The notes beneath the pieces are model-generated. The model saw only the letters and a list, made by a program, of their open reading frames with translations, ran no database searches and was not told where the DNA came from. Of a stretch of 59,420 nt of DNA, positions 1 to 59,420 are shown piece by piece. The translations under genes were made by a program, and so were the position numbers. This DNA is from Pseudomonadota bacterium (GTDB lineage Bacteria; Desulfobacterota; Desulfobulbia; Desulfobulbales; SURF-16), in assembly GCA_018897105.1 (NCBI GenBank), contig JAHILF010000065.1, forward strand, positions 1 to 59,420, given 5' to 3'. Numbering within the stretch: position 1 is the first letter of the stretch; the number at the start of each line of letters is the position of its first letter.

Positions 1-56
1 AATTGCCGCTGGACTTCCTCCAAGGTGGGGGGCGTTGAGGGTATGTGCTGTTCCAT
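1..56 (-). CDS. 5' end of a leftward gene, cut by the window edge
   Basis: On the minus strand an ATG at 56-54 is followed by 18 open codons that run off the left edge (MEQHIPSTPPTLEEVQRQ). A good ribosome binding site, GGAGGAT, lies at 68-62, five bases before the ATG, and makes the start credible. The fragment is too short to name. It is divergent from the gene at 126, so the roughly 70 bases between them probably hold promoters for both. Confidence 0.5.
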   Translation of the reverse strand, partial: MEQHIPSTPPTLEEVQRQ

Positions 57-125
57 CGGTTATCCTCCATATATAATGAATGAATAACCGACTATAATGC
101 ACCGCGTCAGCTAAGTCACACAGGC

Positions 126-1157
126 TTGCCGGAAGTACACAGCCAACAGGGTAATTTCTTAAAGTGTATTACGTATTGTGACAAAGTTGATGTTGATAGT
201 GCCGAGATAGTTAATTACCTGGAAAATTTAGGCGAACTTTTTATTGCGATTTGCTCACTGAGGGGCTTTATCCGTGAACTATCCGCCGTGGTCCATAGTT
301 TCCAGGGGAGGGAAAGACAATATGTCAACTCACAATTGCTTTACGTTAGGTATTTTGACGGTGATTTCGACAGTGCTTTTGCCGGGATAAAACAGCTGGC
401 ACCGCTGGAGTTATTAGCTACGTTGGACAGGTCCTTAGTCAGCGAACGCTTACTGGCTTACACTGCGTATAATATTTACCTTATGGAAGGTGAAGCGCTA
501 TGTGTAGCAAAATATGATGCAAGACATAAAGTCCTGCTCCTTCGATATCCATCATCCTTATTTTACTTGGGTGAGTATAACCAATCGTTGGCAGAGAGTT
601 ATAAACACAATTTTTTCAACCTGGAAGTCCTGGCCAATATGGGTTTATTGGCAATTGAGGTGATCGATGCCTACCTGTCTGAACTTTACGACAAAGCCCA
701 TCTGCAGCTGATGCAGGTATCTTATATCCGCTCCAAGTTGGTGCCGCTGGAGCGGCACGAGATTGTGGCACTGGTCACGGTCAACCCCTATGCCAGGGGA
801 CTCAAAGGGCTGATGCTTGCCTTTATTGAACCAAATGCCATAAAGGCCAATAAACTTTATCAGGAAGCCATCCAACAGCTCGGACATATCAAATACTATC
901 ATGTTGAAGCCCTGTATTTTTACGCCAAATTCCTGCAAACGCATAACCCGACAGAATTTGATATATTCTATCGTCAGGGTCTCAATCTGACGCAAAAACA
1001 CCACTACCGTTTTTTGCAATACCGCTTCGAACAATTACTCCACCCCTCGGGTATTGCCTATGATCCCCGGAACTATCCGCTGCCTGATAATGAGAATTTC
1101 GATAGCTATATCCAGTTTTTGATCAAAAAGAACAAAGAACGTAAAGACAGTAAATAG
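126..1157 (+). CDS. Hypothetical protein, predominantly helical, TPR-like
   Basis: This is an open frame of 343 codons with no recognisable catalytic motif. The protein looks all-helical, with spaced Tyr/Leu/Ala positions that recall TPR-type helical repeats (for example KANKLYQEAIQQLG near residue 240), and it ends in a Lys-rich tail. No ATG start exists. The first in-frame start is TTG at 126 without a clear ribosome binding site, and the frame is open back to base 84, so the gene may have lost its natural 5' end. It is more AT-rich than the genes after 1650, which suggests a different origin. I do not recognise a family. Confidence 0.5.
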   Translation: MPEVHSQQGNFLKCITYCDKVDVDSAEIVNYLENLGELFIAICSLRGFIRELSAVVHSFQGRERQYVNSQLLYVRYFDGDFDSAFAGIKQLAPLELLATLDRSLVSERLLAYTAYNIYLMEGEALCVAKYDARHKVLLLRYPSSLFYLGEYNQSLAESYKHNFFNLEVLANMGLLAIEVIDAYLSELYDKAHLQLMQVSYIRSKLVPLERHEIVALVTVNPYARGLKGLMLAFIEPNAIKANKLYQEAIQQLGHIKYYHVEALYFYAKFLQTHNPTEFDIFYRQGLNLTQKHHYRFLQYRFEQLLHPSGIAYDPRNYPLPDNENFDSYIQFLIKKNKERKDSK

Positions 1158-1651
1158 CTTGCGGAAAGCCCATGGCCCTGAGTCAGAGGGGGTATGGATA
1201 ATTTCCAACCAACAGACCGAGACTGTGGCGCAACAAGACCGCACCACCACGCACAGCTTTTCCCACTTCCCGTCCCCACCTCCCCTCAAAATATGCCATT
1301 TCATCAGCGGGAAAAAACATTTTCCGGAAAGAGTGCGCGTAGGCGGTAGCGGTAGAGGACCGGATCGCACAGACGATATACTGATCTGTAAAAATCCCCA
1401 AGCTCGCGCTGGTAGACGAAGATGATTTGACAGGCAGTCCCCTATGGTAATAAAGTTTATCTGACAGAAACATTGCTTGGGGTTCCAGCGAAATTTTGTT
1501 CTGCTCATTACCGGTTAGCCGGATCACTCAAACCTGAGCGGGCCTTTGGCGACATTCCAGGACCACTTTTCTTTTCCAGGCAAGGCAGTCACGCTATCTA
1601 CACGGCTTTGAGGTGTGCTCCACCTCGTAGCATCACGGTAAGGAGGATTCT
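1158..1651. other. Intergenic region without a supported gene
   Basis: About 490 bases separate the hypothetical gene from the FIST gene. Short open frames exist on both strands, but none has a ribosome binding site, a plausible composition or a recognisable motif. The last 15 bases contain the AAGGAGGA ribosome binding site of the next gene. I see no convincing structured RNA. Confidence 0.5.
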
Positions 1652-2851
1652 ATGGCAACATCGGCGGGAGTGGGTTTCAGTGAGCACCGCAACCCGGTAG
1701 CGGCGGGAAAAGAGGCGGCCATGAAAGCCCTGGAACAGGCGGGGATAGCCAAACCGGACTTTGTTTTCGTTTTTGCCACGGTGGGCTACAACCAGCAGTC
1801 ACTGATACGTTCGATCCGGGAGGCAACTTCAGGCGCGCCTCTGAGCGGTTGCTCGGGGGAAGGGATCATCACCAGGGAGACCGTTGCCGAGACGAATTTC
1901 GGCGTTGCCGTCATGGTGATCAGCTCGAATGAACTCCGCTTCAATAACGGCATGGTCAAGGGGGTGGGCGAGCGGGCGGGTCCTGCCGGAGAACTGCTGG
2001 CCTCTGAGATACGTCCCTTTCTTGGCGTAGACAATATTGCCTGTTTTCTCCTGGCTGATGGACTGGTTTTCAACTTTGATCCCTTTTTGAGCGCCTTCGA
2101 AACCGCGCTGCGGCGTGATGGCCAGGAGGGCTATCTCCCGCTTTTCGGCGGGCTGGCCGCCGATAACTGGGCCTCCAAAAAGACCTTTCAGTATCACGAT
2201 GACGAGGTTTTTTCCGAGGGGCTCAGCTTCGTGGTGATGTCGGGCAGCGGCGGGATCGCTTCGGGGGTCAACCACGGCTGCGTCCCGGTGGGCAGTAAAC
2301 GTACGATAACCCGCAGCCTGGGTAACATCATTTACGAAATCGACGGAGTTCCGGCCTTGGAGGCCCTGCAGGATTATCTCGGCGATGACTGGCGAACTCA
2401 ATGGAACAAAACCTCGCTCAACCTCTGCCTGGGGTTCAAGACTCCGGAGACTATCAAGAGCGGCTATGAAGAGTACATTATTCGTTACATGATGGGCATG
2501 AACGATAAGGAGGGGTGGGTGACCATCCAGTCCGAGGTCTGTGAGGGAACAGAACTCTGGATCGTGCGCCGCGATAAGGAGTTGATCAACTGCGGCATGC
2601 GGGCAATCTCCAGTCAGATCCGGGAACAGCTGGCGGGCAGGATACCCAAGTTCGTCCTGCAGTTTGAATGCGTGGGCCGGGGCAAGGTCGTCTTTCGGGA
2701 ACAGGAAAAAATTGAGCTGATTCGCGGCCTGCAGCAGGAGGTAGGGGAAGGCATCCCCTGGATCGGATTCTATACCTACGGTGAAATCGGGCCGGTGGTG
2801 CGCAACAACTGCTTCCATAACTTCACCTCGGTCGTGACGGCCGTCTACTGA
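1652..2851 (+). CDS. FIST-domain sensory protein (FIST_N plus FIST_C)
   Basis: The 399-residue protein has the layout of FIST proteins. The N-terminal half carries the GCSGEGII motif (around residue 68) and the PLFGGLAADNW motif (around 165). The C-terminal half ends with the G(F)YTYGEIGP signature near residue 375 that is typical of FIST_C. FIST domains are thought to bind small ligands such as amino acids and to feed signals into kinases or c-di-GMP enzymes. No signal peptide or membrane segment is visible, so it should be cytoplasmic. The start is well supported by AAGGAGGA five bases upstream. The PAS histidine kinase starts 23 bases downstream, so the two are likely an operon in which FIST supplies or modulates the input. 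Confidence 0.9.
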   Translation: MATSAGVGFSEHRNPVAAGKEAAMKALEQAGIAKPDFVFVFATVGYNQQSLIRSIREATSGAPLSGCSGEGIITRETVAETNFGVAVMVISSNELRFNNGMVKGVGERAGPAGELLASEIRPFLGVDNIACFLLADGLVFNFDPFLSAFETALRRDGQEGYLPLFGGLAADNWASKKTFQYHDDEVFSEGLSFVVMSGSGGIASGVNHGCVPVGSKRTITRSLGNIIYEIDGVPALEALQDYLGDDWRTQWNKTSLNLCLGFKTPETIKSGYEEYIIRYMMGMNDKEGWVTIQSEVCEGTELWIVRRDKELINCGMRAISSQIREQLAGRIPKFVLQFECVGRGKVVFREQEKIELIRGLQQEVGEGIPWIGFYTYGEIGPVVRNNCFHNFTSVVTAVY

Positions 2852-2874
2852 TTCTCGCCAGGCAAAGAGCATTT

Positions 2875-4902
2875 ATGGACAAGGACGTTATCCACAACGT
2901 TGCGGGGCAAGACGCCGAGATTACGGCGCTCAGGCGGGAAAATGAGACTCTCTCCCAGCAGGTAATAAAGCTGATCAAGGCTGAGGGCAAGCTCTACGAA
3001 TACCAGGAGGAACTCGACGCCCAGCTGAAGGAATATAAAGAACTCTACGAATTGAGCAAAAAAAACAATGCAACCCTGGACATCCGCAAGATCTTCCGCC
3101 AGACCGGAGAATATATCATCCATAATCTCGAGTATGAGCGGGTCGTTTTCCTTGAGCAATTCGATTATGGGGGAAGTTATACCGTCTGTGTTGTTGACGG
3201 CTATTACGAGCAGCAGGAACAGGCCGCGATTGCCTCACTCGTTATCCAGGAGAATGATCCCTTTCTTGTCCCCCTGCGTGAGGGGCGGGAATTTCTGATC
3301 TGCCAAGAGGGTTGCGTCCAGAAGGAGTTCGTGGAGTACCGCGCCAGACTGCTCATGGACGAATATCTGCTCTACCCCCTCGGCTCCTCTCAGCGCCCCC
3401 ATGTCCTGATGGCGGTGGGGAATTCGGCCGGGAATGCCGAATTTTACCGTCGGGTAAGAGATGGCGAGAGGGAGTTGCTGGGAGTCGGTAATCTCGTGGG
3501 ACTGCTCACCTCGGCGGTGGAAAATTATATTTTTTATACTAACATGGAAGCAGCCCTTGAACAGGAAAGGCTGGCCGAAGCAAAGTACCGCGGCATTTTC
3601 GAAAACGCCACTGAAGGCATATTCCGGACCAATATCGACGGGCGGATTCTCAGCTGCAACCCTGCCACGGCAACCATTCTGGGATATGACTCAACCACGG
3701 ATCTGGTTGAAACCATCCCCAATGTCACCCAGCTCTACGTCTCACCCCAGCGCCGTCGGGAACTCTATGATCTGTTGCGGGGAAAACAGGATGTCAAAAA
3801 CTTTGAAGTCGAGATCTACTGCAAAGATGGCAGCAAACGGTGGGTGATGATGAGCACCCGGGCCGTCTTCGGCGAACAGGGGGAAATACTCTATGTGGAC
3901 GGGGTGCTTCAGGATATTGCCGAACGCAAACGGGCCGAAAAGGCGCTGCTTGAACTCAATGAAGAGCTCGAACAGCGTGTAGCCGAGCGCACCAGGGAAC
4001 TGGAGACGGCCAACGACGATCTTCGGCAGATTGCCCGGCAGTTGGAAAGCGCTTACCTCGATCTCAAATCCGCGCAGTCTCAGATGCTCCAGCAGGAAAA
4101 AATGGCATCCATCGGTCAGCTGGCCGCCGGAGTCGCCCATGAGATAAACAATCCCGTCGGATTTGTGATGAGCAACCTCAATTCATTGAGAAAGTATACG
4201 GAAAAGCTGCTGGCCTTCATCAAGAGCCAGGACGAGACCATCAGGGATATTACCGGTCTTACGGGGGAGCGGCAAATGGCATTGCTGGAGAGTCTCGCCG
4301 CCGAACGAAAGACCCTCAAGATAGACTACATCGCCGGCGATGCCCTGAGCCTGATCGAAGAATCCCTCGAAGGTACCAACCGGGTGAAGAACATTGTCCA
4401 GAACCTGAAGAGTTTTTCCCGGATTGACGAAGCCGAAAACCAGCCAACCGACCTCAACAAGGCAATTGAGAGCACCCTGCAGATCGTTTGGAACGAAATC
4501 AAATACAAGGCCAAGGTCATCCGTGAATATGGCGAGATCCCGATTATCGTCTGCAATTCCGGTGAACTCAACCAGGTGTTTACCAACCTGCTGATCAATG
4601 CCGGCCAGGCTTTGCTGCAGGCCGGGGAGATCACCATCAGGACCTGGTCCGAGGGTGACTCTATCTTTCTGGCCTTTTCAGATACCGGCACCGGGATTCC
4701 ACCGGAAATCCGCCAGCGGATCTTTGAGCCCTTTTTCACCACCAAGGAGGTTGGCAAAGGCACCGGGCTGGGCCTCAGCATCACCTACGATATCATTAAA
4801 AAACACCAGGGTGATATCGAGGTCACCAGCGAAATGGGCAAAGGGACGACCTTTACCATCCGGCTTCCCGTCAAATCCGGGCCGGCCGATAAGAAACTCT
4901 GA
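2875..4902 (+). CDS. Cytoplasmic PAS-domain sensor histidine kinase
   Basis: The 675-residue kinase has no membrane segment. In order it shows an N-terminal coiled coil (about 12-60), a GAF-like region without clear signature (about 65-225), a PAS domain with PAC tail (about 235-355), a second coiled coil (about 355-410), a HisKA domain with the phospho-accepting His near 422 in [11 protein letters not shown], and an HATPase_c domain with GTGIPPEI and [10 protein letters not shown] motifs near the end. The HEINNPVG box is typical of NtrB/ZraS-like kinases. It follows the FIST gene closely, which suggests that FIST is its partner. No response regulator gene adjoins it, so the output partner is unknown. 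Confidence 0.92.
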
Positions 4903-4944
4903 TGAAGGTGAAAGCGGCCTCAGGCAAGTCTGCACACCGACAAA

Positions 4945-5874
4945 TTAATCAAGATAGACGATCTCCCCCCCATACTCGGTGACCACCACATTATCCTCCA
5001 GATGCCTGAGTCTGAGCCCCCCATCCTCTTCCAGGCCGAGCACCTCCGCCTCATACTGGGGATTCTGCTGCACGTCATAGCCGAACATCACCCGGCGACC
5101 GAATGAGTCACTGAGCGCGCACCACCTGTTAAGCAGAAATTGCTCCTTTTCCGGCAGCACAATGTCCGGCTCAGCCAGCTGCAGCTCTTCCTGCAGATAG
5201 AGCAGCCCGATGTTCCAGCAGAATTTGGCCAGCAGATCCGTGGCCACCAGGCCCAAGTCAAGGCGACGGCCGCAGAGGTCGGCCATTGACCCGGCAAGGT
5301 TTTCGAGCTCCGGCGGAAAATCACCATTATTGACATTCAAGCCCGCGCCGATGAGGATATACTCCTCCCCGGATCGGTTGCCATACAGGGTTTCCATGAG
5401 AATACCTGCCACCTTGCGGCCCTGGACGTGCACATCGTTGACCCATTTGACCTGGGCCGGCACCCCGAACTGCCGCACGGTTTCGCAACAAGCTATGCCT
5501 GCGGCCAGCGGAAGCAGGCGGCTTATTTCCGGTAGGAGATTATTGACAAAGACCATGGTCATCCAGATCCCCCCCTTCGGGGCATGCCAATAGCGCTGGA
5601 ACCGGCCTTTGCCGCCGGTCAGTTCTTCCGCCAGGATCACCAGGCCGCTGGGAAAGGAGCGCCCCTGCCGCTCATGGTCATCAATGAGCTGCCGGGCCTC
5701 GTCCATGCCCCGCTCCAGGCTGGCATAGGTGTGAATACGGGAGCCGGCAATTGCCCCATAACGAAAAACCGTCTGCACCCGGTTTTGGGGCAACAGACGG
5801 CTTCGGCGTTCTATCTCGTGGGCGGTTATATAGTCTTGGACAACAGAGGAAGGCGGATACGAATTTATTCCCAT
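4945..5874 (-). CDS. birA: Biotin--[acetyl-CoA-carboxylase] ligase
   Basis: The 309-residue protein matches the catalytic and C-terminal domains of BirA. Seen motifs are the adenylate-binding loop GKGRFQRYW (family GRGRxGRxW), KWVNDV (family KWPND) and KVAGILMET. It attaches biotin to the carrier lysine through biotinyl-AMP. There is no N-terminal winged helix, so this is a non-repressor, group-I type ligase. The Pro in KWPND is replaced by Val. It is the last gene of the leftward carboxylase operon and its start overlaps the end of the biotin-carrier gene by 10 bases, which points to translational coupling between the ligase and its substrate. Confidence 0.93.
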   Translation of the reverse strand: MGINSYPPSSVVQDYITAHEIERRSRLLPQNRVQTVFRYGAIAGSRIHTYASLERGMDEARQLIDDHERQGRSFPSGLVILAEELTGGKGRFQRYWHAPKGGIWMTMVFVNNLLPEISRLLPLAAGIACCETVRQFGVPAQVKWVNDVHVQGRKVAGILMETLYGNRSGEEYILIGAGLNVNNGDFPPELENLAGSMADLCGRRLDLGLVATDLLAKFCWNIGLLYLQEELQLAEPDIVLPEKEQFLLNRWCALSDSFGRRVMFGYDVQQNPQYEAEVLGLEEDGGLRLRHLEDNVVVTEYGGEIVYLD

Positions 5875-6515
5875 TCAGCTTTAACGCGGGTAATGATTTT
5901 CTCAATCAGCGGCAATTTGTCAGGCGGGCAGATGCCGATCAGCGGCTCGCCCTGATCAACGGAATTGCCCGGCTGAAAATAGATGGAATGGATAATGCCG
6001 GGTGCTCCCTGGTAATAGACCGGGGTATCCCGCTTCATGAGCGACATGGTGAACAGTTCTTCCCCTGGTTTGATGGATACCGACCGCTGCCCGAATTTTT
6101 CGATGCGGGCCTGAATCTCCATGGAAAAGAAATATTTGGCCCGTTCCGGGGCCTGAAAAGGCAACAGGACCTCGCGCAGGATCTGCTCGATGATTTCCCG
6201 CTTCTTCAAGGGATGCTTGATGGTGATGATTTTTTCGGCTGCTTCGACAAACTGGCCTTCCAGGTCGTCACGGACAAAGGAAACCACCCCGCTTGAGGTG
6301 GAATGTATCGTCTTGTTATTCCTTTCCCGGCGGAGCGTGAAGAGCTGCGTCCCGGGTATATGATGCCACTTGCCCGTGGTTCCCTCCACCTTGTCGTCAA
6401 GCCGCACATGCAAACGGATCTGCCCGGTATGGGATGAGAAAATATCCACATAGCCGTACGGGTCTGAGCGGTATTCGCGAAGGATATGATCGTAATCTAT
6501 GTCGTCGTCGTACAT
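5865..6515 (-). CDS. Biotin-carrier (biotinyl-domain) protein of the carboxylase operon
   Basis: The last roughly 65 residues align by eye with a biotinyl/lipoyl hammerhead: SLMKRDTPV followed by APGIIHSIYFQPGNSVDQGEP. The MK Lys (residue 161 of 216) sits where BCCP proteins carry biotin, although the usual AMKM is SLMK here. The N-terminal 150 residues are unlike classical AccB and lack its Pro/Ala hinge. I chose ATG at 6515-6513. The frame is open further upstream, but only through a 9-bp repeat array encoding Thr/Asn/Lys triplets. No strong ribosome binding site precedes 6515, so the start is uncertain. Context between the carboxyltransferase and birA makes it the probable carrier for both. 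Confidence 0.8.
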   Translation of the reverse strand: MYDDDIDYDHILREYRSDPYGYVDIFSSHTGQIRLHVRLDDKVEGTTGKWHHIPGTQLFTLRRERNNKTIHSTSSGVVSFVRDDLEGQFVEAAEKIITIKHPLKKREIIEQILREVLLPFQAPERAKYFFSMEIQARIEKFGQRSVSIKPGEELFTMSLMKRDTPVYYQGAPGIIHSIYFQPGNSVDQGEPLIGICPPDKLPLIEKIITRVKAEWE

Positions 6516-6525
6516 AAAATAAATA

Positions 6526-6644
6526 GTCTTATTGGTCTGACTGGTCTTATTGGTCCGATTAGTCTTGCTGGTCCGGCTGGTCTTGTTAGTCTGATCTGTC
6601 CTGTTTTTGACCAGTGAGACCAGCAGGACCAATCAGACCAATCA
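6526..6644. repeat. 9-bp degenerate tandem array with inverted tail
   Basis: From 6526 to 6606 nine consecutive 9-bp units follow the pattern GTCYKRYTG without losing register. After a short T run, four units in opposite orientation (pattern GACCARYVR) follow at 6609-6644. The two parts can pair into a long imperfect hairpin. The array fills the gap between the stop of the fused carboxyltransferase gene, which lies inside the last inverted unit, and the start of the biotin-carrier gene. Confidence 0.85.
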
Positions 6645-8891
6645 TCTATAATATAAATTCCTGCCGCCCATGGTCAGCAGGGCCTTATGCAGATTTCGGC
6701 GGAATTCCCGCCTGTCCCAGATGCCCTGAATATGGCCCCTTTTCAATGCATTTTTGGCGCTGTGATAACCAGGGGGGATATCCTCGCCGGTGGTGTCCCG
6801 AATGACCTTGGGCCCGGCAAAACCGACCCGGCTGGAACGGATGGCAAACTGATAATGGGAACAGCCCAGGAAACTTGCCACTGGTCCGGCATAGGAATTG
6901 TTGTCATAGACCACGATATACAGCCCGCCTGAATCCACATATTGCCGCACAGCCATGGTGCATTTCGGCATCTGCACAACGCCCAGGGTGCCTTCCTGGA
7001 TGCGAATGCCGCCGGTGGTATGCACATAGGCGAGCAACGGCCGGCGTTTGAGTTTCGCCATCTCGCAGGCCTGCACGAACTTCTCCCCCTCGGCGGAACC
7101 CACGGTGCCGTTTCTGAAATCACTGTAGAGCATGGCCACCACCAGATCCACGCCGACAACTCTGGCTTCGAAGGTAATGATGGCGCTTCGCCTGCCGGTT
7201 TTGGCCTTGGCCGCTTCCAGCCGTTTTTCAAAACCCGTCACGGACAGCGGATTGCCCGAAGCTATTTCACTGTTGAACTCCTTGATCGTATCCCGGTCGA
7301 AAAGATGCTTCAGATACCACTCATATTCCAGGGGGAAATGGTGGCCGCAGGTTTCGCAGACCCCGCAGAATTCACCATACAGATCCGGCACCCAGAGATC
7401 CTTACAGCCATACTTGGCCGCATTGGGACAGCTGACGGTACGGTCCTCATTGGCCAGCGGGCTGGTATAGGTGTCGCCGAACTCGGTGGCCATGGCCTGC
7501 TGGTTGCTTACCGACGGTCTGGTCTGCCTGCCGTCCTGTTTGGAGGAGATAAAGTCATAAGCCGCGGCGATGGGAGCGGAAACCTGCTTGAGCAGCACCG
7601 AACCCTCGCCGGAAACATCCTTGATGACCTGCTTCACCTGTTTATGCTGGCTGCGCAGGACATCATAGCGGAAGGTATAATAGACCTTGCTCGATTTCTC
7701 TTTCATCCGCTGGCAGAAGGATGAAAAGGCGGTAGGCTTGCCGGAGAACCCGCCCAGGGCCATCTCCCGGTATTTCCTGTAGCGCAGCTGCAGGAGACGC
7801 TTGATTTCATCGTTGTTGAGATCCCAGGAAATTTCAATCAGGTGGTCTTCGGAATTGACCACCTCGTTTTTCTTGAGTTTCAGCTCATAGGCCCTGAAGG
7901 CCCTAAGGCTTTTGGTTTTTAACACCACCTCATCCGTTGCCCGGATCATCTCAAACTTCACCCTTTTGAAAAAGGCGAAATCATCCCGCTTGGCGCCGAG
8001 GAGCGGTTCATCAACCACCCGGTCGATGGTGCCGAGTTTGAGATTATCTTCAGCGGTAATGCGCAGCCACTTGGCGCAATCCTCCAGCAGTTGCTTGGGG
8101 ATCTTTTCGCTTTCCTGGATTTTTCCCTCGATGGCGCCCGCGCCTTCCGGCGAGATGACCGAATAATAGCCGTGGGAAAACATCATACGGAAATCCGCCA
8201 GACCAATAGCCTCCGCGCCGCCGGATCCACCTTCGGAAATAATGGAAATAAACGGCACCCGCAGTTTAGCCATGGCATAAATGTTTCTGGCGATCTGCTG
8301 GGCCGCGCCTGGATAATCTTCCACAGGAAAAGAACCGGGGGTAAAGATATAGGAATGGATGGGAATGCCCTCGGTCTGGGCCACCTGCATGAAACGCAAA
8401 GCCTTTTCATTACCCCAGGGCTTACAGCAACCGCCGTTGCGGTATTCCTCGCCATGTCCCTTTTCCTGGCCGATGACCATCACCTGCTGGGTGATATTTT
8501 TATTTTTCACCCGCCGGACAATGGTGGCCTTGGCGGCAACCATGGAGGGATCGATACTGGCCTCGTCCTGACCGCCGAGTTCGCTGAAATCCTCATAGAC
8601 GTTTTCCAGAATATCCTGCAGGGAAAAGCGCAACGGACTGCGGACGATTCGCACCCTCTCCATGGGGGTGAGATTTTCCTCGCAGCGCTGCTCAAGAAAG
8701 GAAAGTCCCTCCTCCAGGGTACAGACCTGCTTTTCAAGTTCTTCTTCAGGAACATCGTAAAACGAATTCCTGACAGTATCTAATTTCTCTTGCAGCCCGG
8801 CCAGGTTGCCCCAATCCATCCCGTCCCTGATTTGGCTCAGGTAAGAGATGCGTTCCGTGCTCTTCAGAAGTCTTTTTCGTAAATCTTCCAT
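6642..8891 (-). CDS. Fused acetyl-CoA carboxylase carboxyltransferase, AccA-like then AccD-like
   Basis: The 749-residue protein joins both carboxyltransferase subunits. The N-terminal half is AccA-like, with VMVIGQEKGHG near 135, FTPGSFP near 185, SEGGSGGAEAIG near 215 and YSVISPEGAGAI near 240. The C-terminal half is AccD-like, with a Cys-rich zinc-ribbon stretch (CGVCETCG near 505), TTGGIRIQEG near 640 and VGFAGPKVIRD near 695. It transfers the carboxyl group from carboxybiotin to acetyl-CoA (or another acyl-CoA) to start fatty acid synthesis. Separate AccA and AccD are the usual bacterial form, so the fusion and its alpha-first order are notable. It starts one base after the accC stop, and 9-bp repeats cover its own stop codon. 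Confidence 0.9.
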   Translation of the reverse strand: MEDLRKRLLKSTERISYLSQIRDGMDWGNLAGLQEKLDTVRNSFYDVPEEELEKQVCTLEEGLSFLEQRCEENLTPMERVRIVRSPLRFSLQDILENVYEDFSELGGQDEASIDPSMVAAKATIVRRVKNKNITQQVMVIGQEKGHGEEYRNGGCCKPWGNEKALRFMQVAQTEGIPIHSYIFTPGSFPVEDYPGAAQQIARNIYAMAKLRVPFISIISEGGSGGAEAIGLADFRMMFSHGYYSVISPEGAGAIEGKIQESEKIPKQLLEDCAKWLRITAEDNLKLGTIDRVVDEPLLGAKRDDFAFFKRVKFEMIRATDEVVLKTKSLRAFRAYELKLKKNEVVNSEDHLIEISWDLNNDEIKRLLQLRYRKYREMALGGFSGKPTAFSSFCQRMKEKSSKVYYTFRYDVLRSQHKQVKQVIKDVSGEGSVLLKQVSAPIAAAYDFISSKQDGRQTRPSVSNQQAMATEFGDTYTSPLANEDRTVSCPNAAKYGCKDLWVPDLYGEFCGVCETCGHHFPLEYEWYLKHLFDRDTIKEFNSEIASGNPLSVTGFEKRLEAAKAKTGRRSAIITFEARVVGVDLVVAMLYSDFRNGTVGSAEGEKFVQACEMAKLKRRPLLAYVHTTGGIRIQEGTLGVVQMPKCTMAVRQYVDSGGLYIVVYDNNSYAGPVASFLGCSHYQFAIRSSRVGFAGPKVIRDTTGEDIPPGYHSAKNALKRGHIQGIWDRREFRRNLHKALLTMGGRNLYYR

Positions 8892-10298
8892 TTAGAATGT
8901 CAACAAATTATCAATATTATCTTTAAGATAGGCGATATTGGTCATAATAGGATCACCTGCCCCGTTTGTTCCTTCAATGATCACTTCATTTAAAAATTGA
9001 CGGCCCCGTTCTTTAGCCTCGCTAATGGAATTTCCCCATACAATGGCCAAAGCCAGGTTCGGGTCATAATCACTGGGAATCACATAGGAACGATCAAAGG
9101 GAACATGGGTGTAAACAGCTGCCCACTCACATTTGGGAAAGTCAAACCGGGAAATTGTGCCGATCCAGGGGGCAAAGCCGCGGCGCGGGTCCTCCGCGAC
9201 AATCCTGAATTCAATGCTGGCACCCGTGAAATTTATTTTTTTCTGACTATAGCCGATTCTGTCTCCCAGGGCCAGCCGGATCTGCTCCCGGATCAGGTTC
9301 GGCTGTTTATTCTTGATAAAGCTGATGCGGGCGGAAACGTCATTTTCCACCTGGATGCGCGTATTGACCTCAAGCAGATAGGGCTTGCCTGAACGACTGA
9401 CGATCCATTCCCAGGTGCCGATATTGTCATAACGCACATGGGCCGCAAGCTTTAACGAATATTGCACTATTTTGTCAAGTACATCTTTGGCGTTAAATTC
9501 GTAGGAAAAACAGGTTTCGTCAAATCCCGGCGCCGCCTCAAGCCGCTTCTGCCGGCCCGTGCTCTGAATGGTGCAGTTTCGCGTGCTGAAATGGACTCTT
9601 TCCCCATGCCTGCTGCAGAGCAGCTGCACCTCCAGGTGATTGTAATCGCGCAGGCACTGCTCGATCAGCACCCCGGCATCGCCGAACTGCCGCTTGGCAT
9701 AATTCTGCACCTGGCGGTAAGTCCGGCGGAATTCATCCAGCCGCTTGACCTCCTCAATGCCCATACCGCCGCCGCCGGCCGCTGCCTTGACCAGGATGGA
9801 GGGATCCTTGATTTTCTGGGCCCGCTGCTCTTCCAGCAGCTGTTCGGCAATATCCTCGGCCTCCATCTCGTTGTAAATCGGGCCGTCGGTGCCGGGAATG
9901 GTCGGGATGCCGAGTTTATTGGCAACGCGCTTGGTGTTAATCTTGTCGCCCAGGTCCCGGATCACCTCCCATTTCGGGCCGATAAAGGCAATCGGCCGCT
10001 CACGGATGGTCACTCGCCTGGCAAAACGGAAATCCTCCGAGAAAAAACCGTACCCCGGATGAATGGCGGTGCAATGTGTATGGTCGGCAACGGAAATGAT
10101 ATCATTGGGATCAGTGTAACTTGCCACTTTCCAGGCCCGCTTTTCGGCCCCCTGGTTCTGCAGGAACGGATAAACATGTTCTGAGTCCTTGTCCGCCTCG
10201 GTATAGATCATGACAAAATCAAGACCCAGATCTTCACAGGCCCTGGCAATCCTGATGGCAATTTCTCCCCTGTTAGCTATAAGTACTTTTTCTTTCAA
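8892..10298 (-). CDS. accC: Biotin carboxylase subunit of acetyl-CoA carboxylase
   Basis: The 468-residue protein begins with MKEKVLIANRGEIAIRI, the standard biotin carboxylase N-terminus. It continues with the ATP-grasp glycine loop KAAAGGGGMGI near 170, the catalytic region HLEVQLL near 221, EVNTRIQVEN near 315 and RIVAEDP near 370. It carboxylates the biotin of the carrier protein using ATP and bicarbonate. Length fits AccC (about 450). Family positions differ in places, for example EVNTRIQVEN where most enzymes have EMNTRIQVEH, so a divergent subfamily matched to the fused transferase is likely. It is first in the leftward operon accC-accAD-carrier-birA. Confidence 0.93.
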   Translation of the reverse strand: MKEKVLIANRGEIAIRIARACEDLGLDFVMIYTEADKDSEHVYPFLQNQGAEKRAWKVASYTDPNDIISVADHTHCTAIHPGYGFFSEDFRFARRVTIRERPIAFIGPKWEVIRDLGDKINTKRVANKLGIPTIPGTDGPIYNEMEAEDIAEQLLEEQRAQKIKDPSILVKAAAGGGGMGIEEVKRLDEFRRTYRQVQNYAKRQFGDAGVLIEQCLRDYNHLEVQLLCSRHGERVHFSTRNCTIQSTGRQKRLEAAPGFDETCFSYEFNAKDVLDKIVQYSLKLAAHVRYDNIGTWEWIVSRSGKPYLLEVNTRIQVENDVSARISFIKNKQPNLIREQIRLALGDRIGYSQKKINFTGASIEFRIVAEDPRRGFAPWIGTISRFDFPKCEWAAVYTHVPFDRSYVIPSDYDPNLALAIVWGNSISEAKERGRQFLNEVIIEGTNGAGDPIMTNIAYLKDNIDNLLTF

Positions 10299-10624
10299 AC
10301 CCTAAAACCTGAATCGGCAAAGCCGTAATTTAAATTAAATATGAATATTTTTCGCAGTATACGAAAAAATTTGACTTTAGTAAAAGACTTGAATTAAAGG
10401 AAATGAATTCATTGTTTGATCAATGCAATTTTTTTGGTTAATATTGTTTTTTTAAATCTTATCCCTTTTTAAAGCAAGATGCTTATAACGATTTCCCAAC
10501 AACCAGTCAATTTTTTTTCTTGGCTGCAAAAGCCTTTCCCCGTAGTCAACCTATAGATAATAATGGAGTTTTTCCCCATGACCAACTGCTTTGCAGCCAT
10601 ACGAAAAAGCTATTAATTAATACA
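10299..10624. other. AT-rich divergent intergenic region
   Basis: About 325 bases between the divergent accC and corC genes are strongly AT-rich with long T runs. A leftward promoter candidate lies at 10356-10384. The corC reading frame is open from a TTG at 10520, but no ribosome binding site supports that start. I see no further gene. Confidence 0.5.
10356..10384 (-). promoter_or_regulatory. Candidate sigma70-type promoter for the carboxylase operon
   Basis: On the minus strand TTTACT (10384-10379) and TATACT (10361-10356) are separated by 17 bases, close to the TTGACA-N17-TATAAT consensus. The site is 57 bases before the accC start and points at it. It was judged by eye only. Confidence 0.4.
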
Positions 10625-11476
10625 ATGGATAAAGAACAGCCTCCTTCGGAACCCAGCCATTCTCTTCTCCGCCGCATCCTGCAATTTTCAAGGCTCTCCC
10701 CGCAACCCGACACATCTGAAGACCTGGAACAGGAAATCCAGGAACTTATTGATGAAGGGGAAGTGCAGGGTCTCATCACCAGCCATGAAGGCCAAATGAT
10801 CAGCAGTATCTTTGAATTCCGCGATACCCTGATCAGGGAGGTCATGACGCCGGCCACCGAAATTGTCAGCGCCTCCCTTGCCGCCACCCCCTCTGATGTC
10901 ATTCAGCTGATCACAAGCAAGGGATTCAGCCGTATTCCCATTTACGACGGCAGCCCGGACAACATCGTCGGATTTCTCCATGCCAAGCAGCTTCTCGCCT
11001 GTTCCCCGGATACGGCGCTGCCGCCGCTGAAGGAACTGCTCAATCCCCCGTTCTTTGTCAGGGAGAATGACAAGATCGTTTCCCTGCTCCTGGATTTCCA
11101 GGCCCAGAAAAAGCATATGGGCATCGTCACCGATGAATTCGGCAGCATCCGCGGCCTGGTGACCATGGAGGATATCCTGGAAGAAATCGTCGGAGAGATC
11201 GCCGACGAAACGGACATGCAGGTGGATGAGTGGCAGGTGGTTGATGATAATACCGTCATCACCTCGGCAAAAGTCGATATAGAAAAAATCGAATCGTTTT
11301 TCAATATGGAGTTTCCCGAAGGTACATACGAATCCGTGGGCGGCTTCATCATCAACCAGTTGGGCAAAATTCCCGCAACCGGAGAAAAGGCGCTATTCGG
11401 ACCTCTCACCTTTACCGTTCTTTCCGCCAGCAAGCGGCGGGTCAAAAGCGTCAGGATCAGCCGGGAAAACACATGA
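10625..11476 (+). CDS. corC: CorC/HlyC-family CBS-domain protein
   Basis: The protein shows the CorC layout: an acidic N-terminal segment (LEQEIQELIDEGEVQGLI), a CBS pair introduced by FRDTLIREVMTPATEI (about residues 65-80) and continued by GFSRIPIYDG and GIVTDEFGSIRGLVTMEDILEEIVGEI, and a C-terminal CorC_HlyC domain ending near GPLTFTVLSASKRRVKSVRI. There is no DUF21 membrane domain, so this is the short soluble form linked to magnesium/cobalt efflux and to the lnt operon. I chose ATG 10625 over an upstream in-frame TTG at 10520, but neither has a clear ribosome binding site. lnt follows directly, as in many Gram-negatives. Confidence 0.88.
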   Translation: MDKEQPPSEPSHSLLRRILQFSRLSPQPDTSEDLEQEIQELIDEGEVQGLITSHEGQMISSIFEFRDTLIREVMTPATEIVSASLAATPSDVIQLITSKGFSRIPIYDGSPDNIVGFLHAKQLLACSPDTALPPLKELLNPPFFVRENDKIVSLLLDFQAQKKHMGIVTDEFGSIRGLVTMEDILEEIVGEIADETDMQVDEWQVVDDNTVITSAKVDIEKIESFFNMEFPEGTYESVGGFIINQLGKIPATGEKALFGPLTFTVLSASKRRVKSVRISRENT

Positions 11477-11555
11477 CGGATACCGGAAAATGCAGACGCG
11501 GAGGGCTGTTGCCGCCCTTTCTTCTTCCTGCGTCACGGGCCTTACTCTAAATCCC

Positions 11556-13082
11556 ATGCATATTCCCCTGCTCTTTTTACTCAGCGCCCTGCTTCTCTGG
11601 CTGTCATCTCCGGGTCCGGGGCTGTCCTTCTGCGCCTGGATCGCCCTGGTGCCGCTGCTCACCGGCTGCGCCATGGTCACTCCGAAAAAGGCCGCCCTGC
11701 TCGGCTTTGTCAGCGGGCTCCTCTACTACCTGCTGTTGGTATACTGGGTTGTCATCTCCCTGGGCACATACGGCCATCTGCCCTGGTGGCTGTGCGGGCT
11801 TGCCCTGCTGCTGCTCAGCGCCTACATGAGCCTCTATCTTGCCTTTTTCTGCGCCGCCTGCAGCTGGAGCATGCAGGCCGTGGCGCCGGTATGGAGCGCC
11901 CCCTTGCTCTGGGTGGCCCTTGATTTTGTCCGCGGCCTGCTTTTCTCCGGGTTTCCCTGGCAGGATCTGGGTTACTCCCAGTTCAACACCCCGCTGCTCA
12001 TCCAGGTAGCCGATCTGGCCGGCCATCACGGTATCACCTTCCTGATTGTCATGGCCAACTGCCTGTTGTTCACTCTCTCTGCACGCTGGCGCAAAAAAGA
12101 TGTGCCCTGGCTGCCGCTACCAACCCGCCTGCAGACCACAACCGGTCTTTTGCTCATTGCCGCGGCCCTGGCCTATTCCTTTGTACAGCTCAAAGCGATT
12201 TCCCGCGACCTGGCAGCAGCCCCCGGATACCCGGTGGCAGTGATTCAGGGCAATATCGAACAGAACCAGAAATGGGTGGCGGCAAAACAGCGGGAGGCCA
12301 TGGAAACCTATATCGAACTAAGCTGCAAGGCGGCCCAGCAGCAGCCCGAGCTGGTCATCTGGCCGGAAACAGCCATGCCCTTCTTTCCCCCCACTAGTCC
12401 GCTCTTCCCCCAGGTGCTTGACCGCACCGTATACAGTCATCACTATTTTCTGCTTTCCGGCGCCCCCTACTTTGTGGAAAAGCAAAAAGATTACGACCTC
12501 TACAACAGCGCCCTGCTCGCTCGTCCCGACGGCAGCCAGGCCATCTATTTCAAACAGCATCTGGTGCCCTTAGGCGAATATATCCCCTTCAGCGACATCC
12601 TGCCCCTGCCGGGGCCGGTGGTGGAATCGATCGGCAACTTCTCCGCCGGCAGCGATTCCCAACCGCTGGCAGCCGGCAAGGCAAAGCTGGGGGTTCTCAT
12701 ATGCTTTGAATCCATCTTCCCGGCTCTGGCCCGCCAAGAGGTGGCAAACGGAGCGAATCTGCTCGTCAACATCACCAATGACGCCTGGTTCGGCAAGTCT
12801 TCCGCCTCTATCCAGCATATGGCCATGGCGGTGTTCCGCGCCGTGGAAAACCGCCGCAGCCTGGCCCGCGCAGCCAACACGGGTATCAGCTGTTTCATCG
12901 ACCCGGCTGGCCGCATCAGCCAGGCAACCCCCCTATTCACCACGTGTTCGATTAACGGCAGCCCTGCTCTCTTTGACCAACACACCGTATTTACCAGATT
13001 AGGCTATCTCTTCCCCATTGCCTGTCTTATTTTCTTGATTCCTGTGGCATTCTGGATCAGGATAATAAATAGATCAGTTTAG
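11556..13082 (+). CDS. lnt: Apolipoprotein N-acyltransferase
   Basis: The 508-residue protein has about six N-terminal membrane segments, then a periplasmic nitrilase-fold domain, and a last membrane segment near the C-terminus. The catalytic triad is visible: Glu near 271 in VIWPETAMPF, Lys near 333 in FKQHLVPLGEY, and Cys near 383 in GVLICFESIFP. It adds the third acyl chain to lipoproteins in the inner membrane and implies an outer membrane with Lol-dependent lipoproteins. The frame opens at 11490, but MHIPLLFLLSALLLW at 11556 gives a normal first membrane segment. It lies just behind corC, the usual arrangement. Confidence 0.93.
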   Translation: MHIPLLFLLSALLLWLSSPGPGLSFCAWIALVPLLTGCAMVTPKKAALLGFVSGLLYYLLLVYWVVISLGTYGHLPWWLCGLALLLLSAYMSLYLAFFCAACSWSMQAVAPVWSAPLLWVALDFVRGLLFSGFPWQDLGYSQFNTPLLIQVADLAGHHGITFLIVMANCLLFTLSARWRKKDVPWLPLPTRLQTTTGLLLIAAALAYSFVQLKAISRDLAAAPGYPVAVIQGNIEQNQKWVAAKQREAMETYIELSCKAAQQQPELVIWPETAMPFFPPTSPLFPQVLDRTVYSHHYFLLSGAPYFVEKQKDYDLYNSALLARPDGSQAIYFKQHLVPLGEYIPFSDILPLPGPVVESIGNFSAGSDSQPLAAGKAKLGVLICFESIFPALARQEVANGANLLVNITNDAWFGKSSASIQHMAMAVFRAVENRRSLARAANTGISCFIDPAGRISQATPLFTTCSINGSPALFDQHTVFTRLGYLFPIACLIFLIPVAFWIRIINRSV

Positions 13083-13166
13083 TGACCATATCCAAGCTCG
13101 GAAATCCGTTGAATTATCTTCATATGTTCAGTCAGTTATATTACTGATCTCAGCAAAGAGAAACCA

Positions 13167-16100
13167 ATGCGCTTAGGAATTCGCGGCAAGCTCATAACGA
13201 TCTTCATTTTCATCAAGGTCATTCCCCTGATCCTGCTGGCCTGGCTGGCCATGAATGAGGTGAACAAACTCGGCATCTCGGTCAGCAGCCAGTCGGCCCA
13301 GATGGCCAATGACACCAAGCATATCGTCGGCCAGATCGGCGGACTCGCCACCGAGAATTCGATCATCGCCCTCGATGAAAAATCCCGGGAAAGCATTGAG
13401 AGACTGACCACGGATACGGCCAGGGATGTGGCCTCTTTCCTCTATGAACGGGATGAGGACATTCTTACCGCAGCACACCTTCCCACCACTGCTGAAAACT
13501 ATCGGAATTTTCTCGCCCCACGCAAACATCCCACTATTTACCCCGCCCCATGGCAGCTCAGCCCTGACGGCACAAGCTGGCTTCCCCCGCCGGAGCATGA
13601 CCATTCCCTGCCGGTCTCCGCCCGGAATCCGGATAATGAAAAAGATTTCCATTACCGGCCGCCCGAGGCACAAGGCATCACCGTGGAAAAACCCCTCTAC
13701 CTGGAAATGACCTTCATCGATCTGACCGGCAGGGAAAAAGTGAAGGTAACCACTACGGATTTGCTGCCCAAGACTTTAGGGGACGTTTCCAGCAGAGAAA
13801 ATACCTGGTGCCGGGCGGAGACCTATTTCTCCGAGCTGAAAAAACTGAAACCCGGAGAAATTTATGTTTCCGAGGTGATCGGCCCCTACCTTCCCTCCCC
13901 CCTGATCGGTCCCTACACCCAAAAACGCTGTGAGGAGATGGGCATTCCCTTTGAACCGGAAAAAGCCGCATACGCGGGCAAGGAAAACCCGGTGGGCAAA
14001 CGATTCCAGGGTCTCATCCGCTGGGCCACCCCGGTGGTGAAAGCAGGGCGGATCATCGGCTATGTAACCCTGGCCCTTGATCACACCCATATCATGGAAT
14101 TCACCGACCATGTCGTCCCCACCGAAGAACGCTACTCGCCCATTTCCGACGCCTCCAGCGGCAATTACGCCTTCATGTGGGACTTCAAGGGCCGCAATAT
14201 CTCCCACCCCCGGGACTACTTTATCGTGGGTTATGACCCAGCTACCGGTGAAGAGGCTGTACCCTGGCTCTCCAGCGAAATTTACGACATGTGGCAGAAA
14301 AGCGGGCTCACCTTCGGCGAGTTTCAGAAAACCGCTCCGGTCTTTCTGGAACAGCGCCTGGCAAAAAAGCCGGCCGCCGCCCTGACCAAGGCCGGCATGG
14401 TGGGGCTTGACGGCCGCTTTCTCAACTTCGCTCCCCAGTGCACAGGCTGGCATACCCTGACCCAGTACGGCGGTTCCGGCTCCTTTGTCATCTTCTGGAG
14501 CAATCTATGGAAGCTTACCACGGCCGCCACCATTCCCTACTACACCGGCATGTACAAAAACAGTCCCAGGGGGTTCGGCTACGTGACCATCGGCGCCAAT
14601 GTTGATGAGTTCCATCATGCCGCAACCCAGACTGCCTCAGAGATCGCCGCCATAGAAAATAATTTTGAAGGAAAACTGCTGGCGAAAAATGCCGCCAACC
14701 AGAAATTCATGACCAACGCCCTGGAGGACACTGCCAAAAAACTGTCTCTTTCCACCCTGTTCATGATCCTTGTAGTGATCCTCATCGCCATCTGGATGGC
14801 ATCAAGCCTTACCGGAAAAATAACCACCATGATCCAGGGCATCAAACGGTTCCAGGACGGCAATTACGAGCATCGCCTTGAAACCCGCAGCAGCGACGAG
14901 ATGGGCCAGCTGGCCCGGGCATTCAACAACATGTCCGACGTCATCCAGGAATCACTCAGCCAGACCAGGATAGCCCGCCACAAGGCGGAAGAGTCCGACC
15001 GAGCCAAGAGCCTGTTTCTGGCCAACATGTCCCATGAAATCCGCACCCCGCTGAACGCCATCATGGGCCTTACCGACCTGCTGCTCACCTCTGACGCCGA
15101 CCCGACCCAGAAAAAATATCTTAATGCGGTAAAGACATCATCGGACCGACTGCTGTCGGTTATCTCCGATATCCTTGATTTTTCTAAAATCGAGGCCGGC
15201 AAACTCGAACTCATTGCCATTCCTTTCAACCTCCACGAAACCCTTAATAGCGTGCTGCAGATCCTCACCTTAAAGGCCCAGGGGAAAAATCTTGTCCTGC
15301 AGCGCACGATCAGCTCCACAGTCCCGCCAATGCTGATTGGTGACCCGAACCGCCTGGTGCAGATCATTATCAACCTGGTGACCAACGGCATAAAATTTAC
15401 CAATGTGGGCTCGGTGACCATTCATGTCAACAGGGAAAAGATGACGGAAGACGGCAAGGTCATGCTCAAATTCAGCGTCATCGATACGGGTATCGGCATC
15501 AGTCCGGAAAACCAGAAGCTGATCTTCCGGGCCTTTTCCCAGGTTGATCCGTCCCATATCCGCCGCTTCGGCGGGACCGGCCTCGGCCTTTCCATCTCCT
15601 CTGAACTTGCCACTCTCATGGGAGGGAGCATCGGGGTTTCCAGCACACCGGGCAAAGGATCAACCTTCTGGTTTACCGCCTGCTTTGGCTTGTCCGGTAA
15701 CAATTCAGTCCATGATGAGCCTGAAAACGGCCAACTCACGGCGCTGCTCGGCTATAACAAGGATGCCCTGCGTAATATACGGGTGCTGTTGGCCGAAGAC
15801 GAAATGATCAGCAGCATGATGGCCAAGGATATGCTTGAACGCAAAGGGATGATCGTTGCCACCGTTGAAAACGGCGAGCAGGCGGTGGCGGCCTTTTCCG
15901 CCGGCACATTCGATATCATACTCATGGATGTGCAGATGCCGCAAATTGATGGATTTGAGGCGGCCATGAGGATACGAGCCCAGGAACGCGGGAAAGGCAC
16001 CCATATCCCGATTATCGCCTTGACCGCCCATGCCATGAAAGATTATCGCAATAAATGCCTGGAAAGCGGCATGGATGATTATATCACCAAGCCCATCCAG

Positions 16101-16181
16101 CTCAATGAACTCTATCTTGCCATCGAAAAACTGGTTGACCGGAAAGAGGTAAACAGCGGGAAAGACCTCACTGCTCAATGA
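13167..16181 (+). CDS. Membrane hybrid histidine kinase with large extracytoplasmic sensor domain
   Basis: The 1004-residue protein has a membrane segment at about 10-30, a long periplasmic region (about 35-525) that looks like a double-Cache sensor, and a second membrane segment at about 530-550 (STLFMILVVILIAIW). A HAMP domain follows, then HisKA with the phospho-accepting His at about 623 (NMSHEIRTPLN), HATPase_c, and a C-terminal receiver with the phospho-accepting Asp at about 921 (ILMDVQMP). Receiver Lys and acidic residues are present (LLAEDEM, ITKPIQ). No separate output gene adjoins it. It follows lnt by 84 bases and is the last intact core gene before the accessory island. Confidence 0.93.
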   Translation: MRLGIRGKLITIFIFIKVIPLILLAWLAMNEVNKLGISVSSQSAQMANDTKHIVGQIGGLATENSIIALDEKSRESIERLTTDTARDVASFLYERDEDILTAAHLPTTAENYRNFLAPRKHPTIYPAPWQLSPDGTSWLPPPEHDHSLPVSARNPDNEKDFHYRPPEAQGITVEKPLYLEMTFIDLTGREKVKVTTTDLLPKTLGDVSSRENTWCRAETYFSELKKLKPGEIYVSEVIGPYLPSPLIGPYTQKRCEEMGIPFEPEKAAYAGKENPVGKRFQGLIRWATPVVKAGRIIGYVTLALDHTHIMEFTDHVVPTEERYSPISDASSGNYAFMWDFKGRNISHPRDYFIVGYDPATGEEAVPWLSSEIYDMWQKSGLTFGEFQKTAPVFLEQRLAKKPAAALTKAGMVGLDGRFLNFAPQCTGWHTLTQYGGSGSFVIFWSNLWKLTTAATIPYYTGMYKNSPRGFGYVTIGANVDEFHHAATQTASEIAAIENNFEGKLLAKNAANQKFMTNALEDTAKKLSLSTLFMILVVILIAIWMASSLTGKITTMIQGIKRFQDGNYEHRLETRSSDEMGQLARAFNNMSDVIQESLSQTRIARHKAEESDRAKSLFLANMSHEIRTPLNAIMGLTDLLLTSDADPTQKKYLNAVKTSSDRLLSVISDILDFSKIEAGKLELIAIPFNLHETLNSVLQILTLKAQGKNLVLQRTISSTVPPMLIGDPNRLVQIIINLVTNGIKFTNVGSVTIHVNREKMTEDGKVMLKFSVIDTGIGISPENQKLIFRAFSQVDPSHIRRFGGTGLGLSISSELATLMGGSIGVSSTPGKGSTFWFTACFGLSGNNSVHDEPENGQLTALLGYNKDALRNIRVLLAEDEMISSMMAKDMLERKGMIVATVENGEQAVAAFSAGTFDIILMDVQMPQIDGFEAAMRIRAQERGKGTHIPIIALTAHAMKDYRNKCLESGMDDYITKPIQLNELYLAIEKLVDRKEVNSGKDLTAQ

Positions 16182-16237
16182 GATTTTGCAGAAATAGGAC
16201 TTGCGGAATCAAAATATATGGAGTTGCCATAAGTTAA

Positions 16238-16540
16238 TTCATCAACCGGGCGCACTCGCCCGACGTATTTCTCGTGCCCGGCAAGGGGCTGATCATCCAC
16301 GGGCCGGGTCGACAAAACGACCCTGCTCAAATCGTATCTTGCCTCCTGCGGCCTGCGTTACCGCCCGGAAATTGTGGAACCTCTGGCAGATAGGAAAAGA
16401 TCGAACTGCTGGAGGAACTGGCCGGTTCCTATCTGCTAAAAGACGTGCTGGCGCTGGCACGCATTCGCTCCTCCCGCCTTGGAAATTTTGAAATGATGCG
16501 ACAATTTGCCCTATTGCAAAAAAATGAATCACATTGTTAA
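16238..16540 (+). pseudogene. Remnant of an AAA ATPase with DUF4143-type C-terminus
   Basis: Fragments of one family can be read in successive frames. KGLIIHGPGR is followed, after a shift, by VDKTTLLKSYLASCGLRYRP, which together resemble the P-loop of these ATPases (GPRQVGKTTLL). After a further shift comes IELLEELAGSYLLKDVLAL, which resembles the ELAGSYLYKDVL stretch before the DUF4143 domain. The central part of about 150 residues is missing and the frame ends with TAA at 16540. The gene is dead. Such ATPases are common cargo of accessory regions. Confidence 0.65.
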
Positions 16541-16606
16541 GAGTTTGTCAGGATAAGTGAAAAATTAAACCTGCTGCAAGGTGGGGACGAAATGACAACG
16601 ATGCAC

Positions 16607-16656
16607 AAGCAAAACCGGGCTGCCTGATAATGGCAGCCCGGTTTTGCTTTTTTTTG
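16607..16656 (+). terminator. Strong intrinsic terminator
   Basis: An 18-bp perfect stem, AAGCAAAACCGGGCTGCC pairing across a 7-base loop with its complement at 16632-16649, is followed by a run of T. It is the strongest terminator in the window and marks the end of the transcript from the hybrid kinase or ATPase remnant before the giant RHS gene. Confidence 0.93.
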
Positions 16657-17023
16657 GGGGGTAAGCAATCCAACGGAATTCCAGGAAATATGCTTGATCC
16701 AGCAGAGATCAGAAGCTGTCCGCGGAACATGCCATCATGTGGCCTGGAATTCCACCATATTGAACGTGTTTGGCGGCAAACGCGCCGCCTGCGAACCTAC
16801 AACCAATATTTTTCTAAGCTTCGAATTACGCAAAGCGTTTTGGGGTCAATTGTCTCTCTGGCCAAAATCCCATGAAGAATTTGCACGCTTAAGCGCAGCA
16901 AATTAATGCTTCATGTATGGATGTTCCGAAACATGCAGCCCGCTTGCTCGTTAATGGATTCATTTCAGCCATGAAATCAGATCAGGAATAAAGTTAACGA
17001 ACACAGAACAGAAGGAGGGAATC
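16657..17023. other. Leader region of the RHS gene, no supported gene
   Basis: About 365 bases follow the terminator. Several short frames are open, but I see no motif or ribosome binding site for them. The end carries GAAGGAGGG just before the RHS start, so the promoter of that gene should lie here. Confidence 0.45.
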
Positions 17024-20000
17024 ATGGATAAGGAAAGGATGACCATGAACGAGTTCCGTCACAGTTCGCTGTGCAGGGTTATGGCTAACCTCCTGATCTG
17101 GCTCATGGCGTTTCAAGGGATTCCCTTTCAAGAGCTGAGCCGATCCTATCAGTGGGACCCGAAGGAGTTCGTCGAAACACTCCGAACCATGGTGAGTCCT
17201 TTCCTGCCAACTGAAGCGCATGCTGCCTCTCCAATCGCCGATGCAGGCCCGGATCGCACCATGTTCAAGAACCAACCCGCTGGGGCTTTGATCACTCTGG
17301 ACGGGCAGGCCTCCCTCGATCCGGACGGCGACCCCATCGTTTATGAATGGTACGGGCCTTTCACTTCGGTGGAGGGAGCGGCCCCCACCGTGGGTGTTCC
17401 CGATGGTGAGCACACCATCTCTCTCATCGTCAGCGACGGCACTGAACGGTCGGAACCTGACTCTGTTCAGGTTACGGTTAGCCCGTGCTTCGAAATCCTT
17501 TCCAGAGCCAAATCGGGCAAGGTACAGTTGACCTGGCCTCTCCAGGCAGGAGCAGTGCGCTACGACATTTACCGGTCCGCGGAATCGGATCCCGCGAACT
17601 TCCAGAAAATCGCAGAGACCACCTCCGCCTACTCTACCTATCTCGATTACAGCGTCATCAATGAGACCAGCTACCTCTACACCGTGGGCGCAGTGAGCCA
17701 GGCGGGAACCTGCTTTTCATCCGTAGTGGGCTCTCATCCCACCGTAAGCAGGACAATTGAGAACTACAGGCCAGTGATTTACTCCAGGCCAGTATCGCAT
17801 GCCATTGTCGGGGTTCCCTTCACCTCCGACGTGCAGGCTGTCGACCCCAATGGAACCGCGGTCTCCTACCAACTTTTGACTGCTCCTCCAGGGATGCTTA
17901 TCAATGGGACTACAGGGCTCATTTCTTTTGACCCGGCCCAGACCGGGAGTTATGAGGTCGAAATCCAAAGCATTGACGGTGGCGGGCTTACGGCTCTTCA
18001 GTCCTTTTCGATCCAGGCGAGCGAAGCAACCGACGACAACAAGGCTCCCATTGCCAATGCCGGCCTGGATCAAACGGCTTTTGTAATGCAGGAGGTACAT
18101 CTCGATGGCACTGGATCGAGTGATCCCGAGGGAAATCCTCTGACCTACAGTTGGACCTTCAAATCTCTGCCGGCAGGAAGCTCAGCCCAGCTCGCGGATG
18201 ACACTTCCACAACCCCCACTTTCACCGTGGACGCCCCCGGCGTCTATGAGGTGGAGTTGATTGTAAATGACGGAATCTTCAACAGTCCGCCCGATATCGT
18301 TATCATCAATACAGAAAACTCGAAACCCGTAGCCGAGGCGGGACCGGATCAGAAGGTACTCGTTGGCGGGACGGCAACACTGGACGGGTCCTCTTCATCC
18401 GATGTCGACGGGGACCCGCTCACTTTCCAATGGGCCATCACCACGAAACCTGAAGACAGCGCAGCAATGCTTTCAGATCCCAGCGCCGTGGATCCTACTC
18501 TCGGCATTGACAAGGCTGGGACTTACTCCATTGAGCTCATCGTGAGCGACGGCTTCACTTTCAGCGATCCTGACATGGTGTCCCTCAGCACCGAGAACCG
18601 AAAACCGGTCGCCAACGCAGGAACAGACCAGAAGATTTTTGTCGGGGATACCGCAACTCTGGACGGCACCGCTTCCTACGATGTGGACGGAGACCCCCTC
18701 ACCTTCAAATGGTCGCTCCTGAATGTACCACCAGAGAGCGCCGCAACCCTTTCGGATCCAAGCGATCCCAGACCGAGCTTTTACGTTGACAAACCAGGTA
18801 CCTATCAGTTGCAGCTCATCGTCAATGACGGCTCCATCGACAGCGATGCCGATAACGTCACCGTGAGCACCGAGAACCGCAGGCCGACTGCCGACGCCGG
18901 AGAAGATCGATCGGCCTTTGTGGGGGATGATGTAACCCTGGATGGCAGCGGCTCCTCCGATGTGGACGGAGATCTTCTTTCGTTCAGGTGGTCCTTCATC
19001 ACCATTCCCGAGGATAGCACAGCAATCCTCTCAGAAACCGATCAGGTCAAGGCCACGTTCACCATTGATGAACCGGGAAACTATGTCGCTCAGCTCATCG
19101 TGAGCGACGGGAGCCTCGACAGCGAGGCTGACAGCGTAACCATTTCGACGACGAATCGAAATCCCATCGCCAACGCAGGACAGGACCAGACCGTTTTCGT
19201 GTCCGATCCCGTTCAGCTGGATGGGAGCGGATCAACGGACCCAGACGGCGATACGCTCACCTACAGCTGGTCTCTCACCTCGAAACCTGAGGGAAGCAGC
19301 GCCGCACTCTCCGACCCCTCCCTCCAGAAGCCAACCTTCACAGCCGACCTTCCCGGAACCTATGTGGCACAGCTCATCGTCAACGACGGCACCCTGGACA
19401 GCCTTGCCGATACCGTTGTGGTGAGCACTGAAAACAGCAAACCCGTCTCCAACGCAGGAACTGATCAATCGGCATACGTTGGCGACACGGTTACCCTGGA
19501 TGGAAGCGGATCATCCGATGCCGACGGCCATGCCCTCACGTTCAAGTGGTCCTTCACCTCAAAGCCCAGCGAAAGTGTCGCCGCCCTTTCCGATCCCTCC
19601 GCCGTAAACCCCACCTTCCTGATGGACAAAGCCGGCACCTACGTGGCGCAGCTCATCGTCAATGATGGAACCATGGACAGTGATCCGGACTCGGTCACCA
19701 TCAGTACCCTGAACAACACGCCGGTGGCCAGCGCCGGTATGGACCAGGTGGTCCTGGCCGGTCGCACGGTTTCCTTGAACGGCAGCGGCTCCTCGGATGT
19801 GGACGGCAACCCTCTCACGTATCAGTGGACCCTCATCTCCAGACCAAGTGGCAGCGCGTCGGCCCTGTCCAACCCGGCCACAGTGGCCCCAAGCTTGACC
19901 ACCGACCTTGCGGGTGACTATGTCGTTCAGCTCATCGTGAATGACGGCACCGAGAACAGTGACCCGGACACGGTGAAAATCACGGCGATCAGCAACAGTC

Positions 20001-23000
20001 CGCCGTCAATCACCTCGTCGCCGGTAACGACAGCGACAGCAGGCTCGCCATACTCGTACCAGGTTACGGCAACCGATCCCGAAGGCAACGCGATCACCTT
20101 CTCACTTGAGGCAGCGCCAACAGGCATGACGATCAACACCTCCACGGGTCTGATCCAATGGCTGCCTGGCCTGAGCCAGGTGGGAAACAACAATACGGTG
20201 AAAGTTGCAGCCACTGATTCCTGGGGTGCTTCCGTCACCCAGGACTTTCCCATTTTTGTGAAAGACCCGACCAACATTGCCCCGATTGTCAATGCCGGAC
20301 CGGACCAGACGATCACACTGCCCTCAACGGCCGACCTGAACGGCTCTGTAACCGACGATGGCAAGCCATCAGGCTGCACCTTAACGGTCCTGTGGAGCAA
20401 GGTGAGTGGTCCCGGAGCTGTCACCTTTTCCGCGCCAACGTCGCCCACCACTACAGCATCCTTCAGCGAGACCGGGGCTTATGTTCTCCGACTCACGGCC
20501 AACGACGAGCAAGACGTGGGTTTCGACGAAGTCACCGTGACAGTAAATGATCAAACCGTTGCCGATTTTATCCGGCCTGCCGTAACCGTCGAAGTTTCTC
20601 CTGACAGTACCTATGTCGGGACCTCGGTTACGATCACCGTTTCGGCAACTGACAACGTCGGAGTCATCTCGACTTCTCTCACCGTAAATGGTGCGCCAGT
20701 TGCTCTCGACCCGTCAGGCCATGCCACCTTCACCTCGCCTGTGGCCGGTGTCTTTACCGCCGTGGGCACTGCCACTGATGCGGCAGGCAACGTGGGGAGC
20801 AGCAGCGAGCAGTTTGTCTTTCTGGCAACAGGCGATACCACCAACCCCATTGCCGCGATCACCTCGCCCGCTGACAACACAAAACTCTCTGCCCCGACGG
20901 ATATCATCGGCACCGCCAGTGACGCAAACCTCATCCAGTACACCCTCGAGTACTCGGTGAAGGACAGGAACGAATTCGTGCCCTTCGCCACAGGTACGGC
21001 ATCGGTCATCAATGGAGTCCTCGGTAAGCTCGACCCGACGATGATGAAAAACGGCCTCTACGACATCAGACTCACCGCCGTCGATGCGAGCGGTAACACA
21101 ACCTCAACGACGAAAATCTACGAACTCACGGGAGAAATGAAGGTCGGCAACTTCACCGTTGCCTTCAACGACCTTACCGTTCCCATGGCAGGAATACCGA
21201 TCACCATAACCAGAATGTACGACAGCCGCATGAAGTCAAAGGGTGACTTCGGCATCGGCTGGACTTTGGGACTGAAGAACATCGAAATCAGCGTGAGCGG
21301 CGTGCTGGGAGCAGACTGGCAGCAGACAAGCAGCGGCGGCTGGTTTCCGACCTACAGCCTGACGGAAACAAAGTCTCATACCATCACCATTACCTATCCC
21401 GACGGGAAGGTTGACGAGTTTGGTGTTGCTGTCAATCCGAGCAGCCAACAGCTTGTTCCTTTAGAAATGACAACCATCTCCTTCGTGCCAAAACCGGGTA
21501 CGACATCGTCCTTAATCCCTCTGGACGCCAGTCCAAGCGATCTCTGGATACAGCCAGTGCTCGGCAGCGTCGAGTTGCTTGATATCAGTACTCTCCAGCC
21601 TTTTGATCCGCAACGTTTTCAGCTCACCGCCTCGGACGGGACCGTCTACGTCCTGAACCTGAAGACCGGACTTGAGAGCATCAAAGACACCAACGGCAAC
21701 ACCATTACCTTCACCACCAACGGCATCATCCATTCAGCCGGGAAGAGCGTGCTGTTCGCCAGGGATGCGGAGGGCCGCATCACGACCATCACCGACCCCA
21801 TGGGCAATACCCTCCAGTATGCCTATGATTTCTATGGCGACCTCATCAGCATGACCGACCAGCTCGGCAACACAACCCGATATACCTATAATTCTAGCCA
21901 CGGCCTCATCGACATCATCGACCCGCGGGGCATCCGCGGCATCAGGAACGAATACGACGCGGAAGGCAGGATCATTGCCCACATTGATGCGGACGGAAAC
22001 AGGATTGAGTACACCCACAACATCGATACAAGGCAGGAGATCGTCAAGGACCGGCTGGGCAACCTCAATGTCTATGACTATGACATCAAGGGCAATGTGG
22101 TCGCGAAGACCGATCCCCTCGGTAACACAACGACATACACCTACGACGCAAACAATAACAAACTCTCTGAGACCGATCCCCTCGGCAACACCACCTCGTG
22201 GACCTATGACGCTAAGAACAATAAGCTCTCCGAGACAAAGATTTTAAAACATCCAACCGACCCAACCCAGAATATCAATGTTACAACCAGGTATACCTAT
22301 AACGCTCTAAATAAGGTGTTGACCACGACGGACCCGCTCGGCAGGGTCAGCACCAATACCTATGACGCCAAGGGTAATCTCCTGACCACCACTGATCCCA
22401 TGGGCTGCACAACCACAAACACCTATGATGGGGCAGGAAATCTCCTTGCTACCACGGACTGCCTCGGCAACGTTACGCGACATGAATACGATGGCCAAGG
22501 GAATATGTTGAAACAGACCGATCCGCTTGGCAACGTTACCACCTACACATATGACGGCAACGGCAACAGATTGACCGAGACAGCACAGGGAGGCGGAGTG
22601 ACGCGGTACACCTATGATTCCGCAAACCGGCCAACCTCCGTGCAGGATGCCCTTGGCAACATCAGCTTTACCGAATATGACAAGGCAGGCAATATCGCGG
22701 CCAAGGTCGATCCAACCGGGGTACGGACAGTCTTTGTGTACAATAGCGCCAACAAGCTTGTCCGTACCAACTTTCCAGACGGCACCTTCATCACAGCCGC
22801 CTATGATGCCGAAGGAAACCGAATTGCATTCACAGATCAAACTGGACATACCACCGTTTATCAATATGATGCCAACAAGCAACTCGCCAAAACAACTTAC
22901 CCTGACGACTCTACTCAGACGTTCGGCTACGATGCGGCAGGAAGGCAGACGATCACTACTGACGCCTTGGGCAATACCACTACCAGAGCCTATGACAGTC

Positions 23001-25360
23001 TAGGCCGACTGGTAAGTGTCACCGACCCAGAGGGCAATATTACCTCCTTTACATATGACCTGGCCGGCAACCAGACAAGGATAACTGACGCCAACGGTCA
23101 TGCAACAGCCTTTGTCTATGATGCCAACAACCAGCAGAGCCAGACCATCCTGTCTGGAGGCCAAACGACCACTTTCACATACGACGGGTTAGGAAGAAAG
23201 ACCGCAGAGACCGACGCGGCCGGCAACACCACGCAATTTGCCTATGATGCCAAGGGAAACCTGCTGTCCGTGACCGATGCCCTGGGAGGAGTCACACGGT
23301 ACGAATATGATGCAAACAGCAACCGGATTGCCATTATTGATGCGCGGGGCAACCGCACCACCTTTGCCTTTGACCTGAACAACCGGCCTACATCCAAGAC
23401 CATGCCGAATGGCGGCGTGGAATCCTACGCATATGACCCCGCCGGCCGACAGATAACCAAAACCGATGCCAAAGGCCAGCAGATCGCGTACGGCTATGAC
23501 GCGAGAGGCCTCTTGACCGCTAGGACATATCCCGACGGTTCAATGGTCCAGTTTACCTATACTGCCACCGGCAAGCGGACGACCGCAACAGATGACAGGG
23601 GCATAACCAGCTATGCCTATGATGCCCGGGACCGGATGACCGAGATTACCTATCCGGACGGCCGGGAGATCACCTATTCCTACGATGAGAACAGCCGTCT
23701 CCATGCCATATCAAGCCTGGCCGGGACAATTTCATACGTATACAATAATGGCGGCAGACTGGAAGAAGTTCATGACCAGGCTGGCAACATAACCACCTTC
23801 GCCTATGACCCTGCCGGCAACCGCACTGGACTCGCCTACCCCAACGGCACATCTGTTTCCTACACATACGATATCAATAACCGTCTTTCCCAATTAACCC
23901 ATACTGACTCCCTTTCCCATGTGCTGGCCTCCTACGCCTATACCCTGGGGCCGATCGGCAACCGCACCAGGATCGATGAATCAACCGGAATCGTGCGGCA
24001 GTATAACTATGATAAGCTCTACCGCCTCACTGATGAGAATGTCACTGATCCGACAAACGCGCAGACCTATGCCAACACCTACTCCTACGATGCCGTAGGC
24101 AACAGGCTCATCAAAACCTGCGATGGAGTTGCCACAGACTATACCTACAATGCTGCAGACCAGCTTCTTATAGAAAACGGCATCACCTATACCTATGACC
24201 TGAACGGCAATCTGGAGAGCAAGACCGATGCAGCCGGGACCACGACTTATGCCTACGATTATGAGAACCGGCTGATCATGGTAACATCGCCATCTGACAT
24301 TGTTACTTATGAATATGATGCCGACGGCAACAGGGTCGAGGAGACAACGAGCGCGGGGACCACGCGATACCTTGTGGACACGAACCGTGGGCTGGCGCAG
24401 GTCCTGGCCGAATACACGCCTACCGGGATACTCATCACCTCATACACTTATGCTGACGACCTCATAAGCATGGCTAGGGATGGGCAAACCGTCCACTACC
24501 ATTTCGATGGGCTTGGTTCCACACGTTTGCTCACAAATGACTCTGGAGTCGTTACCGATCAATTTGATTACGATGCCTTCGGGAGTTTGATCGCAAGAAC
24601 TGGGACAACCGAAAATCAGTTCCTTTTCACCGGCCAACAGTATGATGCAAATATCGGGTTCTACTACTTAAGGGCAAGGTATTATCAGCCGACAACGGGG
24701 AGATTTACGGCTCTTGATCCATTCGAAGGAGATTTTTTTGCTCCATCTAGTTTACATAAATATGCTTATGTAAATGCAGACCCTATCAACAAAACGGATC
24801 CTTCTGGGTTATTCGATACTCTAGTAGGATTGATGGCTGCTGCCACAATCATCGATATTCTGTCGGTTATGCAACCTACTATTATTACTGGTCTAATAAT
24901 TTATACAGGAATCAGAGTGTTTTGGCGACCTGGCTTTGCTCTGCGTAACATGGCGCTTGAAGTTATGGCTAAAGGGCCTCCAGGACAAGAAGGATGGGAT
25001 GCAGCCTTTCAGATGTACCAAAAAGGGGCACAGCTTATCCAGCTTGGGGCTTTTTTTATCGACACCGCCAACCAGATCGCCAACATTGTTCAATTCGGAC
25101 TTGGCCTAAGGAACTTAGCAAAGGCTTATCTCAACGTTCCACAAGTAACCTTCACGTCAGTCCAGGTCACTAGCATAACAACTTTTTCAAATGTTACGAT
25201 TCAGGCGGAGGCAGAGGGCATCAGCCTGTTCATGCAAATATCAAGTCTAACAAGTATTCAACTTGTGAGGACATTTACACAGCGATTCACAGATTGGTCG
25301 AAAGTGATTTTTGAAGCAACAAATCTTCTTGCACAGATTCCGAATTTTTCGGTTGATTGA
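17024..25360 (+). CDS. Giant surface or secreted PKD/RHS-repeat protein
   Basis: The 2778-residue protein starts after GAAGGAGGGAATC. A hydrophobic segment (MANLLIWLMAFQGI) near residue 20 may export or anchor it. In order: a PKD-like domain, a fibronectin-III-like domain (about 160-240), an Ig-like domain, seven tandem K319/PKD domains (about 340-990), an Ig-like domain, another PKD-like domain, more Ig-like sequence, an RHS N-terminal segment (MKVGNFTVAFNDLTVP near 1373), more than thirty YD/RHS repeats (about 1570-2540), and the RHS core motif YYLRARYYQPTTGRFTALDP near 2545. The last 200 or so residues after DPSGLFD form a distinct, hydrophobic, more AT-rich tip. In RHS proteins this variable tip is usually the effector or toxin. 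I do not recognise its fold, and no intact immunity gene follows. Confidence 0.93.
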   Translation: MDKERMTMNEFRHSSLCRVMANLLIWLMAFQGIPFQELSRSYQWDPKEFVETLRTMVSPFLPTEAHAASPIADAGPDRTMFKNQPAGALITLDGQASLDPDGDPIVYEWYGPFTSVEGAAPTVGVPDGEHTISLIVSDGTERSEPDSVQVTVSPCFEILSRAKSGKVQLTWPLQAGAVRYDIYRSAESDPANFQKIAETTSAYSTYLDYSVINETSYLYTVGAVSQAGTCFSSVVGSHPTVSRTIENYRPVIYSRPVSHAIVGVPFTSDVQAVDPNGTAVSYQLLTAPPGMLINGTTGLISFDPAQTGSYEVEIQSIDGGGLTALQSFSIQASEATDDNKAPIANAGLDQTAFVMQEVHLDGTGSSDPEGNPLTYSWTFKSLPAGSSAQLADDTSTTPTFTVDAPGVYEVELIVNDGIFNSPPDIVIINTENSKPVAEAGPDQKVLVGGTATLDGSSSSDVDGDPLTFQWAITTKPEDSAAMLSDPSAVDPTLGIDKAGTYSIELIVSDGFTFSDPDMVSLSTENRKPVANAGTDQKIFVGDTATLDGTASYDVDGDPLTFKWSLLNVPPESAATLSDPSDPRPSFYVDKPGTYQLQLIVNDGSIDSDADNVTVSTENRRPTADAGEDRSAFVGDDVTLDGSGSSDVDGDLLSFRWSFITIPEDSTAILSETDQVKATFTIDEPGNYVAQLIVSDGSLDSEADSVTISTTNRNPIANAGQDQTVFVSDPVQLDGSGSTDPDGDTLTYSWSLTSKPEGSSAALSDPSLQKPTFTADLPGTYVAQLIVNDGTLDSLADTVVVSTENSKPVSNAGTDQSAYVGDTVTLDGSGSSDADGHALTFKWSFTSKPSESVAALSDPSAVNPTFLMDKAGTYVAQLIVNDGTMDSDPDSVTISTLNNTPVASAGMDQVVLAGRTVSLNGSGSSDVDGNPLTYQWTLISRPSGSASALSNPATVAPSLTTDLAGDYVVQLIVNDGTENSDPDTVKITAISNSPPSITSSPVTTATAGSPYSYQVTATDPEGNAITFSLEAAPTGMTINTSTGLIQWLPGLSQVGNNNTVKVAATDSWGASVTQDFPIFVKDPTNIAPIVNAGPDQTITLPSTADLNGSVTDDGKPSGCTLTVLWSKVSGPGAVTFSAPTSPTTTASFSETGAYVLRLTANDEQDVGFDEVTVTVNDQTVADFIRPAVTVEVSPDSTYVGTSVTITVSATDNVGVISTSLTVNGAPVALDPSGHATFTSPVAGVFTAVGTATDAAGNVGSSSEQFVFLATGDTTNPIAAITSPADNTKLSAPTDIIGTASDANLIQYTLEYSVKDRNEFVPFATGTASVINGVLGKLDPTMMKNGLYDIRLTAVDASGNTTSTTKIYELTGEMKVGNFTVAFNDLTVPMAGIPITITRMYDSRMKSKGDFGIGWTLGLKNIEISVSGVLGADWQQTSSGGWFPTYSLTETKSHTITITYPDGKVDEFGVAVNPSSQQLVPLEMTTISFVPKPGTTSSLIPLDASPSDLWIQPVLGSVELLDISTLQPFDPQRFQLTASDGTVYVLNLKTGLESIKDTNGNTITFTTNGIIHSAGKSVLFARDAEGRITTITDPMGNTLQYAYDFYGDLISMTDQLGNTTRYTYNSSHGLIDIIDPRGIRGIRNEYDAEGRIIAHIDADGNRIEYTHNIDTRQEIVKDRLGNLNVYDYDIKGNVVAKTDPLGNTTTYTYDANNNKLSETDPLGNTTSWTYDAKNNKLSETKILKHPTDPTQNINVTTRYTYNALNKVLTTTDPLGRVSTNTYDAKGNLLTTTDPMGCTTTNTYDGAGNLLATTDCLGNVTRHEYDGQGNMLKQTDPLGNVTTYTYDGNGNRLTETAQGGGVTRYTYDSANRPTSVQDALGNISFTEYDKAGNIAAKVDPTGVRTVFVYNSANKLVRTNFPDGTFITAAYDAEGNRIAFTDQTGHTTVYQYDANKQLAKTTYPDDSTQTFGYDAAGRQTITTDALGNTTTRAYDSLGRLVSVTDPEGNITSFTYDLAGNQTRITDANGHATAFVYDANNQQSQTILSGGQTTTFTYDGLGRKTAETDAAGNTTQFAYDAKGNLLSVTDALGGVTRYEYDANSNRIAIIDARGNRTTFAFDLNNRPTSKTMPNGGVESYAYDPAGRQITKTDAKGQQIAYGYDARGLLTARTYPDGSMVQFTYTATGKRTTATDDRGITSYAYDARDRMTEITYPDGREITYSYDENSRLHAISSLAGTISYVYNNGGRLEEVHDQAGNITTFAYDPAGNRTGLAYPNGTSVSYTYDINNRLSQLTHTDSLSHVLASYAYTLGPIGNRTRIDESTGIVRQYNYDKLYRLTDENVTDPTNAQTYANTYSYDAVGNRLIKTCDGVATDYTYNAADQLLIENGITYTYDLNGNLESKTDAAGTTTYAYDYENRLIMVTSPSDIVTYEYDADGNRVEETTSAGTTRYLVDTNRGLAQVLAEYTPTGILITSYTYADDLISMARDGQTVHYHFDGLGSTRLLTNDSGVVTDQFDYDAFGSLIARTGTTENQFLFTGQQYDANIGFYYLRARYYQPTTGRFTALDPFEGDFFAPSSLHKYAYVNADPINKTDPSGLFDTLVGLMAAATIIDILSVMQPTIITGLIIYTGIRVFWRPGFALRNMALEVMAKGPPGQEGWDAAFQMYQKGAQLIQLGAFFIDTANQIANIVQFGLGLRNLAKAYLNVPQVTFTSVQVTSITTFSNVTIQAEAEGISLFMQISSLTSIQLVRTFTQRFTDWSKVIFEATNLLAQIPNFSVD
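18043..19990 (+). repeat. Seven tandem K319/PKD-domain repeats, about 279 bp each
   Basis: Seven successive units begin with variants of P-V-A-N-A-G-x-D-Q and contain LDGSGSSDVDGDPLT and ending motifs LIVNDG. The spacing is about 93 residues. DNA identity between units is moderate, so the array is old or under diversifying pressure rather than a recent expansion. Confidence 0.88.
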
Positions 25361-25433
25361 CCAGTCTCACCGGTATACAGACCTGCCCCTGCTATGAAAT
25401 TGGACGCTCAGATAAATCGTTGTTATGAAAACG

Positions 25434-25465
25434 ACAGGAGGAAGAAAATGAGAGGCATCGAGGGG
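25434..25465 (+). other. Severed gene start: ribosome binding site and ATG running into a repeat
   Basis: AGGAGGA followed by ATG at 25448 forms a textbook translation start 87 bases after the RHS stop. Only about five codons (MRGIEG) follow before the repeat element at 25463 begins. This is the position where an RHS immunity gene would be expected. The start may be all that is left of one. Confidence 0.4.
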
Positions 25466-25526
25466 CAAATCTTTATCTTTGACATTTTCCCTCCTAACGC
25501 TATCAAACTTCGGTCAGGTCTTGGCA
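25463..25526. repeat. Copy 1 of an imperfect 60-bp direct repeat
   Basis: This copy reads CAAATCTTTATCTTTGACA and ends in CAGGTCTTGGCA. The same start and end recur at 25879-25943 with substitutions between. Its right end joins the DUF4258 fragment directly. The sequence style resembles spacers next to REP-associated (Y1) transposases, but no transposase gene is present. Confidence 0.7.
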
Positions 25527-25606
25527 GTGCCATTCAGCGGATGTTTGAGAGAAAAATCAGCAGAGCGGATATTCTCAGCATGCTCGCTGAGGGGGAAATC
25601 ATCGCT
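25526..25606 (+). pseudogene. N-terminal fragment of a DUF4258 gene
   Basis: The translation SAIQRMFERKISRADILSML continues with AEGEII and matches the start of DUF4258 proteins, in which a His precedes AxxRMxERxIS. The fragment begins exactly at the end of one repeat copy and stops at the GGGAGCATTGGGG repeats. The family's C-terminal part is found 1.4 kb downstream at 27013, directly before its usual partner, a YgiT-type zinc-finger gene. Confidence 0.65.
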
Positions 25607-25655
25607 GGGGGAGCATTGGGGAGCATTGGGGTCAAATCGGGAGCATTGGGGTCAC
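25607..25655. repeat. Three close copies of GGGAGCATTGGGG
   Basis: The 13-base unit occurs three times within 49 bases, with GTCAAATC and GTCACCC following the second and third copies. It abuts the DUF4258 fragment and looks like debris of a repeated mobile or REP-like element. Confidence 0.75.
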
Positions 25656-25878
25656 CCATTAAAAGGCCCTCGTCAAGAGAAAAAAGTATCCCGTTCAAGA
25701 AAAACACTGTTTTCTTGCGAGGGTAAAATGTCCGCTCTTGCACGATATTTGCCAGTGACTTCAAAGCCTTGACCGCTCCGCTATTTCACTTGCCAGGTTG
25801 CGGATTTTCTTGCCGCTACCGCACCAGTCACCCATGAGGATCAAGAGCCGGGAAACCCGGGTCGTCAAGGGTCGTCAA
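25656..25878. other. Non-coding island segment
   Basis: No gene is supported here. A short inverted segment, CCCTCGTCAAGAGAA to TTCTTGCGAGGG (about 25668-25723), and a direct duplication of GGGTCGTCAA just before the second 60-bp repeat are visible. Both fit an area of element decay. Confidence 0.4.
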
Positions 25879-25943
25879 GGGTCAAATCTTTATCTTTGAT
25901 TTTCCCTCCTGATGCCATCAGTGGTTTGAGCCAGGTCTTGGCA
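25879..25943. repeat. Copy 2 of the imperfect 60-bp direct repeat
   Basis: This copy starts GGGTCAAATCTTTATCTTTG and ends in CCAGGTCTTGGCA, like copy 1 at 25463. It is preceded by two copies of GGGTCGTCAA. About 275 bases without a supported gene separate it from the toxin-antitoxin operator. Confidence 0.7.
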
Positions 25944-26219
25944 TAATAAACTTTATCGCCCCAAAAGCCTTCAAATTCACGCCCAAAAACTGATAATCAT
26001 CTTGAAAAAGTTCCTATTCCCCGGCGCCTGCCCTGCTGATTATCGTGTCGTCCCGCCTCCCGCTCTGCCGGCATTGCTTTTCCGGTCTGGAAAATGCGCA
26101 TCTGCGCATGCATGCAATGACGCCTGCCTTATTCTTCCTGGCATAAATCATGGCAGAATTATGCAAGATAACGGCATACTGCAATATGAAAAAATAATTT
26201 TCAGCGCGATTTCCCGGTC

Positions 26220-26271
26220 TATACAAAATTTCGCATACTTTCAGTTTATGTTTTATGCAAAATTTTGTATA
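26220..26271. promoter_or_regulatory. 17-bp inverted repeat, probable toxin-antitoxin operator
   Basis: TATACAAAATTTCGCAT (26220-26236) is matched at 16 of 17 positions by the reverse complement of 26255-26271, with an 18-base spacer. It ends 8 bases before the ATG of the HigB-like frame at 26280. HigA-type antitoxins usually bind such palindromes over their own promoter, so the antitoxin at 26605 is the likely ligand. Confidence 0.8.
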
Positions 26272-26279
26272 AAGAAAAT

Positions 26280-26608
26280 ATGAAAGACATCATCTTCCAC
26301 GGCACGTCGCTGCAAGACCTCAAGGATTTCCCGCAGGAAGCCCGGCGGAATGCCGGGTTTCAGCTTGACAGGGTGCAGCATGGCCTTGAGAACCTGCGGA
26401 CTGGAAGCCGATGGTGAATATCGGCCAAGGCGTCAATGAGATCAGGATCAGGGAAGACAACGGGCAGTTCAGGATTATCTATGTCGCCAAGTTCACTGAT
26501 GCGGTGCATGTCCTGCATGTTTTCCAGAAAAAAACACAAAGGACGGCCAAGGCAGACATCGATCTGGCCCGTAAGCGGTACAGAGAAATAACAGGGAGGA
26601 CCCCATGA
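26280..26608 (+). pseudogene. Frameshifted HigB-like (Gp49-type) toxin gene
   Basis: The frame starts MKDIIFHGTSLQDLKDFPQ, reads to residue 44 or so, and stops at TGA 26415-26417. The rest continues in another frame: WKPMVNIGQGVNEIRI, then IIYVAKF and VFQKKTQ. Joined, the two halves give a full-length toxin of about 110 residues of the Gp49/RelE-like mRNA interferase family. One missing base near AACCTGCGGACTGG (about 26393-26406) restores the family reading. The toxin is probably inactive unless the shift is a sequencing error. Its end overlaps the antitoxin start by four bases (ATGA). Confidence 0.8.
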
Positions 26609-26880
26609 GCGAAACATTCAAAAATATCTGGGAAGCGCTGGAGGAAGATCCGGCGGAACGGGAAACCATGAAGATCAAGAGCAAAATGATGATGGAGATC
26701 GCGCAGCACATCGAAAGCATAGGCATCACCCAGGCTCAGTCGGCAAAACTCATGGGTGTGTCCCAGCCGAGGGTCAGCGAATTGATCAATGGCAAAATAG
26801 ATCGATTTACCATAGACATGCTTGTCACAATGCTGGCCCGTCTCGGCCTCCATGTTGAGGTGAGCATGAAGGCGGCTTAA
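26605..26880 (+). CDS. HigA-like XRE-family antitoxin
   Basis: The 91-residue protein contains a helix-turn-helix at about 50-80 (ITQAQSAKLMGVSQPRVSEL followed by INGKID), typical of the small antitoxins paired with Gp49-type toxins in toxin-first operons. It should neutralise the toxin and repress the operon through the palindrome at 26220-26271. Its start overlaps the toxin stop (ATGA) and GGGAGGAC lies upstream. It is intact although its toxin gene is frameshifted, so the operator may still be occupied in the cell. Confidence 0.85.
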   Translation: MSETFKNIWEALEEDPAERETMKIKSKMMMEIAQHIESIGITQAQSAKLMGVSQPRVSELINGKIDRFTIDMLVTMLARLGLHVEVSMKAA

Positions 26881-27012
26881 TCGCCAAGGATAAGGAGGGT
26901 TGAGGACCGGCAGGCCTGTCGGCGAGAGACCCTGTTTGCCCAGGGATGGCGGCTTCGGTAAAAAGCTCTTTCGACCTGCCGTCATTGGAAGGAACCTGGG
27001 GACGTCCGCGGC

Positions 27013-27138
27013 CATGCCACCGGCAAACCTCTGCATACTGTGGTGGCGATGGATCACAGTAATCGCGCCTGTTATAGCATTACCGCATACATTCCGACCG
27101 CAGACAAATGGACTGACGATTTCAGGACCAGGAGGTGA
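27013..27138 (+). pseudogene. C-terminal fragment of a DUF4258 gene
   Basis: The 41 codons ending at TGA 27136-27138 read HATGKPLHTVVAMDHSNRAC and then YSITAYIPTADKW plus a short tail. This is the usual C-terminal half of DUF4258 (GRPLHVV..., ITAYEPDPEKW). The frame is closed upstream by TAA at 26959 and no N-terminal half is attached. It ends four bases before the YgiT-type gene, the normal spacing of this pair, so the fragment is in its native place and the missing half was displaced. Confidence 0.7.
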
Positions 27139-27141
27139 AAA

Positions 27142-27366
27142 ATGAAATGCGCTTTGTGTAAAACCGGCGAGACCCTGCCGGGTGAGACAACGGTGGTTCT
27201 CAATCGAGGCATTACGTCAGTCATCATCAAAAATGTACCGGCCGATATCTGTGACACCTGCGGCGAATATTATCTGACCGACAGCATCACTGAACACCTT
27301 TTAACCCGTGCCGAGGAAGCGATCACCAAAGGGGTTGAGGTGGAAATCCTCCGCTTTGCCGCGTAG
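27142..27366 (+). CDS. YgiT-type zinc-finger protein (antitoxin-like)
   Basis: The 74-residue protein has two CxxC pairs, CALC at 3-6 and CDTC near 38-41, forming the zinc finger seen in the N-terminal domain of MqsA and in stand-alone YgiT-type proteins. There is no helix-turn-helix domain. AGGAGG lies just upstream of the ATG. These genes typically follow DUF4258 genes as a presumed toxin-antitoxin-like pair. Here the partner is reduced to a C-terminal fragment, leaving this gene an orphan. Confidence 0.85.
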   Translation: MKCALCKTGETLPGETTVVLNRGITSVIIKNVPADICDTCGEYYLTDSITEHLLTRAEEAITKGVEVEILRFAA

Positions 27367-27421
27367 CCGTAAGCTCTGGGCCGCTCAACTCCGGTCAGCA
27401 GTGGTGAACTTTTAGATTTTA

Positions 27422-27450
27422 TTGGCACATTTTTTTCTTTCGAGTATTAT
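27422..27450 (+). promoter_or_regulatory. Candidate sigma70-type promoter upstream of prfB
   Basis: TTGGCA (27422-27427) and TATTAT (27445-27450) are separated by 17 bases, a near-consensus promoter. It lies about 155 bases before the prfB start and after the last island gene, so it may serve the prfB operon. Confidence 0.5.
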
Positions 27451-27604
27451 ATCGGATTGCTTAGGAGCCGTTACGAAATAACTTGTCCAATTCTGACCGT
27501 TCCTTTACGGCTCCTTATGCCGTTTTGGTTTACAGAATGTCCACTTTTCTTACAACGGCTTTACAGGACGTTATCACTCTTCACCCTAACTTATAGAAAA
27601 ATAT

Positions 27605-28700
27605 ATGTCTGCAGAACTGAAACAAAAACTCCAGGAAATTCAATTAAGGCTGCTGGCCTTGAAGGAGCATCTTTGAATTAGCCGACAAGACGGAAAAATT
27701 GCGGGAACTCGAGCAGAAAACCACTCATCCCGCCTTCTGGAACGATGCGGAAACGGCTAAAAATGTGCAGCAGGCAATCAGCCGACTACAGGAGCCGATC
27801 GAGGGCTATGAGTCCTTAAACCACCTGATGGAAGACGCCGAGGTGCTGCTGGAACTTGCCATCAGCGAACAGGATGCGGAAACGGAGCAGGAGGCACGGC
27901 AGACCCTCAAAGTGCTGGATGAAAGGATTGCCGCCTTTGAACTGGAATGCATGTTTTCCGGTGAACATGATGCGAACAACGCCATGCTCACCATCCATGC
28001 CGGGGCAGGAGGCACGGAGGCTCAGGACTGGGTCAGCATTCTGCTGCGCATGTATATGCGCTGGGCGGAAGGTAAAGGTTTTACTGTCGAAATACTTGAT
28101 TGGCAGCCTGGGGATGAGGCTGGGGTGAAAAGCGCCACTATCATGGTCACGGGACGCTATGCTTACGGCTATCTCCGTTCGGAAATGGGTATTCACCGCA
28201 TGGTGCGTATTTCCCCCTTTGATGCCGGGGGCAGGCGCCACACCTCTTTCGCCTCGGTTTTTATCTTCCCGGAACTTGATGACACCATTGTGGTTGATAT
28301 CAACGACAAGGACCTGCGCATTGACACGTACCGGGCCAGCGGCGCCGGCGGACAGCATGTCAACAAGACCAGCTCAGCCATCCGCATCACCCATCTGCCG
28401 ACCAACACCGTTGTCCAGTGCCAGAATGAACGCTCCCAGCACCGCAACAAGGACACGGCCATGAAGATGCTCAAATCCCGACTGTATGAGCGGGAAAGGC
28501 AGTTGCAGCGGGTGCAGCGCGACGAAATGGGCGGCGAAAAAAAGGAAATCGCCTGGGGCAGCCAGATCAGATCGTATGTCATGCAGCCTTACCAGCTGAT
28601 CAAGGATCATCGCACCAACCATGAAACCGGTAATGTTGATGCTGTCCTTGATGGAGTCCTTGATCCGTTCATTAAGGCATATCTGCTCTGGCAGAAGTGA
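27605..28700 (+). CDS. prfB: Peptide chain release factor 2, with programmed +1 frameshift
   Basis: RF2 ends translation at UGA and UAA. The gene starts at ATG 27605 and reads 23 codons to CTT followed by an in-frame TGA at 27674. Skipping one base continues as GAA TTA GCC in the frame that runs to 28700, giving 364 residues, the normal RF2 length. The GGQ peptidyl-hydrolysis motif is in SGAGGQHVNKTSSAIRI, and the RF2 signature TIHAGAGGTEAQDW is present. The following Fe-S gene overlaps its stop by four bases (GTGA). The gene lies directly right of the accessory island. Confidence 0.96.
27662..27676 (+). promoter_or_regulatory. prfB recoding site (autoregulatory +1 frameshift)
   Basis: AAGGAG-CAT-CTT-TGA combines an internal Shine-Dalgarno element (AAGGAG) three bases before the slippery CTT codon and the TGA stop. 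The canonical E. coli site is AGGGGG-TAT-CTT-TGA-C. Here the base after the stop is A rather than C, and the internal SD differs. Low RF2 favours the shift and thus RF2 synthesis. Confidence 0.93.
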
Positions 28701-29941
28701 AAAGCACAGGTAAACAGCAGACAGCAGGTGACCAATGCGCCAAATGCGGAGCATGCACCGCTGTCTGCCCGGTTTATCAGGTTACCGGACGTGAATCCCA
28801 CACTGCCCGCGGCAGACTTCATCTGCTGAGCCGCCTCACCAATCCCGTTTCTTCCGTGTACGGCAAAATCGTCTCCGCCTGCCTGCTGTGCGGCGCCTGT
28901 CTTGACGCCTGCCCCCGGAAAATCGACACCCTCACCCCGCTGATCAGGGCCCGTGAACAGTTGCCGCTGGCTGCCCGGTACCGGTTTCTGGAAAAGTTTG
29001 TTGCCAGAAAAACCCTCGCCTCTCCCCGGCTGCTGGGCGGCCTTGCCAGCCTCAGACAGAAACTGCTGCAGCACCTGCCCAAAACGAGCGGCCTGTGGCT
29101 GAAGCTTGCGCTGCTGCCCGAGGATTATGCACCCGAGGAGGCCCAGCCCGCTTTGCCGGCCGGCCAACCGGGCGGCGCCCCGCCTGTGGTCAGCTACTTC
29201 AGCGGCTGCCTGGCCCGTTATCTGAGCCCGGACATCGGCGCGGCCACCGATTTTCTCACCCGCTGGGTCACCGGCAGCCCCTTGCTGATCCCCGGAGAGC
29301 AGACCTGCTGCGGCCTAGCCTCTTTTGCCGGGGGCAGCAGAGAGGAAGCCCGGGACCTTGCCAGGAAAAACATCGCGGCCTTTGCCGGCCATGCGCTTCC
29401 CATCCTCACCTCCTGCGCCTCCTGTTACAGCCACCTGCGCTCCTATCCCGTCCTGCTGGCCGATGACCCGCACTGGCGCAGCAAGGCAGAGGATTTTGCC
29501 GGGCGGGTGCGGGAATTTTCCCGCTTTTTCCTGGAGGCTGGGCTTGCCCCCCCCGCCAGCCCGGTGACCGCGGAGCAGGGAGATCCTGCCGGCATTTTCT
29601 ACCACGATCCCTGCCATCTCCGCTTCAGCCCGGAAAAAATCATGGGCCAGCCGCGCCGTCTGCTTGCCAATATCATGGGCGCTCCACCCCTGGAGCTTGC
29701 CGGCGGGCCGCACTGCTGCGGTCAGGGCGGACTCTTCCATCTCGCCCATCCGCAGCTTTCCCAGCAGATTTTAGCCGTCCCCATGGCGCAATTGCTGGAA
29801 CTATCGGCTTCCCATGTTGTCACCACCTGCAGCGGTTGCCTGCTGCAATGGCAGCAGGGATTGCGACAGACAGAATTTTCCGGCCGGGTATGCCACATGG
29901 CGGTTTTGCTGGCCGGAATCATCCCGCAGAAAGGCGGCTAA
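28697..29941 (+). CDS. GlcF-like (Fe-S)-binding oxidoreductase subunit
   Basis: The 414-residue protein has two 4Fe-4S motifs near the N-terminus, CAKCGACTAVCP (about 14-25) and CLLCGACLDACP (about 62-73), and two CCG-type domains with CCGLASF near 211 and CCGQGG near 340. This is the layout of the glycolate oxidase iron-sulfur subunit and of related LutA/heterodisulfide-reductase-like subunits that pass electrons from a flavoprotein. No glcD-type flavoprotein gene adjoins it, so the substrate is open. The GTG start overlaps the prfB stop, giving translational coupling. Confidence 0.88.
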   Translation: MKSTGKQQTAGDQCAKCGACTAVCPVYQVTGRESHTARGRLHLLSRLTNPVSSVYGKIVSACLLCGACLDACPRKIDTLTPLIRAREQLPLAARYRFLEKFVARKTLASPRLLGGLASLRQKLLQHLPKTSGLWLKLALLPEDYAPEEAQPALPAGQPGGAPPVVSYFSGCLARYLSPDIGAATDFLTRWVTGSPLLIPGEQTCCGLASFAGGSREEARDLARKNIAAFAGHALPILTSCASCYSHLRSYPVLLADDPHWRSKAEDFAGRVREFSRFFLEAGLAPPASPVTAEQGDPAGIFYHDPCHLRFSPEKIMGQPRRLLANIMGAPPLELAGGPHCCGQGGLFHLAHPQLSQQILAVPMAQLLELSASHVVTTCSGCLLQWQQGLRQTEFSGRVCHMAVLLAGIIPQKGG

Positions 29942-30083
29942 AGATACCCTGCGTTTTGCCCTGACCACCTTTTTCCAATTCCTGGCAAAATAACAGTTGA
30001 AAATTATCAGCGGATCAAGAACAATTGGCGACAACAAAATACGTATTACCGTTATTTCTCCCACTTATCTATCAGGAGGTTGT

Positions 30084-30947
30084 ATGAGAATAAAAACGTT
30101 TTTTCTGTTAGCATTTATCTGTGCCATGGGCATTTGCCTCACCGCCCAGGCCAAGGTTGACTCGGAAATAAGCAATTCCTTCAAGGCAGCCAGCGCCCCT
30201 CTTGATCTTGCCAGTTCCGTTAACGGCAAATATGTCTTTGTATTAAGCAAAGGCAGCGTGGATATTTACACCAATGACGGCAAGTTGGAGGATTCCATCT
30301 CCGTTGATCCCTCCTTCAACCACATTTCGGTCTCCGGGCTGGATCTGGCCAATCTCGAAGACAAAATTTTTCTCAGCAGTGAATCCACGGGCAAAGTACA
30401 AGAACTTAGCTACTCCTTCATCGTCTCCATCGACATCACCAATGCTTCTTTCCTCGGCATGCCCAATGCCCCGGTAAACATTGTCATCTTCAGCGACTTT
30501 CAATGCCCTTACTGCTCCAAACTCGGACCGACCTTTGATGAAATTCTGAAAAAGAACCTGGAAACCGTCAAAATCTCCTACAAACACTTTCCCATCCGCG
30601 GCCATGCCCAGGGCGTACCGGCAGCCCTTGCTGCCATTGCCGCCCAGAAACAGGGGAAATTCTGGCAGTATCACGATCTTCTCTTTCAGAACATGAGAGA
30701 CCTCAAACCGGAGAAATACATTGAAATAGCTACATCTATCGGTCTGAACATGGATCAGTTCAAAAAGGATATGGCCGATCCGCAGAGCATGGCCCAAGTG
30801 AGCAAGGACCAGCAGGACGGCGCCCAAGCCGGGGTAAAGGGGACGCCTTCCATTTTCATCAACGGCAGGAAAGTGAAAGACAGAACCGTTGCCGGCATGC
30901 AGAAACTCATTGACGAGGAACTGGCAAAAATCAAGAGCCGTCAATAG
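30084..30947 (+). CDS. Periplasmic DsbA/DsbG-like thioredoxin-fold protein
   Basis: The 287-residue protein has a cleavable signal peptide (MRIKTFFLLAFICAMGICL, then TAQA) and a thioredoxin-fold domain with the active-site CPYC near 141-144 in FSDFQCPYCSKLGP, and the cis-Pro loop VKGTPSIFING near 255. The roughly 110 residues between signal and thioredoxin domain resemble an extra N-terminal domain seen in some disulfide isomerases. I place the start at ATG 30084 with AGGAGG before it, not at an upstream TTG. It should act in disulfide formation, reduction or isomerisation in the periplasm. phoH starts five bases after its stop. Confidence 0.9.
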   Translation: MRIKTFFLLAFICAMGICLTAQAKVDSEISNSFKAASAPLDLASSVNGKYVFVLSKGSVDIYTNDGKLEDSISVDPSFNHISVSGLDLANLEDKIFLSSESTGKVQELSYSFIVSIDITNASFLGMPNAPVNIVIFSDFQCPYCSKLGPTFDEILKKNLETVKISYKHFPIRGHAQGVPAALAAIAAQKQGKFWQYHDLLFQNMRDLKPEKYIEIATSIGLNMDQFKKDMADPQSMAQVSKDQQDGAQAGVKGTPSIFINGRKVKDRTVAGMQKLIDEELAKIKSRQ

Positions 30948-30952
30948 TTCCC

Positions 30953-31960
30953 ATGCTGAACACTGCAACACAGAAACAACTTTCATTTACCGATAATGAA
31001 GCGGCCCGCCTGCTGTATGGCGACCTGAACCGCAATTTGCTGGCCATTGAAAAGGCGGTGGGTGTTACGGTCAAGGCTCGGGGAACGACACTGACCATCT
31101 CCGGCCCTGATCACGACGTAGCAACCACCGTGGCCACCCTCAATCAGCTTTACGACCTCATCGTCACCGGTTATCCGATCTATGCGGCGGATGTGGCCTA
31201 CGCCCTGAGAATCATGGAGCGTTCGCCCCAGACCAGCCTGAAGGAAATCTTTCTCGATCAGGTCTATATCACGGCCAAGCACAGGATTGTCTCGCCCAAG
31301 AGCATCAACCAGAAACTCTATATCGATGCCATCCGCAACAACGACATCGCCTTTGGCATCGGACCTGCCGGCACCGGCAAAACATATCTGGCCGTGGCCA
31401 TGGCCATCGCCGCCTACAGCGCCAATCTGGTCAAATCCATCATTCTCACCCGGCCGGCGGTTGAAGCCGGGGAAAACCTGGGTTTTCTGCCGGGTGATCT
31501 GGTGGAAAAAATCAATCCCTACCTGCGGCCGCTGCATGACGCCCTTAACGACATGCTCGGCAGGGAACGGGCCAAGGAACTGATGGAGCGGGAGATTATC
31601 GAAATCGCCCCTCTTGCCTTTATGCGAGGCCGCACCTTAAACAATGCCTTTGTTATTCTCGATGAGGCCCAGAACACCACCCCTGCCCAGATGAAAATGT
31701 TTCTCACCCGGCTGGGCTTTAATTCCAAAGCAGTCATAACCGGTGACATCACCCAGATAGACCTTCCCCGGGACCGGGGTTCAGGACTGATCCACGCCGC
31801 CAGAATTTTGAATAAAATAAAAGGGATTTCCTTCAGCTATTTCACTGATATTGACGTGGTTCGCCACCCGCTGGTGCAACAGATCATACGGGCCTATGAA
31901 AAAAAAGAAAAAAGTCACCTGAAAAAGGAGAAGGGTGATGCCCGTCCTGCTCAGAAGTGA
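30953..31960 (+). CDS. phoH: PhoH-family ATPase
   Basis: The 335-residue protein has an N-terminal KH-like region and a P-loop domain with Walker A GPAGTGKT near 136-143 and Walker B FVILDEAQN near 232. RGRTLNNAF and TGDITQIDLPR are family hallmarks. PhoH (YbeZ) works together with the endoribonuclease YbeY, whose gene overlaps its 3' end, presumably in rRNA or ribosome quality control. Length fits the YbeZ subfamily. Confidence 0.94.
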   Translation: MLNTATQKQLSFTDNEAARLLYGDLNRNLLAIEKAVGVTVKARGTTLTISGPDHDVATTVATLNQLYDLIVTGYPIYAADVAYALRIMERSPQTSLKEIFLDQVYITAKHRIVSPKSINQKLYIDAIRNNDIAFGIGPAGTGKTYLAVAMAIAAYSANLVKSIILTRPAVEAGENLGFLPGDLVEKINPYLRPLHDALNDMLGRERAKELMEREIIEIAPLAFMRGRTLNNAFVILDEAQNTTPAQMKMFLTRLGFNSKAVITGDITQIDLPRDRGSGLIHAARILNKIKGISFSYFTDIDVVRHPLVQQIIRAYEKKEKSHLKKEKGDARPAQK

Positions 31961-32399
31961 AGTCAAGCCCTCGCCGGTCACCCTTGCCTGGTTGAAGAAA
32001 ACCGCCACCGCACTACTTCGGCATGCCGGCAGGAAGCAGTGCGAATTAAGCATTCTGCTGGTTGATGACAGCCGCATGGCCGAGCTGAATACCACCTACC
32101 GTGGCATCAGCAAACCGACCAATGTGCTATCCTTTCCCATGACTGACGACCCTTCCTCTCCTGCACCGCAACTGCTGGGAGATATCGTTATTTCCCTCGA
32201 TACCGCGGCGCGGGAGGCTTTGGCTTGCGGCAGAACCCTGGAAGATTATATCTCCGTCCTGCTGGTTCATGGCCTTGTGCATCTACTTGGTTATGACCAT
32301 GAGCGTGGAGAAGATGATGCTGCAGAGATGACGGCAAGGGAAAAAGAACTGCTGCAGAAGCTGGTCAACGCAAAGGTGCTTGCCCCTTTGTCTGAATAG
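31938..32399 (+). CDS. ybeY: Endoribonuclease YbeY
   Basis: The 153-residue protein carries the zinc-binding motif HGLVHLLGYDHE (family HGxLHLxGYDHxxxxE) near 113-124 and the upstream signature NTTYRGISKPTNVLSFP. It acts in 16S rRNA 3' end maturation and ribosome quality control. The ATG at 31938 is preceded by AAGGAGAAGG, and a GTG three bases earlier is an alternative. The gene overlaps the phoH 3' end by 23 bases, so the two are coupled. Confidence 0.95.
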   Translation: MPVLLRSEVKPSPVTLAWLKKTATALLRHAGRKQCELSILLVDDSRMAELNTTYRGISKPTNVLSFPMTDDPSSPAPQLLGDIVISLDTAAREALACGRTLEDYISVLLVHGLVHLLGYDHERGEDDAAEMTAREKELLQKLVNAKVLAPLSE

Positions 32400-32506
32400 G
32401 GGTATTTATGAATGCAAAAAAAATAAAATACAGGCGGGGAAAATTTCTTTTCTTTTCGTTTAGTTAAGACCTTTTACGTAACAACCGATTATCCTGAGGG
32501 GAAAAA

Positions 32507-33220
32507 ATGGTTAAGCTTGCCATAAACGTCGATCACGTTGCCACCCTGAGACAGGCCAGAGGCATCGACGAACCTGACCCGGTTCTTGCCGCCGGCATCT
32601 GCGAACTGGCCGGGGCAGCAGGCATTGTTGTTCATCTGCGGGAAGACCGCCGGCATATCCAGGACAGGGATGTGATCCTCCTGCGCCAGACGGTCAAGAC
32701 CAAGCTCAATCTGGAAATGGGGGCAGCCGAGGCAATCATCAATATCGCCCTGAATCTGAAACCGGACATGGTGACCCTGGTCCCTGAAAAAAGAGCGGAA
32801 CTGACCACTGAAGGCGGTCTGGACGTGATCGGCCAAGAGCTGCATCTTGCCAATGTCATCGCCCAAATGAAGGATGCCGGTATTCCGGTCAGCCTCTTTA
32901 TTAATCCTGATGCCGAGCAGATCAAGGCAGCCAGAAAAGTTGGCGCGACCTTTGTTGAAATACACACGGGCCGATATAGCGATGCGGTAAGTGATGCGGA
33001 AGAAGACCGGGAATTTGCCATGATTGTTGCAGCCGTAAATGCCGCTCATGAGGAAGGACTGCGGATCAATGCCGGACACGGTTTAAATTACCTGAATACG
33101 GCCAGGATTGCCGCGCTTGACAAGATTACAGAACTCAGTATCGGCCATGCGGTTATGGCCAGGGCTATCTATGTGGGACTGGACCAGGCGGTGCGGGAGA
33201 TGCTCGCCCTCTGCGTCTGA
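32507..33220 (+). CDS. pdxJ: Pyridoxine 5'-phosphate synthase
   Basis: The 237-residue protein has the PdxJ N-terminus (LAINVDHVATLRQARG), LREDRRHIQDRDV near 45, NLEMGA near 68, TLVPE(K)RAELTTEGGLDV near 98, and INAGHGLNY near 190. It condenses 1-deoxy-xylulose 5-phosphate with 3-amino-2-oxopropyl phosphate to give pyridoxine phosphate in the DXP-dependent vitamin B6 pathway. Length and motifs are normal. GAGGGG precedes the ATG. A 107-base AT-rich gap separates it from ybeY, so it may have its own promoter. Confidence 0.96.
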   Translation: MVKLAINVDHVATLRQARGIDEPDPVLAAGICELAGAAGIVVHLREDRRHIQDRDVILLRQTVKTKLNLEMGAAEAIINIALNLKPDMVTLVPEKRAELTTEGGLDVIGQELHLANVIAQMKDAGIPVSLFINPDAEQIKAARKVGATFVEIHTGRYSDAVSDAEEDREFAMIVAAVNAAHEEGLRINAGHGLNYLNTARIAALDKITELSIGHAVMARAIYVGLDQAVREMLALCV

Positions 33221-33242
33221 ATAAGTTATTCCTGGGGTTGTG

Positions 33243-33668
33243 TCACCTGAAACTTGAGTACGTACCGCCGCCAGCTACCAGAGGGGAAACATAACACTCG
33301 CCCCGTCGTATTCTGTCCACCGCGATAAAGAGCTCCGTATCGGCATTTTCTTTAAGCAGATATCCTTCCGCTCCGGCAGCCAAAACATAATCCACGTATT
33401 CCTTTTCCCTGTGCATGGTCAGGATCAGAATTTTTACGTTCGGATAGACCATTTTTATCTCACGGGTTGCGGCCAGCCCATGATGATTGGGCATGGAGAT
33501 GCCCCAGATCACCATATCAGGCGGCTCTTTTTGAAAAAAATCAAGAAGCCTCAGGTCGTCCCCTGCCTCCCCGATTACCTTCAGTCCTCCTGCCCCTTCG
33601 AGAAGATCCTTCACGCACTGGCGAAACATGGCATGATCATCTGCCAATACAATACGATACGCGCCCAC
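33243..33668 (-). pseudogene. Decayed receiver-only copy of the downstream response regulator
   Basis: The 141-codon frame is a clear paralogue of the receiver domain of the regulator at 35229-35891 (YRIVLADDHAMFRQ, LILTMH, AGAEGYLLKE are shared). The phospho-accepting Asp is gone: residue 56 is Gly in VIWGISMPN where the intact copy has VILDISMPH. The LuxR helix-turn-helix is missing, since the frame ends in unrelated residues (GGGTYSSFR) after YVSPLVAG. The original ATG is mutated to ACA, leaving a GTG. Similarity extends upstream of the start, so this is a segmental duplication that is decaying. Confidence 0.85.
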
Positions 33669-33719
33669 TGTCGGTTCCCTCAGCCCCTGGCTCTCTCATT
33701 ACCGGCTATCTTCTCGGTC

Positions 33720-33759
33720 AAAAAAAACAGGTCCCCCGGTAAATCCGGGAGACCTGTTT
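33720..33759 (-). terminator. Intrinsic terminator for the tandem-repeat protein gene
   Basis: A 15-bp stem (33725-33739 with 33745-33759, one mismatch) with loop ATTTA is followed on the minus strand by a run of T (plus-strand A run 33720-33727). It lies about 165 bases beyond the stop of the repeat-protein gene and just before the decayed receiver. Confidence 0.9.
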
Positions 33760-33922
33760 CAAACAGCCACTCGGGAGCCCTGAATGAATGTTGGAAAATC
33801 GCTGCCTGCCTGTTGTGCTGTGCGTTACAGCAACGCTGCCCAACGCTCTTTTTTCAGAAAATATCCTAATTACTATTCATTCAGTGTATGCCTAAAACCC
33901 AAGGAGCAGACAAAGACTCTTA

Positions 33923-34654
33923 TCAGGCGTTGCCTTTGCAGTCTTTCAGTTTATCTTTGGTGTTGTCTTTGTCACGTTCGCGGCCGGCCAGAATCATGTT
34001 TACGCTGTCCGTGCTGTAATCCAGGCAGGAGCCGTCTTTAAGCTTGTCTTGATCCTTGATCTGATCTTTGATGACATCGCCTGAAAGCATAAAGCTACCG
34101 CTTACATCTGTGCTGTAATCCAGGCAGGAGCCGTCTTTAAGCTTGTCTTGATCCTTGATCTGATCTTTGATGACATCGCCTGAAAGCATAAAGCTGCCAC
34201 TTACATCTGTGCTGTAATCCAGGCAGGAGCCGTCTTTAAGCTTGTCTTGATCCTTGATCTGATCCTTGATGACATCGCCTGAAAGCATAAAGCTGCCACT
34301 TACATCTGTACTGTAATCCAGGCAGGAGTCGTCCTTCAACCGATCCGGAATTCCGTCCCCTGTTCCGTCGCGCAGTTTATCAGCGGCCAGAGTAAATACG
34401 CCACTCATATCCGTACTGTAATCCAGGCAGGAGCCATCCTTCAACCGATCCCGATCCGGGATTCCGTCCCCTGTTCCGTCGCGCAGTTTATCGGCGGCCA
34501 GAGTAAATACGCCGCTCACATCCGTGGTGTATGGCACGCAGGAGCCGTCTTTAAGTTGTTTTTGATCCCGGTCCTGGCCATCAGCAACCGCAGCACCTGG
34601 GAGAGTTACGAACATGAATGCCGTTGTCATGAGAATAGCTGTACGTTTAATCAT
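33923..34654 (-). CDS. Secreted protein made of six tandem Cys-containing repeats
   Basis: The 243-residue protein has a signal peptide (MIKRTAILMTTAFMFVTLPG, then AAVA-DG) followed by six repeats of 31-37 residues. Each begins LKDGSCLDYSTD or a variant, with one Cys per repeat, and continues with SGSFMLSGD or SGVFTLAAD and an Asp/Lys-rich part such as KDQIKDQDK or DGTGDGIPDR. The last two motifs recall calcium-binding DxDxDG-like loops, but this is only suggestive. It ends with a further Cys. I do not recognise a family. It should be periplasmic or extracellular. It lies between a sensory operon and a decayed copy of that operon's regulator. AAAGGCGG lies ahead of the ATG. Confidence 0.85.
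   Translation of the reverse strand: MIKRTAILMTTAFMFVTLPGAAVADGQDRDQKQLKDGSCVPYTTDVSGVFTLAADKLRDGTGDGIPDRDRLKDGSCLDYSTDMSGVFTLAADKLRDGTGDGIPDRLKDDSCLDYSTDVSGSFMLSGDVIKDQIKDQDKLKDGSCLDYSTDVSGSFMLSGDVIKDQIKDQDKLKDGSCLDYSTDVSGSFMLSGDVIKDQIKDQDKLKDGSCLDYSTDSVNMILAGRERDKDNTKDKLKDCKGNA
34011..34555 (-). repeat. Tandem coding repeats with 99-, 105- and 111-bp periods
   Basis: Landmarks such as GTGCTGTAATCCAGGCAGGA recur at 34011, 34110, 34209, 34308, 34413 and 34524, that is with spacing 99, 99, 99, 105 and 111. The 99-bp units differ by only a few bases, which indicates recent duplication and probable length variation between strains. Confidence 0.92.
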
Positions 34655-35228
34655 CTGTTTATCCGCCTTTAAATTGTCTTAGGTTAATTATTTCTTTGTG
34701 TTACCAGAACCTTCAGGTGCCCTTTCCGGGGTTCACCTTGCTGCCTTCAGCCCCCAACTACCTCATTTCAAGTATCTCCCCCATGCGATACTTCCGAGTG
34801 CCGACAGGCAGGACTCAAAAACTAAAACCGTGCTCATCGCTTTTTTCCCTTCACCTCCTTGCCGGGATTTTTGTCCGCGTCCTCCCCAGGCTCCAATGGG
34901 GGAAACGCAACCCGCCGCATGTATTATTGCAGCTTTTTCAGCAACTCCCTGTTTCTTGATTCCAGCCGGAAGAAAAAACATAAAGCCGCAGGAATTTTTT
35001 GTTGCCGTAAAATGGATAAGGATCTATAGGAGCCGCAAGTTCGAATCGTTTGAATGAAATTTTTATCGAACTCGAAAAGATCCCCCCGTTTGAATGGAAC
35101 TTTACGACTTAAAGAGCTCGGAAACAATCCGGCGAACTACTCAAGACTTAATCAGATTAACTACCTATTGACGGATGGGTATTACTACTCAGAAGTGAGA
35201 TAATAGCAGGTTTTTAAAGGATTTTTCT
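34655..35228. other. Intergenic region, no supported gene
   Basis: About 575 bases lie between the repeat-protein gene and the NarL-type regulator. Short open frames on both strands have no ribosome binding site or motif. In the leader of the repeat-protein gene (34715-34738) a small stem, AGGTG/CACCT extended by CCC/GGG, could form. I cannot assign it to a known riboswitch. Confidence 0.45.
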
Positions 35229-35891
35229 TTATTTGGTGGACAGAATATAGCCCTTGTTTAGGGCATATTTTACCAGATTGGCGGTTTGTTTGATGTTCAG
35301 CTTGCGCATGATATTGGCGCGGTGATTTTCCACGGTACGGCTACTGATAAAGAGCAGATCGGCAATCTCCTTGTTGGAGATCCCCTCTGCAATCAGCTTC
35401 AGAATTTCCCGTTCCCGGGTGGTCAGAGGATCGGATAGGGAAGACATCTCTCCTTTGTGGGAGGCCTGCACCAGATCAAAGGCAAATTCCCCGGACAGGA
35501 GCGGCGAGATATAGCAACCGTTGTCCCTGATCTTTTCGATGGCGGCAAAGAGTTCCGTATCCGCATCCTCCTTGAGCAGATATCCTTCCGCTCCGGCTGA
35601 CAGGGCGGAATAAACGTAATCCTTGTCCTTGTGCATGGTCAGGATCAATACCTTCACATCGGCGGAGATCATTTTAATCTCCCGGGTTGCCTCAAGCCCG
35701 CGGAGATGCGGCATGGATATGTCCAGAATCACCAGATCAGGTGTTCCCTGCCGTAAAAGTTCAAGAAGCATGAGGCCATCGCTCGCCTCCCCGACAACCT
35801 CAAGGCCCTCGACAGTTTCGAGAATATTTTTGATACCCTGACGGAACATGGCATGATCATCGGCCAGCACAATACGATACGGCGTCACCAT
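35229..35891 (-). CDS. NarL/FixJ-type response regulator
   Basis: The 220-residue protein has an N-terminal receiver with acidic pair ADD near 10-12, phospho-accepting Asp near 57 (VILDISMPH) and the conserved Lys in GYLLKED, and a C-terminal LuxR-type helix-turn-helix (LTTREREILKLIAEGISNKE near 145). ATG 35891 has GAGG seven bases upstream and is preferred over a GTG at 35903. It follows the kinase at 35900 directly and is its cognate regulator. Its targets are unknown, but the tandem-repeat protein gene next door is a candidate. Confidence 0.94.
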   Translation of the reverse strand: MVTPYRIVLADDHAMFRQGIKNILETVEGLEVVGEASDGLMLLELLRQGTPDLVILDISMPHLRGLEATREIKMISADVKVLILTMHKDKDYVYSALSAGAEGYLLKEDADTELFAAIEKIRDNGCYISPLLSGEFAFDLVQASHKGEMSSLSDPLTTREREILKLIAEGISNKEIADLLFISSRTVENHRANIMRKLNIKQTANLVKYALNKGYILSTK

Positions 35892-35899
35892 CGGTTTCC

Positions 35900-37696
35900 T
35901 CACTCATTTAAATGAAGGGTAAAGCTGATTCTGGTACCTGTCCCTTGACGACTCCAAACATCGAGAGATCCGCCCAGCATGCGGACCCGCTCGTTCATGG
36001 CGGAGAGTCCCAGGCCGTATTTAGCGTGGTCCCGCCCATAGGCGTCCTGCACATCAAAACCCTGGCCGTCATCCTCCACCCGGAAGAAAAAACTGTCTTC
36101 CTGCCTTCTGAGAGTGACCGCTACATGACTGGCTTTGGAGTGCTTTGCTATGTTGGTAAGACATTCCTGGACGATTCGATACACGGTAATCTTCTGATCA
36201 CGGGAAAAAAGATCGTCAAGCTCGGTCATATCAAGTGAACAGTTAATATTATACAGTTTGCCGGATGATTCAACAAGTCGGCGGACGGCGATGGTCAGCC
36301 CCAGATCCTCCAGAATGGAAGGGCTCAGATCCCGGGACAGGCGGCGGACGTTTTCCGTGACCTCATTGATGTAATTGATCACGGCATCACACTCTTTTTT
36401 CAGGCCTGTCTCAGCGTCGCCCCAGGTCCTCTGGATGGCCCGCACCTTGAGTTTAAGCACCATCAGCGACTGTCCCAGTTCGTCATGGAGTTCCACGGAA
36501 AGTCGCCTGCGTTCTTTTTCCTGGGCGGTAAGGAGCTGGGCGGACAGGAAGCGGAGTTCCTTCTCGGACTGCCGGAGTGCCTCCTCCGCCTTCCTGCGTT
36601 CGGTGATGTCACGGGCAATGCCGACGACCCCCTCTATTCCTCCCTCTTTATCTTTCAGAACCGCGGCTGAAAAAAGCATGGGCACACTTGTGTCATCCTT
36701 GGCCAGATAGTCTATTTCCAGATTGATGATTTTTTCTCCGGCGAGCACCTGCCGAAATCCCGCTTCACTGAAAAATATCTCTTCCAGGGGAAGAATTTTA
36801 TGTATATCCCGGCCGATCAGTTCATCCGCCTCATAGCCGAGAAGCTCACAGGTCGCCTTGTTCACGCTGCTGATCCTGGAATCCCGATCAAGCACCACCA
36901 GGGTATCGTTCATGCTGCCGATAATGTTATCAACATAATCTCTGGAGATGGTCGTTTTCCGCAGATTCTCCGTCATTTCGTTAAAGGAATTGGCCAAAGC
37001 GCCGATCTCATCGTTTCTTCTGATGGTCAACCGGGTAATGAGATCGCCTGCGGCCACTTTGCCGGTGGCATCGGTTATCTTTTTGATCGGCGCAGCGATA
37101 AAGGCAGCCAGCAGATAGGCGGAAATACCACCGATGAGAATGGTTACCACACCCATCAGGAAAATCTGTCGCCGAGCGCTGGCAATTTCCTTTTCAACCG
37201 CCATATAGGAATATCCCAGCCGGACCGTTCCCAAGCGGGCATCTTCAAGGGAGATGGGGGTATAGATATCGTAATAGTGTTCCCCGCTGTCAGGCAGGGA
37301 TGCCCGGAAACTGCCATGTTTCTCGGACTTCATCGCCACGGTGGTCATACTGTCCCGATAGATTTTGCCGACTTCTTTCAGGTCACTGTGCATCACCACC
37401 TTACCCAGGGGGTCAAGCAGGATGACGTAACGGACATAATCCTGCTCCATGGAGTGATTGACAAAACGGCGGAGAGTCGGCAGGTCGTTGCTTAACATGG
37501 GACTGGTGGTAAATTTGGCCACATCGGCGGCTAACGCGAGTCCCCGTTTGCGCAGCTCGCTTTCCAGGCTTTCCTTTTCCCGCATGGTGGTGATAATACC
37601 GGTAACCACGACAATAATCACCACCAGACTTTCAATCAGCAGGGTCAGTTTGGTGCGTAAGCTGAATTTCACCCATCGTTGCGGGTAGAGTTCCAT
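35900..37696 (-). CDS. Membrane NarX-type sensor histidine kinase with PAS domain
   Basis: The 598-residue protein has a membrane segment at about 17-37, a periplasmic region (about 40-175), a second membrane segment (about 178-200), a HAMP domain, a PAS domain with PAC tail (about 255-380), and a HisKA_3 dimerisation domain. Its phospho-accepting His is near 404 in SVELHDELGQSL, and the HATPase near the end has GQGFDVQ and KYGLGLSAMNERV. HisKA_3 kinases pair with NarL-type regulators, which fits the next gene. Upstream lies a PhnD-like periplasmic protein, so the three form a binding protein/kinase/regulator module. Confidence 0.94.
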   Translation of the reverse strand: MELYPQRWVKFSLRTKLTLLIESLVVIIVVVTGIITTMREKESLESELRKRGLALAADVAKFTTSPMLSNDLPTLRRFVNHSMEQDYVRYVILLDPLGKVVMHSDLKEVGKIYRDSMTTVAMKSEKHGSFRASLPDSGEHYYDIYTPISLEDARLGTVRLGYSYMAVEKEIASARRQIFLMGVVTILIGGISAYLLAAFIAAPIKKITDATGKVAAGDLITRLTIRRNDEIGALANSFNEMTENLRKTTISRDYVDNIIGSMNDTLVVLDRDSRISSVNKATCELLGYEADELIGRDIHKILPLEEIFFSEAGFRQVLAGEKIINLEIDYLAKDDTSVPMLFSAAVLKDKEGGIEGVVGIARDITERRKAEEALRQSEKELRFLSAQLLTAQEKERRRLSVELHDELGQSLMVLKLKVRAIQRTWGDAETGLKKECDAVINYINEVTENVRRLSRDLSPSILEDLGLTIAVRRLVESSGKLYNINCSLDMTELDDLFSRDQKITVYRIVQECLTNIAKHSKASHVAVTLRRQEDSFFFRVEDDGQGFDVQDAYGRDHAKYGLGLSAMNERVRMLGGSLDVWSRQGTGTRISFTLHLNE

Positions 37697-37731
37697 GCCT
37701 TCTTTATCGTCCTTTCCCGGAAGCAGCGCTT

Positions 37732-38616
37732 CTACCTAACCTTTTTTTCACGGATAAGTTCCCGCATTTCGTCATAATGCTTATCCGTTGTCCGTTGAAA
37801 TCCCCCCACTTCAGCAGAGTAAAGGATTTTGGCATGTTCAGGATTACTGTTGTTGAGTTTCAGCAAGGCCCGGTCGAACTTGGCGATAAGCGCAGGGTCC
37901 AAGTCCTTGCGGGCGGCAAATACCCTGGTCGGCACCCATCTGGTGATGGCAATGATGTGAAGCTCCTGGGCGTTGACCCCGAGTTCCCGCTGTTTTTTTG
38001 CATGCTCGTCAAGATAATGGTCGCATACCACTCCGGCATCAAAGGCCTTGAGAAACACATTGAAGAGGATATCCTCACAGCAGCCGCCATTGGCATACAT
38101 CGATAAATCCTTGTCAATATCAATGCCATTTTCTTCAAACAGCATTTTAGCCACCACCCATTTGGAGGCCGAAAGCTTGGACCCGAACATGACGGACTTG
38201 CCGACCAGATCCTTCATAGTGTTAATATTGCTATCTTTCCTGGCAACGAGGGCGCCGGACTGGTAGATGCTCCCCTTCAGATTGAGGGCCCGCAGCAGGG
38301 TCTTTTGGTCATAGAGCCCGGCAAATTTCACGTACACATTGGGGTCCTGGAAAGCAAAATCGATATCCTTATTCCTTATCTGGGCCTCGAATTCAGCGGC
38401 ATCAGGCGGGAACACCAGCTTGATCTCCGTGCTGGTTTCCGCCTGCAGATAGGTGAGCAGCGGATGGAATTTTTTATAGCTCAACACCACATCACTGCAG
38501 GGGGAAACGGCGATAACAATCTTCTTTCCGACCTCTTCGGCAGAGCTTACGCCGGCCAGCAGGCAGAAAATAAATAGAAACGCCACAACTCCATTAACCA
38601 ATTTCCTGATCCTCAT
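37732..38616 (-). CDS. PhnD-like periplasmic substrate-binding protein, sensory
   Basis: The 294-residue protein has a signal peptide (about 1-27, ending VSSA-EE) and the phosphonate-binding-like fold (PF12974 type): KIVIAVSPCSDVV, YLQAETSTEIKLVFP, DIDFAFQDPNVYVK. No ABC permease or ATPase adjoins it. Instead a kinase and regulator follow 35 bases downstream, so it is probably the ligand sensor of that pair. Three Cys sites (SPCSD, GGCCED, GVVCDHY) are unusual in this family and would suit a thiophilic ligand, as in the arsenite sensor AioX, which is also PhnD-like. That is a guess. The ATG at 38616 has AGAGG before it. Confidence 0.87.
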   Translation of the reverse strand: MRIRKLVNGVVAFLFIFCLLAGVSSAEEVGKKIVIAVSPCSDVVLSYKKFHPLLTYLQAETSTEIKLVFPPDAAEFEAQIRNKDIDFAFQDPNVYVKFAGLYDQKTLLRALNLKGSIYQSGALVARKDSNINTMKDLVGKSVMFGSKLSASKWVVAKMLFEENGIDIDKDLSMYANGGCCEDILFNVFLKAFDAGVVCDHYLDEHAKKQRELGVNAQELHIIAITRWVPTRVFAARKDLDPALIAKFDRALLKLNNSNPEHAKILYSAEVGGFQRTTDKHYDEMRELIREKKVR

Positions 38617-39142
38617 ATTCAACCTCTTTCAGCTGATACAGTCCATTATCCTTAATTATCCTTACAGCGTTACTTACAAAAAATCTGTCTCCATCTATAA
38701 CACGCATTTCTCGCAAGTAGTGTTGCAATAAGCTGAAAAATTTCCTTTTTTAATGTAACACAAAATTTCCCGAATATGTCCCCTTTTTCGTGGTCTCCGC
38801 TTTTACACCGGTATATCGAGGCTTTCCTCTGACAGGCCACCAAAATGAATAGCCGCCTTCATTTTTGTCACGTTTGCTGCAAAATTGGCGAGTTGTGTTC
38901 CACTTGCCGTTGCTGCATAACTCACTGAACAATCACATTTAACCGTATGATATTACTTAAAATTAATAAAAGTTGTCGCCTTGGCACCAGGTTTGCTCTA
39001 TAGCTGTTCAACGTTGCCGAGTCGATTTTTTCGGGCTGGCCGCCAGGATTTATTAAAAAGTATGCTGAGTCGAGCTTTGCGGTTAATTCCGTGCTGTTTC
39101 TATTAACTGGTGCCAACTGCGGAAAGGTTTCGACTTGTTATT
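38617..39142. other. AT-rich divergent intergenic region
   Basis: About 525 bases lie between the leftward PhnD-like gene and the rightward metal cluster. The region is AT-rich and holds promoters for both directions. Open frames here have no motif or ribosome binding site. The right end carries the first ModE-like palindrome. Confidence 0.5.
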
Positions 39143-39166
39143 CGTTATGTATATTATTATATACCG
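39143..39166. promoter_or_regulatory. ModE-like operator A, before the first regulator gene
   Basis: CGTTAT-N12-ATACCG forms an inverted repeat with the spacing of the E. coli ModE operator (CGTTAT-N12-ATAACG type) and an AT-rich core. It ends 17 bases before the ATG at 39184, so it should overlap the promoter or leader of the regulator gene and allow autoregulation. Confidence 0.6.
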
Positions 39167-39183
39167 ACAAAAGGAGAGAAAAG

Positions 39184-39528
39184 ATGAAGAGGGCATGCAT
39201 GAAACCGCCAAGCTGCTGTGTTGTTGTCGAAATTGAACAGGGAGCATTTCTGGGGTACCGAAGGGCCGTGCTTCTTGACGAGATACGAAGCCAGGGCTCA
39301 CTGTCGCAAGCGGCAAAATCGGCAGAGATTCATCATGACCATGCACTGCATCTCCTGACCGAGATGAACGGTTCCTTCCATACACCGCTGGTCCATTTTC
39401 ATGAAAACAGCTTGGAAACCGACAGCGCCCGACTCACAGAGGCAGGTGAAGAAATGGTTCGTTCCTACTGGAGCAATTTTGCAACCGTCTGGACATCCAT
39501 TGCCGCAGAACGCTGCAAACATTATTAA
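39184..39528 (+). CDS. ModE-type winged-helix regulator without molybdate-binding domain
   Basis: The 114-residue protein matches the N-terminal DNA-binding domain of ModE: FLGYRRAVLLDEIRSQGSLS followed by QAAKSAEI. It stops before any Mop/TOBE domain, so it cannot sense molybdate in the classical way. The recognition helix is diverged: HHDHALHLLTEMN stands where ModE and the second copy at 54078 have SYRHAWDLVDSMN. The N-terminus has a CC pair and the protein is His-rich, which could allow direct metal binding (inference). The start is ATG 39184 with AGGAG upstream. A ModE-like palindrome lies 17 bases before it. Confidence 0.85.
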   Translation: MKRACMKPPSCCVVVEIEQGAFLGYRRAVLLDEIRSQGSLSQAAKSAEIHHDHALHLLTEMNGSFHTPLVHFHENSLETDSARLTEAGEEMVRSYWSNFATVWTSIAAERCKHY

Positions 39529-39565
39529 ACCATCATCTTTGCAAATAATAACAGAGGAGATCGCA

Positions 39566-40054
39566 GTGAACGCTGAAATGAAATCCAGCAACAAACAATC
39601 CAGCCATAGTGAGGATTACGAACTTCGCCTATGCGGCAGGGTGACAACGCCTCTTATCCTCAACATTGAACAGCTTCGGGCCATGGATCCCGCGGAGACG
39701 GATGACCTTCCCATGATCTGCGGCAACGGCGATCCCAAAGGCTGCATAGGGCATTGCCGGGGGGTTCTGCTGTCAGACATCATCAACAGAGCCGATATCC
39801 TGATAACAGGCCACAATGATACGCGGAAAATGTTCATCGTCGCCTCATCGGACGACGGGTACAAGGTGGTCTTTTCCTGGCAGGAGATCTTCAATACGCC
39901 GACAGGCGAAGGCATCATGGTTCTGCTGGAAAAGAACGGCAGGTCCCTTTATGAAGAACATGGTGCGGTTGATCTTGTCTCCGCCCGGGATTACCTGACC
40001 GGACCACGTTATGTCAGACAGCTCAGGATCATTGAAATCGTATTGGTGGAATAA
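39566..40054 (+). CDS. Small sulfite-oxidase-fold (molybdopterin-binding-like) protein
   Basis: The 162-residue protein resembles the short members of the SUOX/PF00174 superfamily: YELRLCGRVTTPLILNIEQL at the start, PMICGNGDPKGCIGHCRGVL near 65 and GPRYVRQLRIIEIV at the end. The Cys in PMICGNG corresponds in position to the cofactor-ligand Cys region of the family, but this short form lacks the dimerisation domain. It has no signal peptide, so it is probably cytoplasmic. I chose the GTG at 39566 because AGAGGAG lies six bases upstream. An ATG at 39578 is the alternative. It lies 37 bases after the regulator and in the same direction, hence likely co-regulated. Confidence 0.8.
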   Translation: MNAEMKSSNKQSSHSEDYELRLCGRVTTPLILNIEQLRAMDPAETDDLPMICGNGDPKGCIGHCRGVLLSDIINRADILITGHNDTRKMFIVASSDDGYKVVFSWQEIFNTPTGEGIMVLLEKNGRSLYEEHGAVDLVSARDYLTGPRYVRQLRIIEIVLVE

Positions 40055-40067
40055 TTTTTTTTACAAT

Positions 40068-40091
40068 CGTTATTCTTTTTTGTATATAGCG
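40068..40091. promoter_or_regulatory. ModE-like operator B, upstream of TonB receptor 1
   Basis: CGTTAT-N12-ATAGCG, extended by an A before and AA after, is a near-perfect ModE-type palindrome with the same spacing as site A. It lies in the 164-base gap before the first TonB-dependent receptor, 127 bases from its start. Confidence 0.65.
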
Positions 40092-40177
40092 AAATGTTCT
40101 ATCGAGAAGATGAAATAAGAAAAAAATAGTTTCAATTAGTTGACTAACCTTGCTTATTTTTGATTTTTTTTATTTAT

Positions 40178-40201
40178 CGTTATGCATTTAGAAACACAAC
40201 C
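40178..40201. promoter_or_regulatory. Weak ModE-like half-site before TonB receptor 1
   Basis: A perfect CGTTAT half-site is followed after 12 bases by ACAACC, which matches ATAACG at only four of six positions. It sits 17 bases before the receptor start, the same relative position as site A. It may be a secondary site or chance in an AT-rich stretch. Confidence 0.3.
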
Positions 40202-40218
40202 GTTGGGAGGGTTGAGTC

Positions 40219-42237
40219 ATGAAATGCAGTATTGTTGAGAGGTTCCCCGTTTCTGTGGGGATCATACTGGCCTTACTGGCCATGCCACTGGCCGGCAGAG
40301 CGGATGAGACAGAAAATACGGAAACTAGCGTCTTCACCTTGGGGGAGATCGAGGTCAGCGGCAAAACGGAGGAAAACAAAAACATCACCATCGAAAAAAT
40401 TGACGCCGAGGAGTTACGCGATTTCGACCGGAACACCGTGGCCGACGCGGTGAACCTGCTGCCTGGGGTGACATCGTCGGTGACCGGGGCACGCAACGAG
40501 CAGACCGTATATGTGCGGGGCTTTGACATCAAGCATGTGCCGATTTTTCTCGACGGCATACCTATTTACGTTCCCTATGACGGCTATCCCGACCTTGCCC
40601 GCTTTACCACCTTCGATCTGTCGGAGATCATCGTTTCCAAAGGATTCACCTCAGTCCTTTACGGCCCCAACACCATGGGTGGGGCCATCAATATGGTATC
40701 CCGCCGGCCGGAAAAGACCTTTGAAGGCAGCGTAGGCGCAGGATACGGCTCGGGCAATACCTATAATGGCTACATGAATCTCGGCACCAACCAGAACAGC
40801 TGGTATGTGCAGACCGGGGCCTCTTACCTGAGCAGCGATTATTTCAATCTTTCTGATGACTTCAAGGCTTCCGCAGCCGAGGACGGCAGCCACCGGGAGA
40901 ATTCCTACCAACGTGACGAGAAGATCAATATCAAGCTGGGTTTTACGCCGAATAAGGATGACGAATATGCCTTCAGTTACATCTACCAGCACGGGGTCAA
41001 GGGCACCCCGCCCTATGTCGGCACCGACCCGGATGAGAAGGTGCGCTACTGGAAATGGCCCTATTGGGACAAACAGAGCTATTTCTTTACCTCAAAGACA
41101 GATTTTGCCGGCAAGGCCTATCTGAAAACCCGGGCCTTCTATGATATATTCAAGAACTCCCTGTGGAGCTATGACGACGCCACCTACACCACCATCACCA
41201 GGCCTTACGCCTTCAGGAGCCACTATGACGACTATACGGACGGCGGCTCGATTGAGGTGGGCACAACGGTAATTCCCGACCATCTGCTCAAGCTCGCCCT
41301 GCACTACAAACTCGATGTGCATAAAGAGCAGGATGACAGCGATCCGGTCAAGACCTTCAAGGACCAGATGCTGTCGGTGGGACTGGAAGACACCATAACC
41401 ATTTCCAAGAGTTTCTATGCCATAGCCGGTGCCAGCTACGATACTCTTGACACCCTGGTGGCGGAAGACCTGACCTCCGACGGGCAGATTGTCAATTTCC
41501 CCAAGGGCGGTACTTCAGGTTTCAACCCCCAGCTCGGCCTCTTTTATCTACCGTCCGAGGCCTGTACGCTCCACGCGTCAATAGCGCAAAAAACCAGGCT
41601 CCCTTCCATCAAGGACAGATATTCGTACCGGCTCGGCACAGCCATTCCCAACCCTGATCTGGACCCGGAGAGATCAGTAAACTATGAGATCGGCTATGAG
41701 GACCGGCACCTTGAGAATCTGCGCTTCAAGAGCACCGTCTTTTACAACGATGTCAGCGATTATATTCAGCTGACAACCATACCGGAACCGAACAATCCGG
41801 GGATCACGACCACCCAGAACCTCAACATCGGCGAGGTCGATCTCTACGGCCTGGAACTTGAACTCTCAGGCTACCTGCTCACCTCGCTGGAAATCGGCTG
41901 TAACTACACCTTCACCTATGCAGAAAACAAGACCGATGCAAGCGAGCTGATCAACATCCCCCGGCATAAGGCAGTCGCCTATCTGCGCTACACCCTGCTG
42001 GACAACTTAAGCGCCCTGATCGACGCGGAATATGACTCAAAACGCTATAGTTCAACAGACGGCGATCAGGTTGCCCAGGGATTTACCGTGGCCAATGTGA
42101 AGTGCAGCTATGCCTTCGGCAACGGAGTTGTTGCCGAGGCCGGGGTAAAAAACGTTTTTGACCGGGATTACGAACTGCAGGAAGGGTATCCCGAAGCGGG
42201 GAGAACCCTGTTTGCCACCATGCGCTATACATTCTGA
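40219..42237 (+). CDS. TonB-dependent outer-membrane receptor 1
   Basis: The 672-residue protein has a signal peptide (about 1-29, ending LAGRA), a plug domain (about 55-170) with LLPGVTSSVTGARNEQTVYV, VYGPN-type LYGPNTMGGAINMVSRRP, and a beta-barrel that ends in the outer-membrane signature (RTLFATMRYTF). The segment after the signal (TSVFTLGEIEVSG) may contain the TonB box. It imports a ligand across the outer membrane using TonB energy. GGGAGGGTTGAGTC precedes the ATG. The two ModE-like sites upstream and the FmdE gene 15 bases downstream tie it to metal handling. The barrel sequence does not tell the ligand. Confidence 0.93.
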   Translation: MKCSIVERFPVSVGIILALLAMPLAGRADETENTETSVFTLGEIEVSGKTEENKNITIEKIDAEELRDFDRNTVADAVNLLPGVTSSVTGARNEQTVYVRGFDIKHVPIFLDGIPIYVPYDGYPDLARFTTFDLSEIIVSKGFTSVLYGPNTMGGAINMVSRRPEKTFEGSVGAGYGSGNTYNGYMNLGTNQNSWYVQTGASYLSSDYFNLSDDFKASAAEDGSHRENSYQRDEKINIKLGFTPNKDDEYAFSYIYQHGVKGTPPYVGTDPDEKVRYWKWPYWDKQSYFFTSKTDFAGKAYLKTRAFYDIFKNSLWSYDDATYTTITRPYAFRSHYDDYTDGGSIEVGTTVIPDHLLKLALHYKLDVHKEQDDSDPVKTFKDQMLSVGLEDTITISKSFYAIAGASYDTLDTLVAEDLTSDGQIVNFPKGGTSGFNPQLGLFYLPSEACTLHASIAQKTRLPSIKDRYSYRLGTAIPNPDLDPERSVNYEIGYEDRHLENLRFKSTVFYNDVSDYIQLTTIPEPNNPGITTTQNLNIGEVDLYGLELELSGYLLTSLEIGCNYTFTYAENKTDASELINIPRHKAVAYLRYTLLDNLSALIDAEYDSKRYSSTDGDQVAQGFTVANVKCSYAFGNGVVAEAGVKNVFDRDYELQEGYPEAGRTLFATMRYTF

Positions 42238-42252
42238 AAAGGAGGCATGAAT

Positions 42253-42882
42253 ATGGAAAAATATAAAGAATTTGCACAGCTACTGGATAAGGCGGCGGCA
42301 TTTCACGGCCACCTCTGCGCCGGACAGGTTATCGGTGTGCGCATCGCCATGCTCGGCCTGCGCGAGATCGGTATAAGCGATCCCCTGGGCGAGGACCGTA
42401 AAAAGCTCATTGTCTTTGTCGAGATCGACCGCTGCGCCACAGATGCGATCATGACCGTCACCGGCAGCAGGGTAGGCAGACGAAGCCTCAAAATCGTGGA
42501 TAACGGGAAAATGGCGGCAACCTTTATCAACATCGAGACCGATAAGGCGGTGCGCATCGTTTCACTACGGAACGCGCGGGAAAAAGCGGCTGCCAGGTAT
42601 CCGGAACTGAGTGATAGCGCGGCGCAGATGCAGGCGTACAGGGAGATGCCGGACATCGACTTGTTCAGCGTGCAGGATGTCTCGGTAGCGCTGAAGCCGG
42701 AAGATATGCCGGGCCGCCCGACAGGCAGAGCCCGCTGCGAAATCTGCGGGGAAACGATCCTTGACAAACGCGACATCCAACAAAACGGCAAGGCTCTCTG
42801 CCGGCCATGCGCGACAGGAAACACTTACTACACCGTGCAATCGCCCCTCCGGCCACCGTTGCAGGATGGAGGTCCCCTATGA
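42253..42882 (+). CDS. FmdE-family protein 1 with C-terminal zinc finger
   Basis: The 209-residue protein has the FmdE domain of the formylmethanofuran dehydrogenase subunit E family: FHGHLCAGQ at 17-25, VEIDRCATDAI near 58-68, and MAATFINIE near 95. A C-terminal CxxC...CxxC zinc finger follows (CEIC and CRPC, about 163-188). FmdE proteins are linked to molybdenum and tungsten enzymes, but outside methanogens their exact job is unknown. The conserved His and Cys could bind metal. Two ATGs are possible. AGGAGG fits the second, at 42253. It follows receptor 1 and overlaps the methyltransferase start by four bases. Confidence 0.9.
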   Translation: MEKYKEFAQLLDKAAAFHGHLCAGQVIGVRIAMLGLREIGISDPLGEDRKKLIVFVEIDRCATDAIMTVTGSRVGRRSLKIVDNGKMAATFINIETDKAVRIVSLRNAREKAAARYPELSDSAAQMQAYREMPDIDLFSVQDVSVALKPEDMPGRPTGRARCEICGETILDKRDIQQNGKALCRPCATGNTYYTVQSPLRPPLQDGGPL

Positions 42883-43718
42883 ATACCGCCCACGCATTGA
42901 CCATGGACATGAAAAAGGTGAACTGGAATATGGTATGGCGTGAAGCCCGGCAGCAGCGGAAGTACGATCGCAACGACAACTCCTACTGGAACCGCCGCGC
43001 CCCGTCATTTGCCCGACATACAAAGACCAGCGGCTATGCCCGGAATTTTCTGCGCCTCATGAATCCGAAGCCGGAGTGGAGCGTCCTTGACGTGGGCTGC
43101 GGGGCGGGAACCCTGGCCATTCCGCTTGCCGGCCTGGTGCAGGCCGTGACGGCGATTGATTTTTCGGATGTCATGATCTCCATCCTGGGCGAGCGGTGCT
43201 GGGAACAGGCTATTACCAATGTGACCCCATGCGTCATCGGTTGGGAGGATGACTGGGATATGGCCGGCATTGCGGAGCATGACGTGGCCATTGCCTCACG
43301 CTCACTGGTGGTCGAGGATCTCCACGCCGCAGTGACAAAGCTTGACAGCAAGGCCCGCCGGAAGGTTTTCATCTCCTCGCTGGTGGGTGACGGTCCTTTT
43401 GACCGCAGAATTTTTGAGGCAATAGGGCGGGAGCTTGACCGGGGGCCTGATTACCTCTGCGTCTACAACCTGCTGCACCAGATGGGTATTTTCGCCGATG
43501 TCACCTTTGTGATGAACGGCGACGGCGGAAAGGTCTACAGCAGTATCGATGAGGCAGTGAAAGGCTTCCGCTGGATGATCGGCGACATGACTGCCGATGA
43601 GGAGGCCCGCCTGAGAATCTATCTTGAAGGGCATTTCGTTAAAAAAGAGGGAGGCTGGGCGCTTTCCTACCATCATGAAGTCCGCTGGGCCATCATCTCG
43701 TGGAACAAATCGACCTGA
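42879..43718 (+). CDS. SAM-dependent class-I methyltransferase 1
   Basis: The 279-residue protein has motif I VLDVGCGAGTLAIPLAG near 69-85 and AIDFSDVMI near 95, the SAM-binding core of class-I methyltransferases. The N-terminal 50 residues (VNWNMVWREARQQRKYDRND, then YWNRRAP) are typical of methyltransferases found next to FmdE genes in anaerobes, by recollection. The substrate is unknown. No membrane segment or signal is seen, so it is cytoplasmic. Start ATG 42879 overlaps the FmdE stop (ATGA), and GGAGG lies eight bases upstream. It is the last gene before the second regulated unit. Confidence 0.88.
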   Translation: MNTAHALTMDMKKVNWNMVWREARQQRKYDRNDNSYWNRRAPSFARHTKTSGYARNFLRLMNPKPEWSVLDVGCGAGTLAIPLAGLVQAVTAIDFSDVMISILGERCWEQAITNVTPCVIGWEDDWDMAGIAEHDVAIASRSLVVEDLHAAVTKLDSKARRKVFISSLVGDGPFDRRIFEAIGRELDRGPDYLCVYNLLHQMGIFADVTFVMNGDGGKVYSSIDEAVKGFRWMIGDMTADEEARLRIYLEGHFVKKEGGWALSYHHEVRWAIISWNKST

Positions 43719-43747
43719 TCAACGTATCGGAATATTTTTTTCAGCAA

Positions 43748-43770
43748 CGTTATTCATTCCGCGCATAGCG
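43748..43770. promoter_or_regulatory. ModE-like operator C, upstream of TonB receptor 2
   Basis: CGTTAT-N11-ATAGCG is followed by AA, like site B, and shares the TTC after the left half with it. The spacer is one base shorter than in sites A and B. It lies 83 bases before the second receptor gene in the 135-base gap after the first methyltransferase. Confidence 0.55.
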
Positions 43771-43853
43771 AAAGTTACCGAGGTTTCGCAAGTCAATGCA
43801 TCCAACAATTGCAACTACGGCACAAACCTAATTGAAAAGGAGTAAAAAAGAAA

Positions 43854-45941
43854 ATGATGAGAAAACATGTAGGCCGAGCAAAAAAGACCGGCTGCGTGGC
43901 AGCATTGCTTGTTCTCGGTCTTTCCGCACCGGCTACGGCTGCGGAACCGGAACAGGGCGAACTCGCCCAACAGGAGTTGGAACCCATTATCGTCGTTGAC
44001 AAAGCTGTCAGCCAGCGTGAAGACCTCGCTCCCGACAGCCCGACCAATCCCTACCGCGTTGAGTCCAGCGCCCGCTTCGGCACCGAAGTGTTAACCCAAA
44101 AAGACATCGAGGATATACACCCCGGCGATGTCTTTGATCTGCTTGACAAGGCGACCGGAATTAATCTGACCTACCAGGGCAGGAAAAGTCCGTATTTCGT
44201 CGAGGAGCGAGGTGGGGGAAGTTTTACCTATATTATCGACGGAGCAGTCCTTCCCCCCTCCTCAAACCGGATTCTGTATAAATTCCCGGTTTCCGCCATC
44301 GAAGAGATGCAGATTGTCCGCGGCGCCACCTCGCTGACCCTGGGACCGTCCATTCCCATTGGTGCATCCAGCTCCGGCTCGAGTCTGAATACCGGATTTA
44401 TCATTATCAGAACAAAGCAACCGCAGAAAACCGAGGCGATTTTAACGGGTTCCGTTGAGAAGGCCAACGGCGGCCACCCGGCCGAAACCAGCGAAAGCCT
44501 CTACGCCGGAACCAGAATCGAAGGGGATTACCCGGTTAAAGGCTATCTCGGCGGTCTGGTCACCAAAAAGGATCGTCCCAGCCACGACAGTTGGTTTGAC
44601 GGCAGAAGCTCTGAAAGCGGCATGGGCAGCGCAGGGTTTCGGCTGGGCAGATTCAGCCTCAACATGATGGCCTACAAGGATTCAGGTACTCTGGAAATGC
44701 AGCGTGGCATTGATGTCAACGGGAACCTGTCCAATGTCAAGTGGTACTATGATCCGCTGGAGACAACCATCTACTCGGGCGATATGACCCTGGAGTGGAC
44801 GGCTGGCCAGACCACGCTGCTCAATATATTCCGTACCGACTATGAACAGACCGAGCGCAATGAGAGCTTCAGTTCATCCGTCTCCTCCAGACGTGATTAT
44901 TCGGAAGAAACCAGCGGCGTCGGCCTGCGACATAACGCCCGCTTCGGCAACACCCTGGTGCAATTGGGCGGACAGATGTCAAACAGCAAGGGGTTCGGTC
45001 CGAATCTCAGCACCTCATATAACAAATACGACACCACCGTCATGGGGTGGTCGGCATCCGTCGAGGAGAAGCTTTTGGGCGGCAATCTGATCCTGGACGG
45101 CGGCTATCGGCAGGACACCAAGCATATCGACAATTCAGCATCCAGCAGAAGCGCCGTCAACGCCTCCGATGACGCCAGCAACGATGTCGATATGGACCCG
45201 GCAAAAATTTACGCCTTGGGCGCCCGCTGGCTGCTCACCGACACTTATGCCCTGAACGGCCGCTATTACTATGGTGATCAGGGAACATCGGGAGATTTCG
45301 ACATGCGCTCCCAGACCGACGATCTCCATCCGGAAAAGCAGGAACGGGTTGAAATCGGCCTGGAAGCCGATTACGCCCCCTGGTGCAAACCGATGCTTAC
45401 CTGGTTCAGCATCGACACGGAAAACAAAAAAACCGCGACGAGTACCACTTATGTTCTTGATGGCGGCACCTACTATTATTACACCGAATCAGATGAAGTA
45501 CGGCGTGGAATCGAACTGCTCATCAAAGGAAACATCGGTGCCAATACCACCTATAAGCTGAGCTGGTCCCATATGCTGGACATCGAAAGCACCAACAACG
45601 GCACCACGACTGATTCCATCGGGCTAAGTAAACCTGAAAATCTGTACGCCGCCTCATTAACCCATCAATGGGGAGCATACCGCGCCAATCTTTCCGTCAA
45701 GCAGGTTGATGAATGGACGGATTCCAGCAGCCCCATCGGCGTAGCCCACACGGAAGGGTTGGGCGGCTATACCCGGGTTGACGCCAACATCAGGCGTGAA
45801 TTTGAGATCAATCAGACAGTGCTGACCGCCACCCTCTTCGGTAATAATTTGGGCGACGACAACTATTCAACCCGTTACGTAACGGGATATTACCAGGACC
45901 GCGGCAGAACCCTCGGCCTGGAATTATCCTGGGCACTCTAG
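43854..45941 (+). CDS. TonB-dependent outer-membrane receptor 2
   Basis: The 695-residue protein has a signal peptide (about 1-33, ending ATA-AE), a likely TonB box in EPIIVVDKAV near 46, a plug domain (about 75-190, FDLLDKATGINLTYQGRKS, EEMQIVRGATSLTLGP) and a long barrel. The barrel ends LGLELSWAL, without the usual terminal aromatic. Receptors 1 and 2 are dissimilar outside family motifs, so they probably take different forms of the ligand. AAGGAG lies 11 bases upstream. A ModE-like palindrome is 83 bases upstream. It heads the second transcription unit of the cluster. Confidence 0.93.
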   Translation: MMRKHVGRAKKTGCVAALLVLGLSAPATAAEPEQGELAQQELEPIIVVDKAVSQREDLAPDSPTNPYRVESSARFGTEVLTQKDIEDIHPGDVFDLLDKATGINLTYQGRKSPYFVEERGGGSFTYIIDGAVLPPSSNRILYKFPVSAIEEMQIVRGATSLTLGPSIPIGASSSGSSLNTGFIIIRTKQPQKTEAILTGSVEKANGGHPAETSESLYAGTRIEGDYPVKGYLGGLVTKKDRPSHDSWFDGRSSESGMGSAGFRLGRFSLNMMAYKDSGTLEMQRGIDVNGNLSNVKWYYDPLETTIYSGDMTLEWTAGQTTLLNIFRTDYEQTERNESFSSSVSSRRDYSEETSGVGLRHNARFGNTLVQLGGQMSNSKGFGPNLSTSYNKYDTTVMGWSASVEEKLLGGNLILDGGYRQDTKHIDNSASSRSAVNASDDASNDVDMDPAKIYALGARWLLTDTYALNGRYYYGDQGTSGDFDMRSQTDDLHPEKQERVEIGLEADYAPWCKPMLTWFSIDTENKKTATSTTYVLDGGTYYYYTESDEVRRGIELLIKGNIGANTTYKLSWSHMLDIESTNNGTTTDSIGLSKPENLYAASLTHQWGAYRANLSVKQVDEWTDSSSPIGVAHTEGLGGYTRVDANIRREFEINQTVLTATLFGNNLGDDNYSTRYVTGYYQDRGRTLGLELSWAL

Positions 45942-45986
45942 CGGCTCCATGCCGTTGACCAAAAAATCGGGAAAAGGACAAAAAAA

Positions 45987-47015
45987 ATGAAACTGCTGAT
46001 AGGATTACTGCTGGCCCTACTTATCATGGCAAGCCACGGCCAGGCGCGTGAAATTACCGATATGTCCGGGCGAAGCGTACTCGTCCCCGACCATATAACC
46101 AGGGTCTACGCTGCGCAGCCTTACACACTCGTACTGATGGCCGTGGTCGCCCCGGACCTGCTGGTCGGCCTACCCGGTCCACTGAGCGAAGGCGACCGAC
46201 GCTTCGTCGGCCCGGAGATGGTGGCCCTGCCCGTATTCGGCTCCGGTATGGGACCGGGGGCAAAGCCGGACATGGCTGCGGTGCTGGCTTTACATCCTGA
46301 CATCGTTCTCCTGAAGGGTGGACCGCGAACCGATACGGCAAGGGCGGTCAAGAGGTTTGCCGGGACAGGCCTGCCGGTTGTTTTTGTGGATATCGACCGC
46401 ATCGAGGATTATGCAGCCGGCATCGAATTCACCGGCGCCCTGCTTGAGCGCGGTGATCGCGCCGGGAAACTCGCTGCCTATGCCCGTCGTATCCTGACGG
46501 AAATCGACCGGGCGATATCCGCCGTTCCGGCAGCGCAACGGGTCAGTGTCTATTACGCCGAGTCAGCGGATGGATTGGCCACGGAATGTGATCAATCGTT
46601 CCATGCCGATGCCATCAGACTTGCCGGCGGCGACATTGTTCATCATTGCACCCTTTCGCGCCACATCGGCATGGAACCGGTAAGCCTTGCCCAGGTGCTG
46701 GAGTACAATCCGCAATTCATTGTCGCAGCCGATCCGGCCTTTGCCGCATCCGTACGTACCGATGAGCGCTGGCAGGGCGTCAGGGCGGTCGCCGAGAAAA
46801 AGGTGCTTTCCATACCGCGTTCACCATTCAACTGGATCGACAGACCGCCTTCCGTGATGCGTCTGATGGGTGTGCAATGGCTGGCCCACTGCTTCTATCC
46901 CGAGCGCTATCCTCTCGACCTGCGGGAAGCGACACGTGAATTTCAGCAGCTTTTTTTCGGCGTTACCCCCAACCGATGCCGATGTCGATCAACTGTTAAA
47001 GGATTTACCGCATGA
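45987..47015 (+). CDS. Periplasmic metal-complex binding protein 1 (class III), altered C-terminus
   Basis: The 342-residue protein has a cleavable signal (ending GQA-RE) and the TroA/BtuF-like fold used by cobalamin, haem and siderophore importers: EITDMSGRSVLVPDHITRVY, ALHPDIVLLKGG, VYYAESADGL and PFNWIDRPPSVMRLMGVQWL. The last motif is shared with the second copy at 49325. The final 15 or so residues (NRCRCRSTVKGFTA) look wrong. Reading one base over from the C run at 46967-46971 gives TPTDADVDQLLKDLPHESL and a stop at 47025, which resembles a natural tail. A one-base insertion or sequencing error is likely. It has no permease of its own next to it. Confidence 0.88.
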   Translation: MKLLIGLLLALLIMASHGQAREITDMSGRSVLVPDHITRVYAAQPYTLVLMAVVAPDLLVGLPGPLSEGDRRFVGPEMVALPVFGSGMGPGAKPDMAAVLALHPDIVLLKGGPRTDTARAVKRFAGTGLPVVFVDIDRIEDYAAGIEFTGALLERGDRAGKLAAYARRILTEIDRAISAVPAAQRVSVYYAESADGLATECDQSFHADAIRLAGGDIVHHCTLSRHIGMEPVSLAQVLEYNPQFIVAADPAFAASVRTDERWQGVRAVAEKKVLSIPRSPFNWIDRPPSVMRLMGVQWLAHCFYPERYPLDLREATREFQQLFFGVTPNRCRCRSTVKGFTA

Positions 47016-47629
47016 AAGCCTCTGAAGTCGATATGTATAATACCATTGCCCTGGGGATAAACGCCCCTGTTTACGCCTTTTATGCCGGCCGGATTTTGCA
47101 GAGAACCGGTATCAGATCAGGAAGCTGTCTTGATGTCGGATGCGGAGGAGGCTATCTGGGACTCGCCTTGGCGCGAATAACCGATCTTGACTTCATCTTT
47201 TTTGATCAGTCTCCGCAAATGCTGCATTGTGCTGAGGAGAATATTGCCGACGACGGTTTTTCGACGCGTGCAAGGACGATGCAGGGAAAAGTCCAGTCCA
47301 TTCCGCTGGCGGATTCCTCCGTTGATCTGGTGGTCAGTCGCGGCTCCGTTCCGTTCTGGGACCAGCTGCCGTTAGCCTTTGGCGAGATCAACCGGGTGCT
47401 GAAAACGGCGGGATGGGCCTATATCGGCGGCGGACTTGGCGATCCGGAAACACGGGCAGCCACTAGCGAACGGCTACGGAAGGAATATCCCGAGTGGCAG
47501 AAAAAACACCGGAGACCACCGCTGCATGACAACGGCCATTACGCCTCAGCTCTCACCGCTGCGGGCATTGATGCATTCAGCGTGACCCGGAACGACAAGG
47601 GCATGTGGATTACTTTCCGGAAGCAGTAA
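47012..47629 (+). CDS. SAM-dependent class-I methyltransferase 2
   Basis: The 205-residue protein shows motif I CLDVGCGGGYLGLALAR near 39-55, a DQSPQMLH acidic loop near 65, and IPLADSSVDLVVSRGSVPFW near 95, all of the Methyltransf_11 type. It is shorter than and unlike methyltransferase 1, so it is not a simple duplicate. Its ATG overlaps the stop of the binding-protein gene (ATGA), so it is co-translated. The substrate is unknown. Its place in an import operon suggests a small imported or exported ligand or metal species. Confidence 0.88.
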   Translation: MKASEVDMYNTIALGINAPVYAFYAGRILQRTGIRSGSCLDVGCGGGYLGLALARITDLDFIFFDQSPQMLHCAEENIADDGFSTRARTMQGKVQSIPLADSSVDLVVSRGSVPFWDQLPLAFGEINRVLKTAGWAYIGGGLGDPETRAATSERLRKEYPEWQKKHRRPPLHDNGHYASALTAAGIDAFSVTRNDKGMWITFRKQ

Positions 47630-47640
47630 CAGGAGATTAC

Positions 47641-48561
47641 ATGCGGAAATTTGCAGATGAAAAGGCTTTGGCTTTGCCGGCAGAAAAACACAACCCGGCT
47701 GAGAATTCCGATACATCCGGGCCGATCCTTGATGAAACGGCGGCTACGCTTGAAAGCCTCTACGAAAATACGCTTGACACCCTGGTCATTGAACGCATCG
47801 TGGTGGGGGTATTCTTTGTCGGCGTCAAACTTTCCAACGGCTGCGGCGGCGTCGCCTATACCCCGCCAGAAGTGGTACACAGGGCTGGAAGCCGGATCCT
47901 GAAGAACAATATACCCATCATCAGCGGCATGCCGGCCCTTTCAATTGTTAGAGATGCTCTTCCCGGCCCCTTTGCCGGTATCATCAGGCTGGCGGGATTA
48001 AACGCCCTGTCCGTGCCTTTCCTCAACGACAGACACTATAATATGGACACCAGTGGGGATCTGTCCGCCATTGCCTCGCTTTTCCGGCATCGCAGAGTCT
48101 GTATCGTCGGAGCGATTATTCCCCTGCTGAAACGTTTGCAGCAACTGGAAGCCTCGGAAGTAACGATTATTGATCGAAAAAAGGAAACCCAGGCCGAGTC
48201 CGAGGCAGGCTATGGGATATTTGTCCCTCCTGAAAACACGGCTGCCGCTCTTGGCCGTTGCGAGACCGCCGTCTTTACCGGTGCGGCTGTTGCCAACGGC
48301 TCCATCGGCCACCTGATCGGTCTCGTCCCCGCCGAGGCAGCCATCGCCGTAGTCGGACCGACGGCCGGGTTTGTACCGGATCCACTCTTCCGGCGCAGGG
48401 TCGCCCTGGTCGGTTCGGTGGTGGTAACCGACAGTGATAAGGCCCTGGATAATCTGGCCGAGGGAGGCGGCGCCTACCGGCTTTTCGGTGAATGCATGCG
48501 CAAGATTAACCTGCTCAATGTGCCGAGGTTGCGACAGTTGGGACTGGATTATTCTTTTTAA
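47641..48561 (+). CDS. DUF4213/DUF364 protein, putative heavy-metal chelation family
   Basis: The 306-residue protein has a DUF4213-like N-terminal domain (about 45-125: VIERIVVGVFFVGVKLSNGC, then GGVAYTPPE) and a DUF364 C-terminal domain (about 140-300: RVCIVGAIIPLL, EVTIIDRK, TGAAVANGSIGHLI, VVGPTAGFVPDPLF). Family members are described as putative heavy-metal chelation proteins because of their fold and ligand-like sites. The reaction is not known. CAGGAG lies before the ATG at 47641. It sits 11 bases after methyltransferase 2 and 18 before FmdE 2. DUF364 genes near metal-related ABC importers are a known theme. Confidence 0.9.
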   Translation: MRKFADEKALALPAEKHNPAENSDTSGPILDETAATLESLYENTLDTLVIERIVVGVFFVGVKLSNGCGGVAYTPPEVVHRAGSRILKNNIPIISGMPALSIVRDALPGPFAGIIRLAGLNALSVPFLNDRHYNMDTSGDLSAIASLFRHRRVCIVGAIIPLLKRLQQLEASEVTIIDRKKETQAESEAGYGIFVPPENTAAALGRCETAVFTGAAVANGSIGHLIGLVPAEAAIAVVGPTAGFVPDPLFRRRVALVGSVVVTDSDKALDNLAEGGGAYRLFGECMRKINLLNVPRLRQLGLDYSF

Positions 48562-48579
48562 AAAAACAGAGGAGCAAAA

Positions 48580-49164
48580 ATGGATAACCGATACTTTGGA
48601 GAATATGAACAACTGGTTGCAGAGGCGGGCAAATTTCATGGTGATATCTGCCACGGTATCTCGATCGGCACCCGCATGACCATGAGCGGTTTAAAACGGA
48701 TCGGCATCGCTGACCCCAAGGGAGCCGACCGGAAAAAATTGATGGTATTCGTCGAGATTGACCGTTGCACCACCGACGCCATCATGGCCCTCACCGGCTG
48801 CAGACCAGGCAAACGCACCATGAAGATACGTGATTACGGCAAGATGGCAGCCACTTTCATCAATATTGAAACAGGCAAAGCAGCACGAGTGGCCATCCGG
48901 CCGGGCAGGAAGCCCGCCGAAGCAGATGCCGAGAAAAAACCTGACTACGCCAATGCCGCGGAAGAGGAGCTGTTTTCCATCACCGAGGTGGAGGTGCCGC
49001 TGCGTCCAGAGGATATGCCGGGCAAACCGCTTCGCCGCGTTCCCTGTTCCCGCTGCGGGGAAAACATCATGGATGGCCGGGAGATCGAACACCAGGGGGC
49101 AACGCTCTGTATACCCTGTTTTCAAAAACAGGATTACTACAAGTCAGTCACAAAAAACAGTTAG
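48580..49164 (+). CDS. FmdE-family protein 2 with C-terminal zinc finger
   Basis: The 194-residue protein is a paralogue of the FmdE protein at 42253. Shared are DRKKL(M/I)VFVEIDRC, TDAIM, KMAATFINIET and the C-terminal CxxC...CxxC zinc finger (CSRC, CIPC). The key motif differs: FHGDICHG at 19-26 replaces FHGHLCAG, with His at 20 and 25 and the second His of HGH lost to Asp. The two paralogues may thus bind different metals or act as partners. AGAGGAG precedes the ATG. It ends the second gene set, and 160 bases without a supported gene follow. Confidence 0.9.
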   Translation: MDNRYFGEYEQLVAEAGKFHGDICHGISIGTRMTMSGLKRIGIADPKGADRKKLMVFVEIDRCTTDAIMALTGCRPGKRTMKIRDYGKMAATFINIETGKAARVAIRPGRKPAEADAEKKPDYANAAEEELFSITEVEVPLRPEDMPGKPLRRVPCSRCGENIMDGREIEHQGATLCIPCFQKQDYYKSVTKNS

Positions 49165-49324
49165 GTTGCGAGATGAATCCAAGAGTTTCAAGGGTGAACA
49201 GGTTGATTCCGGCATATACGGTTCTCTGTTCAAAGGTCAATCATCTCGTGGAGCAAATAATGACGAATAATTCGCAAAGCCGTCCTTCAGGTCTTTTCCG
49301 GAATGCAATAAAAGCGGAGGCAAA

Positions 49325-50353
49325 ATGAAGCTGAAAGTACTTATCGGAATTTTATTATGTTGGTTTGTTTTCCCCTTTTTGGCCCAATGTCGCGAGATTA
49401 TCGACATGAGCGGCAGAACGGTGACGATCCCGGATACCATCTCCAAGGTCGTTGCCGTGTCGCCCCCCGGCACCTACCTCCTTTATGCCATTGACCCTAC
49501 CGTTATCGCCGGGTTGAACTTCCCTTTATGGAAAAACGAGCAGAAATACACCCCCGCAAGTCTCGGAAAACTGCCCGTCATCGGCGGCCTGGTGGGCCAG
49601 GGCAGAACCCTCAACCGGGAGGTGCTGCTGCAGGTCAAGCCGGATTTCGTGCTGTTCTGGGCCTGGCGGGACGACGCGGTCAACCGAAAGTTCGAGACCG
49701 CTATTGATCAGCTTGATCTGTCACGGGTTTCCGTGCGGCTCGACAGTATTGACGACTATCCGGCGGCCCTGCTCTTTCTGGCGGACGTGCTTGGCAAAAA
49801 AGAACGGGGCGAGATGCTCTACCGCTATGCCATGGATACCCTGCGGGAGGCAAAGGCTGCTGCCGCGCGAATTTCCCCGGCCGACAAGGTCACGGTCTAT
49901 TATGCCGAGGGTCCGGACGGCCTCGGCACGGAGAGGGCTACATCGCTGCATGCCGAATTGATCCCGCTGGCCGGAGGCGTGAACGTGCATCAAGGCGAGG
50001 AGCTCGATCATTACGGCATGGAAAAGGTGTCAATGGAGCAGGTCCTCATGTATGATCCCGAGGTTATCCTGGTCAAGGAAAAGTCCTTTTTCGACACGGT
50101 GTTCGCCGACCCGCGCTGGCAGAATATCCGGGCCGTGCGAGACCGGCGCGTCTATCTTATTCCCTATGTCCCCTTCAACTGGTTCGACCGACCGCCCTCT
50201 TTCATGCGGCTGCTGGGGATCAAATGGCTCATGCACACCCTCCATCCCGACCTTTACCAGATCGATATGCAGACAGAGACCAGGTCATTTTATAAACTCT
50301 TTCTCGGCGTGGATCTGAGTGAAAAAGAGGCGCGAGAGGTTCTGAACCTATGA
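49325..50353 (+). CDS. Periplasmic metal-complex binding protein 2 (class III)
   Basis: The 342-residue protein is a paralogue of the binding protein at 45987 (same length, EIIDMSGRTVTIPDTISKVV, VYYAEGPDGLGTERATSLHA, VPFNWFDRPPSFMRLLGIKW). The signal segment ends FPFLAQC-RE. The Cys there gives a lipobox-like LAQC, but Gln at -1 is unusual, so lipid anchoring is doubtful. Unlike copy 1, it has a normal C-terminus (EKEAREVLNL) and directly precedes the permease, whose start overlaps its stop by four bases. It is the likely main partner of the transporter. GCGGAGG lies before the ATG. Confidence 0.92.
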   Translation: MKLKVLIGILLCWFVFPFLAQCREIIDMSGRTVTIPDTISKVVAVSPPGTYLLYAIDPTVIAGLNFPLWKNEQKYTPASLGKLPVIGGLVGQGRTLNREVLLQVKPDFVLFWAWRDDAVNRKFETAIDQLDLSRVSVRLDSIDDYPAALLFLADVLGKKERGEMLYRYAMDTLREAKAAAARISPADKVTVYYAEGPDGLGTERATSLHAELIPLAGGVNVHQGEELDHYGMEKVSMEQVLMYDPEVILVKEKSFFDTVFADPRWQNIRAVRDRRVYLIPYVPFNWFDRPPSFMRLLGIKWLMHTLHPDLYQIDMQTETRSFYKLFLGVDLSEKEAREVLNL

Positions 50354-51360
50354 GACGATTGACCCTGCCCCTGCTCGCTCTGCTCCTCGGGGTAATTATG
50401 CTGGCCTCGCTCTCTCTCGGCAAATACCGGGTTCCGGCCGCGGACCTGCTGAACTTTGCCGGCTGGAAACTCTTCGGCCTGCACGGCCCGGCCGCAGACA
50501 ACAAGGCCCTGCTGGAAAACATCCTGCTCAATATCAGACTGCCCCGCATACTGGCGGCAGCCATGATCGGCGCCTCCCTGTCCGTTTCCGGTGCAGCCTT
50601 TCAGGCACTGTTCATCAATCCCCTGGTATCACCGGGATTACTCGGCGTGCTGGCCGGAGCCTCTTTCGGCGCAGCCTTGGGTATGGTGCTGTCAAAAAGC
50701 TGGGCCATGGTCCAGCTCTCCACCCTGGCCTTCGGGTTTGTTGCCGTGGGGGCTGCCCTGGGCATTGCCAAGGCCTACCGGATCAATTCCGTCATCATGC
50801 TCGTGCTGGGCGGCATTATCAGCGGAGCTTTTTTCACGGCCATGCTCTCCATCGTTAAATATGCGGCTGATCCCTACAACCAGCTGCCGGCCATCGTCTA
50901 CTGGCTGATGGGCAACCTTTCGTCCGTGGACTGCCATACTATGTTGATCATGTGTCTCCCCGCCTCAGCCGGCATTATTGCCATCATCCTCCACGCCAGG
51001 CAGCTGAACGTCCTGAGCATGGGCGAGGAAGAGGCAAAATCACTGGGTATCAATGTCGCACGGGTGCGGCTTGTGGTGATTTTCTTCGCCACCCTGATCA
51101 GCGCCATGACGGTGATGGTCGGCGGCATGATCGGCTGGGTGGGCCTGATCATTCCTCACATCTGCCGCATGATCGTAGGTCCGAACAACGAGATGGTTCT
51201 GCCCGCCGCGGCACTGATCGGTGCGGCCTACCTGGTGCTGGCAGATGATGTTGCGCGGCTCCTCTTCTCCTATGAAATACCTACCGGTATCGTGACATCC
51301 CTTATCGGCATTCCTTTTTTCGTACTGGTCCTGAAAAATGCACAGCGGGGGTGGCGATGA
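50350..51360 (+). CDS. FecCD-type ABC permease
   Basis: The 336-residue protein has about nine to ten membrane helices and FecCD/BtuC family signatures: LPRILAAAMIGASLSVSGAA, NPLVSPGLLGVLAGASFGAA, SLGINVARVRL, GWVGLIIPHICRMIVGPNNE. It forms the homodimeric inner-membrane channel for ferric-siderophore, haem, cobalamin or other metal complexes. The start overlaps the binding-protein stop (ATGA), and the ATPase start overlaps its own stop. The family also contains importers of molybdate and tungstate (MolB type), which is relevant here. Confidence 0.94.
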   Translation: MRRLTLPLLALLLGVIMLASLSLGKYRVPAADLLNFAGWKLFGLHGPAADNKALLENILLNIRLPRILAAAMIGASLSVSGAAFQALFINPLVSPGLLGVLAGASFGAALGMVLSKSWAMVQLSTLAFGFVAVGAALGIAKAYRINSVIMLVLGGIISGAFFTAMLSIVKYAADPYNQLPAIVYWLMGNLSSVDCHTMLIMCLPASAGIIAIILHARQLNVLSMGEEEAKSLGINVARVRLVVIFFATLISAMTVMVGGMIGWVGLIIPHICRMIVGPNNEMVLPAAALIGAAYLVLADDVARLLFSYEIPTGIVTSLIGIPFFVLVLKNAQRGWR

Positions 51361-52160
51361 CGGATTTACTTGAAGTGGAGCGGGCAGGGTTTGCCTACCG
51401 GGGCAGGAAGGTGCTCAATAATGTAAGCCTCGCCTTCAAGCGGGGCGAGGTGGTCTCTTTACTCGGACCAAACGGAAGCGGCAAAACAACGCTGCTGAAA
51501 ATCATGCTCGGCATCCTGCAGCCGAAAACAGGAACCGTGCTCTTCGAAGGCCGCTCCCTTAAAACGATCCCCCGCAGGGATTTTGCCCGGCAGGTTGCCT
51601 ATGTACCCCAAGTGCACAGAGAGGCCTTTGCCTACTCGGTGGAAGAGGTCGTGCTGATGGGCAGAATGCCCTACCAGTCCTTTTTTTCCGCATACTCCCA
51701 CAAGGACCGGGATATTGCCGCCGCCGCCATGCGCAGACTCGACATTCTCCATTTAAGGGAGAGGCCATACACGGAAATCAGCGGCGGCGAGCGCCAGCTT
51801 ACTCTCATTGCCCGCGCCCTGGCCCAGGGGGCCGGCGTTTTCATCATGGATGAACCGGTGAACGGCCTGGATTACGGCAACCAGATGCGGCTGCTGAACG
51901 GCATCAACGGACTGGCGGAAGAAGGTCTGACATTCATCATGACGACCCACTTTCCCGATCATGCCCTGATGACCGCCGACCGCGTCATTTTGTTCAAGGC
52001 TGGTTCCGTTATTGCCGACGGACCACCTGAGCGGACCATCACCCGGGATGCCATCTTTGCCCTCTACCGCATCAACGTCAATGTCGTGTCCATGAACGGC
52101 AGCGGCAAGGTATGCATCCCGGTGTGGGCAAATCAAGAACATCATTTCCAGACAACCTGA
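51357..52160 (+). CDS. FecE-type ABC transporter ATP-binding protein
   Basis: The 267-residue protein has Walker A GPNGSGKTT near 37-45, the Q-loop VPQVHREAF, the signature ISGGERQLTL near 140 and Walker B VFIMDEPVNGLD near 163, followed by the H-loop MTTHFPDHA. The Thr usually seen in DEPT is Val. It energises the permease with which it overlaps by four bases (ATGA). A GTG six bases earlier is an alternative start. After the stop comes a 213-base gap before the exbB gene. Confidence 0.94.
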   Translation: MTDLLEVERAGFAYRGRKVLNNVSLAFKRGEVVSLLGPNGSGKTTLLKIMLGILQPKTGTVLFEGRSLKTIPRRDFARQVAYVPQVHREAFAYSVEEVVLMGRMPYQSFFSAYSHKDRDIAAAAMRRLDILHLRERPYTEISGGERQLTLIARALAQGAGVFIMDEPVNGLDYGNQMRLLNGINGLAEEGLTFIMTTHFPDHALMTADRVILFKAGSVIADGPPERTITRDAIFALYRINVNVVSMNGSGKVCIPVWANQEHHFQTT

Positions 52161-52373
52161 CCCGGGAGATTGAACGTTGGCACTCAACCAAGATTTCAAA
52201 AAGAGCGCCTTATTGCGGGACTTTCTGATCAGAGCCCCCTCTTTTATACCCACAAAGGACACAAGGACACTTTCAACTTTAGCGCACTATTAGGCACTCG
52301 ACTGGCAACAGGCCAGAATCTAAAATGGGCTAAAACTTATTAAAATCTTGTTACGATCTCAGGAGATCTCATT

Positions 52374-52808
52374 ATGGAATGGCTGCAAAATGTAATCGAT
52401 TACGGGATTCTGGGCCTCCTGCTCTTTCTCAGCTTTGTTGCCGTGGCCGTGGCAGTGGAGCGCTATCTTGTCTTTCGCGCCACCAGGCTGGAATCATTTG
52501 CCGACAAAAAAGAGCTGCAGCTTCATCTCTCACATAAGCTTCATATTATTGCAACCATCGGCACCAATGCCCCCTATATCGGGCTGCTCGGTACGGTTCT
52601 GGGCATCATGCTCACATTTTATACCATGGGCAAGACAGGATTCATGGATACGGGCAGAATCATGACCGGCCTGGCCCTGGCCCTCAAGGCAACGGCTGCC
52701 GGACTTGTTGTGGCCATCCCTGCGGTAACGCTCTATAACCTGCTTCTGCGCAGAAGCAAGGTCATTATCATGCAATGGGAGATCAGACATGGACGAAAAG
52801 GAATTTGA
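52374..52808 (+). CDS. exbB: ExbB/TolQ-family proton channel subunit
   Basis: The 144-residue protein is a short ExbB with three membrane helices: about 10-30 (GILGLLLFLSFVAVAVAVE), about 65-85 (APYIGLLGTVLGIMLTFYTM), and about 100-128 (GLALALKATAAGLVVAIPAV). The GLLGTVLGIM and ALKATAAGLVVAIPA motifs are family hallmarks. With ExbD it harvests the proton gradient for TonB. Short ExbBs of this length occur in other bacteria. CAGGAG precedes the ATG. exbD starts before its end (20-base overlap), so the exbBD-tonB set is tightly coupled and appears dedicated to this cluster. Confidence 0.93.
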   Translation: MEWLQNVIDYGILGLLLFLSFVAVAVAVERYLVFRATRLESFADKKELQLHLSHKLHIIATIGTNAPYIGLLGTVLGIMLTFYTMGKTGFMDTGRIMTGLALALKATAAGLVVAIPAVTLYNLLLRRSKVIIMQWEIRHGRKGI

Positions 52809-53172
52809 TTATCTGAACGTGGTTCCGCTGGTCGACGTAATGCTGGTGCTGCTCACCATTGTGCTCACCACCTCAACCTTCATCGCCACGGGGGGCATTC
52901 CTGTTGAACTGCCGAGGGCCTCGGCAAGCGCAGCGGAATGCGCAAAACGGCCGCAGACCGTGGTGATAAGCAAGGACGGCCGCGTCCGGGTGAACACCCA
53001 GGAGCTATCTCTGGCATCCCTGGGCTCGGCTATGGCCCCCTTAAGCCGCGACACGCCTGTGGTGGTGCGTGCGGATAAGCACCTGCCGCTGCAGAGCTTC
53101 GTGGATGTAATCGATGTGATCAAAAAACTCGGATTCAAAACCGTGAGCCTGCAAACAGAGCAGAGAATATGA
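52789..53172 (+). CDS. exbD: ExbD/TolR-family proton channel subunit
   Basis: The 127-residue protein has a short cytoplasmic start, one membrane helix (about 9-32) with the essential Asp in VPLVDVMLVLLTIVL, and a periplasmic domain with VVISKDGRV and VVRADKHLPLQSFVDVIDVI. It works in the ExbB5D2-TonB complex of the inner membrane. It overlaps exbB by 20 bases and tonB by four. Confidence 0.94.
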   Translation: MDEKEFDYLNVVPLVDVMLVLLTIVLTTSTFIATGGIPVELPRASASAAECAKRPQTVVISKDGRVRVNTQELSLASLGSAMAPLSRDTPVVVRADKHLPLQSFVDVIDVIKKLGFKTVSLQTEQRI

Positions 53173-54008
53173 GTCACCAGGCCAAGGCCATCAAGCTGTC
53201 ATTTCTTGTTCATTCAGCCCTGATCTGCATCGCCGTCCTGCTGAGCCGGTATGCGGCTCCGGAAGAATGCCCTCTTGTCATCGATTTTTCAATCGAAACG
53301 ACCGGCTTGACAATAGAGAAAGCGGCGAAATCAGCTGGTTCAACATCTGGTGCCGCGAGACAGAAAATTACTCCGGACGCTCCACCTTCAGTTGGGCCGG
53401 CAACTGTCCGCCCCGAAAAAATCTCTCCTAACAAGCCCGATGATGCTTATCGAAAAACGGCACGGCAAAAAAAATCACTCTCGCCCCAAAGACAGGCTGA
53501 CAACGCAAAGAAAACGGCCAAAGAAAAGCCGAAAGAACAGGGGAAATCCATTCCTGTCGCCGAAGAGCAGAAATCTGGACCAACCGATTCAACCTCAATG
53601 GCTGCCGATGCTGAAAAAACCAGTTCAGACGCCCACCCTGTTGCCTCTGCTGCCGGAGAGACAGCAAGCTGTAAACAGAGCGGGGCGGTGGCAGACCAAA
53701 ATCATGCTACCGGTGGTGGGGAGAGCGCGAGAAACTACCTGCAGTATAATTTCGCTTACATCCGCAACCTCATTATGCGTAACCTGTCTTTTCCGGCTGC
53801 GGCCCGCAAGCTGGGTTGGACCGGGAAAATAAGTGTAGCGTTTATTATCAGGGAAGACGGCAGTGTGGAGGACATCAATATTGTTTCCGGTTCAGGGCAT
53901 GAAGTGCTCGATATCAACGTCATTTCCGCCATCCGCAGAACCGCCCCGTTTCCCGAACCGCCTGTAAAGGCCCGATTCATTCTGCCCATCGTCTACAGCC
54001 TGAAATAA
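53169..54008 (+). CDS. tonB: TonB energy-transducing protein
   Basis: The 279-residue protein has an N-terminal membrane anchor (about 7-27, IKLSFLVHSALICIAVLL), a long Lys/Ala/Ser/Pro-rich linker (about 50-190) that can span the periplasm, and a C-terminal TonB domain (about 195-279) with NYLQYNFAYIRNLIMRNLSF, RKLGWTGKISVAFIIREDGS and APFPEPP. The anchor lacks the exact SHLS motif but carries a His (SFLVHS). It transmits energy to receptors 1 and 2. The start overlaps exbD by four bases (ATGA). A TonB located with its receptors suggests a dedicated system. Confidence 0.92.
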   Translation: MSHQAKAIKLSFLVHSALICIAVLLSRYAAPEECPLVIDFSIETTGLTIEKAAKSAGSTSGAARQKITPDAPPSVGPATVRPEKISPNKPDDAYRKTARQKKSLSPQRQADNAKKTAKEKPKEQGKSIPVAEEQKSGPTDSTSMAADAEKTSSDAHPVASAAGETASCKQSGAVADQNHATGGGESARNYLQYNFAYIRNLIMRNLSFPAAARKLGWTGKISVAFIIREDGSVEDINIVSGSGHEVLDINVISAIRRTAPFPEPPVKARFILPIVYSLK

Positions 54009-54077
54009 CCCGCTATGGCCTGACAGACATCGGGTTTTGCATTTGACCCGCTGCAAGCTCCATGCTAATATGGCTAG

Positions 54078-54455
54078 ATGAAAAATCAGCGTGAGCCATG
54101 CATTGAAAAAGCGGAACAAAAAGGCTACAGCTTTAAAGGCCGTATCTGGATCGAGGTGGAAGGAGCGACTTTTCTCGGTTACGGTCGGGTCACCCTGCTT
54201 GAAAGAATACGTCAATACGGTTCCATCAGCCAGGCCGCCAAATCCATGGACATGTCCTACCGTCATGCCTGGGATCTTGTTGACTCAATGAACCGCCAGT
54301 CCCCCCGACCGCTGGTGGAGACGACAACCGGAGGTAAAGGCGGTGGAGGCGCGAAAATTACCGCAACAGGCGAACAGGCGATCTCCCATTTCTGGAACCT
54401 TTACAAGCGCTTTAAAAAATTTCTCGACAAGGAAGCCAAAAACTTTACCTTGTAA
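54078..54455 (+). CDS. ModE-type winged-helix regulator 2, without molybdate-binding domain
   Basis: The 125-residue protein matches the DNA-binding domain of ModE well: FLGYGRVTLLERIRQYGSIS, QAAKSMDMSYRHAWDLVDSM, RPLVETTTGGKGGGGAKITA. It ends with a helical tail (FLDKEAKNFTL) and has no Mop/TOBE domain. The canonical recognition helix makes it the better candidate to bind the three ModE-like palindromes. Without the ligand domain it may sense metal through a partner such as FmdE, or respond constitutively. It closes the cluster, 69 bases after tonB, and precedes a convergent gene. Confidence 0.92.
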   Translation: MKNQREPCIEKAEQKGYSFKGRIWIEVEGATFLGYGRVTLLERIRQYGSISQAAKSMDMSYRHAWDLVDSMNRQSPRPLVETTTGGKGGGGAKITATGEQAISHFWNLYKRFKKFLDKEAKNFTL

Positions 54456-54520
54456 TACCTGCTGTCAGTCTGCACCTGCGGTTCTGAATCTCACTATGAA
54501 TCCGGCTTGCCTGACAACCA

Positions 54521-55960
54521 TCAGGCAACTACATCTCTCTCTTCGGCGGTCATGGCGCGAACATAAATCTGCAGGGTGTTCTTGTTGAGTTCCACCACCA
54601 CCTGCCGGTCCAACTTATCAATAACCCGCACCGCCTTGCCGATGGTGACCGCCACTCCGGGATAGAGGCTGCCATAAACATAAATTGCCTCACTGGAGGA
54701 CTGTTCAAGCTCTTTATCGAGCTGCATCTGCATTTCGGTCAGCTGGTTATTTTTTTCCATCACCTCGGGCATCATCTTGTTGAGCTCAGCCAGCACATTG
54801 GCCTTCTCGCCGCCGAAGTCTTTACCTTCCGCTTTTTTCATGTCATTGAGGGCGTTGATATTCTTGAGGATCTCGTTCATCCGGTTGGGCCAGTATTCCT
54901 TTGCCGCCTCAACCTGTCTCTTGCGTTTTTCCAGTTCAGGCTTCAACCCCACCGTCACTTCCGTGACAACCTCCGCCTCTGATCCGAGCTCCTTGACATG
55001 CATGCTGCCGCCGATGACGTACTTGCCGCCGATGACAGTGCCCTTGCCGCCGACAACCGTCATATTCCCGGCGGTTTTCACCCGGCCCTGCACCACAAAA
55101 TTTTCAACCCGCAAGGATCCTCTGGTTTCGATGAGACCGAAATTCTCGCAGAAATCAAGCTGGATATCACCTTTTGCCCGTATTTCCGCGTCCTGCCCCA
55201 CCACGCCACCGCATATCCGCACCTTACCCCCGGCCAGGATCTGGACATTATTCACCCCTTTGCCGATGAAAACATCCCCCTTGCACTTGATCTTGAACCC
55301 CGGCAGCACTTCCCCGCTAATCTCAAGCTTGGTGCCGCAGAAAGCGATGTTACCCACCGCCATGTCCAAATTGCCGGTGATGATGTGCTCTTCAAAAACA
55401 GAGGGCTTGCCGTCGCCCATGACGAACTTGCCATCCACCAGGGCGGTCACCTGCATGCCGTCTTCACTCAACGCCACGCCCGGTCCGCATTTGATGTTGA
55501 CATCTTTGCCGGGCTTGCAGGTGATCGCCTCACCCAGCACATTTTTACCAGGTGTCCCCAACGTGGCCGGGATCTTCTTCAGCAGCAACTGCCCCTTGGG
55601 CACATTGACGATATTGCCAAGCTCGCGGAAATCAACCCTGTCTTTTCCCGGTTTCAACGACTTTGCCCGGGAGACAATGACCGGCTTCACCACTGGTTTG
55701 ATCTTGGCGTTTTCTCCCGGCACCGGCGGTTTACCGCTGGCGATGACCGTTTTCCCCTCCCTTGCAGGGGGAAGCTTGGCGACAAAACCGAAAGATACTC
55801 CTTGAGTCTGCACCTCTTTGACAATCTCATCAAAGGGCACATTTTCAAAACGATCTTCCTCACTGAGAAGCTGAAGAACCGCCTTCAGTTTATCCTTGGT
55901 CAACTTCAACAGGAAACGGTCATTGCAGATTTTAACCGGTTTTTTCGAAAGATCTACCAT
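54521..55960 (-). CDS. FapA (DUF342) family protein
   Basis: The 479-residue protein has the FapA layout. An N-terminal alpha/beta region leads to TLGTPGKNVLGEAITCKPGK near 150. A central right-handed beta-helix of short hexapeptide-like turns follows (about 190-335: DVFIGKGVNN, GKVRICGGVVGQDAEIRAKG), then a coiled coil (about 340-420) and a C-terminal beta part (VYGSLYPGVAVTIGKAVRVI). FapA-type proteins contribute to flagellar assembly or cell-surface processes in some bacteria, and their biochemistry is unclear. It is convergent with the regulator at 54078 and not obviously part of the metal cluster. Confidence 0.88.
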   Translation of the reverse strand: MVDLSKKPVKICNDRFLLKLTKDKLKAVLQLLSEEDRFENVPFDEIVKEVQTQGVSFGFVAKLPPAREGKTVIASGKPPVPGENAKIKPVVKPVIVSRAKSLKPGKDRVDFRELGNIVNVPKGQLLLKKIPATLGTPGKNVLGEAITCKPGKDVNIKCGPGVALSEDGMQVTALVDGKFVMGDGKPSVFEEHIITGNLDMAVGNIAFCGTKLEISGEVLPGFKIKCKGDVFIGKGVNNVQILAGGKVRICGGVVGQDAEIRAKGDIQLDFCENFGLIETRGSLRVENFVVQGRVKTAGNMTVVGGKGTVIGGKYVIGGSMHVKELGSEAEVVTEVTVGLKPELEKRKRQVEAAKEYWPNRMNEILKNINALNDMKKAEGKDFGGEKANVLAELNKMMPEVMEKNNQLTEMQMQLDKELEQSSSEAIYVYGSLYPGVAVTIGKAVRVIDKLDRQVVVELNKNTLQIYVRAMTAEERDVVA

Positions 55961-56077
55961 TGCCTTCCTTCACATAACAGGGCAATCGCCAACAAGATAA
56001 AAGGGGGAGCGAACTATGCAGAAATAATTATAATTCGCACACGTTTATCTATCTTAGCACAGACACTCCGGAATCGA

Positions 56078-57064
56078 TTAAATAATTTTTTCCAGCTGCT
56101 TGATTTTCTCATATTCACCGAGCACCACCAGGGTATCGCCGCTTAAGATGCTGGTCCCCAGATTGGGGTTGAACTGCATCTCCCCCTGGCTGCGTTTGAT
56201 GGCAACGACGATCAGATCAAAATCCCGCCGGATATTGGATTCCATCACGGTTTTGTTCGTCATCTGCCCTTTCTCGGAAACCCGGAGCTCCTCCAGACGA
56301 AGCCCGAGTTCCCCGTCAGACACGGTCAGATCGATAAAATCGGTCACCGTGGGACGCAAGACATGATGGGCCATACGGGTAGCCCCTATATAATAGGGGG
56401 AAAGAACCTTATTTGCCCCGGCCCGGAGCAATTTTATCTCCACGCCCTCCACACCGCTGGAGCGGGCCATGATATAAAGATTCGGACTCAAACCTCTGGC
56501 GGAAAGAACGATATAGACATTATCGGCATCTGATGAGACAACGGCAATCAGGCCATTGGCCTTATCCACGCCCGCCTTGAGCAGCATATCATCATTCGAG
56601 GCCTCTCCCTCGAGAAAAAGATATCCCAGTTCACCAAGCTTCTTGATGGCCAGGGAATCATTGTCGATAACAACAAATTGTTTCTTTTCCGCGCTGAGCA
56701 GCTTGGTGATAACCTGACCAATGCGGCCGAAACCGCATACAATATAATGGTCGCTCAGTTCAGCCACCTTCTTCTTCATATTCAACCTCCCGTAAACAGC
56801 CTGAAGTCTGCCTTCTACCACGGCCTCGGTAATCTTCGTGAAAACAAACATCACAAATCCCACCCCTACGAGGATAAGGACCATTGTGAATACACGACCA
56901 GCGGGACTGAGATGAACAACCTCTCCGTAACCAACGGTGGAAATGGTGATGAGGGTCATATAAAGACCATCGAGAAAGGTGCTGTCCTCCAGCACCATGT
57001 AGCCGCATGCCCCGAAAACAAGAATAAGAATAAGGAGCAGCGCTGCCCTGAAAGGTTTTTGCAT
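56078..57064 (-). CDS. Two-helix potassium channel with RCK (TrkA-N and TrkA-C) domains
   Basis: The 328-residue protein has a membrane helix (about 7-26), a pore helix with the selectivity filter TVGYGE near 43-48, a second membrane helix (about 58-80), a TrkA-N/RCK domain with the Rossmann motif VCGFGRIGQVITKLL near 110, and a TrkA-C domain (about 240-328). This is the MthK-like layout. It conducts K+ and is gated by cytoplasmic ligands such as nucleotides or Ca2+. A 7-bp repeat array lies just before its start. Confidence 0.93.
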   Translation of the reverse strand: MQKPFRAALLLILILVFGACGYMVLEDSTFLDGLYMTLITISTVGYGEVVHLSPAGRVFTMVLILVGVGFVMFVFTKITEAVVEGRLQAVYGRLNMKKKVAELSDHYIVCGFGRIGQVITKLLSAEKKQFVVIDNDSLAIKKLGELGYLFLEGEASNDDMLLKAGVDKANGLIAVVSSDADNVYIVLSARGLSPNLYIMARSSGVEGVEIKLLRAGANKVLSPYYIGATRMAHHVLRPTVTDFIDLTVSDGELGLRLEELRVSEKGQMTNKTVMESNIRRDFDLIVVAIKRSQGEMQFNPNLGTSILSGDTLVVLGEYEKIKQLEKII

Positions 57065-57071
57065 AATAAAA

Positions 57072-57106
57072 AGAGTTTTGAGTTTAGAGTTCTGGGTTTT
57101 GGGATT
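57072..57106. repeat. Five 7-bp degenerate tandem units before the channel gene
   Basis: AGAGTTT, TGAGTTT, AGAGTTC, TGGGTTT and TGGGATT follow each other in register. The array starts eight bases upstream of the channel start codon. The same class of short-unit array occurs at 59200 and, with 9-bp units, at 6526. Confidence 0.75.
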
Positions 57107-57396
57107 TTATTGCCAGAGCAGTTAACACATTAAAATTTCATGAAAAACATACTTCAATATCCGCTTATTTGGCAAGATTCCATTTTACTCTGTATTTTCA
57201 ATCAATCCCACCGGATATTTTTCAGTCAGGCAAATGCTGCAATCGGCAAAAACTCCCGGAGCGTCCTCAAACCGGGACTCTATTCTGCAGGCAAAAGGCG
57301 AAATCGTAAAGAATAAAGTTATCCTGAAAAATGCCGATAAGTTTATTATAGACAACCAACCAGAAAAAGACATATCTATTCAGGGAAGGAACCGCC
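57107..57396. other. Divergent intergenic region
   Basis: AT-rich spacer between the leftward channel gene and the small rightward gene. I see no gene, and promoters for both sides should be here. Confidence 0.4.
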
Positions 57397-57519
57397 ATGA
57401 CACGCCAGGAAGCGATCAGTATTCTGATGTTAAGCCCCTTTTACTTTCGCCTGCCCCTCGTTGACCGAAAAGAACTTATCCGGGAATTCTGCATTCTGCA
57501 CGGGAAAAGAGACAAATAG
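57397..57519 (+). CDS. Small protein of 40 residues
   Basis: ATG 57397 is preceded at eight bases by GGAAGGA and opens a 40-codon frame, MTRQEAISILMLSPFYFRLP followed by a helical tail with ELIREFCILHGKRDK, ending at TAG 57519. The sequence looks like a compact pair of amphipathic helices, and similar small proteins appear familiar from deltaproteobacterial genomes, though I cannot name a family. Codon use is natural. It lies 209 bases before adk in the same direction. Confidence 0.65.
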   Translation: MTRQEAISILMLSPFYFRLPLVDRKELIREFCILHGKRDK

Positions 57520-57728
57520 CTGCGCAGCACCCTTTTCCCTTCTTTTATACCCTCTCGTCTCTGCAACATCTCAGACAATTCATCCTCTTTTTCTTTTTTA
57601 TGGCATAGTTTTTCAACATGAGCTATAGTCCTTTGCCAGTTATAGTAAAAGCACCGCAATTACTACATGTTACCTCAATTCTAGGAGAGGAATTTCAAGA
57701 TCAAACTTTGCACAAGGAGAGAGACGGG

Positions 57729-58406
57729 ATGAACATCTTAATTTTCGGTCCGAACGGAAGCGGTAAAGGAACCCAGGGCGCCAAGGTTCAGGAAAAATAC
57801 AAAATCGCACATGTCGAGTCCGGCGGCATTTTCCGGAAAAACATCAAAGGCGGCACCGAACTGGGCAAGAAAGCGAAAGAGTATATTGACAGAGGCGACC
57901 TGGTTCCCGATGATATCACCATTCCGATGATCCTCGACAGACTGAAAGAAGACGACTGCAAAAAAGGATGGCTGCTTGACGGTTTTCCCCGCAATAAGGT
58001 GCAGGCTGAGACCCTGGCCAAGGCATTGAAAGATGCCGGCATTGAACTCAATTACGTGATTGAAATCATGCTTGACCGCCAGATCGCCAAAGAAAGAATC
58101 ATGGGCCGCCGCCTGTGCGCCAACGATAACAACCACCCCAACCACATCGCTTTTGAGGCCATCAAACCGGTGGAGAAAGACGGTAAGCTCGTATGCCGTG
58201 TCTGCGGCGGCGACTTGAGCGCCCGTGCCGACGACCAGGATGAGGTCGCCATCGGCAAACGCCACGATATTTACTATGATACCAAGACCGGCACCATGGC
58301 TGCGGTAAACTTCTTCAAAGGCATTGACGGACCGAAGGTTATTTCCGTGGACGGCTCCGCCGGCATCAAGGAAGTTCTCGATTCCATCATGAAAGAACTC
58401 GACTGA
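57729..58406 (+). CDS. adk: Adenylate kinase
   Basis: The 225-residue protein has the P-loop FGPNGSGKGTQG near 7-18, the AMP-binding segment SGGIFRKNI and LLDGFPRNKVQAE near 82, and a lid domain (about 118-165) with Cys in RRLCANDNN and CRVCGGDL that could bind zinc. It interconverts AMP, ADP and ATP. The family's usual SGDMLR is SGGIFR here, and the lid is longer than average, so this is a divergent Adk. The frame is open from 57618, but ATG 57729 with GGAGAGAGACGGG upstream fits the normal N-terminus (MNILIFGPNGSGKGT). Confidence 0.93.
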   Translation: MNILIFGPNGSGKGTQGAKVQEKYKIAHVESGGIFRKNIKGGTELGKKAKEYIDRGDLVPDDITIPMILDRLKEDDCKKGWLLDGFPRNKVQAETLAKALKDAGIELNYVIEIMLDRQIAKERIMGRRLCANDNNHPNHIAFEAIKPVEKDGKLVCRVCGGDLSARADDQDEVAIGKRHDIYYDTKTGTMAAVNFFKGIDGPKVISVDGSAGIKEVLDSIMKELD

Positions 58407-58420
58407 TCTCCAAATCCCTC

Positions 58421-58450
58421 CAGGCAAGTCTCATTTGCGGGGCTTGCCTG
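58421..58450 (+). terminator. Hairpin after adk
   Basis: CAGGCAAG (58421-58428) pairs perfectly with CTTGCCTG (58443-58450) across 14 bases. No T run follows directly, so alone it would be a weak terminator or an mRNA 3' stabiliser ahead of the stronger hairpin at 58476. Confidence 0.6.
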
Positions 58451-58475
58451 ATGTAATATCTTACCAGGTAGTTAC

Positions 58476-58512
58476 AAAAGGTGAAGGCTGATAAAGCCCT
58501 CACCTTTTTTTA
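58476..58512 (+). terminator. Intrinsic terminator shared by convergent adk and DUF374 genes
   Basis: AAAAGGTGAAGGCT pairs with AGCCCTCACCTTTT around GATAA, followed by T. The A run on the left gives a T run for the opposite strand, so it can work in both directions. The TAA stop of the leftward gene (58512-58510) lies inside the right arm. Confidence 0.9.
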
Positions 58513-59232
58513 ATGCTCCTTCCTGCCAAACTCCCCCCATGATTTTTCATACAGATCATTCAGCGCCTGTTCCAGCAGGATCCGGTACTCCTCCAGTTCC
58601 ACACTCTGCAACTTCCCGGGCACCGATATCGGCTCGCCAAACCATAGGACAACCCGGGAGAAGGGCAGAGGTATGGCGGTGCGGTCCCAGCTGCGGAAGG
58701 ATTTATAGCGATCTGCCGCCCACCCCACCGGCAGAATGGGCGCCCCGGTCTTGCTGGCCAGCAGGATCGTGCCGGCCTGGGCCTTGCGGGCAGGGCCCTG
58801 GGAGCCGTCCGCCACCAGCACTGCGGTCTTACCCTGGTCCATCTCTTTCATCAACCCCTTCAAGGCGCCGATGGCTCCTTTGTTCCGCGACCCGCGCACA
58901 GTGGCAAACCCCTTGCTTTGCAGAATGCGGGACACATATTCCCCGTCCTTGCTGGCGCTGACCATGGCCACATAGGGGATCTTCCTGGCCTGATACACAA
59001 TATAAATAACACCGTAATGCCAGAAGGAAACGATAAAGGGCAAACCTGCCCCGGCAAGCCTGGTAAAACGCTCTTGATCGCGCCATTGCACCCGGCAGGT
59101 GGAAAACAGCACAAAAGAAAGAAGCCGAAATAAGAGCGGCACAACCCATAGCGAAAACCGGTAAAAAAGGCCTTTCTGCTGGCCGTCGACTTCCGGCTCC
59201 TTACTTCTGTCTCCTGACTCCTGGCTTCTCAC
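58510..59232 (-). CDS. DUF374-family lysophospholipid/lipid A-type acyltransferase
   Basis: The 240-residue protein has a membrane-like segment (about 28-45, LWVVPLLFRLLSFVLF), the acyltransferase motif FIVSFWHYG near 66-74, VSASKDGEYVS near 92, RGSRNKGAIGAL near 113, VLVADGSQGPARKAQAG near 138 and PILPVGWAADR near 165. These match the DUF374 branch of the LPLAT superfamily, which includes Kdo2-lipid A and lysophospholipid acyltransferases. It should act at the inner membrane on lipid A or phospholipid. The GTG start has GAGGGGG upstream. The first dozen codons coincide with a 7-bp repeat array, so the true start is somewhat uncertain. Confidence 0.87.
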   Translation of the reverse strand: MRSQESGDRSKEPEVDGQQKGLFYRFSLWVVPLLFRLLSFVLFSTCRVQWRDQERFTRLAGAGLPFIVSFWHYGVIYIVYQARKIPYVAMVSASKDGEYVSRILQSKGFATVRGSRNKGAIGALKGLMKEMDQGKTAVLVADGSQGPARKAQAGTILLASKTGAPILPVGWAADRYKSFRSWDRTAIPLPFSRVVLWFGEPISVPGKLQSVELEEYRILLEQALNDLYEKSWGEFGRKEH

Positions 59233-59234
59233 TT
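59200..59234. repeat. Five 7-bp degenerate tandem units at the 5' end of the DUF374 gene
   Basis: CTTACTT, CTGTCTC, CTGACTC, CTGGCTT and CTCACTT are in perfect 7-bp register and overlap the first codons of the leftward gene. Confidence 0.7.
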
Positions 59235-59319
59235 CATCCCCCTCACCTCTGACGCCTCTTTTTTCTCTTCTTTCTTCTCACTCAATGCCGTTAACTTAAG
59301 AAAAACTGACTACACTCGT

Positions 59320-59390
59320 CGTCACCCCGGCGAAGGCCGGGGTCCAGAATTGTCGTAACTACCTGGATTCCGGCCTTCGCCGGAATGACG
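59320..59390. repeat. REP-like long palindrome
   Basis: CGTCACCCCGGCGAAGGCCG at the left end is complementary to the right end at 59371-59390 with a few compensated changes, and the inner GTCCAG/CTGGA also pair, around a roughly 15-base centre. Such elements occur in many copies in proteobacterial genomes. Only one copy is visible here. Confidence 0.8.
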
Positions 59391-59420
59391 AACCTGGGCT
59401 CAGGCAACCGGCGAAAAGGC

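Follow-up and report, generated by a model that had tools for sequence, protein, structure and literature searches.

CpxP turns off CpxA by binding to it. Like CpxP and similar envelope-stress feedback proteins, the protein described here is exported, is encoded next to a sensor system and is probably controlled by that sensor; unlike them, the DGSC family to which it belongs is built as a repeat array, turns over fast and is found with unrelated regulators. Thrombospondin type 3 (TSP3) repeats are similar in that an Asp/Gly calcium-type loop is followed by Cys and in being secreted and tandem, but the present family has no Pfam match to them, carries one Cys per 25-52 residues and has a DGSC core and a hydrophobic stretch that are not known as parts of TSP3. 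DUF6799 (PF20606) of Bacteroidota is comparable in that KDQDRLRLKDGSCLD-type text occurs both in a Lutibacter DUF6799 protein and in a nearby four-unit protein, but the protein studied here gave no DUF6799 row, and our unit profile A5 misses that Lutibacter genome at E ≤ 1e-4.

The gene lies at 33923-34654 on the minus strand of the window, by which we mean the whole stretch of DNA analysed (59,420 nucleotides), and encodes a DGSC-repeat exported protein of 243 aa (P0001). The open reading frame, its coordinates and its strand were correct on re-check, and the observation on which the original prediction was built, an exported repeat protein, is confirmed. A predicted Sec-type signal peptide, MIKRTAILMTTAFMFVTLPGAAVA followed by DG, was recognized by eye at residues 1-24 (34583-34654, minus strand), and the N-terminus resembles those of relatives in genomes G021, G017 and G018. 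Six DGSC-type units follow, with Cys at residues 39, 76, 111, 144, 177 and 210 (spacings of 37, 35, 33, 33 and 33), each unit running from a charged loop through DGSC and LDYSTD to a hydrophobic stretch. The six Cys repeats thus stand as predicted, but the SCLDYSTD core attributed to all of them occurs in five, the first unit having SCVPYTTD. A seventh Cys, residue 239, falls within KDKLKDCKG of the C-terminal tail (RDKDNTKDKLKDCKGNA; 33926-33976, minus strand), which is retained in G018 and G019 and absent from G021 and G017.

At the DNA level, the two highest tandem-repeat scores of the whole window (Tandem Repeats Finder) belong to this gene: a 99-bp array at 34011-34333 (3.3 copies, 97% matches, score 611) and an older 111-bp array at 34295-34546 (85% matches, score 352). 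Units 3, 4 and 5 (34031-34327, minus strand) encode the same protein sequence; pairwise comparison over 99 positions shows 2, 4 and 2 differences, every one of them synonymous. The recent expansion of three 99-bp units proposed earlier is supported. Asp/Gly loops of calcium type are clearer in relatives (for example, DRDNDGICDGDGPDQDRDG in G018) and in window units 1-2, where the older array (minus strand) reads DGTGDGIPDR; at the loop position the three newest units have KDQIKDQDKLKDG, without the clearer DGTGDG. The gene is single-copy in its own genome, the sole other row (E 0.36) being interrupted by a stop. An intrinsic terminator lies 3' of it at 33720-33763 (minus strand; fold z -4.33) and was found in five aligned genomes, imperfectly in G017; Rfam returned nothing at the gathering score and four weak rows at this terminator.

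Units expand and homogenize within species. The newest units within one gene share 0.95-0.99 DNA identity in the window and likewise in G021, and between the two genes the repeat units match at a mean of 0.71. The arrays turn over fast, because the histidine kinase of G021 is 98% identical to that of the window (585/598; response regulator, 97%) whereas the repeat units reach at most 0.80; at the protein level about 65% is kept in the best segment and the tail is lost. The pair G131 and G120 gives the same picture, with units up to 0.98 and 1.00 identical within each gene and at most 0.81 between them. Unit sequence, length or number varies among the species compared, and the copy-number variation anticipated between strains is supported as variation between relatives: G021 has 4 units, G017 has 5 and the window 6, and these are species rather than strains. 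Strong selection on the unit is not general, because five of the six differences between two units of G017 are in non-synonymous codons and five of six unit pairs in G131 show 1-6 differences in such codons. True copy number is uncertain, because contigs of G018, G019 and G120 break off within related genes, as would fit long arrays of near-identical units, and copies may have collapsed in assembly; genes of this class, with arrays ending at contig breaks in several assemblies, may be under-counted.

The original prediction named a match to a known repeat family as one result that would overturn it, and no match to the window protein at cut-off was found in Pfam, NCBIfam or the PDB sequences, the last giving 0 phmmer matches even at E ≤ 1. 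Relatives scanned against the library families likewise matched none at cut-off, except for the DUF6799 protein on a Lutibacter contig. Rows below cut-off were judged to be chance: PF00278 (E 0.03) and LcpA (E 0.003, 17 of 300 bits) for the window protein, and PF24241 (E 5.5e-5, 23.6 of 27 bits), DUF4293, DUF5859, WGxxGxxG and others for relatives. Pfam gave no curli-type amyloid repeat row for the window protein or the relatives scanned, and the viral contigs scanned held no relative of the gene. In the literature searched, none of the listed titles or abstracts deals with the repeat family, and one of six unit strings occurs, in a single unrelated paper; passages of PMC12142623 likewise gave nothing on the family.

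The claim that no family has this pattern therefore stands for curated families at cut-off, but relatives exist across the order and, more thinly, across the phylum. In the genus they occur in five of six genomes (G020 lacks one), and G019 has an additional two-unit gene elsewhere in its genome. In the class, unit profiles A4 and A5 find 22 and 24 of 257 genomes at E ≤ 0.01, a few of the rows being weak or spurious and the 24 including the window genome and at least one spurious row (G123, a 22-residue frame). In the phylum, 14 of 395 genomes match at E ≤ 0.001; three of them (G000, G187 and G199) had been found in the class as well, and G612, which lacks a signal peptide, is spurious. None of 395 genomes of another phylum matches profile A5 at E ≤ 1e-4, a search that serves as a false-positive check only. 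We also dropped G137 and G032 (unrelated long reading frames) and G196 (no DGSC frame); G790 seems genuine, and its contig of 3.6 kb places it outside the neighbourhood tally below. In L153 the repeat gene is at 6781-7089. The D, S and C of DGSC are invariant in 31 units that were themselves selected by the DGSC motif, and mature proteins of 68-278 residues have 2-9 Cys. The window protein has the family traits of a signal peptide, a Cys after an Asp-rich loop and units that match the profile, this last by construction because window units are among the A5 rows. The comparison thus outlines an exported repeat family undescribed in the protein libraries and literature searched, in an order that includes Desulfurivibrio. 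On Lutibacter contig L013, an exported DGSC-like protein of four units is encoded near a DUF6799 protein (4325-4711 and 7152-7871); this resemblance is unconfirmed because that genome is among the 395 non-matching genomes of the other phylum.

In the window, the repeat gene is flanked by genes of a two-component system, all on the minus strand: a NarL/LuxR-type response regulator (Response_reg and GerE; 35229-35903, Pfam and synteny), a histidine kinase with sCache_3_2, HAMP, PAS, HisKA_3 and HATPase_c domains (35900-37696, Pfam) and a PhnD-like periplasmic binding protein (PF12974; 37732-38622). Because the PhnD-like protein weakly resembles the tetrathionate kinase TtrS (E 8e-9, far below the model cut-off), a sulfur oxyanion is one possible signal, which we offer as a guess. 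On the other side lies a paralogue of the response regulator that consists of the receiver only, without a DNA-binding domain (33243-33668, minus strand; Pfam and alignment), and in which Gly (WGISMP) takes the place of the Asp (LDISMP) that is probably the phospho-acceptor of the full regulator. This apparently phospho-dead single-domain receiver seems to be maintained, because it is 99, 89 and 84% identical in G021, G018 and G019, respectively. The order pdxJ, receiver-only gene, repeat gene, response regulator, kinase and PhnD-like gene is shared by the window genome and G021 and recurs in G017 minus the receiver-only gene; in G018 the two halves of the locus are on two contigs, each ending inside the repeat gene. 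Beyond the kinase operon, window positions 38600-46000 hold a ModE-like HTH gene, a molybdopterin-domain protein, two TonB receptor-like genes and an FmdE-like gene, possibly a metal-uptake cluster (names partly by eye).

Across the family, the neighbourhood tally comprised 33 distinct genes from 35 loci, with G018 and G120 (two contigs each) counted once. A kinase and NarL-type regulator lie within 2 kb of 11 genes, an operon encoding an ECF sigma factor of one family and an AMPK1_CBM protein lies within 3 kb of 13, one gene has the receiver-only paralogue alone in contig reach and eight have neither regulator for the queries used. These eight include G876, near a distant ECF-like gene (22% identity), G832, near a receiver-like match (31%), and G584 and G773, near kinase/regulator genes of another type. 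The AMPK1_CBM domain of the ECF partner was assigned by Pfam on the G133 copy; its N-terminal part is a putative anti-sigma domain, judged from position and sequence pattern. The partner is present in 47 of 257 class genomes, 32 of which have no DGSC match, and in 0 of the 22 genomes that make up the window's family (E ≤ 1e-14); at the looser E ≤ 1e-5 there are matches in 16 of the 22, confined to the CBM part (residues 103-199 of 200). In the window lineage the gene is thus accompanied by a two-component system and not by this ECF sigma factor. In four genomes of one genus (L071, L067/L068, L078 and L144), nickel/cobalt genes occur no further than about 8 kb from the repeat gene; they are NikR, CbiM or DUF4198, assigned by Pfam for L071 and L078 and by similarity for the others.

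Conserved upstream boxes match the kind of adjoining regulator, a response regulator here and an ECF sigma factor elsewhere. Upstream of the window gene, three GTAGT boxes start exactly 24 bp apart (35136-35188, minus strand), and this triple box with 24/24 spacing precedes three orthologues as well, the first box being GTACT in G018; the bases between boxes vary, most in G017. A looser-spaced exact GTAGT pattern occurs once each in G000, G017 and G021, at the repeat-gene promoter, and is absent from G018, G019 and G020. A single occurrence alone is not striking, given 0-3 occurrences of a reversed control pattern per genome; what stands out is that the place is conserved and the spacing exact. 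The boxes are likely the operator of the adjacent response regulator. The link to the two-component system put forward in the original prediction is accordingly likely on the strength of this box array.

For the ECF-linked genes, GTAAC-N16-CGTT was found at -98 to -138 in all eight that are not downstream of the ECF operon and in 0 of 18 others in a start-codon-anchored test of 26 genes, where the 18 include the ECF-linked genes of G186, G893 and G821, which are downstream of the ECF operon on the same strand (G893 with a terminator-like hairpin, by eye, between operon and repeat gene). Two more ECF-linked genes have the site by position (G074, spacer 16; G165, spacer 15), and it precedes the ECF gene itself in 10 of 13 ECF loci, as expected for self-activation; in G158 the ECF gene is located after the repeat gene, in the same orientation, and has no site of its own. 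A looser GTAAC/CGTT pattern occurs 29 times in 767 kb of strand of these loci, true sites included. A second kinase type is accompanied by a TGTAG-N9-CTACA inverted repeat (≤1 mismatch) before four of five genes (not in G054) and in 0 of 14 other upstream regions scanned; in 383 kb there are 3 exact and 17 one-mismatch sites, gene-linked ones included. Both by-eye motifs, the ECF promoter and the inverted repeat, were tested partly on sequences where they were first seen, the former having been noticed in seven of the eight tested genes, with G798 and nine further loci found later.

The window gene thus has an adjacent regulator with matching upstream boxes, as compared with eight of the 33 genes that have neither regulator. 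Because upstream boxes fit the neighbouring regulators, we read the family as a signal-controlled exported repeat family, and we regard this reading of family and regulation as highly probable. The repeats change quickly between species, and the controlling switches, which differ by lineage, look well kept. The family offers a small natural example of one output gene coupled to exchanged regulators, and with three kinds of upstream box its regulation is open to direct experiment.

The same ECF promoter points to a wider family. Twenty further ECF loci were taken, 18 of them from genomes without a DGSC match (G148 and G187 have one elsewhere), and nine of the 20 encode an exported GNG/GPGDGTG protein in which one to three Cys follow the signal peptide, the ECF promoter lying at -107 to -153 before these nine genes; in two others, G142 and G081, the contig ends close to the promoter site. 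One of the nine aligns with a DGSC protein at 47% over 75 residues, signal peptide included (pairwise E 2e-9, a value inflated by low-complexity text). The GNG/GPGDGTG proteins are like the DGSC genes and products in promoter, in place beside the ECF operon (shared with many DGSC genes), in a similar signal peptide and in a Cys after an Asp/Gly loop, often followed by a hydrophobic stretch; they differ in lacking DGSC, in having far more glycine and in being linked to an ECF sigma factor and not to a two-component system as in the window. DGSC arrays probably represent a charged and expanded version of an older exported protein under ECF control. The ECF operons themselves (for example, L078 3291-5636) have a conserved gene set that encodes the ECF sigma factor, the AMPK1_CBM protein, a small lipoprotein-like protein and an exported protein of about 300 aa; in several genomes the gene for this exported protein carries a separate copy of the ECF promoter.

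A further element lies between the boxes and the start codon of the window gene, where a 5' leader with hairpins (34691-34805, minus strand) is conserved in G021 (91%) and G018 (82%); the segment was not found in G017, and it has no Rfam match at the gathering score. In the leader search, 12 of 22 genomes gave some match at E ≤ 1, of which only the rows of G000, G021 and G018 were kept. One A-U to C-G change that preserves a pair was read from the alignment and folds. A cis-acting RNA or riboswitch is possible, and it stays a candidate lead because the fold z-scores in the three genomes are 0.35, -0.77 and -1.17; the hairpins persist.

The family and its regulation are well supported by comparison, and the biochemical role of the repeat protein is something we infer. 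Metal binding and cross-linking or cofactor binding by the Cys, as put forward in the original prediction, are likewise conjectural. The explanation that we favour overall, though it falls somewhat short of probable, is that an envelope signalling system has the exported tandem-repeat protein as its output. A triggered sensor would lead the response regulator to bind the three GTAGT boxes, and the repeat protein would then be made and exported by Sec. Its acidic loops may bind Ca2+ or another divalent ion, its short hydrophobic stretches may pair as β-strands and chains could be joined through the lone Cys at the base of each strand, forming a cross-linked layer that is periplasmic or on the surface; chain length would be set by unit number, which would change through unequal recombination. 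A Ca2+-dependent, cysteine-linked periplasmic or surface polymer is our best guess for the role, and a tentative one. The AlphaFold model of the window protein places strands at residues 41-53, 78-90, 113-125, 148-158, 181-191 and 218-223; in this low-confidence model the strands of units 1-5 are 11-13 residues long and begin two to four residues after the Cys, and that of unit 6 is 6 residues long and starts eight residues beyond its Cys. Poor models (mean pLDDT 51 for the window protein and 40 for the G131 relative, which has no strands) make this strand picture weak. We think it very unlikely that the strands stack in parallel so that a regular ladder of Cys holds metal ions or sulfur, giving a length-tunable thiol scaffold outside the cytoplasm that is switched on by redox, metal or sulfur signals and has been re-plugged several times into ECF or two-component control.

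An alternative interpretation is that the single-Cys array and its acidic neighbours act as a sponge that captures soft metals or zero-valent sulfur outside the cytoplasm, with unit number as capacity and the signalling system responding to the captured species. The DGSC Cys that anchors every unit (in the 31 motif-selected units), the weak TtrS likeness of the kinase-side binding protein and the NikR, CbiM or DUF4198 genes near relatives in four genomes of one genus are all consistent with such capture, but we consider it unlikely, given that Cys are few (2-9 per mature protein), that CxxC occurs in 1 and CxC in 4 of 18 proteins checked, with 0-4 His, and that nickel genes adjoin relatives in that genus only. 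Envelope signalling with the repeat protein as its output also has to be set against direct feedback, in which the periplasmic repeat protein would bind its own sensor kinase and turn the response off as CpxP does. The gene lies beside the kinase operon and is preceded by what is likely an operator of the regulator encoded there, as such a partner should; a binding partner is, however, distinctly unlikely in view of a kinase that is 98% identical between the window and G021 while its supposed ligand has diverged and lost its tail, and of a repeat family that also accompanies unrelated regulators.

The DGTGDGIPDR and DRDNDGICDGDG loops resemble the calcium loops of TSP3, and the protein could on that ground be a degenerate member of a known calcium-loop repeat family such as TSP3 or RTX. 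We rate this as very improbable: Pfam searches brought up neither a TSP3 nor an RTX row, with thresholds of E ≤ 1 for the window protein, E ≤ 10 for three relatives and E ≤ 0.1 for ten, and the units, at 25-52 residues, are not the nine of an RTX nonapeptide. That the array has no selected function and reflects slippage in a low-complexity gene that happens to be expressed is the least probable reading, since the between-species differences in unit sequence, length or number, the tail missing from G021 and G017 though kept elsewhere and the non-synonymous unit differences in G017 and G131 are set against a retained reading frame, signal peptide, terminator and upstream boxes and against window units 3-5 that differ at synonymous positions only. 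Repeat text of another kind occurs elsewhere in the window, at 22107-22236 and 24002-25357, where RHS/YD-type 63-bp repeats accompany a long RHS-like open reading frame (named by eye).
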